NCBI GenBank assembly: GCA_951799425.1
Contig: OX637394.1
Coordinates: 32,710,001 to 32,774,000, forward strand
DNA: 64,000 bases
Direction: 5' to 3'
Source: Ilex aquifolium
Lineage: Eukaryota > Streptophyta > Magnoliopsida > Aquifoliales > Aquifoliaceae
The notes beneath the pieces were generated by a model that saw only the letters and a list, made by a program, of their open reading frames with translations, was not told the DNA's origin and made no database searches. A program made the position numbers and the translations under genes. Numbering within the stretch: the first letter of the stretch is position 1; each line of letters starts with the position of its first letter. Below are positions 1-64,000 of the stretch, piece by piece.

Positions 1-1860
1 ATCAATGAGGGCCCAAGTGAGAGCCTTTCGCCGGCGCTTGTCCCGCACCTGCACTGTTGTTCCCATAAAGGGTGAGTCACGCTCAATAGGGTATCTCCTA
101 AAGAGACTACTGCTCAACCTAGATGAATCTGAAATGCTCACATGCAATTTAACAATCAACAAACAATCCATTTAAGAATATGTCATTCATAATGGAATTT
201 TCTATGTCATGTCATGTTATGAGATGAGACTCACACATGCAATGTAACTCAAGCCTTCACCGGCTCTCATAACATATGCATTGTCATGCGTATGAATCCG
301 GACATTCCAAGCCCCTGCCATTGATGGTGCAAATTCAATGACCATTATATATCCGGGGTCTTTCTTGGGGTATGTATTTTTAGACTTCCACCAACGGGCA
401 CTCAACCGACACGACATTTATGAACTTCCACCAACGGCTCCGCATACACCAACACACATTATGGACTCAACACCAACGGAGTGCGTATCCAAATCACCGG
501 GTCATACACCCGAGGGACAATCTAACCCTTCTTGCTAACCCCGACCCTATTTTCAATGCAAACCCGTACGACTAAGTCAAACTTTGATTCAACTTTCCCG
601 AGTCCACGCATCATCCACCAAGAATGGTGTTTGATCAAAATCATGCACACACCCACACCTATGTCACATGCCCACAAAAGTGATGCTTCTCGTGTATATG
701 CAATGCAATGAACAATTGCATTTCATATCATTATACAACGAAGATTTAAATTGTAATTCCAATTTCATGTTCATCATATCATGAAAGTAGCACGACATAC
801 CCATTTTTACAATATCAATTATATCAAGAGCATATAATTACATTCCACAAATTTTCACCAAACATGTTATAACATTTTCAATGAAACCAACGTGCTAAAT
901 CAACATAGGCATTTTATCAAACACCTTCAAGGCATAAATGTAACACATAGCATGCCTAATCACACATTTCTCTTGAAATTACCAAAACAAGCAATTTCTC
1001 CCAAAAACCAATTCATACAAAAATTGGTTTTAGCATATTTCTATACCATTTTTCATGTTCTAGTTACACTAGAAATACATCTACACAAGAGATTTCATCC
1101 CAATTCATGTTACCTATTTCATACGAAACCCTAAGTTGGAAATAAACCTAGCTAAAAGAAAAACCCTACATCTTGAAGCGTGATACAAGTGGTAGAAACT
1201 CCCAAGACCCAAATCAAGCTTCAAACCTTGATTTCCAAAAATCCCATTCTTAAGACTTCATCAAAATCCGCTATCTTTGCTATGGTTTTGGAGCCTACAT
1301 CATGTAGAACAATCTTTGTTTTTGGCCCAAGGCGATTCAACGAACGGAGAGCTGTAGATCTTAGAGAGAAGGTTGAAGAATCCTTCATTTTCCTTCTCTT
1401 CCCTTCCTTGCTCTTTTCCGAAAATACAACGCTGAGAAATGGGGAAAATCTGATTTTTTTCCCTTTTTATACTCCTCATATACTTTGCTCTCGTTACGCC
1501 ACACGTTTGTCTTTCCCAGGTCTAATTTCATCCCGAATTAATTAAATCTCGTCTCATTTCAAGTTCAATATATTTTTATTTGGACTAACTTTAAATTATT
1601 TTCCACGTTCCACAATTTATTTCCGTTTGCATTTATTTTGGTCACGCGACACCCGATCGCCTCGTAAAATACGAGAAATCTAATTGTATCAGAATTCAAC
1701 GAAAATTGACTAGGTAACTAGATTTTTAGAGACGAATTGAACGGTGAGGTACGTTTCTTCATCCGAGTTCTAGAAAAATTTGGGTTTTTCAACCCGTACC
1801 TTAGCGGCTAATTACCTTTTTGCCTTTTTCCTAAAATTTCAAATTTTCCCAGGTTTTACA
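1..1860 (-). repeat. LTR of chromovirus (Tekay-like) T1, cut by window edge
   Basis: Minus-strand LTR. Its start reads TGTAAAACC from position 1860 leftward, directly after a polypurine tract in 1861-1878. Its other end lies left of base 1. The part at about 60-800 is homologous to 27770-28075 plus 30775-31200, including the shared words around CGCTCAATAGGGTATCTC. It therefore belongs to a dispersed LTR family. Open frames inside it are short and have no recognisable product. The lineage is inferred from the adjoining integrase and chromodomain. Confidence 0.72.
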
Positions 1861-2413
1861 TTATTCCCCCCTTAAAAGAAATTTCGTCACCAAAATTTAC
1901 ACACACATGCACATTCAACCACATGCATATGCAACAGTCATATAATACTTATGACCATAGGAATGTACCTCCACCCTCGAACAAGAATGGATAACTAGTA
2001 CGTATAGTGTCCTCATGCTCCCATGTTGCCTCCTCCACACCTCGGTGCTACCACAGCACCTTCACCAGCCTCACGGTCTTGTCTCGTAAAACTTGCTCTC
2101 GGCTATCCATGATACGCACCGGTCCCTCCTCGAAGGTCTCATTCGCATCAACAACCAGCTCACCCTAATCCACCACATGCGTAGGATCTAGAGTGTACTT
2201 CCGGAGTATGGAGACATGGAATACTCAGTGAACACCAAATAAATTTGGCAGTAATGTTGATCGGTAAACAACTTTACCAACCCTCTCGAGTACCTCGAAG
2301 GGCCCGATATATCTCGATGACAGCTTCCCCGCTTCCCAAACCTGACCACTCCTTTCTTGGGCATTACCTTTAAGAAGATGTGATCTCCGACCTCGAACTC
2401 TAGTGGTCGTCGC
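1861..2413 (-). pseudogene. T1 integrase C-terminus, chromodomain and polypurine tract
   Basis: Read on the minus strand from 2413, this encodes the end of a gypsy integrase (RRPLEFEVGDHIFLKV at about 2412-2365). A chromodomain-like stretch follows at about 2170-1970 (VRIMDSREQVLR, then VKVLWHRGVEEATWEHED). A purine-rich tract (minus strand, AAGGGGGGAATAA) precedes the LTR. This order is diagnostic of Tekay/Del chromoviruses, whose chromodomain targets integration to heterochromatin. Frames are interrupted. The coding sequence is cut at 2413 by the Athila-type insertion and resumes at 14968. Confidence 0.8.
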
Positions 2414-4193
2414 TGATTAGTAGTTAAAATTAGCAACTTACTATGCCCTTTTTAAGACTAATTATGCTTTGATAGAGTTTCAATGATAAAAGATTGTACA
2501 AGGGCCTAAAGTAAATGGATACCAAATTTTCATACAACACCCACATGTACTGGAAAAAAATTGGAGAAGTTTGAAACAAGGCATGAACGTTCAAACGCTA
2601 ATCCACGTTCAAACGTCCCCTTGAATTATTTGAGGACCAAACTACTGAGGTGATCCTACATGGCGTGTTGCAGGTATTCCCTAAGAAGAAGAAAAAAAAT
2701 AGGTACTTGAGTACCACGTTCGAACGCCAATCCACGTTCTAACGTTGACTTGAATCATTTGAGGACCAGACTACTGAGTACTAGGGCAATGGCAATGGCA
2801 TTTTGCATGTTGCAGTTACTCTCACAGAAGAACAAAGGCCACTTGAGTAGGAAGTTCAAACTCCACCCAGCGTTCAAACGCCCATCAAGGAAAATATGAG
2901 ACAACTTTCGAACGCCATCTAACGTTCAAATGTTGTCCCCAGACAGCCTACAGAGTGGTTGATTTTCTATCTGGACCTTGGGGCACTCACTTGGACTTTG
3001 AAGACCTTGCCTAATATTTTACATTTCCTTGCCCCCTCCTCCTTGCCTATAAATACTCATGTTGTGGGAGCTTCAAAGAACAATTTAGGAGAGCTAGAGC
3101 TAGTTGTAGAGTTAGATTTACATTTACTTGCATAGAGGAAGATAGATTATCTTTTGGTTGAGGAGGAAACCCTCCAAAAGTGACTATCTTTCTTCTACTT
3201 TCATTATTAGTTTCATTTGCTTCCATTGTTTGAGATTCCTTCTTCCCTTAGAGGAGTAAAACTCTTCCACTTTTCTAGAGCTTTACGAAAGCTGTGAAGG
3301 GTGGAACGTGATTCACTTATTCTTCGTCGATGATCGGCTCCTTGTGTAGTGTGTTTTACCTTGTAACTCCTCTACTTGGAGGGATGAGAATCACTTTTTT
3401 TTTTATCTTTACCAAAGCCATGAAGAGTGAGTAGTTTCTCATTCACTCTTTAGTAAGAGGTGATGGACATGTATAAATCATTCAGAAGTTATATTTGTGT
3501 ATTTCATTTATGCTTAATGTTTTATCTCTTACTTGCTTATTGAATGATTGAATGCATCTAGCAAAGCTAAGGTACTTTGCACAACCATGAGTCCTTTCTA
3601 TGGCATAGATGACTCTTAGTATAGGAAGACTCATTGGTCCTTTGCAAGTATTCTAGCTAGATCTTCATGACTACCTTTCAATCTTCATCATTATTGTGTT
3701 TCAACTAAGAATGGAATACTAACACCATCGTTGGATGCCTTGTAGAAACACTTGCTTGTTTGTAGACGGGTTGAGTCTCGGCACAGACAATTCTTGTAAA
3801 TCTCTACAAAGATAGCGGAACCATGCTCTTAATTCTCACAATCCATTTTTATCTTCCGATTAACTTCATATTGACACAGGAGTTAATTGAGTTCCCAAGC
3901 ATAAGTATAACAACCGGATGATTGACTATATGCCCAAATTCTCGAGCTAAAGGGTGACTTTTACATTTGAGATTATCTTATATTTTGTCTTGAAAATCTT
4001 CTTGGAAATAATTTAATATTCTACCCAAGAAAATCCATAAATATCATAACTTTAAATCTCAAGGGTTCCAGTCACTTTGGTCTCTGTCACTGTTTACTTC
4101 AAAACACCAACATTAGTTCCATGTGGATTTGACTCCGGACTTAAACGGATTATTACTATAACTTGACCACCTGCATTTAGGTGTACACACTTC
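2414..4193 (+). repeat. 5' LTR of the Athila-type element (family A LTR)
   Basis: Colinear with the 3' LTR at 13179-14962. It starts TGATTAGTAG and is recognisable to about 4193. The last ten or so bases present in the 3' LTR (GGATCAAGTCA) are missing and the sequence runs directly into gag. It also lacks a 13-bp segment near 2486 that the 3' LTR retains. Many palindrome sites that read CGTTCGAACG in the 3' LTR read CGTTCAAACG or CGTTCTAACG here. U3 is at about 2414-3080. Confidence 0.92.
2588..3056 (+). promoter_or_regulatory. U3 promoter of 5' LTR: palindrome pairs plus TATA box
   Basis: Paired decamers related to CGTTCGAACG start at 2588/2606 and 2717/2735, each pair 18 bp apart; further copies lie at about 2850-2935. 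The repeat unit carrying each pair recurs about every 128 bp, with TTTGAGGACCAGACT shared between units. The TATA box CCTATAAATAC is at 3046-3056. Its role as the element promoter is inferred from position in U3. Several sites are CpG-decayed. Confidence 0.75.
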
Positions 4194-7100
4194 ATTTGGA
4201 GGAACACACAACCAACTCCCATGAATCCACAACAAGTTCAAAACCACCACCTCAAGGACCTCCTGCATATCAGCCATGCCAACCACCACACAAGAGAAGT
4301 CTTGAGGATACTTTGAATCAGTTCATGTAGACCTAATTGAACTATAACACTCATTCCACGCAAGTTTTCAATGATTTCAAAGCCCAAACCACCCAGTCTT
4401 TCGAGGATTTTAAAAGCCACATCCAAAAGCTGACCCAATCGATGACCACACATTAGAAGGGCAAATTTCCTGACCAACCAAAACAACCACAAGGCCAATT
4501 TCATGTGAGAAATCCTTCAATCATGGAAACCCCACAAGACCAAGCTCAAGCTATCACTACACTCATAAATGGCAAGGTGATTGACAAAACCATCAGGGAC
4601 ATGTTAATTCCAAAGCCAAGACCTGAGTCAATCTCAGTCACTGAACCAGTTGAGCCTGAACCAGTTGAGTTTGAACCTATGATTGAAACAGAGCCAGAAC
4701 CATCAAAGGAAAAAGATCCTTCTTTTCCTATTTCTGCTCCTTTTCCTCAAAGACTCAAAAAAGTATAGAAATTGAATAACCATACAGAAACCTACGAGCT
4801 CTTTAAGCAAGTGAAAATCAATATCCCACTTCTGGATGCAATTAAGCAGGTTCCATCCTATGCCAAGTTTATAAAGGACTTGTGCACGATTAAGAGAAGC
4901 CAAAATGTTCAAAAAAGAGTCTTATTGACGGAACAAGCCAGTGCCCTACATCAACACAAAATTCCTTCAAAATACAAAGATCTAGGGTGTCCAACTGTGT
5001 CATGTGTCATTGGAAACTTCATAATATTACAAGTTCTGCTGGATCTTGGAGCTAGTGTCAATTTGCTCCCTTTCTCTATATATCAACAATTGAGTTTGGG
5101 TGAACTCAAACCCACTTGTATTACACTCCAGTTGGCAGATAGGTCTGTCAAAGTCTCGAGAGGCATTGTTGAGGATGTCCTTGTTCAGGTAGACAACTTT
5201 GTCTTTCCAGTTGATTTCATTGTTTTGGACACTCAGCCAGTAATGGCATTCAGAGAACCAAATTCCTGTCATTCTTGGTCGACCCTTCCTAACAACCTCT
5301 CCAATACATTGATCAATTGCAGGAATGGAGTCATGAAACTAACTTTTGGGAACATGACTCTTGAGCATAATATTTTCAATATTGCCAAACACCCTGGAGA
5401 GGACAGGGAAGTGAGAGAAGTAAATTTCATTGAGTCTTTGGTCCATGAACATTTGAATGATACATTTTGTGAAACCTCTGCTGAATCCTGTCTGTTGGAA
5501 CCCATCACATCTGAGTTAACTGACGATGATCAAAATCCACAAAGTTGCCCCGCTCATGCTATTGAGACATATGCACCTAAATTTGAAGAACTTTCATCAA
5601 GTGGTAGAAAGCCACTTTCATCAAATGTCAAACCACCCAAGCCTAAACTAAAACCTCTCCCATCTGACCTAAAATATGCATTCTTAGGGGATGACGAGTC
5701 ATGTCCAGTGGTAATTTCATCTAAGCTTGCAGAGTTGCAAGAGTCTAAGTTGATTGAAGTCCTTAGACACCATGAAAGCACCATTGGGTGGACCATTGCT
5801 GATTTGAAAGGTATAAGCCAGTTAATATGTAATCATGTTATATACCTTGAGGAGGATTCAAAACCCTCTCTTCAGATGCAGCGAAGGTTAAACCCTCAGA
5901 TGAAGGAGGTTGTAAGGATTGAGGTGCTCAAACTATTGGATATTGGAATAATCTTTCCGATCTCTGATAGTAAATGGGTTAGCCCAACCCAAGTTGTGCC
6001 CAAGAAGTGTGGGATCACAGTGGTTAGAAATGATGCTAATGAGCTGGCACCAACTCGAGTCGTCACAGGATGGCGAATGTACGTAGACTATCGAAAACTC
6101 AATTTGGTAACTAGGAAATACCATTTTTCTCTTCCATTTCTTGATCAAGTCTTAGAAAGAATTGCAGGTCATGCATTTTACTGTTTTTTAGATGGTTATT
6201 CTGGGTATAATCAAATTGAGATAGCACTAGATGACTAGGAGAAAACAACATTCACATGCCCCTTTGGCACCTTTGCATTCAAAAAGATGTCGGTTGGACT
6301 TTGTAACAATCCTGCAACATTCCAAAGGTGCATGTTGAGTTTGTTTAGTGACATGGTTGAGAAATTTTTGGAAGTGTTCATGGATGATTTTTCTGTATAT
6401 GGGGATTTGTTTGATTTGCGTTTGACAAATCTAGAGAAAGTGTTGATAAGATGTAAGGAAGCTAATCTAGTGCTCTATTGGAATAAATGTCATTTCATGG
6501 TAATACAAGGCATTGTTCTAGGTCACATTGTATCGTCTGAAGGCATAAAAGTTGACAAGGCAAAAATAGATCTGATTGAAAATTTGCTTGCTCCCAAGAC
6601 TGTTAAAGATGTCCGATCATTTTTAGGACATGCAGGGTTTTATAGGAGATTCATAAAAGACTTTAGTACCATATCTAAACCCATGTGTCATCTCCTAAGT
6701 CAGGATGTTTCTTTTGTGTGGAGTAAAGCATGCCAGAAAGCTTTTGATAAGCTTAAAGGTATGTTAATTTCTGCCCCAATAATGCAACCTCCTAACTGGA
6801 CTCTACCGTTTGAATTAATATGTGATGCAAGTGATTATGTTGTAGGAGCTGTGTTGAGACAAAGAAAGGATAAGAAACTATATGTGATTTACTATGCAAA
6901 CAAAACTTTTAACAATGCTCAAATGAATTATTCCACGACTGAAAAAGAATTGTTTGCTGTAGTTTTTTCTCTGGAGAAATTTCGTTCTTACCTTGTTGGT
7001 TCTTCTGTTATTGTGTTCACTGACCATGCAGCATTAAAATTCTTGCTCAAAAAGAAAGATGTCAAGTCAAGGCTCTTAAGATGGATACTCTTACTACAAG

Positions 7101-8518
7101 AGTTTGATCTGATCATTAAAGACAAGAAGGGTGTTGAGAATGTGGTGGCAAATCATCTATCCAGGTTAATATATGAATTTCATGAGGATGGACTGCCAAT
7201 CAATGAAAATTTCTCTGATGAACAACTGTTCACAGTCATGGAAACACCATGGTACGCTGATATTGCTAACTTCCTTGCTATTGCTACGTTTTCTCCTTCC
7301 TTTATAATGATGGATAAGAAGAAATTTCTGAGGGAGGTTCGTAATTTCTTTTGGGAGGATCCATACGTGTTTAAGTACTGTAAGGATCAAATCATAATGC
7401 GTTGCATCCCCGATCATGAGAACAGACAGGTAATATCTTTTTGTCATTCTAAAGCATGTGGTGGCCATTTTTCATCTAAAAAAACCGTTGTGAAAATCTT
7501 GTAGTGTGGATTTTATTGGCCCACACTTTTTAAAGATGTCCATGCATTTTGTCTAACATGTGATAAATGCCAAAGGTTGAAAAGCATTTTTAAAAGAAAT
7601 ATGATGCCCTTGAACCCAATTCTGGTAATTGAATTTTTTGACTGTTGGGGCATCGATTTTATGGGACCATTTTCCCCTTCCTTCGGCTATCTATATATTT
7701 TAGTGGCAGTTGATTATGTGTCCAAATGGGTTGAAGCAATTACATGCCGAAATAATGATCACCGAACAGTGATCAAATTTTTAAAAGAAAACATTTTGTC
7801 TAGGTTTGGAATTCCTAAATCTATTATAAGTGATGGGGGTGCTTATTTTTGCAATCGTCTTTTTTGGAATTTGATGAAAAAGTACTTGATTTCTCATAAA
7901 ATTGCAACCACTTATCATTCACAGACTATTTGACAGGCTAAATTAGCTAATCAAGAGATCAAACTAATTTTAGAAAAAATGATAAACTCGGACCACAAAG
8001 ATTGGTTGTTGAGACTAACTGATACACTATGGGCATATCGCAATGTTTTTAAAATAATTTTAGGCATGTCTCTTTATCGATTAGTCTATGGCAAGTCTTG
8101 TCACCTACCTGTGGAATTGGAACACAAAGCATACTGGGCCATTAAAAAAATGAACTTTGACCTAGACAAGGCTGGACTCTCAAGAAAACTTCAGATTAAT
8201 GAATTAGAGGAATTGAGAAATGAGGCATATGACAATGCGAAAATCACAAAGAAAAGGATGAAGGTTTTTCATGATAAAAATATATTGAGAAAATCCTTTA
8301 CCCCTTCACAGAAAGTACTCTTATTCAATTCAAGGCTCTGCCTGTTTCCTGGTAAGTTGAGATCTAGATGGATTGGGTCTTACATTGTCAAACAAGTGTT
8401 TGGACATGGAGCAGTGGAAGTGGAAAATCCATCAAATGATAATATTTTTACTGTCAATGGTCAGCGTTTGAAACCATTTTTGGAAGACTTTTTAAAGATG
8501 TGGAAACCATTTTTTTAA
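4194..8518 (+). pseudogene. Athila-type gag-pol remnant
   Basis: One reading frame runs from about 4196 to 8518 with nonsense codons but no frameshift that I can find. Order: gag C-terminus (4196-4770); aspartic protease (LLDLGASVNLL at about 5036); reverse transcriptase (YVDYRKLN near 6080, catalytic FMDDFS near 6377); RNase H (CDASDYVVGAVL near 6820, TDHAALKFLL near 7019); integrase zinc region (H-H-C-C, about 7440-7575) and DDE core (FDCWGIDFMG near 7640, ISDGG near 7830, E near 7957). In-frame stops lie in the gag part and at 4766, 6236, 7502 and 7931. Several are TAG or TAA where the family usually has Gln. The N-terminal gag (capsid) is absent because the LTR is fused to the gag tail. 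No normal product can be made. Confidence 0.93.
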
Positions 8519-9840
8519 TGGTTCCAGAATATTCCTCCGAGATTCGCGCTTGCCGACATAAAAAGGGGTCGGTTCAGGAAAAATCCAACCCAAATCGACC
8601 CGAAAGGACGCCTTTATAAGTTTCCCCATCCCCCGCTATTTTTCTTTTTCTTCTTCTTCTTCGTTTTCTCTATTCTCTGTAAAATGACCCACCCCCTGCA
8701 AATCCATGGCTACACACTCCACAGACTTAATCTTTTGTTTCATGTTTTGCACTTTAATTTTGTATTTTCTCATGAGTGTCCTGCTCTTGTTTACACTCAC
8801 ACACAAGTATTTTCATCCTACCCGAAACCCAGATCTTCGTAAAGATGATTAATTTGTGTATTTTTTTGTACGCGCCAGCAGATGAATAGATCTCTACTTT
8901 CAATCCTAACTCCACTTTGCGTATACTGGTAAATTCGAAACATTGAGGACAATGTTGAGTTTAGGTTAGGGGGTGAGAACTATATTTCATATTTTGTGGC
9001 TTTTAAAAAAAAATTCTTGATTGTATTGTGTATTCTGTCTTGTATTTCGTATTTTTACAGTCTTTATAGTGATGATCATATCTTTAAAGTAGCTTCAATC
9101 GTCTTTGTGACTGGTAGACGTTAAAGAACTAGATAGAGTGTCTTAAAGCTTAGCAAGCATGGATTGTAAAAATTTTTGGTTCAGTCTAGGAGTTTTACGC
9201 ATTTTTTCATCTGATGTGCATTCTGTGATAATGAGAAAAGCAAGATTGGTAACAAAAATTGAAATCCAAGAACAACAGGCTAAACCACTGTGTGGAAGAA
9301 GCACTTTTGCTAAACGTCATCATGCCAAAAGACTTGGTGCCTATAAACAATGTGGTCGGATCTTTCACATGAAAGAATATAATCAGTGTTCTGAACCAAT
9401 TTTCGGTCGCGCACTCGATCAATTAGACTGGATAGTGAATGGGCAAAGTAAGGATTACTTTGAGACACCATGCTATTCCGGTACTTTGCTTTCCCATTTT
9501 GTGTGACTTTGACAGAAAATCAGAAGAGTCACTAATTGTTCAAATGGCATGGAGACAAAGGAAGATTCGGACTAGACTATTTTTTGACAAAATTGTGGAA
9601 AATTGTGTTTTTTGGATGAAAGCCAAAGGTCCGAACTTTTTGTAAAAAAGTGTAAATATCTTTTTGTTAGATGTACAAAATCCTTTTTGTTGAAAATAAA
9701 TGTGGGCCGAGTAAGGAATGTCCTAGAATACCAACCTTATGCGTGGGTAGGGACTTATCTTGAGACGCCGTGATTTTTTTTCAAAGTTCAAATTGTGTAT
9801 ATAGCCTTCTTTTAATGTGTATATAAATGTGCATAAAAAT
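8519..9840 (+). other. Spacer between integrase and internal promoter, with second PPT-like site
   Basis: No convincing coding sequence; a 115-codon frame at 9159-9506 matches nothing I recognise. Near 8610 a TTTATAA box precedes a long pyrimidine tract (8640-8680), which could be a weak start site. At 8953-8978 the words GAGTTTAGGTTAGGGGGTGAG closely resemble the polypurine tract just before the 3' LTR. A GAGGACAAT motif just before this is common in the same position in Athila elements, from my knowledge of the family. Confidence 0.55.
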
Positions 9841-9857
9841 TTTGATTTATGATTTGG

Positions 9858-10155
9858 TGTTCGAACGCCAGTTAACGTTCGAACGTTGGCTGCTCATAGT
9901 ACTTTTGCCTCTATAGGAAATGAAAAGTACTAGGAGCACCAAACGTTCGAACGTCTGAGTAACGTTTGAACTAAGACTGAACGTTCGAACGCCATACCCA
10001 CATTTGAACGCTAGGAGTTTAACAGTACTTTGGCCTTTGATAGAACATCAAAAGTATTGGGAGCTCTCCACGTTCGAACGCCAGTGTAACGTTCGAACCA
10101 TCTTTTTAAAATCCTTCTACAAACGTTCGAATGTTGGCTCCCTGCCTATAAATAC
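9858..10155 (+). promoter_or_regulatory. Internal promoter-like block with CGTTCGAACG pairs and TATA box
   Basis: Perfect CGTTCGAACG at 9876, 9944, 9982 and 10071, with degenerate partners at 9858, 9963, 10001 and 10090. Within-pair spacing is 18-19 bp. Another copy (degenerate) at about 10123 is followed by CCTATAAATAC at 10145-10155. The 3' ORF begins about 200 bp downstream. Intervening text (AGTACTTTGG..., GGGAGCTC) resembles the T2 chromovirus LTR at 23.8-23.9 kb more than the element's own LTR. Promoter function is inferred from motif order. Confidence 0.65.
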
Positions 10156-10355
10156 ATGGTTCGTCTTCTTCATTTCAAAATCACCCAAAACCCTTGCAAA
10201 ACCTCAAAACCCTCGATGACCCTTCACTTCCCAAGCCTCAAAACTTCATCTATTCTCAATTTCTACCCAAAATCCACCATCCCAAACATATTCCCACCTT
10301 TTCACCAAGAAATCCAAACTTTTCAAGCCCTAAAAATCCCCCAAAACCGAGAATC

Positions 10356-11451
10356 ATGCCTCCAAGAATGAAGATTCCTGCTAGGCGCAAGACAACCACT
10401 CGAGCCCAATTTTGTAGAAGAGGTGATCGAGGAACGAGAGGGAAGGCCACCCATTGTCCGAAGATACGATAGAACCCGCTTCCCTAATGCTCTCAAAGCG
10501 GATAGGTACGAAAATTTCTTTCAAAATAAAGCTATTGTTTGTGAACGAACAGTTGTGTTGTCGGATTTTGAGGATTTGGGCATTTTTGTGAATATGTAGG
10601 CGAGAGGGTGAAGTTTGTATTTGAGGAACGGTGGAGAGGCGGTGAAAGAATTGGTGCGGGAGTTTTACTCCAACGCCGAAATCTTCAATGGGGTGATAAA
10701 GACGTATGTGATGAGGGACCACATCGATGTGGATGAGGACTACATTTGGGAGATGAGGCAAGAGGTACCACGAGTACCAAAGCCTAGCTACCCCCTGAGG
10801 AAGAACGTGGGGATGGACGTTGTGGGTATGGAGTTGACGGGCTTGGCTACGTTTACTTGGGTAGGATGGAGGATCTTTAGGCAAGGAGAGTTGACCGACA
10901 AATACAAAATGCTCAACTTAATTGTCATCTCAAACTTTGCCCCCATTGGACGCAAGAATGAAATCCTCCCAGAGATGGCCCGATTACTATACGTAATAGG
11001 GAGGGGCCAAAGCATAGATCTCCCATCCTTAATCTTGATGGAGATGATGAAGGGGTGTGACGTGAAGAGGAATTCACTCCCCTTCAGTACCCTTGTGACG
11101 AAGATATGCTCGGACTATGGAGTGAGAATGAGGCCGAAGATGGGAGTGCAGAAGCCGATGGGGCCATTGAACAAGGCATCCTTCTGAAGGACCCAAGGTC
11201 ACAATGGCGGCCCGGTAGCAAGACAGGATATGCCGCCTGCCCGAGGCACCGATGAGGTGCAAGATGTTTTGGATGAGAAGGAGGAGAGAGAGGCTGAGAG
11301 AGGCCATGAGGAGGCACAGACTGAGGCAGGTACCAACACCAGCACCCGACGATCACTATAGGATATTATGCTTAGCATCGAGGCCAAGCAATATGAGATT
11401 CTCCGACAGTATGAGGAGATTCTCAGCCTTTTGAGGGGTGGAGCTGGATGA
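10356..11451 (+). pseudogene. Athila 3' ORF (env-position, plant transposon protein-like)
   Basis: Coding sequence begins at ATG 10356 with a basic N-terminus (MPPRMKIPARRKTTTR). It shifts frame near 10410 and then reads through stops near 10596, 10606, 11185 and about 11360. The stop at 11449-11451 ends a Glu/Arg-rich, probably coiled-coil tail. The middle part (LVREFYSNAEIF near 10640, GRGQSIDLPSLILMEM near 11005, LVTKICSDYGV near 11090) resembles the protein encoded 3' of integrase in many Athila and Tat elements, of unknown biochemical function. Its place corresponds to env of retroviruses, but I see no signal peptide or membrane segment. The block at 9858-10155 looks like its own promoter. 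Confidence 0.68.
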
Positions 11452-13178
11452 CCGTCAAATACTGGAGAGATGAGAGAGTGAGAGAGAGATTTCTGTACTT
11501 GGATGGTTGTCTGTCATTTTGTGGATGTTTGAATCTTTTGTGCTAAAATGATGATATTTTGTGAAATGAATGATTTTGTTTTATTACATTTATCTTTTTA
11601 AATGCATGTGTTAGATTTAGCATTACATTGTTATTTGTCAATGAATGATAGAACAAATGTAAATATTGAGACTATTTCTTAAAGTGACTAATCACATGAT
11701 CGGTTTGACACATCACCTAGCAATCTAGACTTAAAACCGCATATCTTTGAAAAATGGTATTTTCTCTATGCTTAAATGTCAAATGTACATTGGTATTTGT
11801 TATTCTTAAGGTACAAGATGACCAGACTCGAAAATGAAATTGATATATAACCGACACTCTTTGAAAACCTGACATAACCAGTGGAGATAACAAAGAATAT
11901 CATCGTAAGTTTTCGAGCCTTGCGATACTTTTGAGAGAAAATCAACATTACTCAGGTTTTTTTTTTACTTTTTATCCTTGAATAGTCTCATTAAAATTGT
12001 TATTGATTGACGCAAATAGAGTAGTCTATTGATGTATCCTGCAAAGAATATGTTCATACGACACATACATATGCACATGCTTGAGAAAGGATCTTAGGCC
12101 ATATTTGATTTAATTTTGAGCCGTAGTCATTTCTTTTACAAAATTATCCCTAGTTAGTCGGGATTGAGCCTTTAAAAGTGTAATTTCTTTTTCATATAAC
12201 CCGTATGATAACCGAGCCACGAAAAATATATTTGACATACCTTTGCTATCTAATTTTCTTGCACCCTCTTATAAATCAGTATGATATAGATAGAAAAATA
12301 TGGTGGCTACTATTCAAAGAAAGAAAAGTATGTGGAAACAACTGCAAAGGAAAGAGAAAGGAAGACAGAAAATAGCCAAGAAAGTGAAAAATGAGAAAAA
12401 AGAATGAAACAAAGAAATACCATATGTCGTTTTGTTAGCCACTGACCTCTGGCCACATTACAACCTATAAAAAACCCTAATTGATCTCAAATCTGATGCA
12501 TATGTAGGTCGTCAACCAAAAGTTTAGGGTATGTTAATAGCATTAGTTTATTTGTATCAATATTCTTCCATGAGATTATGCCAAACATGATTAGTCTGTT
12601 TCCTTAGATTTCACTCCCGAACCAATCGTGCACGTGAATTTACAATTAGCCTTTTTCTGATCACATGTCCTTTGAGAGAAAAGTCACTATAATCAGAGAG
12701 AATTTTTTCTGAGAGCATTCTAAGAGAGGTTTGTGAAATCAAAGCTATCCATGAAGGGTTGTAAAGAGGAGTGTTTGTTATATAACAATTCTTGTCGCTA
12801 GAATGATTATTCTGAATACATAGGGAATTTCAAATACTAGTGTGACAAATGCTTATTTTTGCATAGAATAAATACCTATGAAAGAGAAGTGTGCGGGAGA
12901 CAAGTCAAAATTGAGGGTTGGGTGTTCCAACGACCATGGTGATAACTCACTCTGACAAGCAATCTCACATACACACATCTGTTCGACTGAAGTTTGTGGG
13001 TAGCTTCACTGAAAACCTTCACGAGACAACACTCGTCCGCTAGGGGAAACCTAGTGGTTTAATGACTTGTTGCACATACTAAATGCAATTGGATGACCTA
13101 CGAAAATGGCATTGTAAATAATTTCGCATTCAATTGTTGTTGTATTACTAGAGACTAGCAATATTTAGGTTGGGGGTG
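11452..13178 (+). other. Athila 3' non-coding region and polypurine tract
   Basis: About 1.7 kb with no credible ORF, AT-rich, with short purine-rich stretches near 12300-12400. It ends in the polypurine tract TTTAGGTTGGGGGTG, which directly precedes the 3' LTR at 13179. Confidence 0.7.
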
Positions 13179-14962
13179 TGATTAGTAGTTAAAATTAGCA
13201 ACTTACTATGCCCTTTTTAAGACTAATTATGCTTTGATAGAGTTTCAATGATGACATTTCAGGTAAAAGATTGTACAATGGCCTAAAGTAAATGGATACC
13301 AAATTTTCATGCAACACCCACATGTACTGGAAGAAAATTAGAGAAGTTTGAAACAAGGCATAAACGTTCGAACGTCAATCCACGTTCGAACGTCCCCTTG
13401 AATTATTTGAGGACCAGACTGCTGAGGTGATGCTACATGGTATGTTGCAGCTATTCCCTAAGAAGAAAAACAAAGAGGTACTTGAGTACCACGTTCGAAC
13501 TCCAATCCACGTTTGAACGTTGCCTTGAATCATTTGAGGACCAGACTGCTGAGTGCTAGGGCAATGACATATGGCGTGTTGCAGTTACTCTCACAGAAGA
13601 ACAAAGGCCACTTGAGTAGGAAGTTCAAACTCCACCCAGCGTTCGAACGCCCATCAAGGAAAATAGGAGACAACGTTCGAACACCATCTAACATTCGAAC
13701 ATTATCCCTAGACAGTCTGCAGAGTGGTTGATTTTCTATCCGGACCTTGGGGCACTCACTTGGACTTTGAAGACCTTGCACTATTCTTTCACATTTCCTT
13801 GCCCCCCTTCTTCTTACCTATAAATACTCCCATTGTGGGAGCTTCAAAGAACAACTTAGGAGAGCTAGAGCTAGTTGTAGAGTTAGATTTACATTTACTT
13901 GCATAGAGGAAGATAGATCATCTTTTGGTTGAGGAGGAAACCCTCCAAAAGTGACTATCTTTCTTCTACTTTTATTATTAGTTTCATTTGCTTCCATTGT
14001 TTGAGCTTCCTTCTTCCCTTAGAGGAGTGAAACTCTTCCACTTTTCTAGAGCTTTACCAAAGCCGTGAAGGGTGGAACGTGATTCACTCATTCTTCGTCG
14101 AAGATCGGCTCCTTGTGTAGTGTGTTTTACCTTGTAACTCCTCTACTTGGAGGGACGAGAATCACTCACTTTTCTAGTTTTACCAAAGCCATGAAGAGTC
14201 ATTCACTCTTTAGTAAGAGGTGATGGCCATGTATAAATCATTTGAAAGTTATATTTGTGCATTTTGTTTATGCTTAATGCTTTATCTCTTACTTGCTTAT
14301 TGAATGATTGAATGCATCTAGCAAAGCTAAGGTACTTTGCATACAGGAGTCCTTTCTATGACATAGATGACTCTTGGCATAGGAAGACTCATTGTTCCTT
14401 TGCAAGTACTCTAGCTAGATCTTCATTACTACCTTTCAATCTGCATCATTATTGTGCTTCAACTAAGAATGTAATACTAACACCATGGTTGGATGCCTTG
14501 TAGAAACACTTGCTTGTTTGTAGATGGGTTGAGTCTCGGCACAGACAATTCTTGTAAATCTCTACAAAGACAGTGGAACCATACTCTTAATTCTCACAAT
14601 CCATTTTTATCTATTGATTAACTTCATGTTGACATAGGAGTTAATTGAGTTCCCAAGCATAAGTATAACAACCGGATGATTGACTACATATCTAGATCCT
14701 CGAGCTAAAGGGTGACTTTTACATTTGAGATTATCTTATATTTTGTCTAGAAAATCTTCTTGGAAAGAATTTAATATTCTACCCAAGAAAATCCATAAAC
14801 ATCATAACTTTAAATCTCAAGGGTTCCAATCACTTTGGTCTCTGTCACTGCTTACTTCGAAACACCAACATTAGTTCCCTGTGGATTCGACTCTGGACTT
14901 AACCAGATTATTACTACAACTTGACCGCCTGCACTTGGATGTACACATTTCGGATCAAGTCA
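13179..14962 (+). repeat. 3' LTR of the Athila-type element (family A LTR)
   Basis: 1784 bp, TGATTAGTAG to GGATCAAGTCA, followed by the duplication GTCGC. Colinear with the 5' LTR and with solo LTRs 16619-18333 and 24883-26813 on the minus strand. The U5 part contains TGTGGATTCGACTC (about 14880), typical of Athila/Tat-like LTRs. Confidence 0.94.
13365..13827 (+). promoter_or_regulatory. U3 promoter of 3' LTR: palindrome pairs plus TATA box
   Basis: Decamer pairs start at 13365/13383 (both perfect CGTTCGAACG), 13492/13510, 13622/13640 and 13674/13692. Every pair is exactly 18 bp apart. The first three pairs recur at 127-130 bp. CCTATAAATAC lies at 13817-13827, about 115 bp after the last pair. 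This is the best preserved copy of the module. Confidence 0.78.
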
Positions 14963-14967
14963 GTCGC

Positions 14968-16130
14968 CATCTTTCAGTGTAGCTCTTCTGCTGGCACTGT
15001 GCCATGAGAATACGTTTCCGTATCAAGTCCACCTTCTTCGGGGTGTCTCTAATCAAATCTGGACCCGTAAAGGGTCTCTCTCCAACCTCTGTCCAACAAA
15101 CCAGAGAACAGCATGGCCTCCCATAAAAGTGTCTCATAGGGTGTCATATGTATGCTCGTCTGATAACTATTGTTGTAGGCGAACTCCACTAAGGGTAAGT
15201 GCTCTTCCCAACTACCCTTAAGATCAAGAACGCATGCCTATAGTATGTCCTCTAAAGTTTAGATGGTCCTCTCTAACTGACCATTCGTCTTTGATGAAAA
15301 GTTGTGTTCATCATCAACTGTGTCCCCATAGCCCGCTGAAAACTCTCCCAAAAATGGGCCGTGAACCTAGGATCCTGATCCGATACTATAGATACGGGCA
15401 CTCCGTGTAGCCAGACTATCTCCCGTATGTACAATCTACAGAATTCCTCCAGTGTGAAGGTCATCTGCACTGTCAAGAAGTGTGTCGACTTCATAAGCTG
15501 GTCCACTATCACCTATACCGCGTCATACCCCCGCGATGTCCATGGAAAGTGGGTCACAAAATCCATCGTGACATGCTCCCACTTTCACTCCGCCACCTCC
15601 AAAGGCTGGAGCAATCCTGCTGGTCTCTGGTGCTCAGCCTTGACTTACTGACAAGTGAGAAATCGACTAAAAAAGTCCCTAACATGCCTCTTCATCCCAC
15701 TTCAATATTATGGTGACGAAGATCATGGTACATCTTCGTGCCACCTAGATGCATAATAAAACGGGAGCAATAGAACTCCCTAAGAATCTAATCTCTTAGA
15801 TCTGTAGACTGAAAAATCACAACCCTTCCCCTAAACCGAAGACTACCATCCGCGTGAATGGCCCATCCCTCGTCAGCTGTACTCGACCGCACCCTATCCC
15901 TGATGGAGAATATCTCTGTGTCCTGCCCTTAGAACTCAATCACCCTAATCAATAGGGAAGGCGTAGCCACTAGACTCCCCAAAGTGCCCTGAATTAGACC
16001 CCTATAGTGTAGCCCGAACTACCCCATAGTCTCTAGCATCTACCACTTCCAAGAAGCCACACTAGCCAAGACTCCCCGTGACTTCCAGTTGAGTGCATCA
16101 TCCACCATGTTTGCCTACTTCATCACTGTT
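14968..16130 (-). pseudogene. T1 chromovirus pol remnant (RNase H end to integrase)
   Basis: Minus-strand continuation of 1861-2413. From 16100 downward it carries the RNase H/integrase linker (DDALNWKSRGVLA), the integrase core (HGVPVSIVSDQDPRFTAHFWESFQRAMGT at about 15400-15310) and the RHFYGRPC motif near 15130. It ends at the Athila insertion point within the conserved YxERWRRPLEF region. Several stops and gaps make it non-functional. At its upstream end (16108-16130) it joins directly to reverse-transcriptase sequence, skipping most of RNase H. Confidence 0.8.
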
Positions 16131-16226
16131 TCAATCTAGATGAAGAAAGTGAAGTTCCTTAGGCATGTACTTTTAGAGTAGGGAGTAGCAGTTGACCCTA
16201 TAAAGATTGAAACAGTGATGAAGTAG
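16108..16226. repeat. Foldback junction between two chromovirus copies
   Basis: CTACTTCATCACTGTTTCAATC at about 16109-16130 is the reverse complement of GATTGAAACAGTGATGAAGTAG at about 16202-16223, with some 70 bp between. Left of it chromovirus sequence reads on the minus strand, right of it on the plus strand. Both arms encode the same reverse-transcriptase residues (KIETVMK). This marks an inverted, template-switch-like joint. Confidence 0.75.
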
Positions 16227-16618
16227 GAACCACCCCAGAATGTGACAGAAATTCGTAGTTTCCCTGGATTAGAAGGTTATTACAAGAGGTTTGTGGAAGG
16301 GTTCTCAAAGTTGGCTATGCCAATGACCTATCTTACGAAGAAGGGAGAGAAATTCGTGTGAATTGGTGAGTGTGAACTGGCCTTCATTGCATTGAAGGAA
16401 AATTTGAAAACTGCACCGATTCTTATTATTTCGAGCAGTGGTGTGGGGTATTATATTTACACGGATGCTTCTTTACGAGTTTTGGATGTGTGCTAATGCA
16501 GGGAAGTAAGGTAGTTGCTTATGGCTCTAGACAGCTAAAGATACATGAGCAGAACTATCCCACCTATGATTTTGAGCTTGTAGCGGCGGTGTTTGCTCTT
16601 AAGTTATGGAGGTGTTAC
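16131..16618 (+). pseudogene. T2 chromovirus reverse transcriptase end and RNase H
   Basis: Plus-strand gypsy coding: the RT tail around 16240-16330 ([22 protein letters not shown]) and the RNase H start (YTDASL near 16456, [18 protein letters not shown] near 16555). It contains stops. It is interrupted at 16618 by a solo LTR and resumes at 18339 in the next part of RNase H. Confidence 0.82.
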
Positions 16619-18333
16619 TGACTTGATCCGAAATGTGTACACCCAAGTGCAGGTGATCAAGTTATAGTTATAATCCAATTAAGTTCGGAGTCGAATCCAT
16701 AGGGAACTAATGTTGGTGTTTCGGAGTAAATAGTGACAGAGACCAAAGTGATCGAAACCCTTGAGATTTGAAGTTATGATGTTTATGGAATTTCCTGGAC
16801 AAAATATAAGATTTTCTCCAAAGGGTTTTTCTAGACAAAATATAATATTCTCTCAAATATAAAAGTCACCATTTAGCTCGAGGATCTGAACATATAGTCA
16901 ATCATCCGGTTGTTATATTTGTGCTTGAGAACTCAATTAACCCCTATGTCAACAACAAGTTAATTGGAGGATAAAGATGGACTTTGAGAATTCAAAGCAT
17001 GGTTCCGATGTCTTTGTAGAGATTTATAAGAATTGTCCGTGCCAGGACTCAACCCATCTACAAACAAGCAAGTAATTCTACAAGTCATCCAACCATTGTG
17101 TTAGTATTCCATTCTTAGTTGAAGCACAATAATTGTGAAGATTGAAATGTAGTCATGAAGATCTAGCTTGAGTACTTGCAAAGAACCAATGAATCCTCCT
17201 ACGCCAAGAGTCATCTTGTCTTAGAAATGATTCATGGTTGTACAAAGTAGCTTTGCTAGATGCATTCAATCATTCAATAAAAAATCAAAAGATAAAGCAT
17301 TAAGCATAAATGAAATGCACAAATATAACTTCCAAATGATTTATACATGTCCATCACCTCTTACTAAAGAGTGAATAAGAAACTAATCACTCTTCATGGC
17401 TTTGATAAAGCTAGAAAAGTGAGTGATTGTCATCCCTCCAAGTAGAGGAGTTACAAGGTAAAATAAACTACACAATGAGCCTATCTTCGACGAAGAATGA
17501 GTGAATCACTTTCCACCCTTCAAGGCTACAAGAGATCTAAAAAGGTGGAAGAGTTTCACTCCTCTAAGTGAAGAAAGAAGCTTTTACAATGGAAGCTAAT
17601 GAAACTAATTATGAAAGTGAAAGAAAGCTAGTTACTTTTGGAGGGTTTCTTCCTCTCCAAAAGATCTATATATCTCCCCCTACAAGTCCAAAGAGGAGGT
17701 ATTTATAGGCAAGGAAGAGGGGGAAAAGAAGAGCAAAAGAATAGTTCTAGGTGTTCAAAGTCCAAGTGAATGCCCCAAGATCCGGATGGAAAATCAACCA
17801 CTCTGCATACTGTCTGGGGAATACGTTCGAACGTGGAATGACATTCGAACGTTGACTCCTGTCTTCTGTGATGGGCGTTCGAACACTGACTGGAGTTTGA
17901 ACGTAATACTCAAGTGGCTTTTGTCTTCCATAGTGAAGAGCTACAACATGCCACGTGTCATCACCCTAGCAATCTCCTGGGGGTCCTCAAATAATTCAAG
18001 ATAGCGTTCGAACGTGTATTGGCGTTCGAACGTTGTACTCAAGTAGCTCTTTGTTCTTCTTCTCAGGGAATAGCTACAACAAGCCATATGTCATCACCCT
18101 AGCACTCTTCTGGGGGCCCTCAATTATTTCAAGATGGGCGTTCGAACGTGGATGTTTCGCTTGCTCTTCCTCCAATTGTCTTCCAGAACACGTGAGTGTT
18201 GCATGAAAGTTTGGTGTTTATTGACTTTAGGCCCTTGTACAATATTTTTCCCTGAAATGTGATCATTGAAACTCTATCAAAGATAATTAGTCTTATACAA
18301 GTATAGTAACTTGCTAATTTTAGCTATTCAACA
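16619..18333 (-). mobile_element. Solo LTR, family A, with GTTAC duplication
   Basis: 1715 bp, TGACTTGATCC to TATTCAACA on the plus strand, so U3 is at the right and transcription would run leftward. Flanked by GTTAC at 16614-16618 and 18334-18338. Homologous to the Athila LTRs. Its promoter module has perfect CGTTCGAACG at 17824, 18005, 18023 and 18139 (17824/17842 and 18005/18023 are 18-bp pairs). The TATA box on the minus strand is at 17699-17709. A solo LTR forms by recombination between the two LTRs of a full element. Confidence 0.93.
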
Positions 18334-18338
18334 GTTAC

Positions 18339-19456
18339 CTGTATGGAGAGAAGTTTCAAGTATTTTCTAGTCATAGGGTCTCAAGTATATATTCACACAT
18401 GAAGACTTGAATCTTTAGCAAAGAAGGTGGATTGAGTACTTGGAAGATTATGATTTCATACTCAATTATCATCTAGGAAAGGCTGGTAGCAGATGCACTT
18501 AGTAAGAAGTCACGGGGTGAAATTATTTTTCTCACTATTAGTATGTTGAAGATAATTGAGTCTTTGGAGGAATTTTTCATACATCCTGGTAGTACCAAAA
18601 TGTATAGAGATATGAAGCATCAATATTGGTGAAAGGGAATGAAAAGAGATGTGGCGAGGTACATTACGAAGTGCACCGTTTGTCAACAAGTGAAAATTTA
18701 GCATCAAAGACCAGGAGGATCATTACAATCCTTACTTATTCCCAAGAGAAAGTAAGATCATGTTACTATGGATTTTGTTTCAGGAAAGGACATAATGCCA
18801 TTTGGGTAATTATTGATAGGTTGACAAAGACTGTCCACTTTATACCTATCGACACCATAGATAACTTGGTAAATTTGAGCCAGATGTACATCTGGAAGAT
18901 AGTGAGGTAACATGGGGTGCCATTGTCGATTGTGTCCGATCGAGATAGTTGATTTGTGTCTAAATTTTGGTAGAGCTCACAGAAAGCATTGGGGACGAAG
19001 TTGCATTTTAGTACTGCCTTTCATCTTCAAACGGATGGTCAATCGGAGAGGGTGATTCAAATTATGGAAGATATGAATTCTCCTATAACAATAGTTACCA
19101 GGCTAGTATCAGAATGGCTCCTTATGAGGCATTATATGGGAGACCTTGTAGGCCACCGACTTATTGGTTAGAAGCAGGAGAGAGTAGCTTATTTGGATTG
19201 GAGATTGTTCGAGAGACTATTGAGAAAATCTATCTAATTTGGGAAAGATTACGAGCGGCTCAAAGTAGACAAAAAAGTTATGCGGACAAAAGAAGAAGAC
19301 CTTTGGAATTTTGGGTGGGAGACCATGTGTTTCTTAAAGTTTCACCTAAGAAAAGAGTGTTCGGACTTGGCAAGAAGGGGAAGTTAGCCCAAAGGTACAT
19401 CAGGTCATTTGAAGTGATAAAAGTGGTGGGTAAAGTGGCACATCAACTCAGGTTAC
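18339..19456 (+). pseudogene. T2 chromovirus RNase H end and integrase
   Basis: Encodes the RNase H tail (VADALSKKSRG near 18487), the integrase zinc region (HPGSTKMYRDMKHQYW near 18580, CTVCQQVK near 18675), a degraded core (DFVSGKD, then HLQTDGQSERVIQ near 19024) and the C-terminal part (MAPYEALYGRPCRPPTYW near 19114, LEFWVGDHVFLKVSPKK near 19305). Stops and a frameshift are present. The sequence is cut at 19456 by a family B solo LTR. A 48-bp piece of the same integrase survives at 21292-21339 between the two family B LTRs. Confidence 0.85.
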
Positions 19457-21291
19457 TGCTTGATCAAAACCGCTGTTGTTCCTAACCTCCTAATATCATC
19501 CCTCAATGTGTATATGGTATATGTGTGAACGGAGTGTCACTCTCCCTCGGAATGATGTGGGAGATAGGACAACGGAATGGTGGTGGAAATGAAATGTATG
19601 AAATGCGAAATGAACAAAAGTGCTTCCCAAGCGCAAGGAGTCTTTTGCTTGTCGTGTTTTATTTGGAAAAGTATTCCAAGGTCGTCTCCTCAGGGAAGAA
19701 AAGTTCAAGTGTGTGAAGGTGATTTTGTCAAAGAGGAAAAGTGTAAAATCTTGTAGTTGGTTTTGGTGAGTTTTGTTCTTAATGAAAATGCAAGAAAACA
19801 AGTGTTGGCTAATCCAAAGAGTTCACTCCAATGAGGATGTCAATCCAACTCAAAGCCTTCCTCAAATGATGCATAGATGAACGATTGATTCGTGGGAAGT
19901 TAGGGACGAAATGGAGGTGAGGATCCAAGCATAAACCGTGACCAGACCTATGGGATATCAAAGACTCACAACCGTATCCAGTCTCAACCCATTCAAACCG
20001 AACCACCGTACACCGAGTGGAGGAAAAAATAAGAGTTGAAATAGAATCCTCATGGGGAGGTCTCCCTTGGATTAACCAACTAAAACTCTAGCTATTAATG
20101 CTAAAAGGAAAGGCATACAATATGTAAAAAGACATGGTATTGAAATGGAGCATGAAACTTAACTCAATGCAAGAAATCTTAAACTAAGAAGAAAAATATT
20201 CAATACACATTTCAAAGCTTGAAAATGAAGAACTAGCTGCAACAATGGTGGATTGAAGAACATATAATTAAACTTGCAATATTCTTGAAATAAAGGAGAT
20301 TACAATGCAGGAAATAAAGATTACAAGAGGTCTACAACTTACTGCAATGAAATGGGTGAAGAAAATGCAAAAACATATTATTCATCATCTTCCTCACTAA
20401 AACTACTCCTAAGCTTAGGTAGCCACCCCCTTCAAAGCTTGTGTGAATGCTCAATATATGGAGTGTAGAGACTTCAAATTTCGTCCATGAGGCTCCCCTA
20501 GCCTGTGTGTGCAGGCTTCCCATCAATGGGAAGAGATTTGATGGCTTGGACAGGCTAGGAGCAGCCTACCCAGCAACTCCCCAGGCAGCCCCCTTCTCTC
20601 CCATCCTCATTAATGCCCTTGCCTCCAAAGTCTTGAAATTGTGTAAGGATGGCATGGTTATGTGTAGAATATGTCAGGGTAGGCGTGGGAGAAGTGTAGG
20701 TGGGCCCCTCAAGAATTTGGAGAAGACTTGCAGGAGTTCTGGGCATTTTGGGCTGTTTCAAAAGAGCGTACCGGTACTGTGTACCGGTACCCCGAACTCC
20801 AGTAGGAAAATCGTATCGGTACGGCGTACCGGTACCCTTATGCTCCGGACCAATTTTCATAGAATTGTCATAACTTTTGATCCAACCGTCCGATTGAGCT
20901 GAAATTTTGACACAATTATGAAGACATCCAGATCTAAAACTTTCATGTTTTGCACTTTTTCAGATTCGAAGTGGATCATGGTCGAAAATGAGAAAAACAG
21001 AGGTACTGTGTCAAAACTTTGGGAAACCAGTGGGCTAAACCTTCCAAATTTCATTTTTCTTGGTTTCTTCACCTTTAAGCCTCCAAATCCTCATTGAATG
21101 TGTCCATCTCTTCACCACTCATTCATCCTTAGTTGCAAGGTTATAAAATCCATCATTTACGCTATAATTACCTGCAACATCGAAAATTCAACATTATTCA
21201 TAATTTCGGCTAACTCTAAGTCCTTAAATACAAAGTTGAGTTAAAATGTATATAATGAGGCCATGAAATATGCAAAATTTTGTGCTCATCA
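19457..21291 (-). mobile_element. Solo LTR, family B, copy 1, with GTTAC duplication
   Basis: 1835 bp, TGCTTGATC to TGCTCATCA, flanked by GTTAC (19452-19456 and 21292-21296). U5-like text CAAGGTCGTCTCCTCAGGGA near 19680 lies left, so the LTR is on the minus strand. Colinear with 21340-23194. U3 carries perfect GTACCGGTAC at 20768, 20781 and 20826 and a variant at 20813, i.e. two pairs 13 bp apart. A TATA-like CCATATATTGA on the minus strand lies at about 20452-20462. No coding content. Confidence 0.92.
20768..20835 (-). promoter_or_regulatory. GTACCGGTAC palindrome pairs in family B U3
   Basis: Decamers start at 20768, 20781, 20813 (GTATCGGTAC) and 20826; spacings are 13, 32 and 13 bp. The corresponding block in copy 2 is 22664-22734. 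Location in U3 upstream of the TATA-like box suggests regulatory sites; this is inference. Confidence 0.6.
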
Positions 21292-21339
21292 GTTACCATC
21301 TCAATTGTCGGGAGTACTTGATGTGTTTCATGTATCGAT

Positions 21340-23194
21340 TGATTGATGAAAATCGTTGTTGTTTCCTAACCCCTAAACATCACTATTTGACATGTGTATA
21401 TGGCTTATGTGTGAAAGGGAGTGTCACTCTCCCTCGGGGTGATGCAAGAGATTAGGCAACAACGAATTGGTGGAAAATGGAATGAACAAAATGTGAAATG
21501 AAATGCGGGTGTGTGAACAAAAGTGCTCCCCAATCGCAAAGAGTATTTTGTGTGTCGGTGTTTTACTTGGAAAAGTATTCCAAGGTCGTCTCCTCAGGGA
21601 ATGAAAGTTCAAGTTGTGTGAAGGTGATTTTGCAAAAGGTAAAGAAAGTGAAAAATCTTTTGTTTGAGTTTTGTGGTTGTGTTTGTGAATGGAAATGCAA
21701 GAAAACAATTGTTGGCTAATCCAAAGAGGTCATTCCAATGGGAATACCAAATCAACTCAAGCCTTCCTCCAATAGAGCCTATAAGTACGATTGATTCGTG
21801 GGAAGCTCGGGACTAAAATGGAGGTGAGGATTCAAGCATACCCCGTGACAATGCCTACGGTGTATCAAGAACTCACAACCATGTCCTCACCCCAACCCAG
21901 TCAAACCGAGCCATCGTACTCTGAGAGGAGGAATGAAAATGAGTTGAAGTGGCACACCCAAGAGGAATTCTCCCTTGGATTAACCAACTTAAAAGCTAGT
22001 TACACATGCATAAAAGAAAGACATACAATATGTAAAGATACATGGTATTGAAATGGAGATTAAAACTTAACTCAATGCCAGAAATCGTAAACTATGAAGA
22101 AAAATATTTAATACCCATTTCAAAGCATGAAAATGAAGAAAACTTAAACAACAATGGTGAAATGTAGAACATGTAACTAAACTTGAAATATACTTGACAT
22201 AGATGAGATTAAAGTGCAAGAGTTAAGGATTACAAGAAATTAAAGCTTACAACAATTGAAATGGAGAAGAGAATGGAAAAATCTAAGCTTTTCTATCTAC
22301 TATTCATCCTCTTCTTCCTTGGATTTTCTAAGCTTAGGTAGCCACACACTGCAATGCTGAATAATGCTGAGTATATGGAGTGTTAGCCTTCAATTTTCGT
22401 GTGGTGGTCCCCCCAAGGTGTGTGCAGGCCTCCCATCAATAGGGGGCTGAATGGATGGGTGTTGCAGGCTAGGACAAGCCTCCCCCAGGCTACCCCTTCT
22501 CTCCCATCCTCATTAATGCAATGACCTCCAAAGTCTTTAAATTGTGTAAGGGAGGCATGAAAATGTGTAAGGAAATGTTGGGGGGCAAGTGGGAGAAGCA
22601 TTGGTGGGACCCCCAAGCAAGTGGGAAGTGATTTGGAGGCATTTCGGGCTGTTCAGGCACGGCGTACCGGTACTGTACCGTACCGATACTGAGTACACCA
22701 GTAGCTTCGGCGTACCGGTACGGCGTACCGGTATTGTTTTTCTGCTCCGGACCAGTTTTCGTAGAATTGGCATAACTTTTGATCTAACCATCCGATTGAG
22801 CTGAAATTTTGACACAATACAGAAGACATCCAGATATACAACTTTCATGTTTTGAACCTTTTCAGATTCGAAGTGGATCATGGTAAAAATGGAGGAAAAT
22901 CGAGGATCTTCAACCTAGTGGTGTGGCTGCTGGCGCTTTTGTTCCCAAATACCAATACCTCCTTGATTTCTTCACTTTTAAGCCTCCAAATCTTCATGTA
23001 ATGTGTACATGCCCTCACCACACATCCATCATAGTTGCAAGGTCCTAAAATACATGATTTAAGCTATAAAAACATGCAACATCGAGAATTCAATATTATT
23101 CATAAAATCGGCTAACTCTAAGTACTTAGATGCAAAAGTTGAGTTAAAATGCATGTAATGAGGCCTTGAAATATACAATATTTTGTGCTCATCA
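21340..23194 (-). mobile_element. Solo LTR, family B, copy 2, with TCGAT duplication
   Basis: 1855 bp, TGATTGATG to TGCTCATCA, flanked by TCGAT (21335-21339 and 23195-23199). A separate insertion from copy 1, only 48 bp away, since each has its own duplication. Palindromes at 22664 (perfect), 22680 (variant), 22712 (perfect) and 22725 (variant). TATA-like site on the minus strand near 22369-22379. Confidence 0.92.
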
Positions 23195-23199
23195 TCGAT

Positions 23200-23405
23200 G
23201 TTAAGAAAGTGAAAATCTAAAACTACGCATGTAGTGGATTTGGAAGGAATTGAAATTCAGGACAGAGTAACCTATGAAGAACAGGAAACACCATGGAGTG
23301 GAGAAGCTACTTGAGAACAAGAGTTGGAGATGCGAGAGAAATACCCTAATTTTTTCTCTTCTCGAGGCAAGTTTAGAGAATGAAACTTTCTTTAAGGTGG
23401 TGGGT
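23200..23405 (+). pseudogene. T2 chromodomain end of pol
   Basis: Continues the T2 integrase after the second family B LTR. The flanks of both insertions (19456, 21297-21334 and 23200) join in one reading frame when the LTRs and one duplication copy of each are disregarded. A degraded chromodomain follows (VTYEEQETPW near 23257, a stop, then EMREKYPNFFSSRGKF near 23328). Short stops precede the LTR at 23406. Confidence 0.82.
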
Positions 23406-24694
23406 TGTAAACCCACACATGTTATTTTAATATAATGACGTAATTATGTTGTGATAATTATATATGTAATGACGTAAGAATAAATCATATAGGCTGTAAG
23501 AGTAGAAATACATAAGTGAGAGATAAATTGATCGTTCTCAATAGAAGTTAGGAAGAGAATTTCTTGATATCGTTAGGAGTTTCAATTATAACTTGATGTT
23601 CTAATATTGGATAGACATGAGACTTGGATAATAGAAACTAGATTTTAAATTCTATGCAAATGTATTTCACAAAGGTTTCGTGAATCGACTTGAAGCTAGG
23701 TCAAAAAAAAAACTATGTTGGAAGTGGATGTAGAAAACTGGACTCATGTTCGAACGAAAATCACATTTGAACTCTAGTTAGTTCAAGTACTTTCTTGTAT
23801 GACAGAGAGTCTAACATAAAAGGAGATATTGGGAGTAAGTCACGTTCGAATGGAGATTAGTTATAGTACTTTGGTTTCTGACAGAAGTCGAGATACTGGG
23901 AGCTCAGAATGTTCGAATGCCAAGTTCTGTTTGAAGCCACATTTGAACGCTAACCTAACGTTCGAACGTGAGTGTAATTTTAACAGTGATCAAACTTGTG
24001 TTTCCTGTCCAGATGCTGACCCTATAAATACCTAAGGACACATCTCTTAGCCTTATTGTCATCAATTTTTGACCTTAGGAAAACCTAGAGAGTGAGAGAG
24101 AAGGAGAAAATGCAAGATTCGAATGGGATTTTCACGTCAAAATGGATCAAACATGCTAGGTTTACAAACAAACTACGGATTGAAGGTAGGGGATTCTTCT
24201 TGAGTTCTTTCATTGACACTTAGGGTATTATATAATTATGTTTTGAATCTCCTTGATTAGTATATGTTTTAGATAATTGTTCATTCTAGATTTCTTTTTT
24301 ATTAACGTATGGTTTTAAATAAGATACATGTCTTGCCTTAAAGGAATATCGTTCTTAAATTTTCAAAACTCTAGTTTTGTTAAATACATGTTTTAATGTG
24401 AAAAATACGTGGATTCTTGAGTTCTAAATTTCTTTTCTTGATTAAATTATGTTTAAATCAAATACTTGTTCTCATTCCAAGAAATTATAATTTTTGGAGT
24501 AAACCTTAGAATTTTGGATATCACAATTATGAAGGTATGATCTCTTGTATATTTTAATTCCTTTATTATTATTGTATATGAAGAATTGTGAAATTGTGAA
24601 ACTTGAGTTTGGATGGAAATTGTCAATGGTTGAGATTATGGTTTTTGAGAGAGTTGTGGTTTTATCTTAGTATGGTTTGGGTGTGACGGACTTG
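23406..24694 (+). repeat. T2 chromovirus 3' LTR, first part
   Basis: Begins TGTAAACCC right after the T2 coding end. From about 23745 to 24690 it is colinear with the reverse complement of the solo LTR at 36223-38547, including GTGTGACGGACTT at the right end. At about 24694 the LTR is interrupted by LINE-like sequence and appears to resume at 27212. Confidence 0.78.
23747..24031 (+). promoter_or_regulatory. T2 LTR promoter with CGTTCGAACG-type sites and TATA box
   Basis: Sites at 23747 (TGTTCGAACG), 23764, about 23842, about 23910 and 23940 (CATTTGAACG), with a perfect CGTTCGAACG at 23959. The 23940/23959 pair is 19 bp apart. CCTATAAATAC is at 24021-24031, identical to the box of the Athila LTRs. 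The repeat filler (TAGTACTTTGG, CTGGGAGCTC) matches the internal Athila block at 9.9-10.1 kb. Confidence 0.68.
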
Positions 24695-24877
24695 GAGGGA
24701 TGCTTTCAAATTAGACTCTGTAGAACTTTTCGACCGCTAATCGAATCGCTTCCTCCTCCTCCAGAACGACCCCTTCTACCTCAAGTCTAGATATGGTGTT
24801 TACCCTTCTTCTCACGTTTGCTATTCGATGGAAGAATTTTGTGTTCTTATCCCGCGTCCACATCAGTCGAAGTGGAG
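24695..24877 (-). pseudogene. LINE (L1-type) reverse-transcriptase linker fragment
   Basis: Minus strand encodes DKNTKFFHRIANVRRRVNTI followed by a Glu-rich stretch and EKFYRV before a stop. This is the well-conserved segment between endonuclease and reverse transcriptase of plant L1-type LINEs. Only about 180 bp is recognisable. It is cut at 24882 by a solo LTR whose duplication (GAAGG) falls within it. Confidence 0.7.
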
Positions 24878-24882
24878 GAAGG

Positions 24883-26813
24883 TGACTTGATCCGAAATGT
24901 GTACACCCAAGTACAGACGGTCAAGCTGTAGTAATAATCCGGTTTGAGTCCGGAGTCGAATCCATAGGGAACTCTTCTTGGAGTTTTAAGATAAGCAGTG
25001 GTGGAGACCTATTGATTGTAACCCTTGAGATTTGAAGTTGTGTGAGGTGTGAGATTTCCTGGACAGAATATAAGATTCTTTCCAAGAGAATTTTCTAAAC
25101 AAAATATGAGATAAACTCTAATGTAAAGGAGTCACTCTTTAGTTCAAGGATCTGAACATGTAGTTAATTATCCAGTTTGTGATATTTGTGCTTGATAACT
25201 CAATTAACCCCCGTGTCAATAGTAGGTTAATCGGAAGATAAAGGTGGATTATGAGAATTAAGAACATGATTCCGATGTCTTTCTAGAAGTTTACAAGAAT
25301 TGTCGATGCCGAGACTTAACGTGTCTACAAACAAGCAAGTGTTTCTACAAGACATTCAATCATGACATTAATGTTCCATTTCCATTCTTTAATTTAAGCA
25401 CAATAATGGTGAAGATTGAAGGGTAGTCATGAAGATCTAGTCGGGGTACTTGTCTTGAACCAACGAGTCTTTCTATGCAAGAGTTATCTATGTCATAGAA
25501 AGAACACCTGGTTATACAAAGTACCTTAGTTTTGCTAGATGCAATCAATCATTAAATAAGCATATGGAATATAAAGCATTAAGCATAATCGAAATTGCAC
25601 AAATATAATTTTCGGATAATTTATACATGCCCTTCTCCTCTTAATAAAGAGTGAATGAGAAACTACTCACTCTTCATGGCTTTGGTAAAGCTAGAAAGGT
25701 GAGTGATGCTCATTCCTCCAAGTAGAGGGGTCACAAAACAAAACACAATAAACAAGGAGTCGATTTTCGACAAATAATGAGTGAATCACGTTCCACCCTT
25801 TACGGCTTTGGCGAAGTTCTAGAAAGTGGAAGAGTTTCACTCCTCTAAGGGAAGAAAGAAACTCAAGCAATGGAAGTGAATGAAACACAAATTAAAAGTA
25901 GAAGAAAGGTAGTCACTTTTGGAGGGTGATCCACAACCAAAGATAATCTATCTCCTTCTATGCATGTAATTGAAAGCATAAGCATAAAACTAATTTTACA
26001 ACAAGCTAAGAGATGTTGGACTAATGCCAAACCAATCTCTTAGAACAACTACTTTTTCATACAAGGAAATATAAGCTAATTCTACAACAATATGAGTGGG
26101 AGTCTAAGCCTCCATCAAACTCTCTAACTAAGTCCCTTAAGCTCTCCAACAATGGGAGTATTTATAGGCAAGGAGGAGGAGACAAGAGGGGGTTAAAGAA
26201 TAGTGTATGCCGCCCAAGTCCAAGTGAAAAGTCAACTACTCTGCAGCCAGTCTGTGGAGAACGTTCGAACGGTATCTGATGTTCAAACGTTGCATCTGTT
26301 TTTGTTTTATGGGTGTTCGAACGTTTCTTCTGTCTTTACTTTATGGACGTTCGAATGCCAAATGGGGTTTGACCCTCTCACTCAATTGGCCTGTGGTCTT
26401 CTATGGAAACCTATTTCCACACTCAATTCAGAACTTGGCGCTTTACACTCATTACCCTGGTCCTCAATTAGTTCTAGTGGACGTTCGAACGTGAGTTGGC
26501 GTTTGAACGTGATACTCAAGTGCCTCAGAGCCTCAGAGTCTTCCTTCTTGGCTGCAGCACGTCATGTCTCAACAGTCAGGTCTGCTCACAGTTCAAGTGG
26601 ACGTTCAGAAGTGAGTTGGCGTTCGAATGTTCTTGCTTTGCTCCAAGCTTCTCCAATTTTGTTCCCTAATGGCAGGTGTTACACTCAAATGTGATATTTG
26701 TTGTTCTTGAGTCCTTGTTCACTTTAAGACCTGAAATGTCATCACTTAAACTCCATCAAAGTACAATTAGTCTCAAAAAGGCATAGTAAAATGCTAATTT
26801 TAAGTACTAATCA
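24883..26813 (-). mobile_element. Solo LTR, family A, with GAAGG duplication
   Basis: 1931 bp, TGACTTGATCC to AGTACTAATCA, flanked by GAAGG at 24878-24882 and 26814-26818. It gives the cleanest definition of family A LTR ends. Promoter module on the minus strand: perfect CGTTCGAACG at 26262 and 26482, partners at 26280 and 26500 (both 18 bp away), and the TATA box complement at 26158-26168. Confidence 0.95.
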
Positions 26814-26818
26814 GAAGG

Positions 26819-27211
26819 CCTCCCTGAGTCAAGTCAAAGGGAGAGCTTATCCACCTCTCTCCATGAGACACAATTCGGTACCTAAATTGGCTGAAGGAGA
26901 GTGAAGAGGTGGCTACTCTCCCAGCCCACGGGAAAGCCTCTTCTTTCTAGCCTACATCAAGTGCATTGAATGCCCCACAATCAGAATAAAAAAGGATGGA
27001 TCAAGGGGAGGTTCGGAATGAAACCAGTGGAACAGAATGGCGCCTAAGTACGTCATAACACTAATAGGGCTAAGGCCTGCCCTTTGAATATGAGCTCTCT
27101 TGTGAGATGAGCTAAAATCATTCTCCAACCAGAGGCCATGCCTAATATCAAAGGCATCAGCCGCAACAGGATCTAGGTTCTATCATTCATCCGAGGGTTC
27201 TTCTCTTTAGT
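26819..27211. other. Unassigned insert remainder inside T2 LTR
   Basis: Continuation of the sequence that holds the LINE fragment, after the solo LTR. A short frame links it to the LINE part, but I recognise no domain. Its right edge is set at about 27212 because T2 LTR homology resumes there. Confidence 0.4.
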
Positions 27212-27335
27212 GCTAATTCGAAAGCAACCATAGAGTATTAGAGGTTACTCTATCCAGTGGGGGTGAGATGGTTGTCTAACACCTGTAGTGGGTTGTTGCT
27301 TGTGAGGTCCATCATTATTGTTCATGTGATGCCCC
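27212..27335 (+). repeat. T2 LTR, resumed segment
   Basis: AGAGTATTAGAGGTTACTC and GGGGTGAGATGGTTGTCTAAC match the reverse complement of 37020-37140 in the T2-type solo LTR. Homology stops near 27335, where T1-type LTR sequence begins. Confidence 0.6.
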
Positions 27336-28075
27336 GATTATTGGTTGTCATTACTCAACCCATTGATCACCCATCAATCCGTGAAATAACCTGTGATACC
27401 ACATAATCTAATAAATGCTCCATTTATCGGGGTCCTTAACACAAATTTGGACAGAATCTCCCTTGTACGGGGAACTCTACCTAACACACACACACTTGTG
27501 CATTATATAACCATATGACCACACCGGGTCCAACATCGATATCCAATGAATATAGTATTGAATACCAACATCCACGTCATACATCCATTCACAAAAGAAT
27601 GGGCAGTCCATAAGAGTCCCATTACATGCCTTTATTAAAATACAAGTTTTTGTACTTAAAATATACAAGGCTAAAATGTAATTATATATAAGGGACTACA
27701 AAATCCATATCAAGAGCCAGAACCCAGTTCTGTCCTCAAAGCAGGCCCAAGTTAGGGTCGTCAGTGGACACCTGTCCAACACCTAAAATATATCCCTATA
27801 AAGGGTGAGCCACGCTCAATAGGGTATCTCATATGGAGATTACCTCCCAACCCACATGCAAATGAAATGTCACATGTAATATCATATCAAACATCCATTC
27901 AACTATATATATATTTCACAAAAGAATGTTACAGATCTATGTCATGTTATGAGATGAGAACTTACGCATGCAATGCAACGCCGAGCCCCACCAGCTCCCA
28001 TAACACATGCAATGCCATGCATATGAATCCAGACATTCCAAACCCTCTCGATTGATGTTAGACATTTAATGACTA
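27336..28075 (-). repeat. T1-type LTR, second copy, left part
   Basis: From about 27770 it is homologous to 50-330 of the T1 LTR at the window start (AAAGGGTGAGCCACGCTCAATAG). The left edge TGTGATGCC near 27336 is a plausible LTR terminus. The LTR is split at 28075 by a Helitron and resumes at 30775. Confidence 0.62.
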
Positions 28076-28580
28076 TTAGTTGATGCACACGTGCGTTGCA
28101 CGTGAACTATTTTGAATTTAAATATTGCATATTATTAGTATAAAGTTTATCAACTATTTCACTATTTAGATTTTAATATCATAAAGTGACCATTTATGCA
28201 TTGTACTTGAAGCAAGATATAAGTTGGGCTAAAAAATTAGCCACTGTAACAAAAACCTTCTTCACTTGTGTCATATAAAACAAATGAACAATTAATAAAA
28301 CATTTGGTAGATTATAGATCTCATACTCAAATAGCAATGTGCTAAGAGACAATAACATTTGAGAGGGCTGAGAAGCTTGAATATGACAAATTATGAAAAG
28401 AAAGAAATCTATACATGAAATCATGACTAACATAAAATAAGAAAGAACGTGATAGAAATGACAAATCGACTATAAGTTAAAATTTCTTTGTTTTTTTTCC
28501 TTTCTTTTTCCCTGGTAAATAAATGCTTCTATTGCTTGGTGTAGAGTGAAACGTATGACCACATAGAGCTTTTCCTTATG

Positions 28581-28759
28581 ATGTCCCCGCAATTCCAATG
28601 TTAAGGTAAGTCCTATCAGTAGCAAAAACACCGAGCAAGTCCAAAATCATCAACCTTTGGGGCGAGATTGACATGAAGAAGAATTTGTTGACAGGTAATT
28701 CTAATATGAGCCCACCCATGAAGATAGGCAAGCCCTTTGACTGTCCCCCTGTAGTGTGA
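28581..28759 (-). pseudogene. Captured receptor-like kinase fragment, copy 1
   Basis: Minus strand encodes GTVKGLAYLHGWAHIRI, then NLAPKVDDFGLAR, i.e. kinase subdomains VIb-VII with the DFG motif. The HRD catalytic loop is missing or deleted (the text runs HIRITCQQILLHVN). An AG acceptor-like site (CACTACAG) precedes the coding part, so genomic rather than cDNA capture is likely. Identical over 179 bp to 29876-30054. Confidence 0.75.
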
Positions 28760-28780
28760 TGGCTCCTTGTCCTTCAAGTT

Positions 28781-28797
28781 CCCCGGCAACGGCGCCA
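28781..28797 (-). other. tRNA-Asp-type primer-binding site
   Basis: Minus strand TGGCGCCGTTGCCGGGG immediately follows the LTR that ends at 28798. This matches the 3' end of plant tRNA-Asp as used by Athila-like elements. Only about 20 bp of internal sequence follows (28760-28780) before the kinase fragment. Confidence 0.75.
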
Positions 28798-29875
28798 AAA
28801 ACTTGCTTCCACTTTAAAAGTGTAAACTCAAGCGCAGGTTGAGCAAAATAATATAATCTCGGAAGTCCGAGGTCGATCCCACGAGGAATTGTAACAAGAA
28901 ACAATCACACAAACAATGAAAGTAATTTGAAAGGAAAAAGATTTGTTTGGAAAATTGTTGATTGGAGAAAAATGATTTTGGTAATTAAAACAGTAATAAA
29001 TAAAATACTAGAGCATCAGGTACTCCCTCTCAACTTCATACAATAATAGTTAAAGACTCAAAGCTTGACTTGAAAGAGGAATTAAATGTCAGTTAAACCA
29101 ATTAACAAATCAAGTGATAAATCCAATGGTTATAATCAAAAGACTACCAGGAACCTGAATAATCATTCAATCATATTATTTTATGAAATAATGTTAATCC
29201 TTCCAGCGTGGAATAACCAGTGATTTACACGCAGGAAAAATCAAGCAATTGATGTACGTGGCACAACAACTCAAGAGTTTATACAGCATAAACACTTTGC
29301 TAAAAGATTTGAGATTAAATTAACACAATAACATAAATCCTTAAGTACAAGAGTCAATAAGAATACCGTACTCCGTTGAGAGGTTTTCCCCTAGCCCTAG
29401 CTTAGCCTTCTAGCCAGACATGGTAAAAAGATGCAGAAATAGACTAATGAAAAAGAACTCCCTTTTACAAGGTCCTAGGTTCGTATTTATAAATTACATT
29501 CTAAAGAGATTGCATCCCACTAGGATTCTAAATTCGGCAGCAGAAGCTTGACACGCGTCCGGACGCGCATCTCTCAACCGTCCGGACGCAACTTCCAGAA
29601 TGGTCCTTCCTCCGTTTATCAACTTTCTGCCAATCGCGTCCGGACGCGTACACTTCATCCGTCCGGACGCGTGTTCCAGTGTGATCCGTCCTGAGCTATG
29701 CTTCCTTTCTTCTCATAACTTCACTCCAATTTTTGCACTATTAGCCTGCAAAACAACACAACTCATCTTTCATTCTCATAGCCTTAATCTTCAATTAAAT
29801 CAACATAAATATCACAGTTTCACAATAAAATGATCAATATTACCTCTGACAAATGTAACTATTAGACCTGAATCA
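28798..29875 (-). repeat. LTR of family C (Athila/Tat-like)
   Basis: 1078 bp, starting TGATTCAGG on the minus strand at 29875 and ending at the primer-binding site. U5-like text GAGGTCGATCCCACGAGG is at 28870-28887. U3 carries the CGTCCGGACG palindromes. It sits between two identical 179-bp kinase fragments; no second LTR is present. Confidence 0.75.
29483..29669 (-). promoter_or_regulatory. Family C LTR promoter: CGTCCGGACG pairs and TATA box
   Basis: Perfect CGTCCGGACG at 29556, 29579, 29637 and 29660: two pairs, each 23 bp apart, 81 bp from pair to pair. Some extend to GCGTCCGGACGC. The TATA box (TATAAATAC on the minus strand) is at 29483-29491, about 65 bp downstream. Promoter role is inferred from layout. 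Confidence 0.68.
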
Positions 29876-30054
29876 ATGTCCCCGCAATTCCAATGTTAAG
29901 GTAAGTCCTATCAGTAGCAAAAACACCGAGCAAGTCCAAAATCATCAACCTTTGGGGCGAGATTGACATGAAGAAGAATTTGTTGACAGGTAATTCTAAT
30001 ATGAGCCCACCCATGAAGATAGGCAAGCCCTTTGACTGTCCCCCTGTAGTGTGA
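29876..30054 (-). pseudogene. Captured receptor-like kinase fragment, copy 2
   Basis: By eye identical at all 179 positions to 28581-28759; the flanks differ on both sides. Same broken kinase content. See the finding on this duplication. Confidence 0.75.
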
Positions 30055-30774
30055 GATCAAATACTAACCATTGTCAATTTTAAATTAACTCATTTAAGAT
30101 CTAAACATATATAGAGTGAATAAGAAATAAAAAGATTACGAATATAAAAAATTCACCAATTTTGGCCAGATACACACCAAACCACTTGAAGTCATTGTTT
30201 AATGTTATTACCATGATTTGCTTCAAAGAATCTAAAGGCCGCAACAGCGGATCAAAAAAAAAAAAGGGAGCTAAAAACCATCACACCATTAACAAGCAGT
30301 ACTGAAACACAAGGAAACTAAGTCTTTGATATTCACAGACACTAAGTTTATATCTGTAAACCATTTTTAGCATCTGCCTTATAAAAGAACGGACATGGCT
30401 CGAACCTTGATTGATTTCACTATTTTGTCCAAGGAATGGGAATCTTGTTGTACTCATGTGGAATTTAACATCATCATTTTTATTTTTGTCTTGGTTTTGC
30501 CATTGTTATTTCGAAAGAACTGATCGGTTGAGATGGTGAAAGAGGGAGATAGGATAATGGCAAGTGCAGAGAGAATGAGAAAGTGTTTGGCATTCTAGTA
30601 TAGATATAATATAATTAGATAGAAAGTGTTTGACATTCTAATTAAATATAATTAGTTTCATACTAAAGGAAGACTAAAAGACATTGTGGATATGATTGAC
30701 TTTATATAAATAGTTAAGGGTAAAAGTGAAATATAAATGTTTTTCAAGTATCTCCACTTTTTAAGTAGTATAGA

Positions 30775-31200
30775 TTTTATAAAAATTATGTATCTTTTTA
30801 GGGTAGGTATTTTATGGACTTACACCAACAGTTACCCAATCGACACGAATTTTCAAGACTTCCACCTACGATTATGTGTACACCGATACACTTTATGGAC
30901 TCAACACCAATGGTAGTGTGTATCCAAAATTGTCGGGTCTTGCACCCGAGGGAGAATCTAGCCCTTCTTACTAACTCTGACATGCCTTTTCAATGCAAAC
31001 TCATACGACTTAGCCAGACCTTTGTCCAACTTTTCCCGAGCCCATGTATCAACCCACCAAGTATGATGTTTGATTAAAAACATACACACACATCCACACT
31101 CATGTTGAATATCCACGAATGCAATGATGGCCGTGCTTGTGCAAATACAATATGCAATTGCAATTCATATCATCATGCTCATCATACCATAAAACATATA
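30775..31200 (-). repeat. T1-type LTR, second copy, right part
   Basis: Homologous to about 340-800 of the T1 LTR (GACTTACACCAACAG, TATGGACTCAACACCAA). Homology ends near 31200. Confidence 0.62.
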
Positions 31201-32141
31201 AGTCGAGAGAGAGATTGATATGTCGTGAGAGAGAGAGAGGGTCAGCTTTCAGAGGAGGAAGGGCCTTGGGTCTTAGCAAGGTCTTCTCCCGGAAAAAATG
31301 TCAATTGCAATGGTAGGGTAAAATGGTATTTTTGTTTGTGCCGTTGACGAAGTTCATTTTATGGGCTGTTAGTGTAATTTTTGAAATGTGAGATGTCCGT
31401 GTAATAAAACTAAATGTTAGGGGGTGTGAGTATAATTTATCCAAAAAATATTATTTGTACTTAATTTATTGATTTAATGTATCATAATTATTGAATTAAT
31501 CGTGAGTTCCAATCAGTAATAAGGTATACTATCAATCTAATAATAATTAATAATTAAAATAATGCATAAGTTCAAAAAATTATATCTAAGATCATATCCA
31601 ATGGAAATCCAAACTCTTACCCAAATTTGAATAAAAAAAAAAGATTCATTCAAATTTAAAGGAAGAAAAATTCAAATTAAAATGAGGACAAACCCAAATT
31701 TAAAAAAGGGTAAAATATGACCATTGAATCATTAAAGGAGGGTGAAATTTCACCATTAAAAATTTGAATATAGATTTGAGTCTCCCTTAATTTGAGTAAA
31801 AAAATGAATCTTCCTTAATTTGATATGGGTATGGATCTAACATTGAAAAAAAATTTTATTTTATTTTACCCAAATTTAAATTTAAATTTTTTTTAAAAAA
31901 GCAAGAATTAAAGATGCTCTAATTGCTGCAATGTTCATTTGCAAATGCCTCAAAAATGTTGGGAGTGTTTTCGCTGTTAACACATTAGTTTATGATTTTT
32001 AGAATAATGATTGCCTCATGGTGAATGCATTACATTTGGAGCTCAATGTCCGAACTGGCATTGGTCCACGACAGCATCTGTCTCATAATTTAGGTCACTC
32101 TATCAGTGTTATTTTAACGAGAAAAGAGAGAAGGTTATTTT
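31201..32141. other. AT-rich intergenic stretch with possible MITE remnant
   Basis: No gene seen. 31590-31920 has imperfect inverted similarity between its halves (ACCCAAATTTGAAT... against ...ACCCAAATTTAAAT, with TTAAAGATGCTCTAAT at the right end). This is common in small plant MITEs, but the ends and duplication are not clear. Confidence 0.4.
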
Positions 32142-32150
32142 GAAAAAATA

Positions 32151-32699
32151 GGGTTAATAGTACAAGAGGTTTTCAAAGTATGAGATTTGTTTTATTTTGG
32201 TCCCCAATATTTTAATTACATTATTTTGATCTCTGAAGTATTGAATATGTTGTTATATGGTCCATCAAGTAGATAACATCCAGATTACTAACGATTTTTT
32301 TATCATAAATTTGTCACATGATACTTAAATGTGAACAAAAAATTAATTTGAATAACTTCTGACCAAATTTTTACTCAAATTTTGGTTAAATATCCACCCA
32401 AATTACTCAATTTTGATCATAAGTTATTCCAATTTTGGTCACAAGCTACTCATATTACATATTTTTTGTCAAGAGCTACCTAAATTTTGTTTAAGAGCTA
32501 TCAAAACTATTTTTTGCCTATATTTAGTTATTACGTGACAAATTTATGATAAAAAATCGTTAGTAATCTGAAAGTTGTTTGCTTGAGGGACCATATAGAA
32601 ACATATTTAATAGTTCAGGATCCAAAATGATATAATTGAAACACTGGGACCAAAATGAGACAAACCTCATACTTTGGGGACCTCCAGTACAATTAACTC
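32151..32699. mobile_element. Mutator-like MITE with long inverted arms
   Basis: The 549-bp segment folds on itself. GGGTTAATAGTAC at the left corresponds to GTACAATTAACTC at the right, and the similarity continues for over 200 bp into both arms (TTATCATAAATTTGTCAC against GTGACAAATTTATGATAA). A 9-bp flanking repeat (GAAAAAATA at 32142-32150, AAAAAAATA at 32700-32708) fits Mutator-type insertion. No coding content. Confidence 0.8.
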
Positions 32700-32922
32700 A
32701 AAAAAATATTCATTTATACCATATGACAACGTGATATGGTATCACCTATTAATAATATTAAAACAAATAAATAAATGGACTTTACAAAAATTAATAACCA
32801 ATTTACCAGGTAAGCAAATAACTCCCCAATTTTTGAAAGTTCAAATGAGTACCATGTGATATGATATCATTGTTATATTCAATATTTACTCGTCCTTCTA
32901 GCTCCTATACAACTCTGCCAAA

Positions 32923-33533
32923 CAGGGGTAGATCAACAGTGTAGTTGAAAAAGCTTGGGCTTTAAGCCTCATTTTTAAGGATGACCTCAAATTTTTAGAT
33001 ATCATAAATAGTTCATATAAAAAAACTAAATCCATAAATATTTTAAGCCCTATAAAGGTCTTATAAAAACACAAGTCCAATTAAAAAAAATTAAGGCCTC
33101 ATTTCAAGGAAAACCTCATAATTTATAAGCGTGCAGTAATAGTCTAACCACAAAATTTAAATCTATGTCCAAACAAAAGATTTTAACTTCAAGTAGATTG
33201 TGCTTATTAATTTAGTAGTGAAATTAAAAGGGCCTAAAATTTATTTATTTTTAAAAAAAGAAAGAAAACTAATAGTAAAACTAAAGTTACTAAAAAATTT
33301 AGTGTTTACCCCCTAAAAAAGTTGAGTTTAAACTTATCATCATTATTTTTAATTATTCTTTCTTTCTCTTATTATTAAGTTTAAATATGATAGTAAAAGT
33401 TTGAATATAAAAATTTAATTAATATTTTTATATTTAAAAAAGTTTTACAAATAATTTTATTATTAATATTACAAATAAGAAGGCCTCGTTCATCGTTTCC
33501 ACCTTAGGCCCAAAATTTCTCGGGCCACCCCTG
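32923..33533. mobile_element. Non-autonomous hAT element just upstream of the host gene
   Basis: 611 bp with ends CAGGGGTAGAT and GGGCCACCCCTG (inverted CAGGGGTGGCCC). Flanked by an 8-bp duplication CTGCCAAA (32915-32922) and CTGCCGAA (33534-33541), as expected for hAT. The interior is AT-rich without an ORF. It ends about 260 bp before the start codon of the membrane protein gene and so lies in its promoter region. Confidence 0.85.
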
Positions 33534-33541
33534 CTGCCGAA

Positions 33542-33793
33542 TAGCTTCAATGCCTATGCATACTGCTACAGAAAACGATCCTGTTGGAGATATAAGGAAA
33601 ACAAAATTGGCAAATCGCTCTTGATTCCACACGCTTTAGTTTCAATGTAGACCTCCTCGTTCGATTACGATTATCTTTTCTTCTACAATCTCTGTAAATT
33701 TTCCGATTGATCAATTCTGAAATATTGGTTTTGTATTGGTGTTTGGTTCCAAATTTAGGTGCTTGAGTGAGGCCATTTTGGAAATTCCGGTAT
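33542..33793 (+). promoter_or_regulatory. Probable core promoter and 5' UTR of the host gene
   Basis: 252 bp between the hAT element and the ATG. GATATAAGG near 33590 could serve as a TATA box. A pyrimidine-rich stretch follows at 33650-33690, and CCAAATTTAG before 33760 could be the acceptor of a 5' UTR intron. No direct evidence of the start site. Confidence 0.4.
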
Positions 33794-33889
33794 ATGATGC
33801 TTTGTTCTGAATTGCGCACCCAGATACAGACGTGGCTTCGTGATTATGACAGGATTCAATTCCTTGCTGTGATTCTCATTTACATTCAG
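33794..33889 (+). CDS. Membrane protein gene, exon 1
   Basis: 32 codons, [20 protein letters not shown] followed by the start of the first membrane segment. Ends CAG before donor GTACGT, phase 0. Intron 1 is only 106 bp. Confidence 0.8.
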
Positions 33890-36800
33890 GTACGTTTATT
33901 TTTTTCTCTGAATCCGATTTTTTGTTTAGTTCTTGTTCGTATTTTAGTCAATATTAGTGACTTAATGTACGAATGAATTTTTGGGGTGTTGAAAGATTGG
34001 TTGTGCGTTGATTGGATCTCTGGGGGCATTATACAACGGTGTCTTGCTGATTAATTTGGGGATTGCGTTGTTCGCGCTCGTGGCAATCGAGAGTAGCAGT
34101 CAGAGCTTGGGCCGGACCTACGCTGTTCTTCTCTTCTGCGCCATTTTGCTCGACATCTCGTGGTTCATTCTCTTCACTCATGAAATCTGGTGCGTTTAAC
34201 TTTTTTATTCCCTGAAAAAATTCATTAGTTCTCATAGCCTTCACTTCTCCACATTGCTACTACTTTTTGATAGTTAAATTCTCGTTTTTTGTACTTAAAA
34301 GAAGGTTGAAATCTTAGAGAGGGAAGGAACAGCTAATGGGACATTGTAATGACACCCACATTGTTAGAATATTTTAACTAAAGTGTTTTTTATGTGTGGG
34401 AACTCAATCCCACATCGACTAAATATCCAAAAGTACTTGAATATATATATATATATACTAGTGTTATTTAGCCTTTGAATTAAACAGAGATCTTGGGACT
34501 CTCACGTGCGCAGGGGTGGGACTAGCGGAGGAGATACGGATTTCTAAAATCTACAAACCACACTGTTGTGACTAGTCCAGGACTCGGATAGTGGGTCCCC
34601 TTGACTCGCCTAAATGAAATAAAATATTGACTAGTATTAAACCCACTTTTTAATTTTTTGTTTAATTATTTTCTGTCATTACTTCTATATTAAAATTTCA
34701 GTTGCTGAATACCAAAAACCTCCAACAACCATATTTTTTAAGTTATTATCCAATTAAATATATAAGTAATTACAGCCTATTAACCACATATATTATTTGT
34801 ATATATATACACATATTTTTAGTATAGAGATACACAATCTGATATCAACTATTTTGTTAATATATAAGTTTCTAGGCAATATTCAAAGGTGTGTGTGAAA
34901 TTTCTGCTTCATTCGATTGTGCAGATCTAAGTCAAGCAACAGTTAATAGGCTGACTGTTGTATCTCGGGGACGACACGTTACTGCCTTTTGCGCTGTGAT
35001 TCTTTCATAAAGGGGCGCGAATCGTCTTAAGAGAGCGACCTAGTCCGCGCCTCATCCTACCATTCACTTTATTTACATCCAATTTTTCCAACACACATCG
35101 TCAAGAATTTTAACTGTACATTGCCGCATAACGTTAGTAGAAAGGTTATGAAGTTCAATAATTGAAGCTTAAAGCAGACATTGGTAATCTAGTTGTTGAC
35201 ATCTTTTGCATGCTACTTCCATATCATGTACTTTGCTTTTACATTGGAGGTTTAGACCTAATCAAGTTAGTTGGTTGTTTTTGAGATATTTAGATTTCCG
35301 GTTTATTTATTTATTTGCTTTTTGTATTTTGATTAGTTCATGTTCTTTTATTTTCCTGCTATGTGGGTTCTTTTGGTGGTTTATGGAAAACAATATCCTG
35401 GGATTTGCTATTATTGCCTCATTTGTTAGGTCATTTCAGATGAATGATTTAAAAGAATATAAGCATTTGATAATCCAAAAAATATTGGACTGAATTTAGC
35501 ACAATTAGTGTTGAAAATTTGGACACATCCCACTTTCCTCTAGTAGCAACGACACTATATTTTTTTGTGTCATCTTTTCTAGTGCCAATGGGCATTCTCT
35601 TCTTTGGGACCTATTTTGGTGGGGACATTTTTAAAATGCTTAGGCATTTGTTAGTATTGTGAGGCCTGAGTTCAAAGTATTCGCTGATATGGATATAATT
35701 TGACCGAGTCATATTTGACTCAGCACCCTCTGATTCAATACTGTTCCACATTCAATGTAAACCACGAGCCTAATGTGACTCGGCCCAATCATCTGTGACA
35801 TCTCTGAGTCAACCGGAGTCATTCGATTTATTGTCACTGGATCGGTTGATATCGACTGCCGCAGCTGTGATTTACTCTAAATCACTCATTATATTAAATT
35901 TCTTCTTCTATGTAGCATTTTATACGTATTGTCCGATACGATTCCGCGATGCCGTGATTGAATCACAATGCTCTACAAGTCGATGGTCGATATTGCAACT
36001 TTGAACTATGTGTGAGTATAATTGAAAAACACTTTGATTTCTTAGTAGCTGTTACCAAAAGGACACCCTTGAATATTGAGATAATTTGTTGCGATACTTT
36101 CGGTTTCTCTTGTATATAACTGATATTTTGTTGATGATGGGCATGTAGATCCTTTTGGTTTCATTTTCGACTAATTTAAGGTTGGTTTTACAATCGGAGC
36201 CTATAAGAGATACCTTGGATATTTTAACGCCTCAAAATCTACCCTAGAAGTCATTATTATCTAAAACCATCTAATTATGAGAGCAACTACTATAACCATT
36301 AAATAATAAACTATTCATCCATCTGATAAAAAATAAATACTAAAGCCAAAAACACATGGTAACTTTTCTAACTTACAATTCAAAACCAAAGAATATCTAG
36401 CAGCGGAATAATAAAAACTAGCTAAAACATTGTTTCATAAAGATCTCTCAAATTCTAAACCAAAAATAAAACAACTTTATTCCTCTAAGATAGGATCCAC
36501 ATCTTGATCCTCCAACGGCTCGTAATCAACCTGCTCATCCACTTTGACATCCTCTTCTATGCAAAAATCTGTAATTATGTTGTAGTAGGGGGTTAGCAAA
36601 AGCCCGTAGAAAATCTCTCAAATTCCAACAAGATTTTAAAAACATCATAAAAAGAAGGCAAGTTTTTTTTTTATTTTTTGGAAAATATAATATATAAATT
36701 TTTGAGAGTAAAACCATGACAGTTATAATGATCTTAAGTGTACGGAATGCAATAAATCAATGATATGAATAAACTTGCAATAAATTAAAACATTTAATAA

Positions 36801-39800
36801 ATAACTCAGTAGTATCATCCCATATTCTCATGTATATTGGTTCATATCCATTATCATGTATGTTGGTTGCTTCTTATGAATCTACACAACAATTCTACCT
36901 CGTTCACCCATCACAACCACACAATCTCAATCATTCCTCGTAGGGCCAAATCACAAACCACTTTAGGAAGGGCATATTACCGTCTCTCACGGTATTGACG
37001 AATCCTTCCCAGGAAAGGTATTCCATCCTTCAGTCTCGAACTTACGTGAACAATAGTGGTTGCTCTCACAACAATAATCTACTATAAGTGTTAGGCAACC
37101 ATCTCATCCCCACTGAGATAGGCTAACCTCTAACACTCTACGGTAGCTCTCGAAGGCAATTGAAGTCTGTCACACCAAACCATACAAGAGATGAAACCAC
37201 AATTTTTCTCAACAATCACAATCTTAACTAATCACAATTTTCATTAATATTCAAGTATCACAATTACACAATTCTCTATATATTATTGTAATAAATGAAT
37301 TAAAATATGTAAGAGATCATCTCAAAAAAACCTTCATAATTTCGATATTCAAAATTTTAGGGTTTTGCCAAAAATCGTAATTTCTTGGAATAAGAACAAG
37401 TATTAGATAAAAATATGATTTAATCAAGAATAGGAGTATAGAAATCAAGAATCCATGTATTTTTCACAATAGTTCATGTATTTTGGAAAAACTAGAGTGT
37501 TGGAAATTTAAGAACAATTATTCCTTAAACCCAAACATGTAGTTCGTTCAATACCCCGTTTCAATGATAAGCAAACCAAGAAATCATAAGTATTTATCAT
37601 ATAACTATCAAGAAAATTGAAAACATATATATATAATACCCTAAGCCTCAATGAAAGAATTTGAGAAGAATCCCCTACCTCGATTCCGTAGTTTGTGTGT
37701 AAACCTAGCGTGTTTGATCCGCTCCAACGTGAGAATCCCTCTTCAATCTTGTGTTTCTATTCTTCTCTCTTACTCTCCAAGGTTCTCTAGGGTTAGACAA
37801 GATGAAGTAGGGCTAGGGGAGGCATACTTAGGTATTTATAGGATGAAAAAATAGTGTAGTCGGTGAAGACCTGATACCCAAAATCGAGACAGCATGTTCG
37901 AACTAGAGTCTTGACGTTCGAACTATCTACTTGACCTTCGAACGTCATGTTGGCTTTCGAACGTTGTTTACTTCCAGTACTTTGGCTTTTTCTGGGACTA
38001 ACTGTCGTTCGAATGGATCAATTCAATTTTGAACGAACTCCAGTTTTTACCTGAACTTCCAAGAAAGTTTTGATCTAGTTAGAGGTCAATTCATAAAATT
38101 TTCATGAAATACACTTTTGTAGCCCTTGAAGTCTAGTTTTTACTGTAAAAATTTCAGGTCAATCGGACATTAGGGTAAAAAGTTATAGCCAAAATACTAA
38201 GGTTATGTCAAATTCTTTTTTACCCAAATCCTCTCCAAAATAGGTTTTAACTCTAGAATACTTCTAAACTTGTAATACAACCCATATAACCTCTTCTAAT
38301 ATTTTTTGACCTTCCAGATTCAATGAAAACCTTATTTTTACCTAAAAATTATAAAATTACTTAATTACCCTTCTCCAATTTAAACATCTCCAAAACTCAA
38401 TTTATCCCGAAAGTCAATACGGTTGAAACTCAAATTTCATAATCAATCTTTCAACAATGATTCTAAGTTTCTACTATCATTTTATTCATCTTAGGAGAAC
38501 TCTTAAGATTATATTATTTTTATTTAATTTTAATACGGGATCTTACAAATATGTTAATAGGACCTTCATATTTGGTTGTATATCATATCAACGCCATGTT
38601 ATCTTTGAAAAAATAATGTAGCTTGTTCTTGTGGTCTTCTAGTCAAATTTTATACATTTTTATCCCATAGGAAAAATCACTAGAAATCTATGAAGCACAG
38701 ACACTTTCAAGAAGCACAGGCACTTTAGGGTACGTTTGGTAACATTTTTGTTTTTATGTTTTCAAAAAAATAAAAAATAAAAACACTTTTTGTTTTTTTT
38801 TTTTTTTTTTGTGGTAAAGACTAAAAACAGAAAATATATTTGGTAGTCATTTATGTTTAACAAATTATGAAAAAAAAATAAAAATTGGTAACTACTTCAA
38901 GTTATGTCTTAATTATTTGCTTAATATTATTTCCTACTACAAAAACCATTAAAAATTCTTTATCCTAACATATCCACTAACTCATCAAATAAATATCGAA
39001 AGCAAAATAATTGAATTGCATAAGTCATTAAACATAGCAGTACATTCCATTGTTCAACATACTATCAAATGTATACATTAATAAGTCATTAACTGAACTA
39101 AAATCCCGATAATTAGTACGAATACCATGAACAGGATTTCATTTTTCTTGTAACGTATCCCCTCACCGCGCCATGACACTTCATTTGTCACAGCCATCGG
39201 AGGCCTTTGTGCAAATTAGAATGAAGGACCGAAACCCATCACTAGTTAGAAAAGGAAGCCCAATCAATTACATATTAAAATCACATGAATGCTTATTGAT
39301 CATAAACCAAGGTAACAAAAGCAAGTATCTTTAAACACTTGTAGTTACATTAACTATGCTTGAAACATAACACATGAGCAAATTCAAGTACATTTTAGAA
39401 AGAAACCCAATTTTTACACTGATTTGCCACTTTTTATTGGATAAGATCATATGCATGGTTTAGCTTTCATATATGTATTCACTGACAAGAAATCCCCGAT
39501 AGTGCATGAGGAGCAATATACTCAAATATAGTAATTAATAGAAAACCAATAAATTTGAGATGTGATATGTAGGTTTTGAGTGGTCCCCATCATCTCCTTC
39601 TTCTCCCACATCATTGAGCATATCTCCTATGCACAACAACCCTCCTACTCCTCTCATCTTTCTCTCTCTCCCTAGTTTTGTCCAAATCTCGTAGGAGAAT
39701 TGCAATTTATACAACTCATTAGCAAACCTAAGCTTTCTCTAGCTTAATTCAATATTACAAATCTAAAATCAATTTTAACAAACAAAACTTGAGATTGTAG

Positions 39801-42800
39801 AGCTCATAAAAATTGAAATTGCAAAAATATATACAAATCTATGGAAAATAGTAACAAAAAACTATGAAAAATCTTAATTCCATTTCAACTAACAAAAAAT
39901 TCGTATATACCATATCCTTAGACACATTCCAATTTAGAAATCAACACACCCTAGACATTATACATATAAAACCCTAAAAAATCAAGACACTTCGAAGATC
40001 ACTACACCCCGCAATCTAATAGTCATGCAGTATAATAGTGATGCACGATGGTTAGAAATTAGAGTACCCATCGAAAAATCCAGATCTGCATAGATCTGTA
40101 CATATATATCATGTATATACCTAGATTTGTACATATATATATATCATATATATCCATAGATCTGAGCTTGAGAGGTAGAGACCAGCGCTGGAGTGAAGAT
40201 TTGAGCAGCAGATTTAAGCTTGAGAGTTGTTCTGTTTCTTGTTCGTGAGAGGGAGACGAACACGAGAGAGAGACATGAGAGAGACAAACGTATGAGAGTT
40301 AGGGGGTTTAAATAGTAAGAACAAAAAATGGGATTTGTTGCTGGTAAAGGGGTTCGAAGTGTGGACCTCATTAAAATCTCTGAATCCCGCGCGCGTGTTT
40401 TCATTTTTTGTTGTTTTTCAAAATATCAAATTTTTGTTTACAGTTTTGGCCATTGTTTTCAAAACAACTTAGCTAAAAAAAAAACAAAAACACAACCCAT
40501 ACACATTATTATTATTATTATTTACAAAAAGTGAAAGCAAAAACAAAAAAATAAACAAAAACAACCTTAATTTCGGACACATGTCCGACACTTCTTCAGT
40601 GACGTATTCGACACTTCTTCTGTGACATATTCGATACTTCTTTAGACCTTGTCTACCACTAAATAATAAACATGTGATTAACAAAACTTAAAAATTTGGG
40701 TAGCAAGTATAATTACCAAGACTAGATGTGTTAAAGTTGTACTCAAAATATAATAATTAAAGCAAAAGATATATAAAAGATTGAGAAAAGAGAAATTGAG
40801 AAAATGAGAGCAATCATTTAAATTATATATGTTTGTACATACACATTTACAAAAAAAATCCATGATTATTGACTATTAGATGTTAGTCTAATAATTCACA
40901 ATTGATGACTACAGTCTAGACATAACATATACTTTTTATAACATATTGAATACTTTATTAAAAATATATCATTATCACTATATTTATCATAAATTATATA
41001 ATTTTATATATATTGTGTCTAGGCCGTGTCGTATCTGTGCTTCTTATCTAGAAATATACCATGCTTTTATTGCTGATATTGTTGTTTCATGTTCTTCACT
41101 TTGCTTTCACGAGTATATTCCCTTTCCGCCATTAGTTTAATTTATTCACACCTAAATAATTCGTATTTTGAATAATTGTATAAGTTCCAAGATGCTGAAC
41201 CTTTTATCCATAGGAGACTTCCTACTTGCTTAGGTTGCATGAAGTATCGCTTCATTTAAGGAGGTTGCATTTTGACGGTGCATCCATTGTTTTGCGAATC
41301 AAAATAAAATGTGAAAGGACTGACAAAAAGTATGAATAGTTAACCAGATGAAAGTTCAACATGGCCTAGAAACCTAGGGAGGCTTGATCATTACGTTTAT
41401 TAGACTTGTGTGAAGGTTGAAATTAGGATTTCTGAAGTCTTCCAACCTAGGGTAGTATGGGGATTTGGGATCTCGTTTATTTTTTAAAGACTTCATATAG
41501 ATTTGTTGTTAAAGAAACTATTGGATATGGCAGCTATGTCCTTGCTTAGAAATTACTATCTGGCCTCTACTTGTATCATACCCATTGGTTGACATTTTTG
41601 AGAGAAGTAAAGGGTGATAAGCCTCATTAGCTTAGGTTGGTGACGAAGTTAAACTCTATCCTTAGAAGTCAATTGTTGTCAATGAAATTTTAAGAATTAT
41701 CTTGGTCATGGATCCCTTGTTCCACAGACTTCGAAGCATTTTCTTTAGCTAGGAGAGGAGGATTAACTTATCCATACACACAGTACTGAGTGTTCCAACT
41801 AATTTCCACTTACATACCAGGGCAAAAACTTGAAGCCACTATTGATAAAGTCAGACCAGTAATCCTTTAGATTCTTAATCTTTACAAAAGATTTACTCTT
41901 TCAACCATGCTCTTACCCATGGGTTTAGTACCACCTAAAATTTTCTTGTTACTAAGAATTAACTATCGTTTGATTTGGGGCAAGGCATTTGTTATTTGTC
42001 TTGCATATGAAATGGTTAATGAATAAAGCGAAGTTATGGTATTATTCTAGTTTGGAAAGGCCCAGTTTAAATGGCCTTCTTTTTGCTTTTTTGTTTATTT
42101 TATTGTTGTTTTTTCCCTTTCTGTTTCTTGATTGATTTTTTTTTTTTTTGATAGGATGTGTCTTGATTGATTTTTGCGCGTAGGGACCCTCTTGGGGCCT
42201 ACCTGGGTGGGTGTGGGGTTATAGGTGATCAGCATGACTTGACATATTATAAGGTACAATGAATGGCGTCTGATTTGTGTTTAGAGTTTGCCCCACTCAC
42301 TTGGAGGAATGGAGATGTATGATTTTTTTAGACTTTTAGTCTTAGCTTCATCCTCATGTGATTGCAAATCATAGTTCATTTGATGTGCTTGCATTTGGAG
42401 TGCCGAACAGAGAGTTTACAGCTCTTTCCTTCATAGTCATTTTCTACCTTAGGAACCATTTCCATTTGCTAAAGATTTACACCACTCAGGATTTCCCCTT
42501 TGGCTACATGACTATTCTTGATGAAATCCTTCCATAAGAAAATCAGGTTCTTTCCGCTCTTAAATAAACACTGTTTTACTTAAAAGACATGGAGCTTACT
42601 GCGGTGAGTCATTATAATTGCTGTCATCACAAGACTAGTAAAAAAAATACAATTTCACATTATCAGGTGACTATATGTATGGACAAGTGCGCGTGAACAC
42701 GACACTCTTTGAACTCATTTTTAGGAAATTCATGTCGAGCTTGGAAATTTTGATTTTGTTTCTGTTGTATTCTTTTTTGGTTCTCATTTCTGCTTGGCAA

Positions 42801-45800
42801 ACTAGTTCTATCTGGAGGTTGTCCAGGTCTCCAGTTTTAGCTCTCACATTGTTTATATTCTCTAATTCTTTTCTTATGAACAAAACACAGCAAACATTGG
42901 CCTTAGAAAACAGTTAATGGTGGTGAAGTCTCTTGGATGTTGTTCTTGGGACTGAGCTTCAAGTACTTTCAGGATACTGAACTCTTTCATCATTCTGTAG
43001 GGGTGTGCCTGGAATTCTTCAATATTATAATGGCACCTTCACACGTTGACCTTGCATAAGTTGAGAAATAGTTGGTTCATGCACGTTATTGCCTGATTGT
43101 TTCTGATGGTGCCTACCCAAATGTTTTCATGTAATGACTTTATTTCCTATTTGTTTACGCAGGAACATCTCTTCTGAGATTTATGGAAGCTTTGTGATCT
43201 TTTCAGTGAAACTCACTCTGTTGATGCAAATTATTGGATTCTATGTGAGGGTGTCATCTTCATTACTATGGATTCAGATGTACAGACTCGGAGTTTCGTA
43301 TGTAGACAGTTCAGTTCCTCGAGAAGCAGATGCTGATATAAGAAATAGTTTCTTAAATCCTGCAACTCCTTCTGTAGTTAGACATTCCTCTGGTTCTGAT
43401 GATGTTTTAGGAGGGTCTATATACGATCCAGCATATTACTCCTCTCTCTTTGAAGATGGAAAAGATCATGGATATTCGTACGGGGTATGCTATTTTCATT
43501 CAAATGCTACAACACACTAATGCTTGTTTAAATGCGTCGTGTCAATGATATCGAATCTGGTCATCTTGATTTCATACTTGTGAGTTTAGTTGTAATTGCC
43601 TTTGTTGAAATTGTTAGAATTTAGCATGGTATTGCATTCTATGCGGATCAATAGTCGACAAGTCCAACCTCCTTCTACGACCAACAACATTTTGTTGATT
43701 GATACAATGGAAAAATATAGCTGCATGAGCTTTTCAGCTCGATCCACTCCCTCCATCATCATCCTCTGATGGAAACTGGTTATTTAGGGTGTTAAGTTGA
43801 GAGAATTAACACAATATTAGAAAGACACTGAGAGGTTAAAAACTTAACCTACCTCTCACAAACTACTTGTTATTTATAGTTAACTTGTAATAATACAAAA
43901 GACATATATACCCTCTAATATTTACACACAATACCCCAATACTCTTAACACTCTCCCTCAAGTTGGACTATATATATCATATAATCCAAGCTTGGAACAA
44001 ATTGCTGTAAGACGTGTACGACTCATTGCTTTGGTAAACATATTCGCAAGTTGATCTTCAGATCTCACAAATGGAGTCGTAATCTCTCCATCTATTATCT
44101 TGTCTCGAATAAAATAACAATCAGCCGCAATATGTTTGGTTCTCTCGTGAAACACTGGATTTGCAGCAATATGGATAGCTGTCTGGTTGTCACAGAACAA
44201 CTGTAAAGGGAGTTGGACTGGAAATCCAATTTCCTGAAGAAAGTTTAGTAGGCATGTCAATTCACTTGTTGTATGCGCCACTGCTCTATACTCAGCCTCA
44301 GCACTGGATCTTGCAACCATGGGCTATTTCTTGCTCTTTCATGTGACAATGTTACCTTCTTACAATAACTAGTTGTTGATCTCCAATCAGAAGGAGAGCC
44401 AGCCTAATCAGCATCTGAGAAACCTTCCACCCTAAGGTGTCCATTAGCTTGATACAACAACCTAAGACCGGGAGCACGTTTAAGATATCGCAGAATACGA
44501 GTAACTACCTCCCAATGTGATACTCTAGGACATCCCATAAACTGACTCATCACACTAATTGCATAGGAAATATCCGGTTGAGTAATAGTGAGATAATTGA
44601 GTTTCCCAACTAACTTGCGATACCGACCTGGATTCTCAAACAATGCACCATCATCCATCAACAATTTCTGATTCGTATCCATAGGAACATCAACTGGTCT
44701 GCCACCCAACAAACCTGCTTCCTCTAACATGTCAAACACATATTTCCTCTGGAATAAACAAATACCCTGTTTAGATCGAGCTACCTCAATACCCAAGAAA
44801 TATATGAGTTTTCCCAAATCTTTAGTATGAAACTTGTCTTGCAAGAAGGTTTTTAACTTGGCAATTCCCACAGTATCATTTTTAACTTGGCAATTCCCTA
44901 AGTATCATTTCCAGTAATCACAATATCATCTACATAAACCACCAAAAGAATATATCCGGCATCCTTCTGTCTATGAAACACAGAGTGATTTGTTTGACAG
45001 CAAAGGAGACCAAACTCTAAAACTGCATCTGAAAACTTATCAAACCATATCCTCGGTGACTGTTTCAAACCATACAAAGATTTCTTTAACCGATATACAC
45101 TCGTACCATACTCTCCTTAAGCAGTAAACCCAGGTGGCTGCTCCATGTATACCTCTTCAACTAAGTCACCATGCAGGAAGACATTTTTGACATCTAACTG
45201 AAACAAGGGCCAATCAAGATTAGCAATCAAAGAAATCAAGATACGAACAGAAGAGATTTTGGCAACAGGAGAGAAAGTCTCCTCATAATCAACACCATAG
45301 GTTTGAGTAAAGCCCTTTGCAATAAGGCGGGTTTTGAGACGCTCCACATAACCATCTGAATGAAATTTAACAGGAAATACCCAACGATAACTAACAGTTC
45401 GTTTACCTGGGGTAAAAGAATAAGATCCCAAGTTCCATTATGATGTAAGACATCCATCTCCTCCTCCATAGCTTTCCTCCGACCTGGATCAGACAATGCA
45501 TCCTGTAAGTGCTTAGAGATAGAGATAGTAGATAATTGAGAGGTAAAACAAGATAAGACAGGAGACAATGAATTATGTGAAACAAAATGGGCAATAGGAT
45601 GGTTGGTAACACACGAACGAGTACCTTTTGGAAGAGCAATAGGTAAATAGTCTAAATTACCTGATGGACCAGGATCCAGAGACGGCAAGAAAAACGGTAT
45701 AGACACCTCAGTCGATGGGCGAGGACGACGAGAGTATACACGAAGTGGTGAAGTAGATGGTAGCACAGTAGGTAGTGGAATATTTGATGGTAAGGGAAGA

Positions 45801-48800
45801 GGTGGTTGTACACGAGACGACCCAAAATCCAAGTCGAAAGACTGAGCAGGTGTCCGAAAATACGGAATAGATTCCTCAAACGTGATATTAGAACTAGAAA
45901 AGTATCGACAAAGGGATGGACTATAGCAATGATACCCCTTTTGTGTGCGGGAGTATCCAAGAAATACACATTTTATAGTCTGAGGGTCAAGTTTATTGAA
46001 CGCAGGGCCCAAGTTGTGAACATATCAGACACACCCAAAAACCTTAGGATGTGAGGAAAATAAGGGTTTACCAGGAAACATGACAGAATATGGACTCTGC
46101 CCATTTAACACAGAAGAAGACATACGATTAATAAGGTGACAAGCAGTAAGAACAACATCACTCCAAAAATAACGGGGAACATTCATCTGGAATAACAATG
46201 CATGAGTGACCTCCAACAAATGACGATTCTTATGCTCAGCGACACCATTCTGTGGAGAGGTGTAAGTACATGAAGTCTGATGAATAATGTCATTTTTACC
46301 CAGATAAGCTGAAAAGGGATCAAATTCATATTCCAAGCATTATCAGAATGTAAAATACGAATACGACAACCATATTGGATTTTTATTTCCTTACGAAAGG
46401 TCTCAAATATAGAGAATAATTCAGAACGAGCTTTCGTAAGAAACAACCAGGTCACACGAGAGTAATCATCTACAAATGACACAAAATAAGGATATTTATT
46501 AGATGAAATATTCTTTATTGGACCCCATACATCAGAATGAACTAACTCAAATGGGCTAGACACACGATTATTGACTCTAGATTGAAATGACGCACGGTGA
46601 TGCTTACTAAGTTGACAAGCTTCACAGGACATAGACGACACATAATTAAGATTTGGGATTTGACACTTCAGATTCTAGAGAGAGGGATGCCCAAGGCGAC
46701 AATGTCACTGAAAGGGGGACGATGAGGTCTGTAGAGCCCGAGTAGGTGAATCAAAGTCAAAGTAATATAGCCCACAAGCTTCATGTCCCGTATCAATCTT
46801 CTTCTTCGTCTTGAGATCCTGAAGCACACAATGAGAGGAATAAAAGGTTACGGAACAATTTAGGGAACGAGTAATCTTGCTAATGGAAAGTAAACTAAAA
46901 GAAAATTGAGGAACAAATAACACAGAGGAAAGAGACATCAGGACTCAAATGAGTAGTCCCCAAACCTGAAACTTTAGAGAAAGTATCATTAGATAGAGTA
47001 ACACTGTGTGTAGAAGTAATAGGCTAATAAGTAGAAAAGACACCAGATGTACCAGTCATGTGGTCAGACGCGCCAGAGTCTATGATCTAGGGACTGCGAG
47101 TGGAGGACAATAAACAAGTGGAGGCGGTACCTGACTGGGCAAAAGTAGCTGTGGAGGAAGATGGATCAACTTGTTGCTGGGACAGGAACTGAGCATACTC
47201 CTCTCGTGTAATAGTAATTGACCCAGAGTCAGGTGGAGCTGATCGAGGTACAGAGGTAATAACTGAGGTGTCATCCTGATAGGAAACCTGATTAGCAGCA
47301 CTAGGAGATTTTCCATGTAAATCCCAACAAAAATCAACAGTGTGCCCTCCACGACCACAGTGAACATAGGAACGAGATCCACTACAGCCAACATGACCGC
47401 CACTACGGCCTTTAGTACGACCTCTTTGACCTCCACGACCACCACGATTATCTCGATTATCATCACTGTGGCTACTAGGAACCACTAGTGCTGAGTGATC
47501 GGTGGAGACGCTGTGATCAATGCCTGAAGGAGCAGTAGACAAGGTAGCACGCTGTAAATGAGAAAAAACCTCAAGTAGAGAAGGAAGACTGGAGCCACCC
47601 AAAATCTGAGAGCGAATAGACTCATATTCAAGCTTCAACCCTAGCAGAAATCGCACAACATTCAAATCCTCATGTTATTTCTGCCACACTGCTGCATCAG
47701 TAGTGAATGGATGGTAAAGCTTCAACTCCTCACACACTTCCCGAACATGAGCATAATAATTCTCAAGACTCAGAGTATCCTGCTCTAGGCAAAAATACTG
47801 TTTGCATACCTCATAAGCACGGGTAAAGTTTCTTGTACTAGAATACATAGTAGCCAAGTGATCTCATATGTCCTTGGCAGTGTCAAGATAGAACTAATAC
47901 TAGACTCAATACTATTCAACAGTAAAGAAATAATTTGAACGTCCCCATATTCCCACTGATCATACCCAGAAGTATCTTCCTTGGGTTTAGGATTTACTAA
48001 ATATTTCTGAAATCTTTTGCCTCGAAGAAAGACTTATACAGATCGAGACCATAAAGTATAGTTAGTCCCATTGAGTTTAACAGAAGTTATGAGACCATTG
48101 AGAAGAACCGGAGCAGTAGAGGTAGGTGGCAAAGATGGAGCAAGGGAGTTAGCATCTTGCTTGGGTTCCATAACAGTGCAGCAAATAGCAAACAAGAGAG
48201 TCTTACTATGGGTAGATCGCTGAACAGGACACAGATCAGCTGCTGCAATGCTGAACCGGAGAAGAAGAGGCTGCTGAAAGACTGAATCGGGTTGGAGAAC
48301 CTAGCTGGACTGCTGAACTGGACAACTTGGGCTCACTGGACCGCTGAACCGGACAGGCTAGGCTCGCTGGACTGCTGAACCGGAGTAAACACTGCCTGGA
48401 CCGGTCTGAATCGGTGCAAAATTATCGGATTGCAGAAACTGGTTGGACCGCTGAACCGGAGCAACAACTGAAGGAACCGGTCTGAACCGATAAAAAAACT
48501 TGAACTGGGATCAAACGGGGATTGAACCGGCCTAGGCTGGACCGTGTGCTGGACCCGATCTGTTTGGGCTGGGTCAGGTTTGGTCTGGGTTGGACCAGAG
48601 ACTGAATTGGGCTGGATCAGGTCTGGCTCTTGGGTTGGATTAGGTCTGGCTCCTTCAAACCTGTGGAGTTGGGTCTGGACCTTGTCTTCTTCGTTGATTA
48701 GGGTTTTAGAAGACCTAGTCTTCGATGGCGGCGCCTAACAGCTACACCACCACAATCACACCACCACAATGAACGACACCACAACACCACTGCCACGAAT

Positions 48801-51800
48801 GACAACACCACGACGACGACAAACGATAGTGCCACACGACGACGAGAACTCCACAATCAACAGTGCCACAATTAACACCACCACAATCTACTACGCCACA
48901 CTACTACACCAGACAACACAACAACCTTCAACGTCCACAGAGGCCACCACAAGGGTTTCCATCACCACGATGGCTTCGACGGCAGAACCACACCACCACG
49001 AACCAAACTTGGTAACCTTAATTTTTATTTTTTGTATTTAGGATCATAATTGTTCTGATACCATGTTAAGTTGAGAGAATTAACACAATATTAGAGTGAA
49101 ACTGAGGGTGGTCAAAAACTTAACCTACCTCTCACAAACCACTTGTATTTATAGTTAACTTGTAATAATACAAAAGACATATACTCTCTAATATTTACAC
49201 ACAATACCCCAATACTCTTAACATAGGGTTTCCTAATTGTTTACTTTCCTAATATGGTCTTTCCTATTGTGAACATCAAAACTAATATAAATAGGTGGTA
49301 AGATGTACGCACCTGACACACTAATCTTATTACAATATTCCTCTTTTTCTCTTCACTTCTCTTTCTTCTAAGCTCTAATTAATTGTTTTTTTAGTTTCAA
49401 CTTGGTATCAGCACGTATTAGGATTTGCATCTGGTCCTCTCCCCTGTTTTCAATTTTTTCTTCTTCTTTTTCTGGTTCTTGTTTCTTCTTACAAAGACCA
49501 GGACAGAGACTTTCGGTTTTTTAATTGTGGTTGTGTTGATCTGAACATGAATATCTGATATCAGAACTTCCTTGTTCTGGAAGACGCAGTGTACAGTAGT
49601 CTCCGATGGGAATTTGTTGCAGATAGGTTGATCTGCTGTTCCATTCTGATTAGCGAACCTTGTTGTGGTTATTGTCGTGTCCGCTTGTCGTTGGAATCGT
49701 CAAATCATCGGAGGTTGAAGATTGCCTGCATCTCACCGTGGTCGAACAGTAAGGAGCTAGGTTTTCTTTAGGCTTCTATTTGTTTTCTCCAAGCCCGAGA
49801 TGCAGCCCAGGTTGAACCAAGCCCCAAACTCTGTGGTTGGACCAAGCCTAGATCCAGGTTTGCAGTCGGTTCATCCCCCTGTGCTAGACCAACTAGTTCA
49901 TACACATAACAGACCAGTTCAGTACAGTTCAGGTGAGTTTCTTCTCTGGTTCACTTTCTTCTCCTTTCTTTCTTGGCTTGGGTTATTCCCAGACAGTATT
50001 TTCAGCATCGGTTTAGTAAAACCAGTCCAGTTCAGGTTGTTTCAGAACCGGTTCAGTGTGGATTTTGCAGCCCTGGTTCACTATTTTTATTAATGTCCGG
50101 ACCTTGTTCCTTGACTTAGAGGTATTTCTCTCTCCTTCCTTGATCTCGTACTGGTATTTATCCCTTATAATGGCGACTTCAGAGGATACAAAGGACACTC
50201 CACCTCCAACAACCATGCCCCGCTGAAGCTTCACAGACGTGTGTGACGGACCAACCATGCACAACCAAAATTATCAGAGCATGTAACTCGGGAGGAAGTT
50301 TAACATTTGTTTTGCGATAGAAGTTTTGATAGAACATAAACGTTTTGTTATGTCTTTTGAAGGGCTGAATGCAGAGGTGATTTGTATCATAGAATGGAAT
50401 TGCTTTGGCTCCTTTTCGTGCAGCTTCAAGGGATGTGTAGTTTTGGATTTTTTTTATTTTTTATTTTTATTTTATCTTTGGTTTGGACAACTTGTCAACA
50501 TTTGATTCATCTCTTTTGTACTTTCTTTGAGCTTTTATGATTAATAAAAGTATTGGTTCTTATCTGAAAAAAAAAACAAAGGACACTTCGGTGGACAATC
50601 AGGTTAAACATGTTTATTCAGTCGATGACCAGATTAGACTGATTACTTCTATAAAAGTAAATCTCAGCAACTATTATTACTGGTCGCACGCAACTAAAGT
50701 TTTCTTACGAGCCAAAAAGAAAGTCGATTATTTGACTTGAGAGTCCACCTCCAAAGACCTCTAAAGAGTTCTGAAGTGAGAATTCTTTGGTGATGACATG
50801 GTTATGGATTAGTATAGAAACGTTTGTAGCATGGGATTCCCTTGAGGAGATGTAAATCAAGAATATAATGTGTCCCACATTTATGAGCTTTTTGAGTGTA
50901 TGTTTAATACCAAGCAAGGTAAATCTCTTGTTGAACACTGTGTCACTTTGAAAAGCTTGTGCGAAGAACTTTTGCTTTATCAACCACCAAGCACCGAATT
51001 AAGCATACAACAATGACAGGGTGAAGAGTTTCACGTTGCCTTGTTATTGTCTTGCCTTACCTCTGATTATAGTGTATATTAAAATCAAATTTTGGCTAGT
51101 GAGACTCTTTTGACTGCTGCAAATGCTTACTGTCGCCTTCAGCGTGCTTTCATTAGTCATGGAACTCCATTATCGGAGTCGTCCACCGTAATATCTAGTG
51201 GTGGTAGTGGTCCATCTCACAATACCAGATGCGGTGGTCGAGGAAGCGATCGTGGTGGTCATGTTAATCGTTCTAAGTGTACTTATTGTGATGGTAGAGG
51301 ACATACTGAAGATTATTGTTGGGATAAGCATGGGATGCCAACACATGCTAATCAAGCATCTAACGACCTTTCAGGCTCTCTAACATATCAGATTTCTACT
51401 GGTGGTCCACTTGCATCTATTTTTGATTCTCATGGTGACCTTTCTTCTCAGCTTAGTTAGCTTATATAGCAACTGTCTTCACTTTTTTCACATTTGCCTA
51501 CGTCAACTGCCAGTTTTGCTAATGGAGGTAACTATGCATATGTGGTTGCCCAACCTTCTTCACCCGCTTGGGTCATTGATCCAAAGTTAGTGCTCATAAT
51601 TCTAGTATATCTGATCTATTTTCTAATTTTTGTTCATCTAACTCACGTATTGTATTAGCCGACATTTTTTTTGACCAGTAAATGAAACTGACGATCTTCA
51701 TCTTACTTTGTCTAAGCCCTTTACCTCTGGGTTATTTATACCTAACTTTCCCTTTAAAATTTGTTATTTGTGAGTCAGCTAACTAAGTCCTTATAATGTT

Positions 51801-54800
51801 TCTTAACATTTTCTCCATCTTCTTGTATTTTTCAGAATCTCACGACGAAGAAGGTGATTGGTTTGGGGCATGAGAGTAATGACCTTTACTACTTGAACCC
51901 CAGCGTGTCTATTCCTACCTTGAGTGCTACTATGTGTTATCTTTCGTGACATTTTTTACTAGGTCATCCATCCTTGCAGAAGTTACGTCAAGTTATTCCT
52001 AATTTGAGTCATTTTGTGGTAGAATGTAAGGCTTGTCAATTAGACAAGTATCATAGTAGTTCTTTTCCTTCTAGTTCTACAAGTCTTTAAGTCTAGTGCT
52101 TTCAGTGTAGCACATTCAGACCTTTAGGGCTCTATAATAACAAAAAAGTATTTTTGGTTTTTAATACTTTGTAATTTTTTATGATGACTTCTCTCGTATA
52201 ACTTGGTTATTTTGTATGAAAGATCCAACTAAATTGCCTAAGATCTTCTCCACTTTTTATAATGAAATCTTGGTTCAGTTTGATATTTGCACAAAAATTC
52301 TTTGGTCTGATAATACACTTGAGGATACTCACTCATTTATAAATAGTTTTTGTGGTGACCGTGGCATTATCCATCAAATTAAAATGGGATTGCCTAACAT
52401 AAATATCGTCATTTATTAGATGTTACGCGCACTCTAATGTCTAATATGCATGTGCCGAAGTCAATGATCAAAATATCATTTGAAACGATCGAAACATCCG
52501 AAACGTTTCTGTTTCTAAGGAGACCGAAACGAATCAGTGATGGAATCGAAATTCTAATACTTCGAGGCATGGTTACCACAATTCACTAAATCCTTAATGA
52601 CCCACAATCTGGGTACATCGATCCCAAATAAGGTAGGTTCGTGATCCAGATCACCAAAATGGACGACCCCAAATTATAATACTAACCCTAAATCAATTTA
52701 CTTTAAAATATGTAGCACAAATATAAAATACATATTAATTGACTATATGTATATAAGATAAATTGTAACTAATTTAGTGTTTATGAATGTTTTATAATAT
52801 ATAATGGTGTATAGTATTGAAACGATCTACATAAGAGTTCCAAAACGAATTGCGATACAAAATACCATACCAACTAAACCTATCTCCATCGTACTGAGTA
52901 CCTAAGAAAGTGTCGTATCATGTACCCGTACCCATACTACGTACCATAGCGTCCCACGATCTAGGTAACATTGCTTCTAGGTGTTCCATAATGTTTCAAA
53001 ATGTTTTGTTATATTTGTACAATTATTTGAGAATGTTTCTAGGTATTTCAAAATATTTTGATATATTTCGACCAATGTTTTGAAAAAATAATTTTCAAAT
53101 TTTTTATTTTTTTTTATTTTGTTTTTAAGACAGGTCGAAACGTTTTCAAAATGCGTCGAAACGTTTTCAAAATGTATCAAAACGAAATTTTGATCTTGGC
53201 CGAAACCTATTGGGCTGTTGTTCTTACTTCTACTTATCTTATCAATCGCATGCCTTCCTCTATTTTGGACAACCAGTCTCCTTACTCCTTGCTATATCCT
53301 GATACACCACCTTTCAGTTTAACTCCTCGAATATTTAGTTGTGTTGTTTTTGTTCATTTACTAGGTTGTCGTCTGGATAAACTATCACCTCGCTATATCG
53401 AGTTTATCTTTTTGGGATATTCTTGTATTCAAAAAGGTTATCGATACTATGATTTGGTCTCTTCTTGCTCTTATCATGTTAGTGCTGATGTTATCTTCTT
53501 TGAGTCATCTCTTTTTTTTTTTTTTGCATTAGGCTATACATTAATTATAGACTTGATCTCTTCTAGTAAGGGGGATTTTTTTTGTTGCCTACTATTCCTG
53601 ACTTTGTGTCTTCTCCTCCAACAATATCTGCTTCCCCACTTCAGGTTTACCACTGCTCTAAAGATAGACAGATTGTGTCGTATGCTCCCGCCCCACCACC
53701 AGCACTGACTTGTTCTGAGGTGTAGCCCTCTGAGTCATCTATTCCCCTATTATCTTCTGAACTGCCTATTGCATTATGGAAAAGTACTCGTAGTTGTACA
53801 TAACATTGTAATTGTGTCTTATTTTATCATCTTTCCCCATCATTTCATTATTTTGCATCATTATTTTCTTTTATATCTATTTCTATGTCTTTCAAACAAG
53901 CCTTATTATCTCCAACATAGAAATTAACAATGAAAGCTCTTCATGAGAATCAGACTTGGGATCTTATTCCATTGCCTCCGGTAAACAACTTGTTAGTTTT
54001 CGTTGGGTGTGTACTGTGAAATATCTTTCTGATGGTTCTGTTGAATGCTTAAAGGCATGTCTGGTTGCAAAGGGCTATACTCAGACGTATGGTGTGGACT
54101 ATTGTGATACCTTTTCTCCTGTTGCTTGTCTTGACTCTATTCGTCTACGCTGGATGTCAAAAATGATTTTTACATGAGGACCTATAGAAGGAAGTATATA
54201 TGGTTCAACTACAAGGATATGCCGTGTCTGGTTGGGAACAGTTAGTATGTCGGTTAAAGAAAGCATTATATGGCCTGAAACAATCCCCTCGTGCTTGGTT
54301 TGACAAATTTAGTATTGTTGTACTTTACTATGGCTTCCAATGTTCTACTTCGGATCATTCTGTGTTTACATGGAAGCCTGCCAGATGTGTTGTTGTTCTC
54401 ATTGTATATGTCAATGATATTATTATTAGTGGCAATGGCTCAGCTGGTATTGCTCTTTTTAAAACTTATTTTGGTCAACAGTTCCATACCAAAGACCTAG
54501 GCCTCCTGCAATACTTTCTTGGCATTGAAGTAGTTCAATCTAAGGAGGGTATCAGTTTATGCCAACGAAAGTATGTGCTAAATTTACTCTTTGAAACTGG
54601 TACTCTTGGTACATGTCCAATTGAGACCCCCATGTATCCAATTGATTAAATTGGATGTTGATAGTGGAGATGTCTTTGAAGACACAAGGCATTATCTATG
54701 GTTGATTGGAAAGCTGATTTATTTCACCGGGACACATGCAAACATTAATTACGCCATTGGTGGTGTTAGTTAATTTATGCATACTACTTGTAAACCTCAT

Positions 54801-57800
54801 TGGGAAGCTGTCTGTTGTATTATTCGATATTTGAAAGGAGCTATAGGTCGAGATGGTTATATCGACCATCAACCACATTATCTGTCCACTTTATTTGTTA
54901 CTGGTTTTTCGGATAGTGACTGAGCTGGTAGTCATAGTGATATACAGTCTATTTCTGGTTATTGTACATTTGTTGGCTGTAATTTTGTTACTTGGCACAA
55001 TAAGAAACAAAATGTGGCGGCACATTCTAGTGAAGAGACTGAATATTGAGCCATGACTCATAGTGTATGTGAGATTCTATGTGTTTGTTTTCTACTTCAA
55101 AAGATGGGAGTGATATTTTGTCTCCTATGCAGCTGCATTGTGATAACTAGGCAACCATTGTCATTACCGGTAATCCTGTGTTTAATGAGCGTACCAAACA
55201 CATTGAAATCGATTGTCATTTATTTTAGGATCTCTTAATGCAAAAGGAGATTATCACTCCTTATTCAAGTCTGGTGATCAACTGGGTGATATTCATACTA
55301 AACCATTTGCGCGATTCGCATTCAGCAGTTTTTTTCCAAGTTGTGCATTTTGGATCTATATGCTCTAGCTTGAGGGAGAGTGTTGGAATTGTTAGAATTC
55401 CCTATTTAGGGTTTCCTAATTGTTTACTTTAAGAAATATGTTATTTCCTATTGTGAGCATCAAAACTAATATAAATAGGTGGTCAGGTGTACACACCTAA
55501 CACACCAATCTTATTACAATACAATATTCCTCTTTTTCTCTTCTCTTCTCTTTCTTCTAAACTCTAATTAATTTTTTTAGTTTTAACTGCCTTATTAACT
55601 TACAATTAACCTGTCTCTTGTTTTTATTAAAAAGATTGTTTTTTCTCCTGGTAGTCTTGGTATAACACTTGTAAGCTTTGCTAAAATGAGGTTATTTCAG
55701 TGCCAGTCTGTTTGTCTTTAAAATAATTTGTGAGGGATATGGACATCCACCAACTTGATTTTAATTCAAATACTTCAAAATGTACAAGTGGCAATATGAG
55801 TGGATTGATAACTTCAACAACTTAATTTGCAGTGAGGAAATGTATGGATTGTAGAAAAAGGTATATCCTTTATCTAATATGTACAATGTATGAACAAAAG
55901 ATACCCCTCAATTGATAGAGTTTGGGGTTTCAAATCATAGAATTGGAATCAGGGGTAAGACATTGAGGGTAATGATAGATGGTAGAGGTCCGAAGGGGTA
56001 GAGGGTTTCTAGAAGAGAGTGAAGGGCTCAACATAAAAGCAAGAAAAGGAATTAAAGAAGCTAACACGTTTAGAGAATTATGAAAGGAAATAACGGAAGG
56101 AAGAAAAGTGGAGGGGGATGCTGATTGTGTTCCATAAGGGTGCACATTGTCTGGTGGAACATTTTAGGCTTAAATGCACAGGAGCAGTTTTTTTTTTTTT
56201 GAAGGGGGGGGGGGGGGGGGGGCAAGGGTGATGCTCTCCTTGGAGGTTGGAAGTTGTCCTTAGTGTAATCGGGGCGTGTTTTTTTTTTTTGGGAGGGTTG
56301 TTCTTTTTTCCTTTGGTGTTACTTTGGGTGCTTAAAGCAACTTTTGAGGATAATTTTTCTTGTGTTCTATTTGATGTTTAATTTAGGTCTCTTTTTGCTT
56401 CGTGTACACTTCATGGATACCTCCTTGGCTCTTTAGTGATATTTTACATATAAAATGCTTTCTGTATTTGAAAAAATCTGTGTAGTTTTCCAAGTGAGAC
56501 AACTTCTAATTGTCTTTCAATATAGAGCTGCTGTGAATATTTGTAAATGGCTAAACTCGCTAAAGATTGCTGCTGATATTGTTAAGCATCTGCTAAATGA
56601 CCTCTTGTCTGTCACTGCAAATTGTTTGGACTACTTTGTGATGACTAGTGACCTGTGAGCAAGGTCCTAGGAGGCTGGCTGCTTATCCATTTTTAAATCT
56701 TGTTTCTTGGTTGTACTGTGGTGATTATGCCCATGTTCAGTGAGTATCTCTATTTTTTGTTAAATCTATATAATTACTGAACGAAAAAAAGACTTTCAGT
56801 GTATTGTTTTGGTCATTTAGGAAACTGAAACGTTTTGATCCATTTCGAAAACAAATAAAAACTAATAAAAAATTTGAGAATTATTTTTTCAAAACATTAA
56901 TCGAAATACACCAAAGCATCTTAAAACACCTTGAAACATTCCGAAACAATTGTGTAAATGCGTCGAAACATTATAAAACACCTCGAAACATTATGAAACA
57001 ACTCGAAGTGTTAGAATTTCGATTCTATCACAGATTCGTTTCGGTTTTCTTAGAAATAGAAACGTGTTTCGGCTGTTTTGAAATGGAATTTTAATCATTG
57101 GTCATCAACAGTATCCCATTGGTTAATTCTTTGTTCAGTGGTGATTTATCTGATCATAATGCTTTGATACCTATTTTCTTTAGACCAAGGAAAATGTATA
57201 ACAAGGGCAAGAAAAGTGGGAAGAAGAAGAGAGAAGTTAGGTAAGAGTCTATAGGGGTTTTTCGGATGCGTTACTTGATAAATCAATCGGGAAGACGAAT
57301 TCGCTGCGTAAAGCTTCAATCTTTCGATAGTCAAATTATATATCACCATAATAAAAATAAAAGTTATAAATCTTCAATTCTCTGATATCTCAACTCTGGT
57401 CATTCCCTTCTTAATCATCCTGAAAAATATTAAAAGTGGGGAAGTCTACGATACAACAAAAAACAATATGCTCAACGATTAATACGAATGATCAAATACC
57501 AAATAACTCAATTGATAGGCAATCATAAACAACGGAGTCAAGAATCAAATTCGATATGTCATATAGGTCAACTGCTATTAAATATAGTTTCATACTTGGT
57601 TCATCTAGGTGTGAATGACACTTGGACATATAAATCCATACTTATACTGAATAATCATACCTCGTAGGACCATAATTACACCCCATAGTGCCACAATTAT
57701 ATTTCACAAACTATGTCTCAAGCACACTTCGTACATGTACGAATCAATCCTAAAATATTTAGCTCAAATTACTGGTCAGCTCAACAAAAGTTCCAGAATT

Positions 57801-58741
57801 TTATATCGACTGAAATAATCAATAGGAATACAAATTTTAGATAATGAAAAGAACACTCTTTGCAAAGAAATTGAAAGATAGGAGTATGTTGTATACTACC
57901 CCGTAACTCAAATTACCAAGGGATACCGATAAATTTGATCACCACCATATACCAATTTCATAGAATTTAGGACTAAAGTCACTATCTAATTTTGAACCCA
58001 ATGCCTTATTTTTTTTTCCTTATTTCTCTCTTTTCTTTTTTCTATTCTTTCTCTCTCTTTTCTTCCTCTCTCTCTTTTTTTTTTCCTTTCCTTCTCCCAT
58101 TTTGTCTACTGACGAGGGAGCCTTATTTATAGCAACCAATTGCTTGGTCATCAAGGTTCTCATGTCACCATGCTAATGGCATGCATGATGACATCACATG
58201 GACACTTGTCCATTTCCATTTTTCTTGGTTTTTTTTTTTTTAAATAGCAAGGACACTTGTCCATTTTTATTTTTCAATCCTAGTGCCACGACACTTGTCC
58301 TTTAAATTTAAATTACTTGATTTTTTATCCCAAATAAAATTCGTAAAGTTTCAATAATTGTAATTAGATCTCTATAATATTTAATTCTTAATTCTTTTCG
58401 AGGTCGGGTTGTCACAGCTTTGTCAATTCTGCAAAGGTTACACTAAAACACTACAAATGGAGAGATTACTCGGTTTGCTGCTCATAATAAACAGCAGTGT
58501 CTAAAAGCCATCTTCTGCTATATTGAAATCGTATCATATGCATGCCGTCTGTTTGTGTGTGTATGTTGGGTCTGTCTCAACTTGTATAATATTTTTAAGG
58601 GGAAGATGGCTGTATTTTTATTTGTGTTACATCCTTGTTATATGTTTGTAGGGTCTCAATCATGGCACCTGCATTCGTGGGGCAACTTCTACTGCTGAAA
58701 CTTCTCAACTAAAACCAGGCAGATCTTTTCAGGCTAAAGAT
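33794..58741 (+). CDS. Conserved small multi-pass membrane protein (AGTRAP-like), spliced, 3' incomplete
   Basis: Four exons join in frame: 33794-33889, 33996-34189, 43163-43484 and 58652-58741, giving 234 codons. Donors are GTACGT, GTGCGT, GTATGC and GTAAGT; all acceptors are AG. Four hydrophobic segments are predicted at about residues 23-43, 44-65, 73-93 and 104-126. A polar tail follows that is rich in Ser, Asp and Tyr ([31 protein letters not shown]). The layout and the sequence around [20 protein letters not shown] recall the angiotensin-receptor-associated protein (AGTRAP) fold and a conserved plant family; function in plants is not known to me. ATG 33797 is an equally possible start. 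The reading after exon 4 meets a stop 18 bp past a strong GTAAGT donor, so a further exon beyond the window is more likely than an end here. The gene looks intact despite 24 kb of transposon-filled intron. Confidence 0.8.
33996..34189 (+). CDS. Membrane protein gene, exon 2
   Basis: Starts after GAAAG with [10 protein letters not shown] and carries membrane segments 1 (end) to 3. Ends in the first two bases of a Trp codon before donor GTGCGT, phase 2. The interrupted codon is completed by the first base of exon 3. Confidence 0.85.
34362..35093 (+). mobile_element. Solo LTR in intron 2, CACAT duplication
   Basis: 732 bp, TGTTAGAAT to TTCCAACA, flanked by CACAT at 34357-34361 and 35094-35098. 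Contains GTGGGAACTCAATCCCACATC near its start and a TATATATATA run near 34442. The family is not recognised; the size fits a copia or small gypsy LTR. The orientation is inferred. Confidence 0.85.
35099..36217. other. Intron 2 stretch without recognised elements
   Basis: AT-rich intron sequence. No ORF with known similarity and no repeat structure that I could define. GACTCGG-type words recur at 35705-35815. Confidence 0.4.
36223..38547 (-). mobile_element. Solo LTR of T2 chromovirus type in intron 2
   Basis: The right end reads TGTAAGATCCCG on the minus strand at 38547. The left end is placed at about 36223 next to AACGCCTC, with flanks GATAT (36218-36222) and AATAT (38548-38552), one mismatch, so the left edge is less certain. 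From about 37150 to 38060 it is the reverse complement of the T2 LTR at 23.7-24.7 kb. It lies antisense to the host gene. Confidence 0.72.
37832..37963 (-). promoter_or_regulatory. Promoter module of the intronic T2 LTR
   Basis: The CCTATAAATAC complement is at 37832-37842. Degenerate decamers start at 37895 (TGTTCGAACT), 37915 (CGTTCGAACT), 37935 (CCTTCGAACG) and 37954 (CTTTCGAACG), spaced 20, 20 and 19 bp. The 53-bp gap between TATA box and nearest site equals that in the copy at 23.9-24.0 kb. If active it would drive antisense transcription through exons 1 and 2. Confidence 0.6.
38553..40600. other. Intron 2 stretch, A/T-tract-bounded repeat remnant
   Basis: 38728-38810 (GGTACGTTTGGTAACA followed by T and A tracts) and 40400-40565 (A-rich, with an ATT microsatellite) bracket about 1.8 kb without genes. 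GGTACGTTTGGTAACA is a common start of plant TIR elements, but I find no matching right terminus. A dinucleotide AT/ATAT cluster lies at 40100-40150 and CT-rich tracts near 39655 and 40260. Confidence 0.35.
40601..43162. other. Remainder of intron 2
   Basis: Intron sequence with no recognised repeat; it ends in the acceptor TTTACGCAG at 43154-43162. A 14-base T run occurs near 42140. Confidence 0.45.
43163..43484 (+). CDS. Membrane protein gene, exon 3
   Basis: Completes the split Trp codon, then [13 protein letters not shown] and the fourth membrane segment, followed by the polar tail. Ends GGG before donor GTATGC, phase 0. 107 further codons. Confidence 0.82.
43957..48171 (-). pseudogene. 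Element M gag-pol remnant
   Basis: Begins [12 protein letters not shown] at 48171. Gag with [15 protein letters not shown] follows, then a zinc knuckle ([12 protein letters not shown] near 47340, with the first Cys replaced). Next come protease [10 protein letters not shown] near 47070, pre-integrase and integrase ([11 protein letters not shown] near 46620, VHSDVWGP near 46535, [16 protein letters not shown] near 46250), and RT ([26 protein letters not shown] near 45330, catalytic YVDDI near 44930). RNase H ([11 protein letters not shown] near 44300) follows and runs to a stop at 43958. Several stops and at least two frameshifts break it. A tandem duplication of about 30 bp at 44851-44909 adds a stop after YVDDI. 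Confidence 0.92.
48172..49049 (-). other. Element M 5' leader with GAACCGG repeats and CCA-rich tract
   Basis: Untranslated leader between primer site and gag. 48235-48545 contains many copies of CTGAACCGG and CTGGACCG. 48740-48990 is rich in CACCACCACAA repeats. An open frame on the plus strand here (about 48769-49041) is repeat-encoded and not credible as a gene. Confidence 0.65.
50200..50575 (+). mobile_element. 5'-truncated LINE 3' end in gag of element P
   Basis: The 12-bp duplication ACAAAGGACACT (50188-50199 and 50576-50587) brackets 376 bp that end in an A tract. The text before it (TTAATAAAAGTATTGGTTC) has a poly(A)-signal-like AATAAA. This is typical of target-primed insertion of an L1-type LINE. 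No protein remains. Confidence 0.85.
52460..53198. mobile_element. TIR element rich in GAAACG/GAAACATT words
   Basis: Inserted in the integrase of copia P between matching 6-bp flanks GCCGAA (52454-52459, 53199-53204). Ends are inverted: GATCAAAATATCATTT at the left against AAACGAAATTTTGATC at the right. The interior has repeated GAAACG, GAAACAT and TCGAAAC words. A relative in opposite orientation is at 56797-57105. Probably a non-autonomous Mutator-like element. Confidence 0.7.
55381..55588 (+). repeat. 3' LTR of copia element P
   Basis: 208 bp beginning TGTTGGAATTG after the polypurine tract TTGAGGGAGAG. Contains TATAAATAGG at about 55468-55477. Ends AACT (not the usual CA) before the duplication GCCTT. 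Confidence 0.9.
55594..57160. other. Intron 3 stretch with GAAACATT-family copy
   Basis: No gene. 56797-57105 is a shorter reverse-oriented copy of the TIR element at 52460-53198 (matching words: ATGATTAAAATTCC, AAACCGAAACGAATC on the minus strand), with GAAACATT-type words repeated about every 11-20 bp. 56192-56222 has a T run followed by 19 G. Confidence 0.55.
56204..56222 (+). repeat. Run of 19 G
   Basis: Uninterrupted G tract just after a 13-base T tract, in intron 3. A second T run followed by GGGAGGG is at 56280-56298. Confidence 0.85.
57166..58416 (-). mobile_element. Solo LTR in intron 3, GCTTT duplication
   Basis: 1251 bp. On the minus strand it starts TGTGACAACCCGACC at 58416, a common start of plant gypsy LTRs. 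It ends GGTATC at 57166 instead of the usual CA. Flanked by GCTTT at 57161-57165 and 58417-58421. Contains a long pyrimidine tract at 58010-58095. The left end is less certain because of the odd terminus. Confidence 0.7.
58652..58741 (+). CDS. Membrane protein gene, exon 4
   Basis: Follows acceptor TTTGTAG. Encodes [20 protein letters not shown] plus [10 protein letters not shown], in frame with exon 3, then donor GTAAGT. No membrane segment; Ser/Thr-rich cytosolic-type tail. Fewer constraints support it than exons 1-3. Confidence 0.68.
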
Positions 58742-59732
58742 GTAAGTTGCCAAGGTTAACCGCTTATTTTTATGTGCTCCTAGTAATAATGTCGGCATTC
58801 AGTAGGATAATGTGAGAAACTCTTGTTTGTGCATAAGAAGTCTCATATCAAATGTAAGGCAACTAAATGTCACTTTCAAATGGCTAATTACATTTAATGG
58901 GCTTGGAACACAATGTGACCATCTTTTTGTGCATAAATTGACATGCATTTGGGTCCCAGCCAGAAGGGCTAATCTTGTTTTGGGTACATCTTCCTGATTG
59001 GAGAAGCCTATTGTGCGATTGAAGGACCTTAACTGGAGCCATGGATATTTGAAATTATTCCTGAAATGTTTTCATGATGGAACTGATTCCTAGGAAGTGC
59101 ACTTTAGGCAAGTGACTTTTTTTTTTTTCTTGGGGGAGGGGGAAAGGGGGCTTGAACCCTTAACTTCAATAAAGTAAAACCTTCACAAGGCAAGGAATAC
59201 TATTGGACCAAAGGCCCGTTGGTATTAGGCAAGTGGCTAGCAGATGCTTTTGCAATCACAATTAGGCGTTCTTAAAATGGATCTAGTAAGAAAAAGGCGT
59301 AGCGATTGTGAAAGTTAAAAAAACTCCTATTATGATAGAATATCTCTTGCAAATGATAGCTAGTCAAATTAGACGCAAATTATTACATAGTACCAAACAT
59401 CATTTAGTTCTCAAATAAAGGTTAGCAGAAAAATATATCAATATAAGCAAAAAGTACATTATGCTCCCCCTGAGCTTTGTGTAAAAAGAACACGAATCCC
59501 CTATGGTTTGATAAGAGCTCCCATGTTGGGCCCTCCGGGTTGATGAACTTGATGAGATGACCACTATGTCCCTATATGTTATCTATGGGTATTTGTTACC
59601 AAAGTTTTGGAAATGGGGTATGTCAGTGATATTTACCCATGTTTTTGAGAAAGGGGATTGGAGCATGTAAGTCCTACAAGATATTGATAATGTAGGGGTC
59701 AGCTTTGCTAAGCGGCTGCCCCCATACTTCTC
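58742..59732. other. Intron 4 or 3' flank of the host gene
   Basis: No convincing further exon found. A T tract followed by GGGGGAGGGGGAAAGGGGG is at 59119-59150. If exon 4 is spliced, intron 4 extends past the LINE and the next exon lies outside the window. Confidence 0.4.
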
Positions 59733-62700
59733 CTTTTTTTTTTCCTGACAAGAAACAACAATTTATTGTTAGTCAAGGGAAGTTATTACAAGAACACCAA
59801 ATCAAGGGTGGACAAGGAGTCCAACACAATGACAGGTCATGAAAAAATATGCATATAGTAAACGAACTACAAGCCACATGATACTTTCCAACTTGTCCTA
59901 ATGCGAAAGAGAGAAATATCTTCAATCTCCATAGATTGGAGACCAAAAAATAAAGTCTATCCCATAATCCCTCAAATTTTGCACATTTATCCTAAAAAAA
60001 TCTCGCATTCCTTTCCCTCCAAATCACTCATAATGTAGTAGTTGAAATAGTAAAAGTGATACTAGGGTTTGAGAGAAATAGAAAGGAAGAAAGAGAAACG
60101 GAAAAAAGAGAATAATCAGTGTATAGGCTATGTTACCTTTATAACTAAGCAATATTTAGGCAATTACAATAGTACCCTACACCAATTAACTTATAACTTA
60201 ATATAGAAAAATAAGAACTCTAACATTCTCCCTCAAGTTAGAGCATAAAGATAAAAAATGCCCAACTTGGAACATAAATTATTGAAGGCAGATCGAGCTA
60301 ATGGCTTTGTAAGAATGTTACCCAACTGATCTCCAAACTTAATATATGGAGTGATAATCTCCCTTCACATCAATAGATCTCAGATGAAATGACAATTCAC
60401 TTTGATGTGTTTGGTATGCTCATGAAATAATGGATTACTTTCAATGAAAAAGGCTGCTTAACTATCACAATGCATCTTCAAAAGGGAAGACAAATCAAGT
60501 CCCATATCACAAGTAAAAAACGAACTCATATCATCTCACAAACAAGATGAGCCATAGCATGATATTTAGCCTCAACATTAGAATGAGCAACTATGTTTTG
60601 CTTTTTACTACGTCAGGTAACAAGATTACCTCCAACAAATGTACAATAGCCAGATGTAGATCGCCTATCACCATGATTACATGCCCGGTCAGCATTAGAC
60701 CAATAATAGTCACACATGGTGAAGGCCGGTAAAATAATTCTTTCCTGGTGCTCCTTTTAAGATATCAAAAGATACGACAAATAGCCTCCCAATAAGGCTT
60801 GCGAGAAGCATGTATAAACTGACTAATCACACCAACTACAAATGTAATATTACCGGTAAAATAATCATTTCTTGGGTGCTCATTTTAAGATATCAAAAGA
60901 TACGACAAATAGCCTTCCAATAAGGCTTGTGAGGAACATGCATAAACTGACTAATCACACCAACTGCAGATATAATATTAGGACACGTAACTGTGAGATA
61001 GATCAGTTTCTCAACCAATCTTCGATAGTGCCCTATATCATCAAAAAAATTTCCACTCTCAATATCTAACTTGATTATAGAATCTATAGGTGTATCAACA
61101 GGACGAGCAATAAGAGTACCAGTTTCAGATAGTAAATCCAATATGTACTTTCGTTGGATTTGATTGAGCATAAATGATACCTTCTTTTGATCGAGCAACC
61201 TCAATCCCAAAGAAGTACCAAAGTAGACCCAGATTTTTAGTGTAAAACTGCTTCCCCAAATGGAGCTTAAAATTGGTAATACTATCAGAATCATCACCAG
61301 TAATGATAATATCATCAACATATACAATGAGAATGATAACCCCTCAGATAGAACGACGAATAAACACTGAATGATCTGTAAAGCGGATATCTAGTTGGTA
61401 CAAGGGCCAATCGCGACAAGCTGCAACTGAAATAAAAACTCTAATAGAGTTAAGTCAAGCAACATGGAGAAAATATCTCACAGTAATCAACACCATATGT
61501 CTGGGTGTATCTTTTGGCAACCAACCGAGCCTTTAAACACTTGATAGAGCCATCAGGAAAATATTTCACGGAGATTGCTAGTCCCATGTACTAGTCGAAA
61601 AGAACTGTCAACCTACACAATAGTGAGGTACACAAATGAAAATTAAAAAATAAGGAAGAATAGACATATGAGCATTAGCTCCTGAATCAATGATCTAAGA
61701 TGACAAAAAAGGTTGAGCAACTATACATGCATGGTTATTGCCATTAGTAAAGTTGGTAGTGGGAATATAAAAATTTGTAGAAAATGAAGATATCTATTGG
61801 ATGAGCTAATGAAGCTGAGATGAAAGATCATAAGAGTCGGTAGTAGGAGCAACTAGACTATTGGTAGAGAAGTCTGATGTACTCGAGAAGCATCATTATA
61901 AGCCCGATGAGTATATGTTGGTCTCTCATACTTATCCCAACAATAATTCTTAGCGTGTCCACCATTACAACCATTTGAGATCACCATTGAGAAATCATCA
62001 ATTAGATATGCAGTCCAACAAGAGTTAATAACCAAACAAACTAATGTAGAAAGTAATCACTGAACCAGCAAACAATCCAAGACTAATGAATCAGAGGGCC
62101 TTAGAACAATCCAACACCAAAAGCAACGAAACTGGTCGAATGTAAAACAAAAAGAAAACCACAATGCAAAACCAACCACAACCGTTGAACAACTCAACCA
62201 ACTAGGCAATAAAGGAGAACAGGAGAACCAACAAATTTTTTTTTCCAAACAACCACAACCACATTCACAGAAACAATCAAGAATGGAGCCAAAAAAAAAC
62301 TACCTGAGATAATCAAAAAACATAGTCAGACCAAGTCACAAACCACCCAATAGGCGAAGTGCCTTGGAAGCACAGAATGATGTTCATAGGTTAAAGTTGG
62401 CACCTGCACAACCCACAAACTTGGAAGTCAAGCCTCAATCAACCACAACAGCACAAAGTACCAAAGAAAGATGCCAAGAATCTGCCCAAAAAAAAACAAG
62501 CTGCTGCCAATACTCAAGCCACCAGCAACACAACCAAGGAATTACACAACCAGGTCACAGCCATGAACATTAACATTGACAGCCAGATGGAACCAAAAAA
62601 CCAGTCCAAACCAACGGAAGCAAGCCAACCCCTGGCCAACACCCCACTACGCAATAAACCACACAACCCAACACTTTGAATCACATTAGCAACCTCAGAA

Positions 62701-64000
62701 GACCTTACCGAGGCCAAGGAATAGCAATCAGGTCTAGATCCACACAGAACCAGGGACGAATAGTGATTTCGAGAGCACAAAAAATATGTCCAGAACAACC
62801 AAGGAGGCCTGGGCACGTTGAGAAACTCCTCCTGAAGCTAATTGACAAGTTAATATCTAAACCACAAATTAGCCGAAAACAGGCCAAGAATAGCGGATCG
62901 AAAATAGGTCCTATTTTTCGAAAAATATTCAAAAATATAAAGTCACTCAAATGGCTTAAAAAAATATAGAAAAATCACCGTAATATTCTTCATAAAAAAT
63001 TGATTCCAGATATAGGTGCTAACCACCAGAAATTGCTGACATCACTTTCCAATAGAAATCTCCGACATGTGAACAGTAATGGTAAGTCTTCTAGTGACCA
63101 GGTCTGTTTTGTAATTAACAAATAATCGTACTTTGATACCAAGTTGAAATAGGAAAAGTGATATTAGGGTTTGAGAGAAAGAGAAAGGAAAAAAGAGAAT
63201 AATCAGTGTGTAGACTATGTTGCCCTACACCATCTTATTTATAACTAAGCAATTTGTAGGTAATTACAATATTACCCTACAGTAATTAACTTATGCCTTC
63301 ATATATAAAAAATAAGAACTCTAATAGTAGCAAAGAAAATACTATACCAAATGATCTTCCATTTTATATTTCCCCCAAACTCCCTATCATCCAAACAAAA
63401 CATAGATGTCATGACCCTTGGTCAACCCAAGACATGCCCACAAAGTCAAAAAGTTTATTCCATGGTGCTCACGCCAAAGGAAAATGCAAAAATAAATGAT
63501 CCACACTGTCATATCACTGTTGCACGTAACACACCATTGTGGTTAAAGACAATAACTAGGTCTCCCTTTTTGAAGAACTGCATTAGTACTAATCTTATCA
63601 TGAGCAATTATTCATGCATAAACTTGCACCTTTAAAGGCTTTTTAGCCTTCCAAATTTTCAATGATGAGTAGAATAATAGAAATAAAGAATTATCAATTA
63701 AAGACTCAAAAAAAGATTTACAAGAAAAGACACCCATTGGATCTCCAATCCAACACGTCCTATCCTTCGAAATTTGTATCAACTTAACATTATCAAGAAT
63801 AGAAAGAAGACTCATCAACTCTGAACATTTCATATCATTAATACTCCTACGAAAACCAAAATTTAAAAAAATTAGATTAGAATATGACCGAACCATAGAT
63901 GCAATCCAAGAACCTTTATAACAAGAGACACAATACAAATGTAGAAAGAGACTAGAGAAAGAAGACTCATCAACTCAAATATCCTCCCAAAAATGTACTC
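59733..64000 (-). mobile_element. L1-type LINE, 3' part, split by a copia element
   Basis: Minus strand, entering from the right edge. 63938-63612 encodes a zf-RVT-type region (CWIGDPMGVFSCKSFFESL, then LKIWKAKKPLKVQVYA). The coding trace continues to 63327 and, beyond the copia insertion, from 60042 to about 59760. A T tract at 59731-59743 marks the 3' poly(A). Stops are present. The 5' end lies outside the window. Confidence 0.8.
60043..63326 (-). mobile_element. Ty1/copia element Q, internally deleted
   Basis: LTRs 60043-60225 and 63145-63326 (TGAAATAG to CTCTAACA or CTCTAATA), flanked by GTAGT (60038-60042) and GTAGC (63327-63331). Polypurine tract AACTTGAGGGAGAA and primer site TGGTATCAAAG (near 63141) are in place. 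Coding on the minus strand: a gag zinc knuckle piece (CNGGHAKNYC near 61950), RT ([26 protein letters not shown] near 61540; catalytic YVDDI near 61315; [11 protein letters not shown] near 61195) and the RT end to about 60893. Integrase is absent, so gag and RT are joined by a deletion. Confidence 0.88.

Follow-up and report, generated by a model that had tools for sequence, protein, structure and literature searches.

The closest described counterparts of the promoters analysed here are the palindromic boxes of Sireviruses (Ty1/copia): the LTR carries these boxes repeatedly in its upper half, ahead of a conserved TATA box (Bousios et al. 2010, PMC2829016), and further copies are found after pol, 5' of the extra env gene; the boxes form predicted CpG islands. 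As presented in the accessible text of that paper, the boxes share a CGG-CCG core with a single exception (Tnd-1), and their motif is termed Sirevirus-specific, being absent from the classic retrotransposons compared there; an internal promoter is proposed for Sireviruses, without conclusive identification (PMC2829016). For maize Sireviruses, the available parts of two other papers describe an LTR cis-region with palindrome clusters, linked to secondary structure and small RNA (PMC5311732, PMC10760457).

A second point of comparison is given by the Athila-type elements, which are Ty3/gypsy and have, between pol and the 3' LTR, an ORF in sense orientation (review PMC7264820). In Athila4 and Calypso the linker contains an additional polypurine tract, and splice sites have been predicted for the extra gene of Athila and BAGY2 (PMC2829016). 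The accessible portions of these two sources (PMC7264820, PMC2829016) describe neither a palindrome array nor an internal TATA promoter for Athila.

We analysed a 64-kb stretch of Ilex aquifolium DNA, hereafter the window, in which a 10-bp palindrome, CGTTCGAACG, is probably a switch site common to two kinds of repeat element. The palindrome has the core TTCGAA and contains three CpGs per site. The features under discussion are collected in Table 1.

Table 1. Position of the repeat elements, palindrome arrays and ORFs in the window (sites counted at up to 2 mismatches).
Feature	Position	Strand	Basis or remarks
Family A Ty3/gypsy LTR element	2414..14962	+	LTR-LTR match, TSD, pol domains
LTR A1, U3 palindrome array, 7 sites	2588..2932	+	TATA box 3046-3056
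pol of the family A element	4769..8518	+	RT, RNase H, then integrase; in-frame stops
ORF like betaflexivirus-type nucleic-acid-binding protein (PF05515, Viral_NABP)	9159..9503	+	between pol and internal block
Internal promoter-like block, 9 palindrome sites (9858-10133) and TATA box 10145-10155	9858..10155	+	motif scan
Post-pol ORF, Pfam PF20167 Transposase_32 in open piece 10612-11184 (1.9e-19)	10356..11187	+	profile match
LTR A2, U3 palindrome array, 7 sites	13365..13701	+	TATA box 13817-13827
Solo LTR A3, TSD GTTAC	16619..18333	-	palindromes 17824-18148, TATA box 17699-17709
Family B1 (LTR-like), 5 palindrome sites, TATA box 24021-24031	23747..24031	+	motif scan
Solo LTR A4, TSD GAAGG	24883..26813	-	palindromes 26262-26629, TATA box 26158-26168
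Family B2 (LTR-like), 5 palindrome sites, TATA box 37832-37842	37832..38015	-	motif scan

Results

The palindrome is tied to a TATA box

The window holds 15 exact copies of CGTTCGAACG, where dinucleotide shuffles give 0.01; with a first-order model the expectation is 0.005, and CGTTCGAACG is top-ranked among the 66 distinct 10-bp palindromes present. The copies start at 2717, 9876, 9944, 9982, 10071, 13365, 13383, 13640, 17824, 18005, 18023, 18139, 23959, 26262 and 26482, so that all those listed by an earlier, sequence-only reading of this DNA are indeed there. That reading also placed the copies upstream of one and the same CCTATAAATAC box, and here the association is tighter than it had claimed. 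On both strands of the window we count seven CCTATAAATAC boxes, against 0.04 by chance; each of the seven has palindromes upstream, with 5 to 9 sites per box when up to two mismatches are allowed. Conversely, every exact site (15/15) lies at most 500 bp upstream of a box, as do 38/38 of the sites with up to one mismatch and 47/53 of those with up to two. Among the six sites of the last class that fall outside this distance, four are CGTCCGGACG sites, i.e. a distinct motif.

The same reading restricted the array to the LTRs of family A, which does not hold: 5/15 exact copies are elsewhere, four of them (9876, 9944, 9982 and 10071) between pol and the 3' LTR of the family A element, and one (23959) in family B.

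Our searches of the open-licence literature, mostly by titles and abstract starts, brought up no paper on the CGTTCGAACG motif, and queries with TTCGAACG, with GTTCGAAC plus retrotransposon, and with TTYGAA plus plant gave nothing recognisably on it. A search of the same literature for palindromes upstream of TATA in gypsy or plant LTRs returned PMC2829016 alone. No related loci were found in the viral contigs or in the prokaryote genomes searched.

Family A and family B

Family A is present in the window as three independent insertions, each with its own TSD: one element with both LTRs (A1 and A2) and the solo LTRs A3 and A4. The element has the 5-bp TSD GTCGC, and its two LTRs (5' LTR 2414-4193, 3' LTR 13179-14962) are 7.1% diverged (K2P); the 3' end of the 5' LTR is apparently lost, and the PBS appears to be missing too. 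In pol the protease match falls below the cut-off, while RT and RNase H precede integrase, which is the Ty3/gypsy order. Among the 120 RT matches listed out of 7953, the named relatives include Vitis, Malus, Prunus, Populus and Melia.

The element resembles Athila by its Ty3/gypsy pol order, its 5-bp TSD and its sense ORF between pol and the 3' LTR. For the extra polypurine tract of Athila there is a candidate, spotted by eye at about 8960-8975, which resembles the tract before the 3' LTR (about 13163-13178). From the post-pol ORF and this by-eye tract, assignment to the Athila lineage would be our guess.

The layout of the palindromes resembles that of Sireviruses. There, at least eight copies per element are clustered upstream of the LTR TATA box; here we count 7+7 sites in the LTRs and nine internally (up to two mismatches). 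Likewise, additional copies lie 5' of a post-pol gene, in our case nine sites before the Transposase_32 ORF, whose likeness to env is only putative. The element is nevertheless not a Sirevirus, its pol having the Ty3/gypsy and not the Ty1/copia order, and the core of its palindrome being TTCGAA instead of CGG-CCG; both the palindrome and the superfamily also set it apart from the maize Sireviruses. Two further traits depart from the described Sireviruses: neighbouring sites frequently form pairs at 18-20 bp, and the LTR's TATA box recurs at the end of the internal array. It is the presence of this box there that is new relative to the Sirevirus layout.

Family B comprises two LTR-like sequences, B1 and B2, 66.5% identical over 1.3 kb. 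Its status as an LTR family is putative, as judged from the sequence, and no internal region of it is found in the window.

Spacing of the sites

The sequence-only reading described ten pairs of sites at a fixed spacing of 18 bp, and concluded that a dimer pair binds on one DNA face. All ten pairs exist, their members having 0-2 mismatches except the one at 13622, which has three. In the four family A U3s, 25/28 sites have an 18-bp partner (up to two mismatches for the site, three being allowed for the partner); the three sites without such a partner belong to A3 (one) and A4 (two). The family A U3 contains a duplication of about 127 bp, by which these pairs are partly copies of one another; they should therefore not be taken as ten independent events.

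Outside family A the 18-bp rule is relaxed, close neighbours lying mostly 18-20 bp apart. Distances of up to 40 bp between neighbours are 18 and 34 in family A; 18, 19, 19, 19, 19 and 34 in the internal block; 30 and 19 in B1; and 19, 20 and 20 in B2. We compared five arrays with random placement (A2, A3, the internal block, B1 and B2, leaving out A1 and A4): spacings of 17-20 bp are in excess in A2, A3, the internal block and B2 (P 0.002-0.003), and not significantly so in B1 (P 0.25). As for the single DNA face, it does not follow from this spacing since 18 bp makes 1.71 helical turns, that is 257 degrees; 19 and 20 bp correspond to 291 and 326 degrees, so that a common helical face was rejected.

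Conservation of the core and of the CpGs

For the conservation of the sites we aligned four LTRs, two of them from one element; sites chosen in a given LTR were scored in a different one, and the pair of LTRs from the same element was excluded. Across the three independent insertions, the conservation that the sequence-only reading had asked for was clearly borne out at the four non-CpG positions of the site, TT/AA, where the contrary result of palindromes varying as much as their neighbours was looked for and not obtained; it was less even at the CpG positions. The former underwent 0-1 changes of 20-24, against 37-64 of 149-164 for the flanking non-CpG bases, with Fisher p values from 0.0046 to 1e-5 in ten overlapping comparisons. 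From A3 to A4, for example, 0/24 core positions changed against 64/156 in the flanks (p 1e-5), and from A4 to A3 0/20 against 61/151 (p 7e-5). Outside the palindromes the U3 diverges up to 200/507 among the family A LTRs.

The six CpG positions of the sites show 4-12 changes of 30-36 across insertions. Between A3 and A4, 13/16 CpGs were kept in sites against 5/16 of the other LTR CpGs (p 0.006), and in the reverse direction 12/12 against 6/22 (p 3e-5); p was below 0.05 in only 4/12 overlapping comparisons, site CpGs being not clearly better kept in the other 8/12. Besides, the family A U3 is nearly devoid of CpG outside the sites (observed/expected 0.05-0.17), and the share of U3 CpGs that falls inside sites is 14/15, 16/18, 17/21 and 16/19 in the four LTRs. 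This share is 9/10 in B1 and 9/12 in B2, where the depletion outside sites is weaker (0.45); in the 364-bp stretch examined at the internal block (9781-10144) it reaches 20/20.

The 41 changes counted over the 47 sites (up to two mismatches) are without exception at CpG positions, and 31 of them are of the deamination type. Such a clustering would be expected from methylation alone, and thus is not by itself a proof of selection. However, CpGs are short-lived, and the fact that every new insertion has retained them in its sites suggests that the source copies maintain them.

An array with its own TATA box inside the element

The internal block is situated between pol and the 3' LTR, and its palindromes are followed by a TATA box identical to that of the LTR, then by the Transposase_32 ORF. 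It is known from one copy, so that its status as a family trait stands at n=1. This block could have been copied recently from the LTR of the same element, a possibility that we rejected because, outside the palindromes and the TATA box, it matches the family A U3s at most marginally. With these motifs masked out, the block scored 23, 23, 20 and 18 against A1, A2, A3 and A4 respectively, and 0, 5, 37 and 79 of 300 shuffles did as well; the score against A1 is one point above the best of the 300 shuffles. By the same procedure B1 scored 32, when the best of 300 shuffles reached 22, and the two have a 43-bp stretch in common outside the palindromes; the match to B2 is weak (score 19, 5/300 shuffles as good). 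The resemblance of the internal block to B1 suggests that these two arrays may be of common descent, whereas the family A U3s look separate from the block, or too diverged to tell.

Two palindromes of the block are joined, at 9875-9954, by an inverted repeat of 32 nt (91% complementary, 16 nt between its arms), which runs through a AGTACTTTT/AAAAGTACT motif; a related stretch is found in B1.

Downstream of the block, the Transposase_32 ORF may start near 10356; a first ATG, at 10216, comes between the block and the ATG at 10356. A frameshift and in-frame stops disrupt the ORF in the present copy.

The ORF that precedes the block matches the Pfam profile Viral_NABP at 7.8e-5 (23.2 bits against a cut-off of 23.0). 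We found ten relatives, 65-79% identical, on seven ENA and three JGI contigs of 528-2941 bp; with the window ORF included, 11/11 sequences match Viral_NABP, the best at 7.7e-13. These relatives may be viruses. The divergence of this ORF among its relatives resembles that of pol and of the Transposase_32 ORF, so that it may belong to the regular gene set of the retroelement lineage. A 2011 survey, in its accessible part, lists for plant genomes just one plus-strand RNA virus sequence, that of a replicase (PMC3136472). The window copy has an early stop and lacks one cysteine found in most relatives. A PDB sequence search with the NABP alignment hit nothing but chains of ribosomal protein L37/eL43, none of them better than E 0.12, and the structure models of the NABP and Transposase_32 proteins (pLDDT 39 and 43) were too poor for use.

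Other palindrome arrays in the window

Four perfect CGTCCGGACG palindromes, with a CCGG core, form two pairs at 23 bp in 29556-29669, when 0.14 are expected (up to one mismatch); they may be the promoter array of a further repeat family. Downstream of it, on the minus strand, a TTATAAATAC is present at 29483, a weak observation since 0.33 are expected. The region is flanked by direct repeats of 179 bp (28581-28759 and 29876-30054), 100% identical and too long for a TSD. Elsewhere, GTACCGGTAC palindromes occur in pairs at 13 or 16 bp (20768-20835 and 22664-22734); two 1.8-kb repeats, 77% identical, hold 8/9 of the GTACCGGTAC matches with up to one mismatch. From the CGTCCGGACG and GTACCGGTAC pairs, it may be that paired palindromes with a family-specific sequence are common in such repeats.

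Discussion

From the sequence-only interpretation we retain the cis-regulatory array beside a TATA box, without its single DNA face and without its restriction to family A LTRs. The reading that we favour, and hold for probable though far from certain, is that of a U3 enhancer array made of paired dimer sites, which the element would employ again internally, as second promoter of the post-pol ORF. In detail, CGTTCGAACG would be bound by a sequence-specific DNA-binding protein, which is most likely homodimeric; the symmetry of the palindrome makes such a dimer plausible. Neighbouring dimers, 18-20 bp apart, probably touch, so that the two sites of a pair might bind cooperatively. The arrays, consisting mostly of such pairs, would act as the enhancer lying upstream of a TATA promoter in at least two repeat families. 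In family A, the U3 array would drive the genomic RNA, and the internal array with its identical TATA box probably drives a separate transcript for the Transposase_32 ORF. The three CpGs of each site suggest that binding is probably sensitive to methylation, which at these positions would probably block binding or activation. Several observations count against this reading: the prevalence of deamination-type changes in the sites, the 8/12 comparisons in which site CpGs are not clearly better kept, the weaker CpG depletion of B2, the tandem duplicates among the family A pairs, the ATG at 10216 ahead of the ORF, the broken state of this ORF, the single copy of the internal block and its possible common descent with B1.

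The most serious of the other explanations, which we still regard as unlikely, is that the arrays act as inverted repeats, forming hairpins in the transcript or in DNA that serve as an RNA signal or as a source of host small RNA. The internal block, with its 32-nt inverted repeat (91% complementary), folds indeed far better than its shuffles (z -8.4), the other arrays follow at some distance (A2 -4.0, A3 -3.4, B2 -3.3, B1 -2.3), and Sirevirus LTR palindromes are presented as small-RNA hotspots in the available text of PMC5311732 and PMC10760457. At the opposite, A4 gives -0.44 only, while a control LTR stretch downstream of the TATA box scores -4.06. Moreover in 25 close pairs, where five facing positions had changed on both sides, none of the five (0/5) restored Watson-Crick pairing, and hairpins leave the tie to the TATA box unexplained. 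We therefore rejected the hairpin as a general main function; for the internal block a role of this kind is possible. Hardly more credible, and perhaps slightly less, is the view that the sites have no function: a palindrome arisen by chance would have spread through the U3s by tandem duplication and sequence exchange, its spacing being inherited with the repeat unit. The duplication of about 127 bp in the family A U3 and the 43-bp non-palindromic stretch common to the internal block and B1 show the sort of events this requires. Mere spreading, however, fits poorly with a non-CpG core that is conserved where the rest of the U3 diverges up to 200/507, with palindromes upstream of all seven TATA boxes, and with CpG-rich sites that persist within an otherwise CpG-depleted U3.

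The remaining alternatives concern the identity of the binding protein. VANC and TnpA of other plant transposons are element-encoded proteins that bind sites of their own element and self-activate. A protein of this element, NABP-like or encoded by the Transposase_32 ORF, might do the same, and it is true that these two ORFs flank the internal array and that proteins of the NABP type carry an annotation for nucleic-acid binding. We consider this improbable: family B has the same sites, and neither ORF is matched twice in the window (tblastn with five relatives). The point drawn from family B is itself weak, as B shows no internal region here; the structure models, of the low quality given above, lend the idea no help either. 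Its most elaborate form, in which a single palindrome code would govern two transcription units of a Ty3/gypsy element, with a betaflexivirus-type NABP product binding the palindromes and self-activating while the other family uses the same switch, seems to us highly improbable. Least credible of all is a host factor of the CPP/TCX (LIN54-type) group reading the core as a CHR element. Although 46/47 site cores fit TTYRAA, the consensus measured for human LIN54, whose domain is common to soybean CPP1 and Arabidopsis TSO1, binding is reported in the accessible text of the same source to be optimal where Y=T or R=A (PMC4974476); 35/47 of the present cores are TTCGAA, the sole variant outside this optimum, and the outer CGs of the palindrome would be left unexplained.

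Returning to the paired-site enhancer reused as an internal promoter, its interest lies in the extra gene. The recurrence of the LTR palindrome and TATA box before such a gene makes the route by which plant retroelements express it directly testable by mapping transcript starts. The finding also means that palindrome-box promoters occur outside Ty1/copia, and that one motif is common to different families of one genome.
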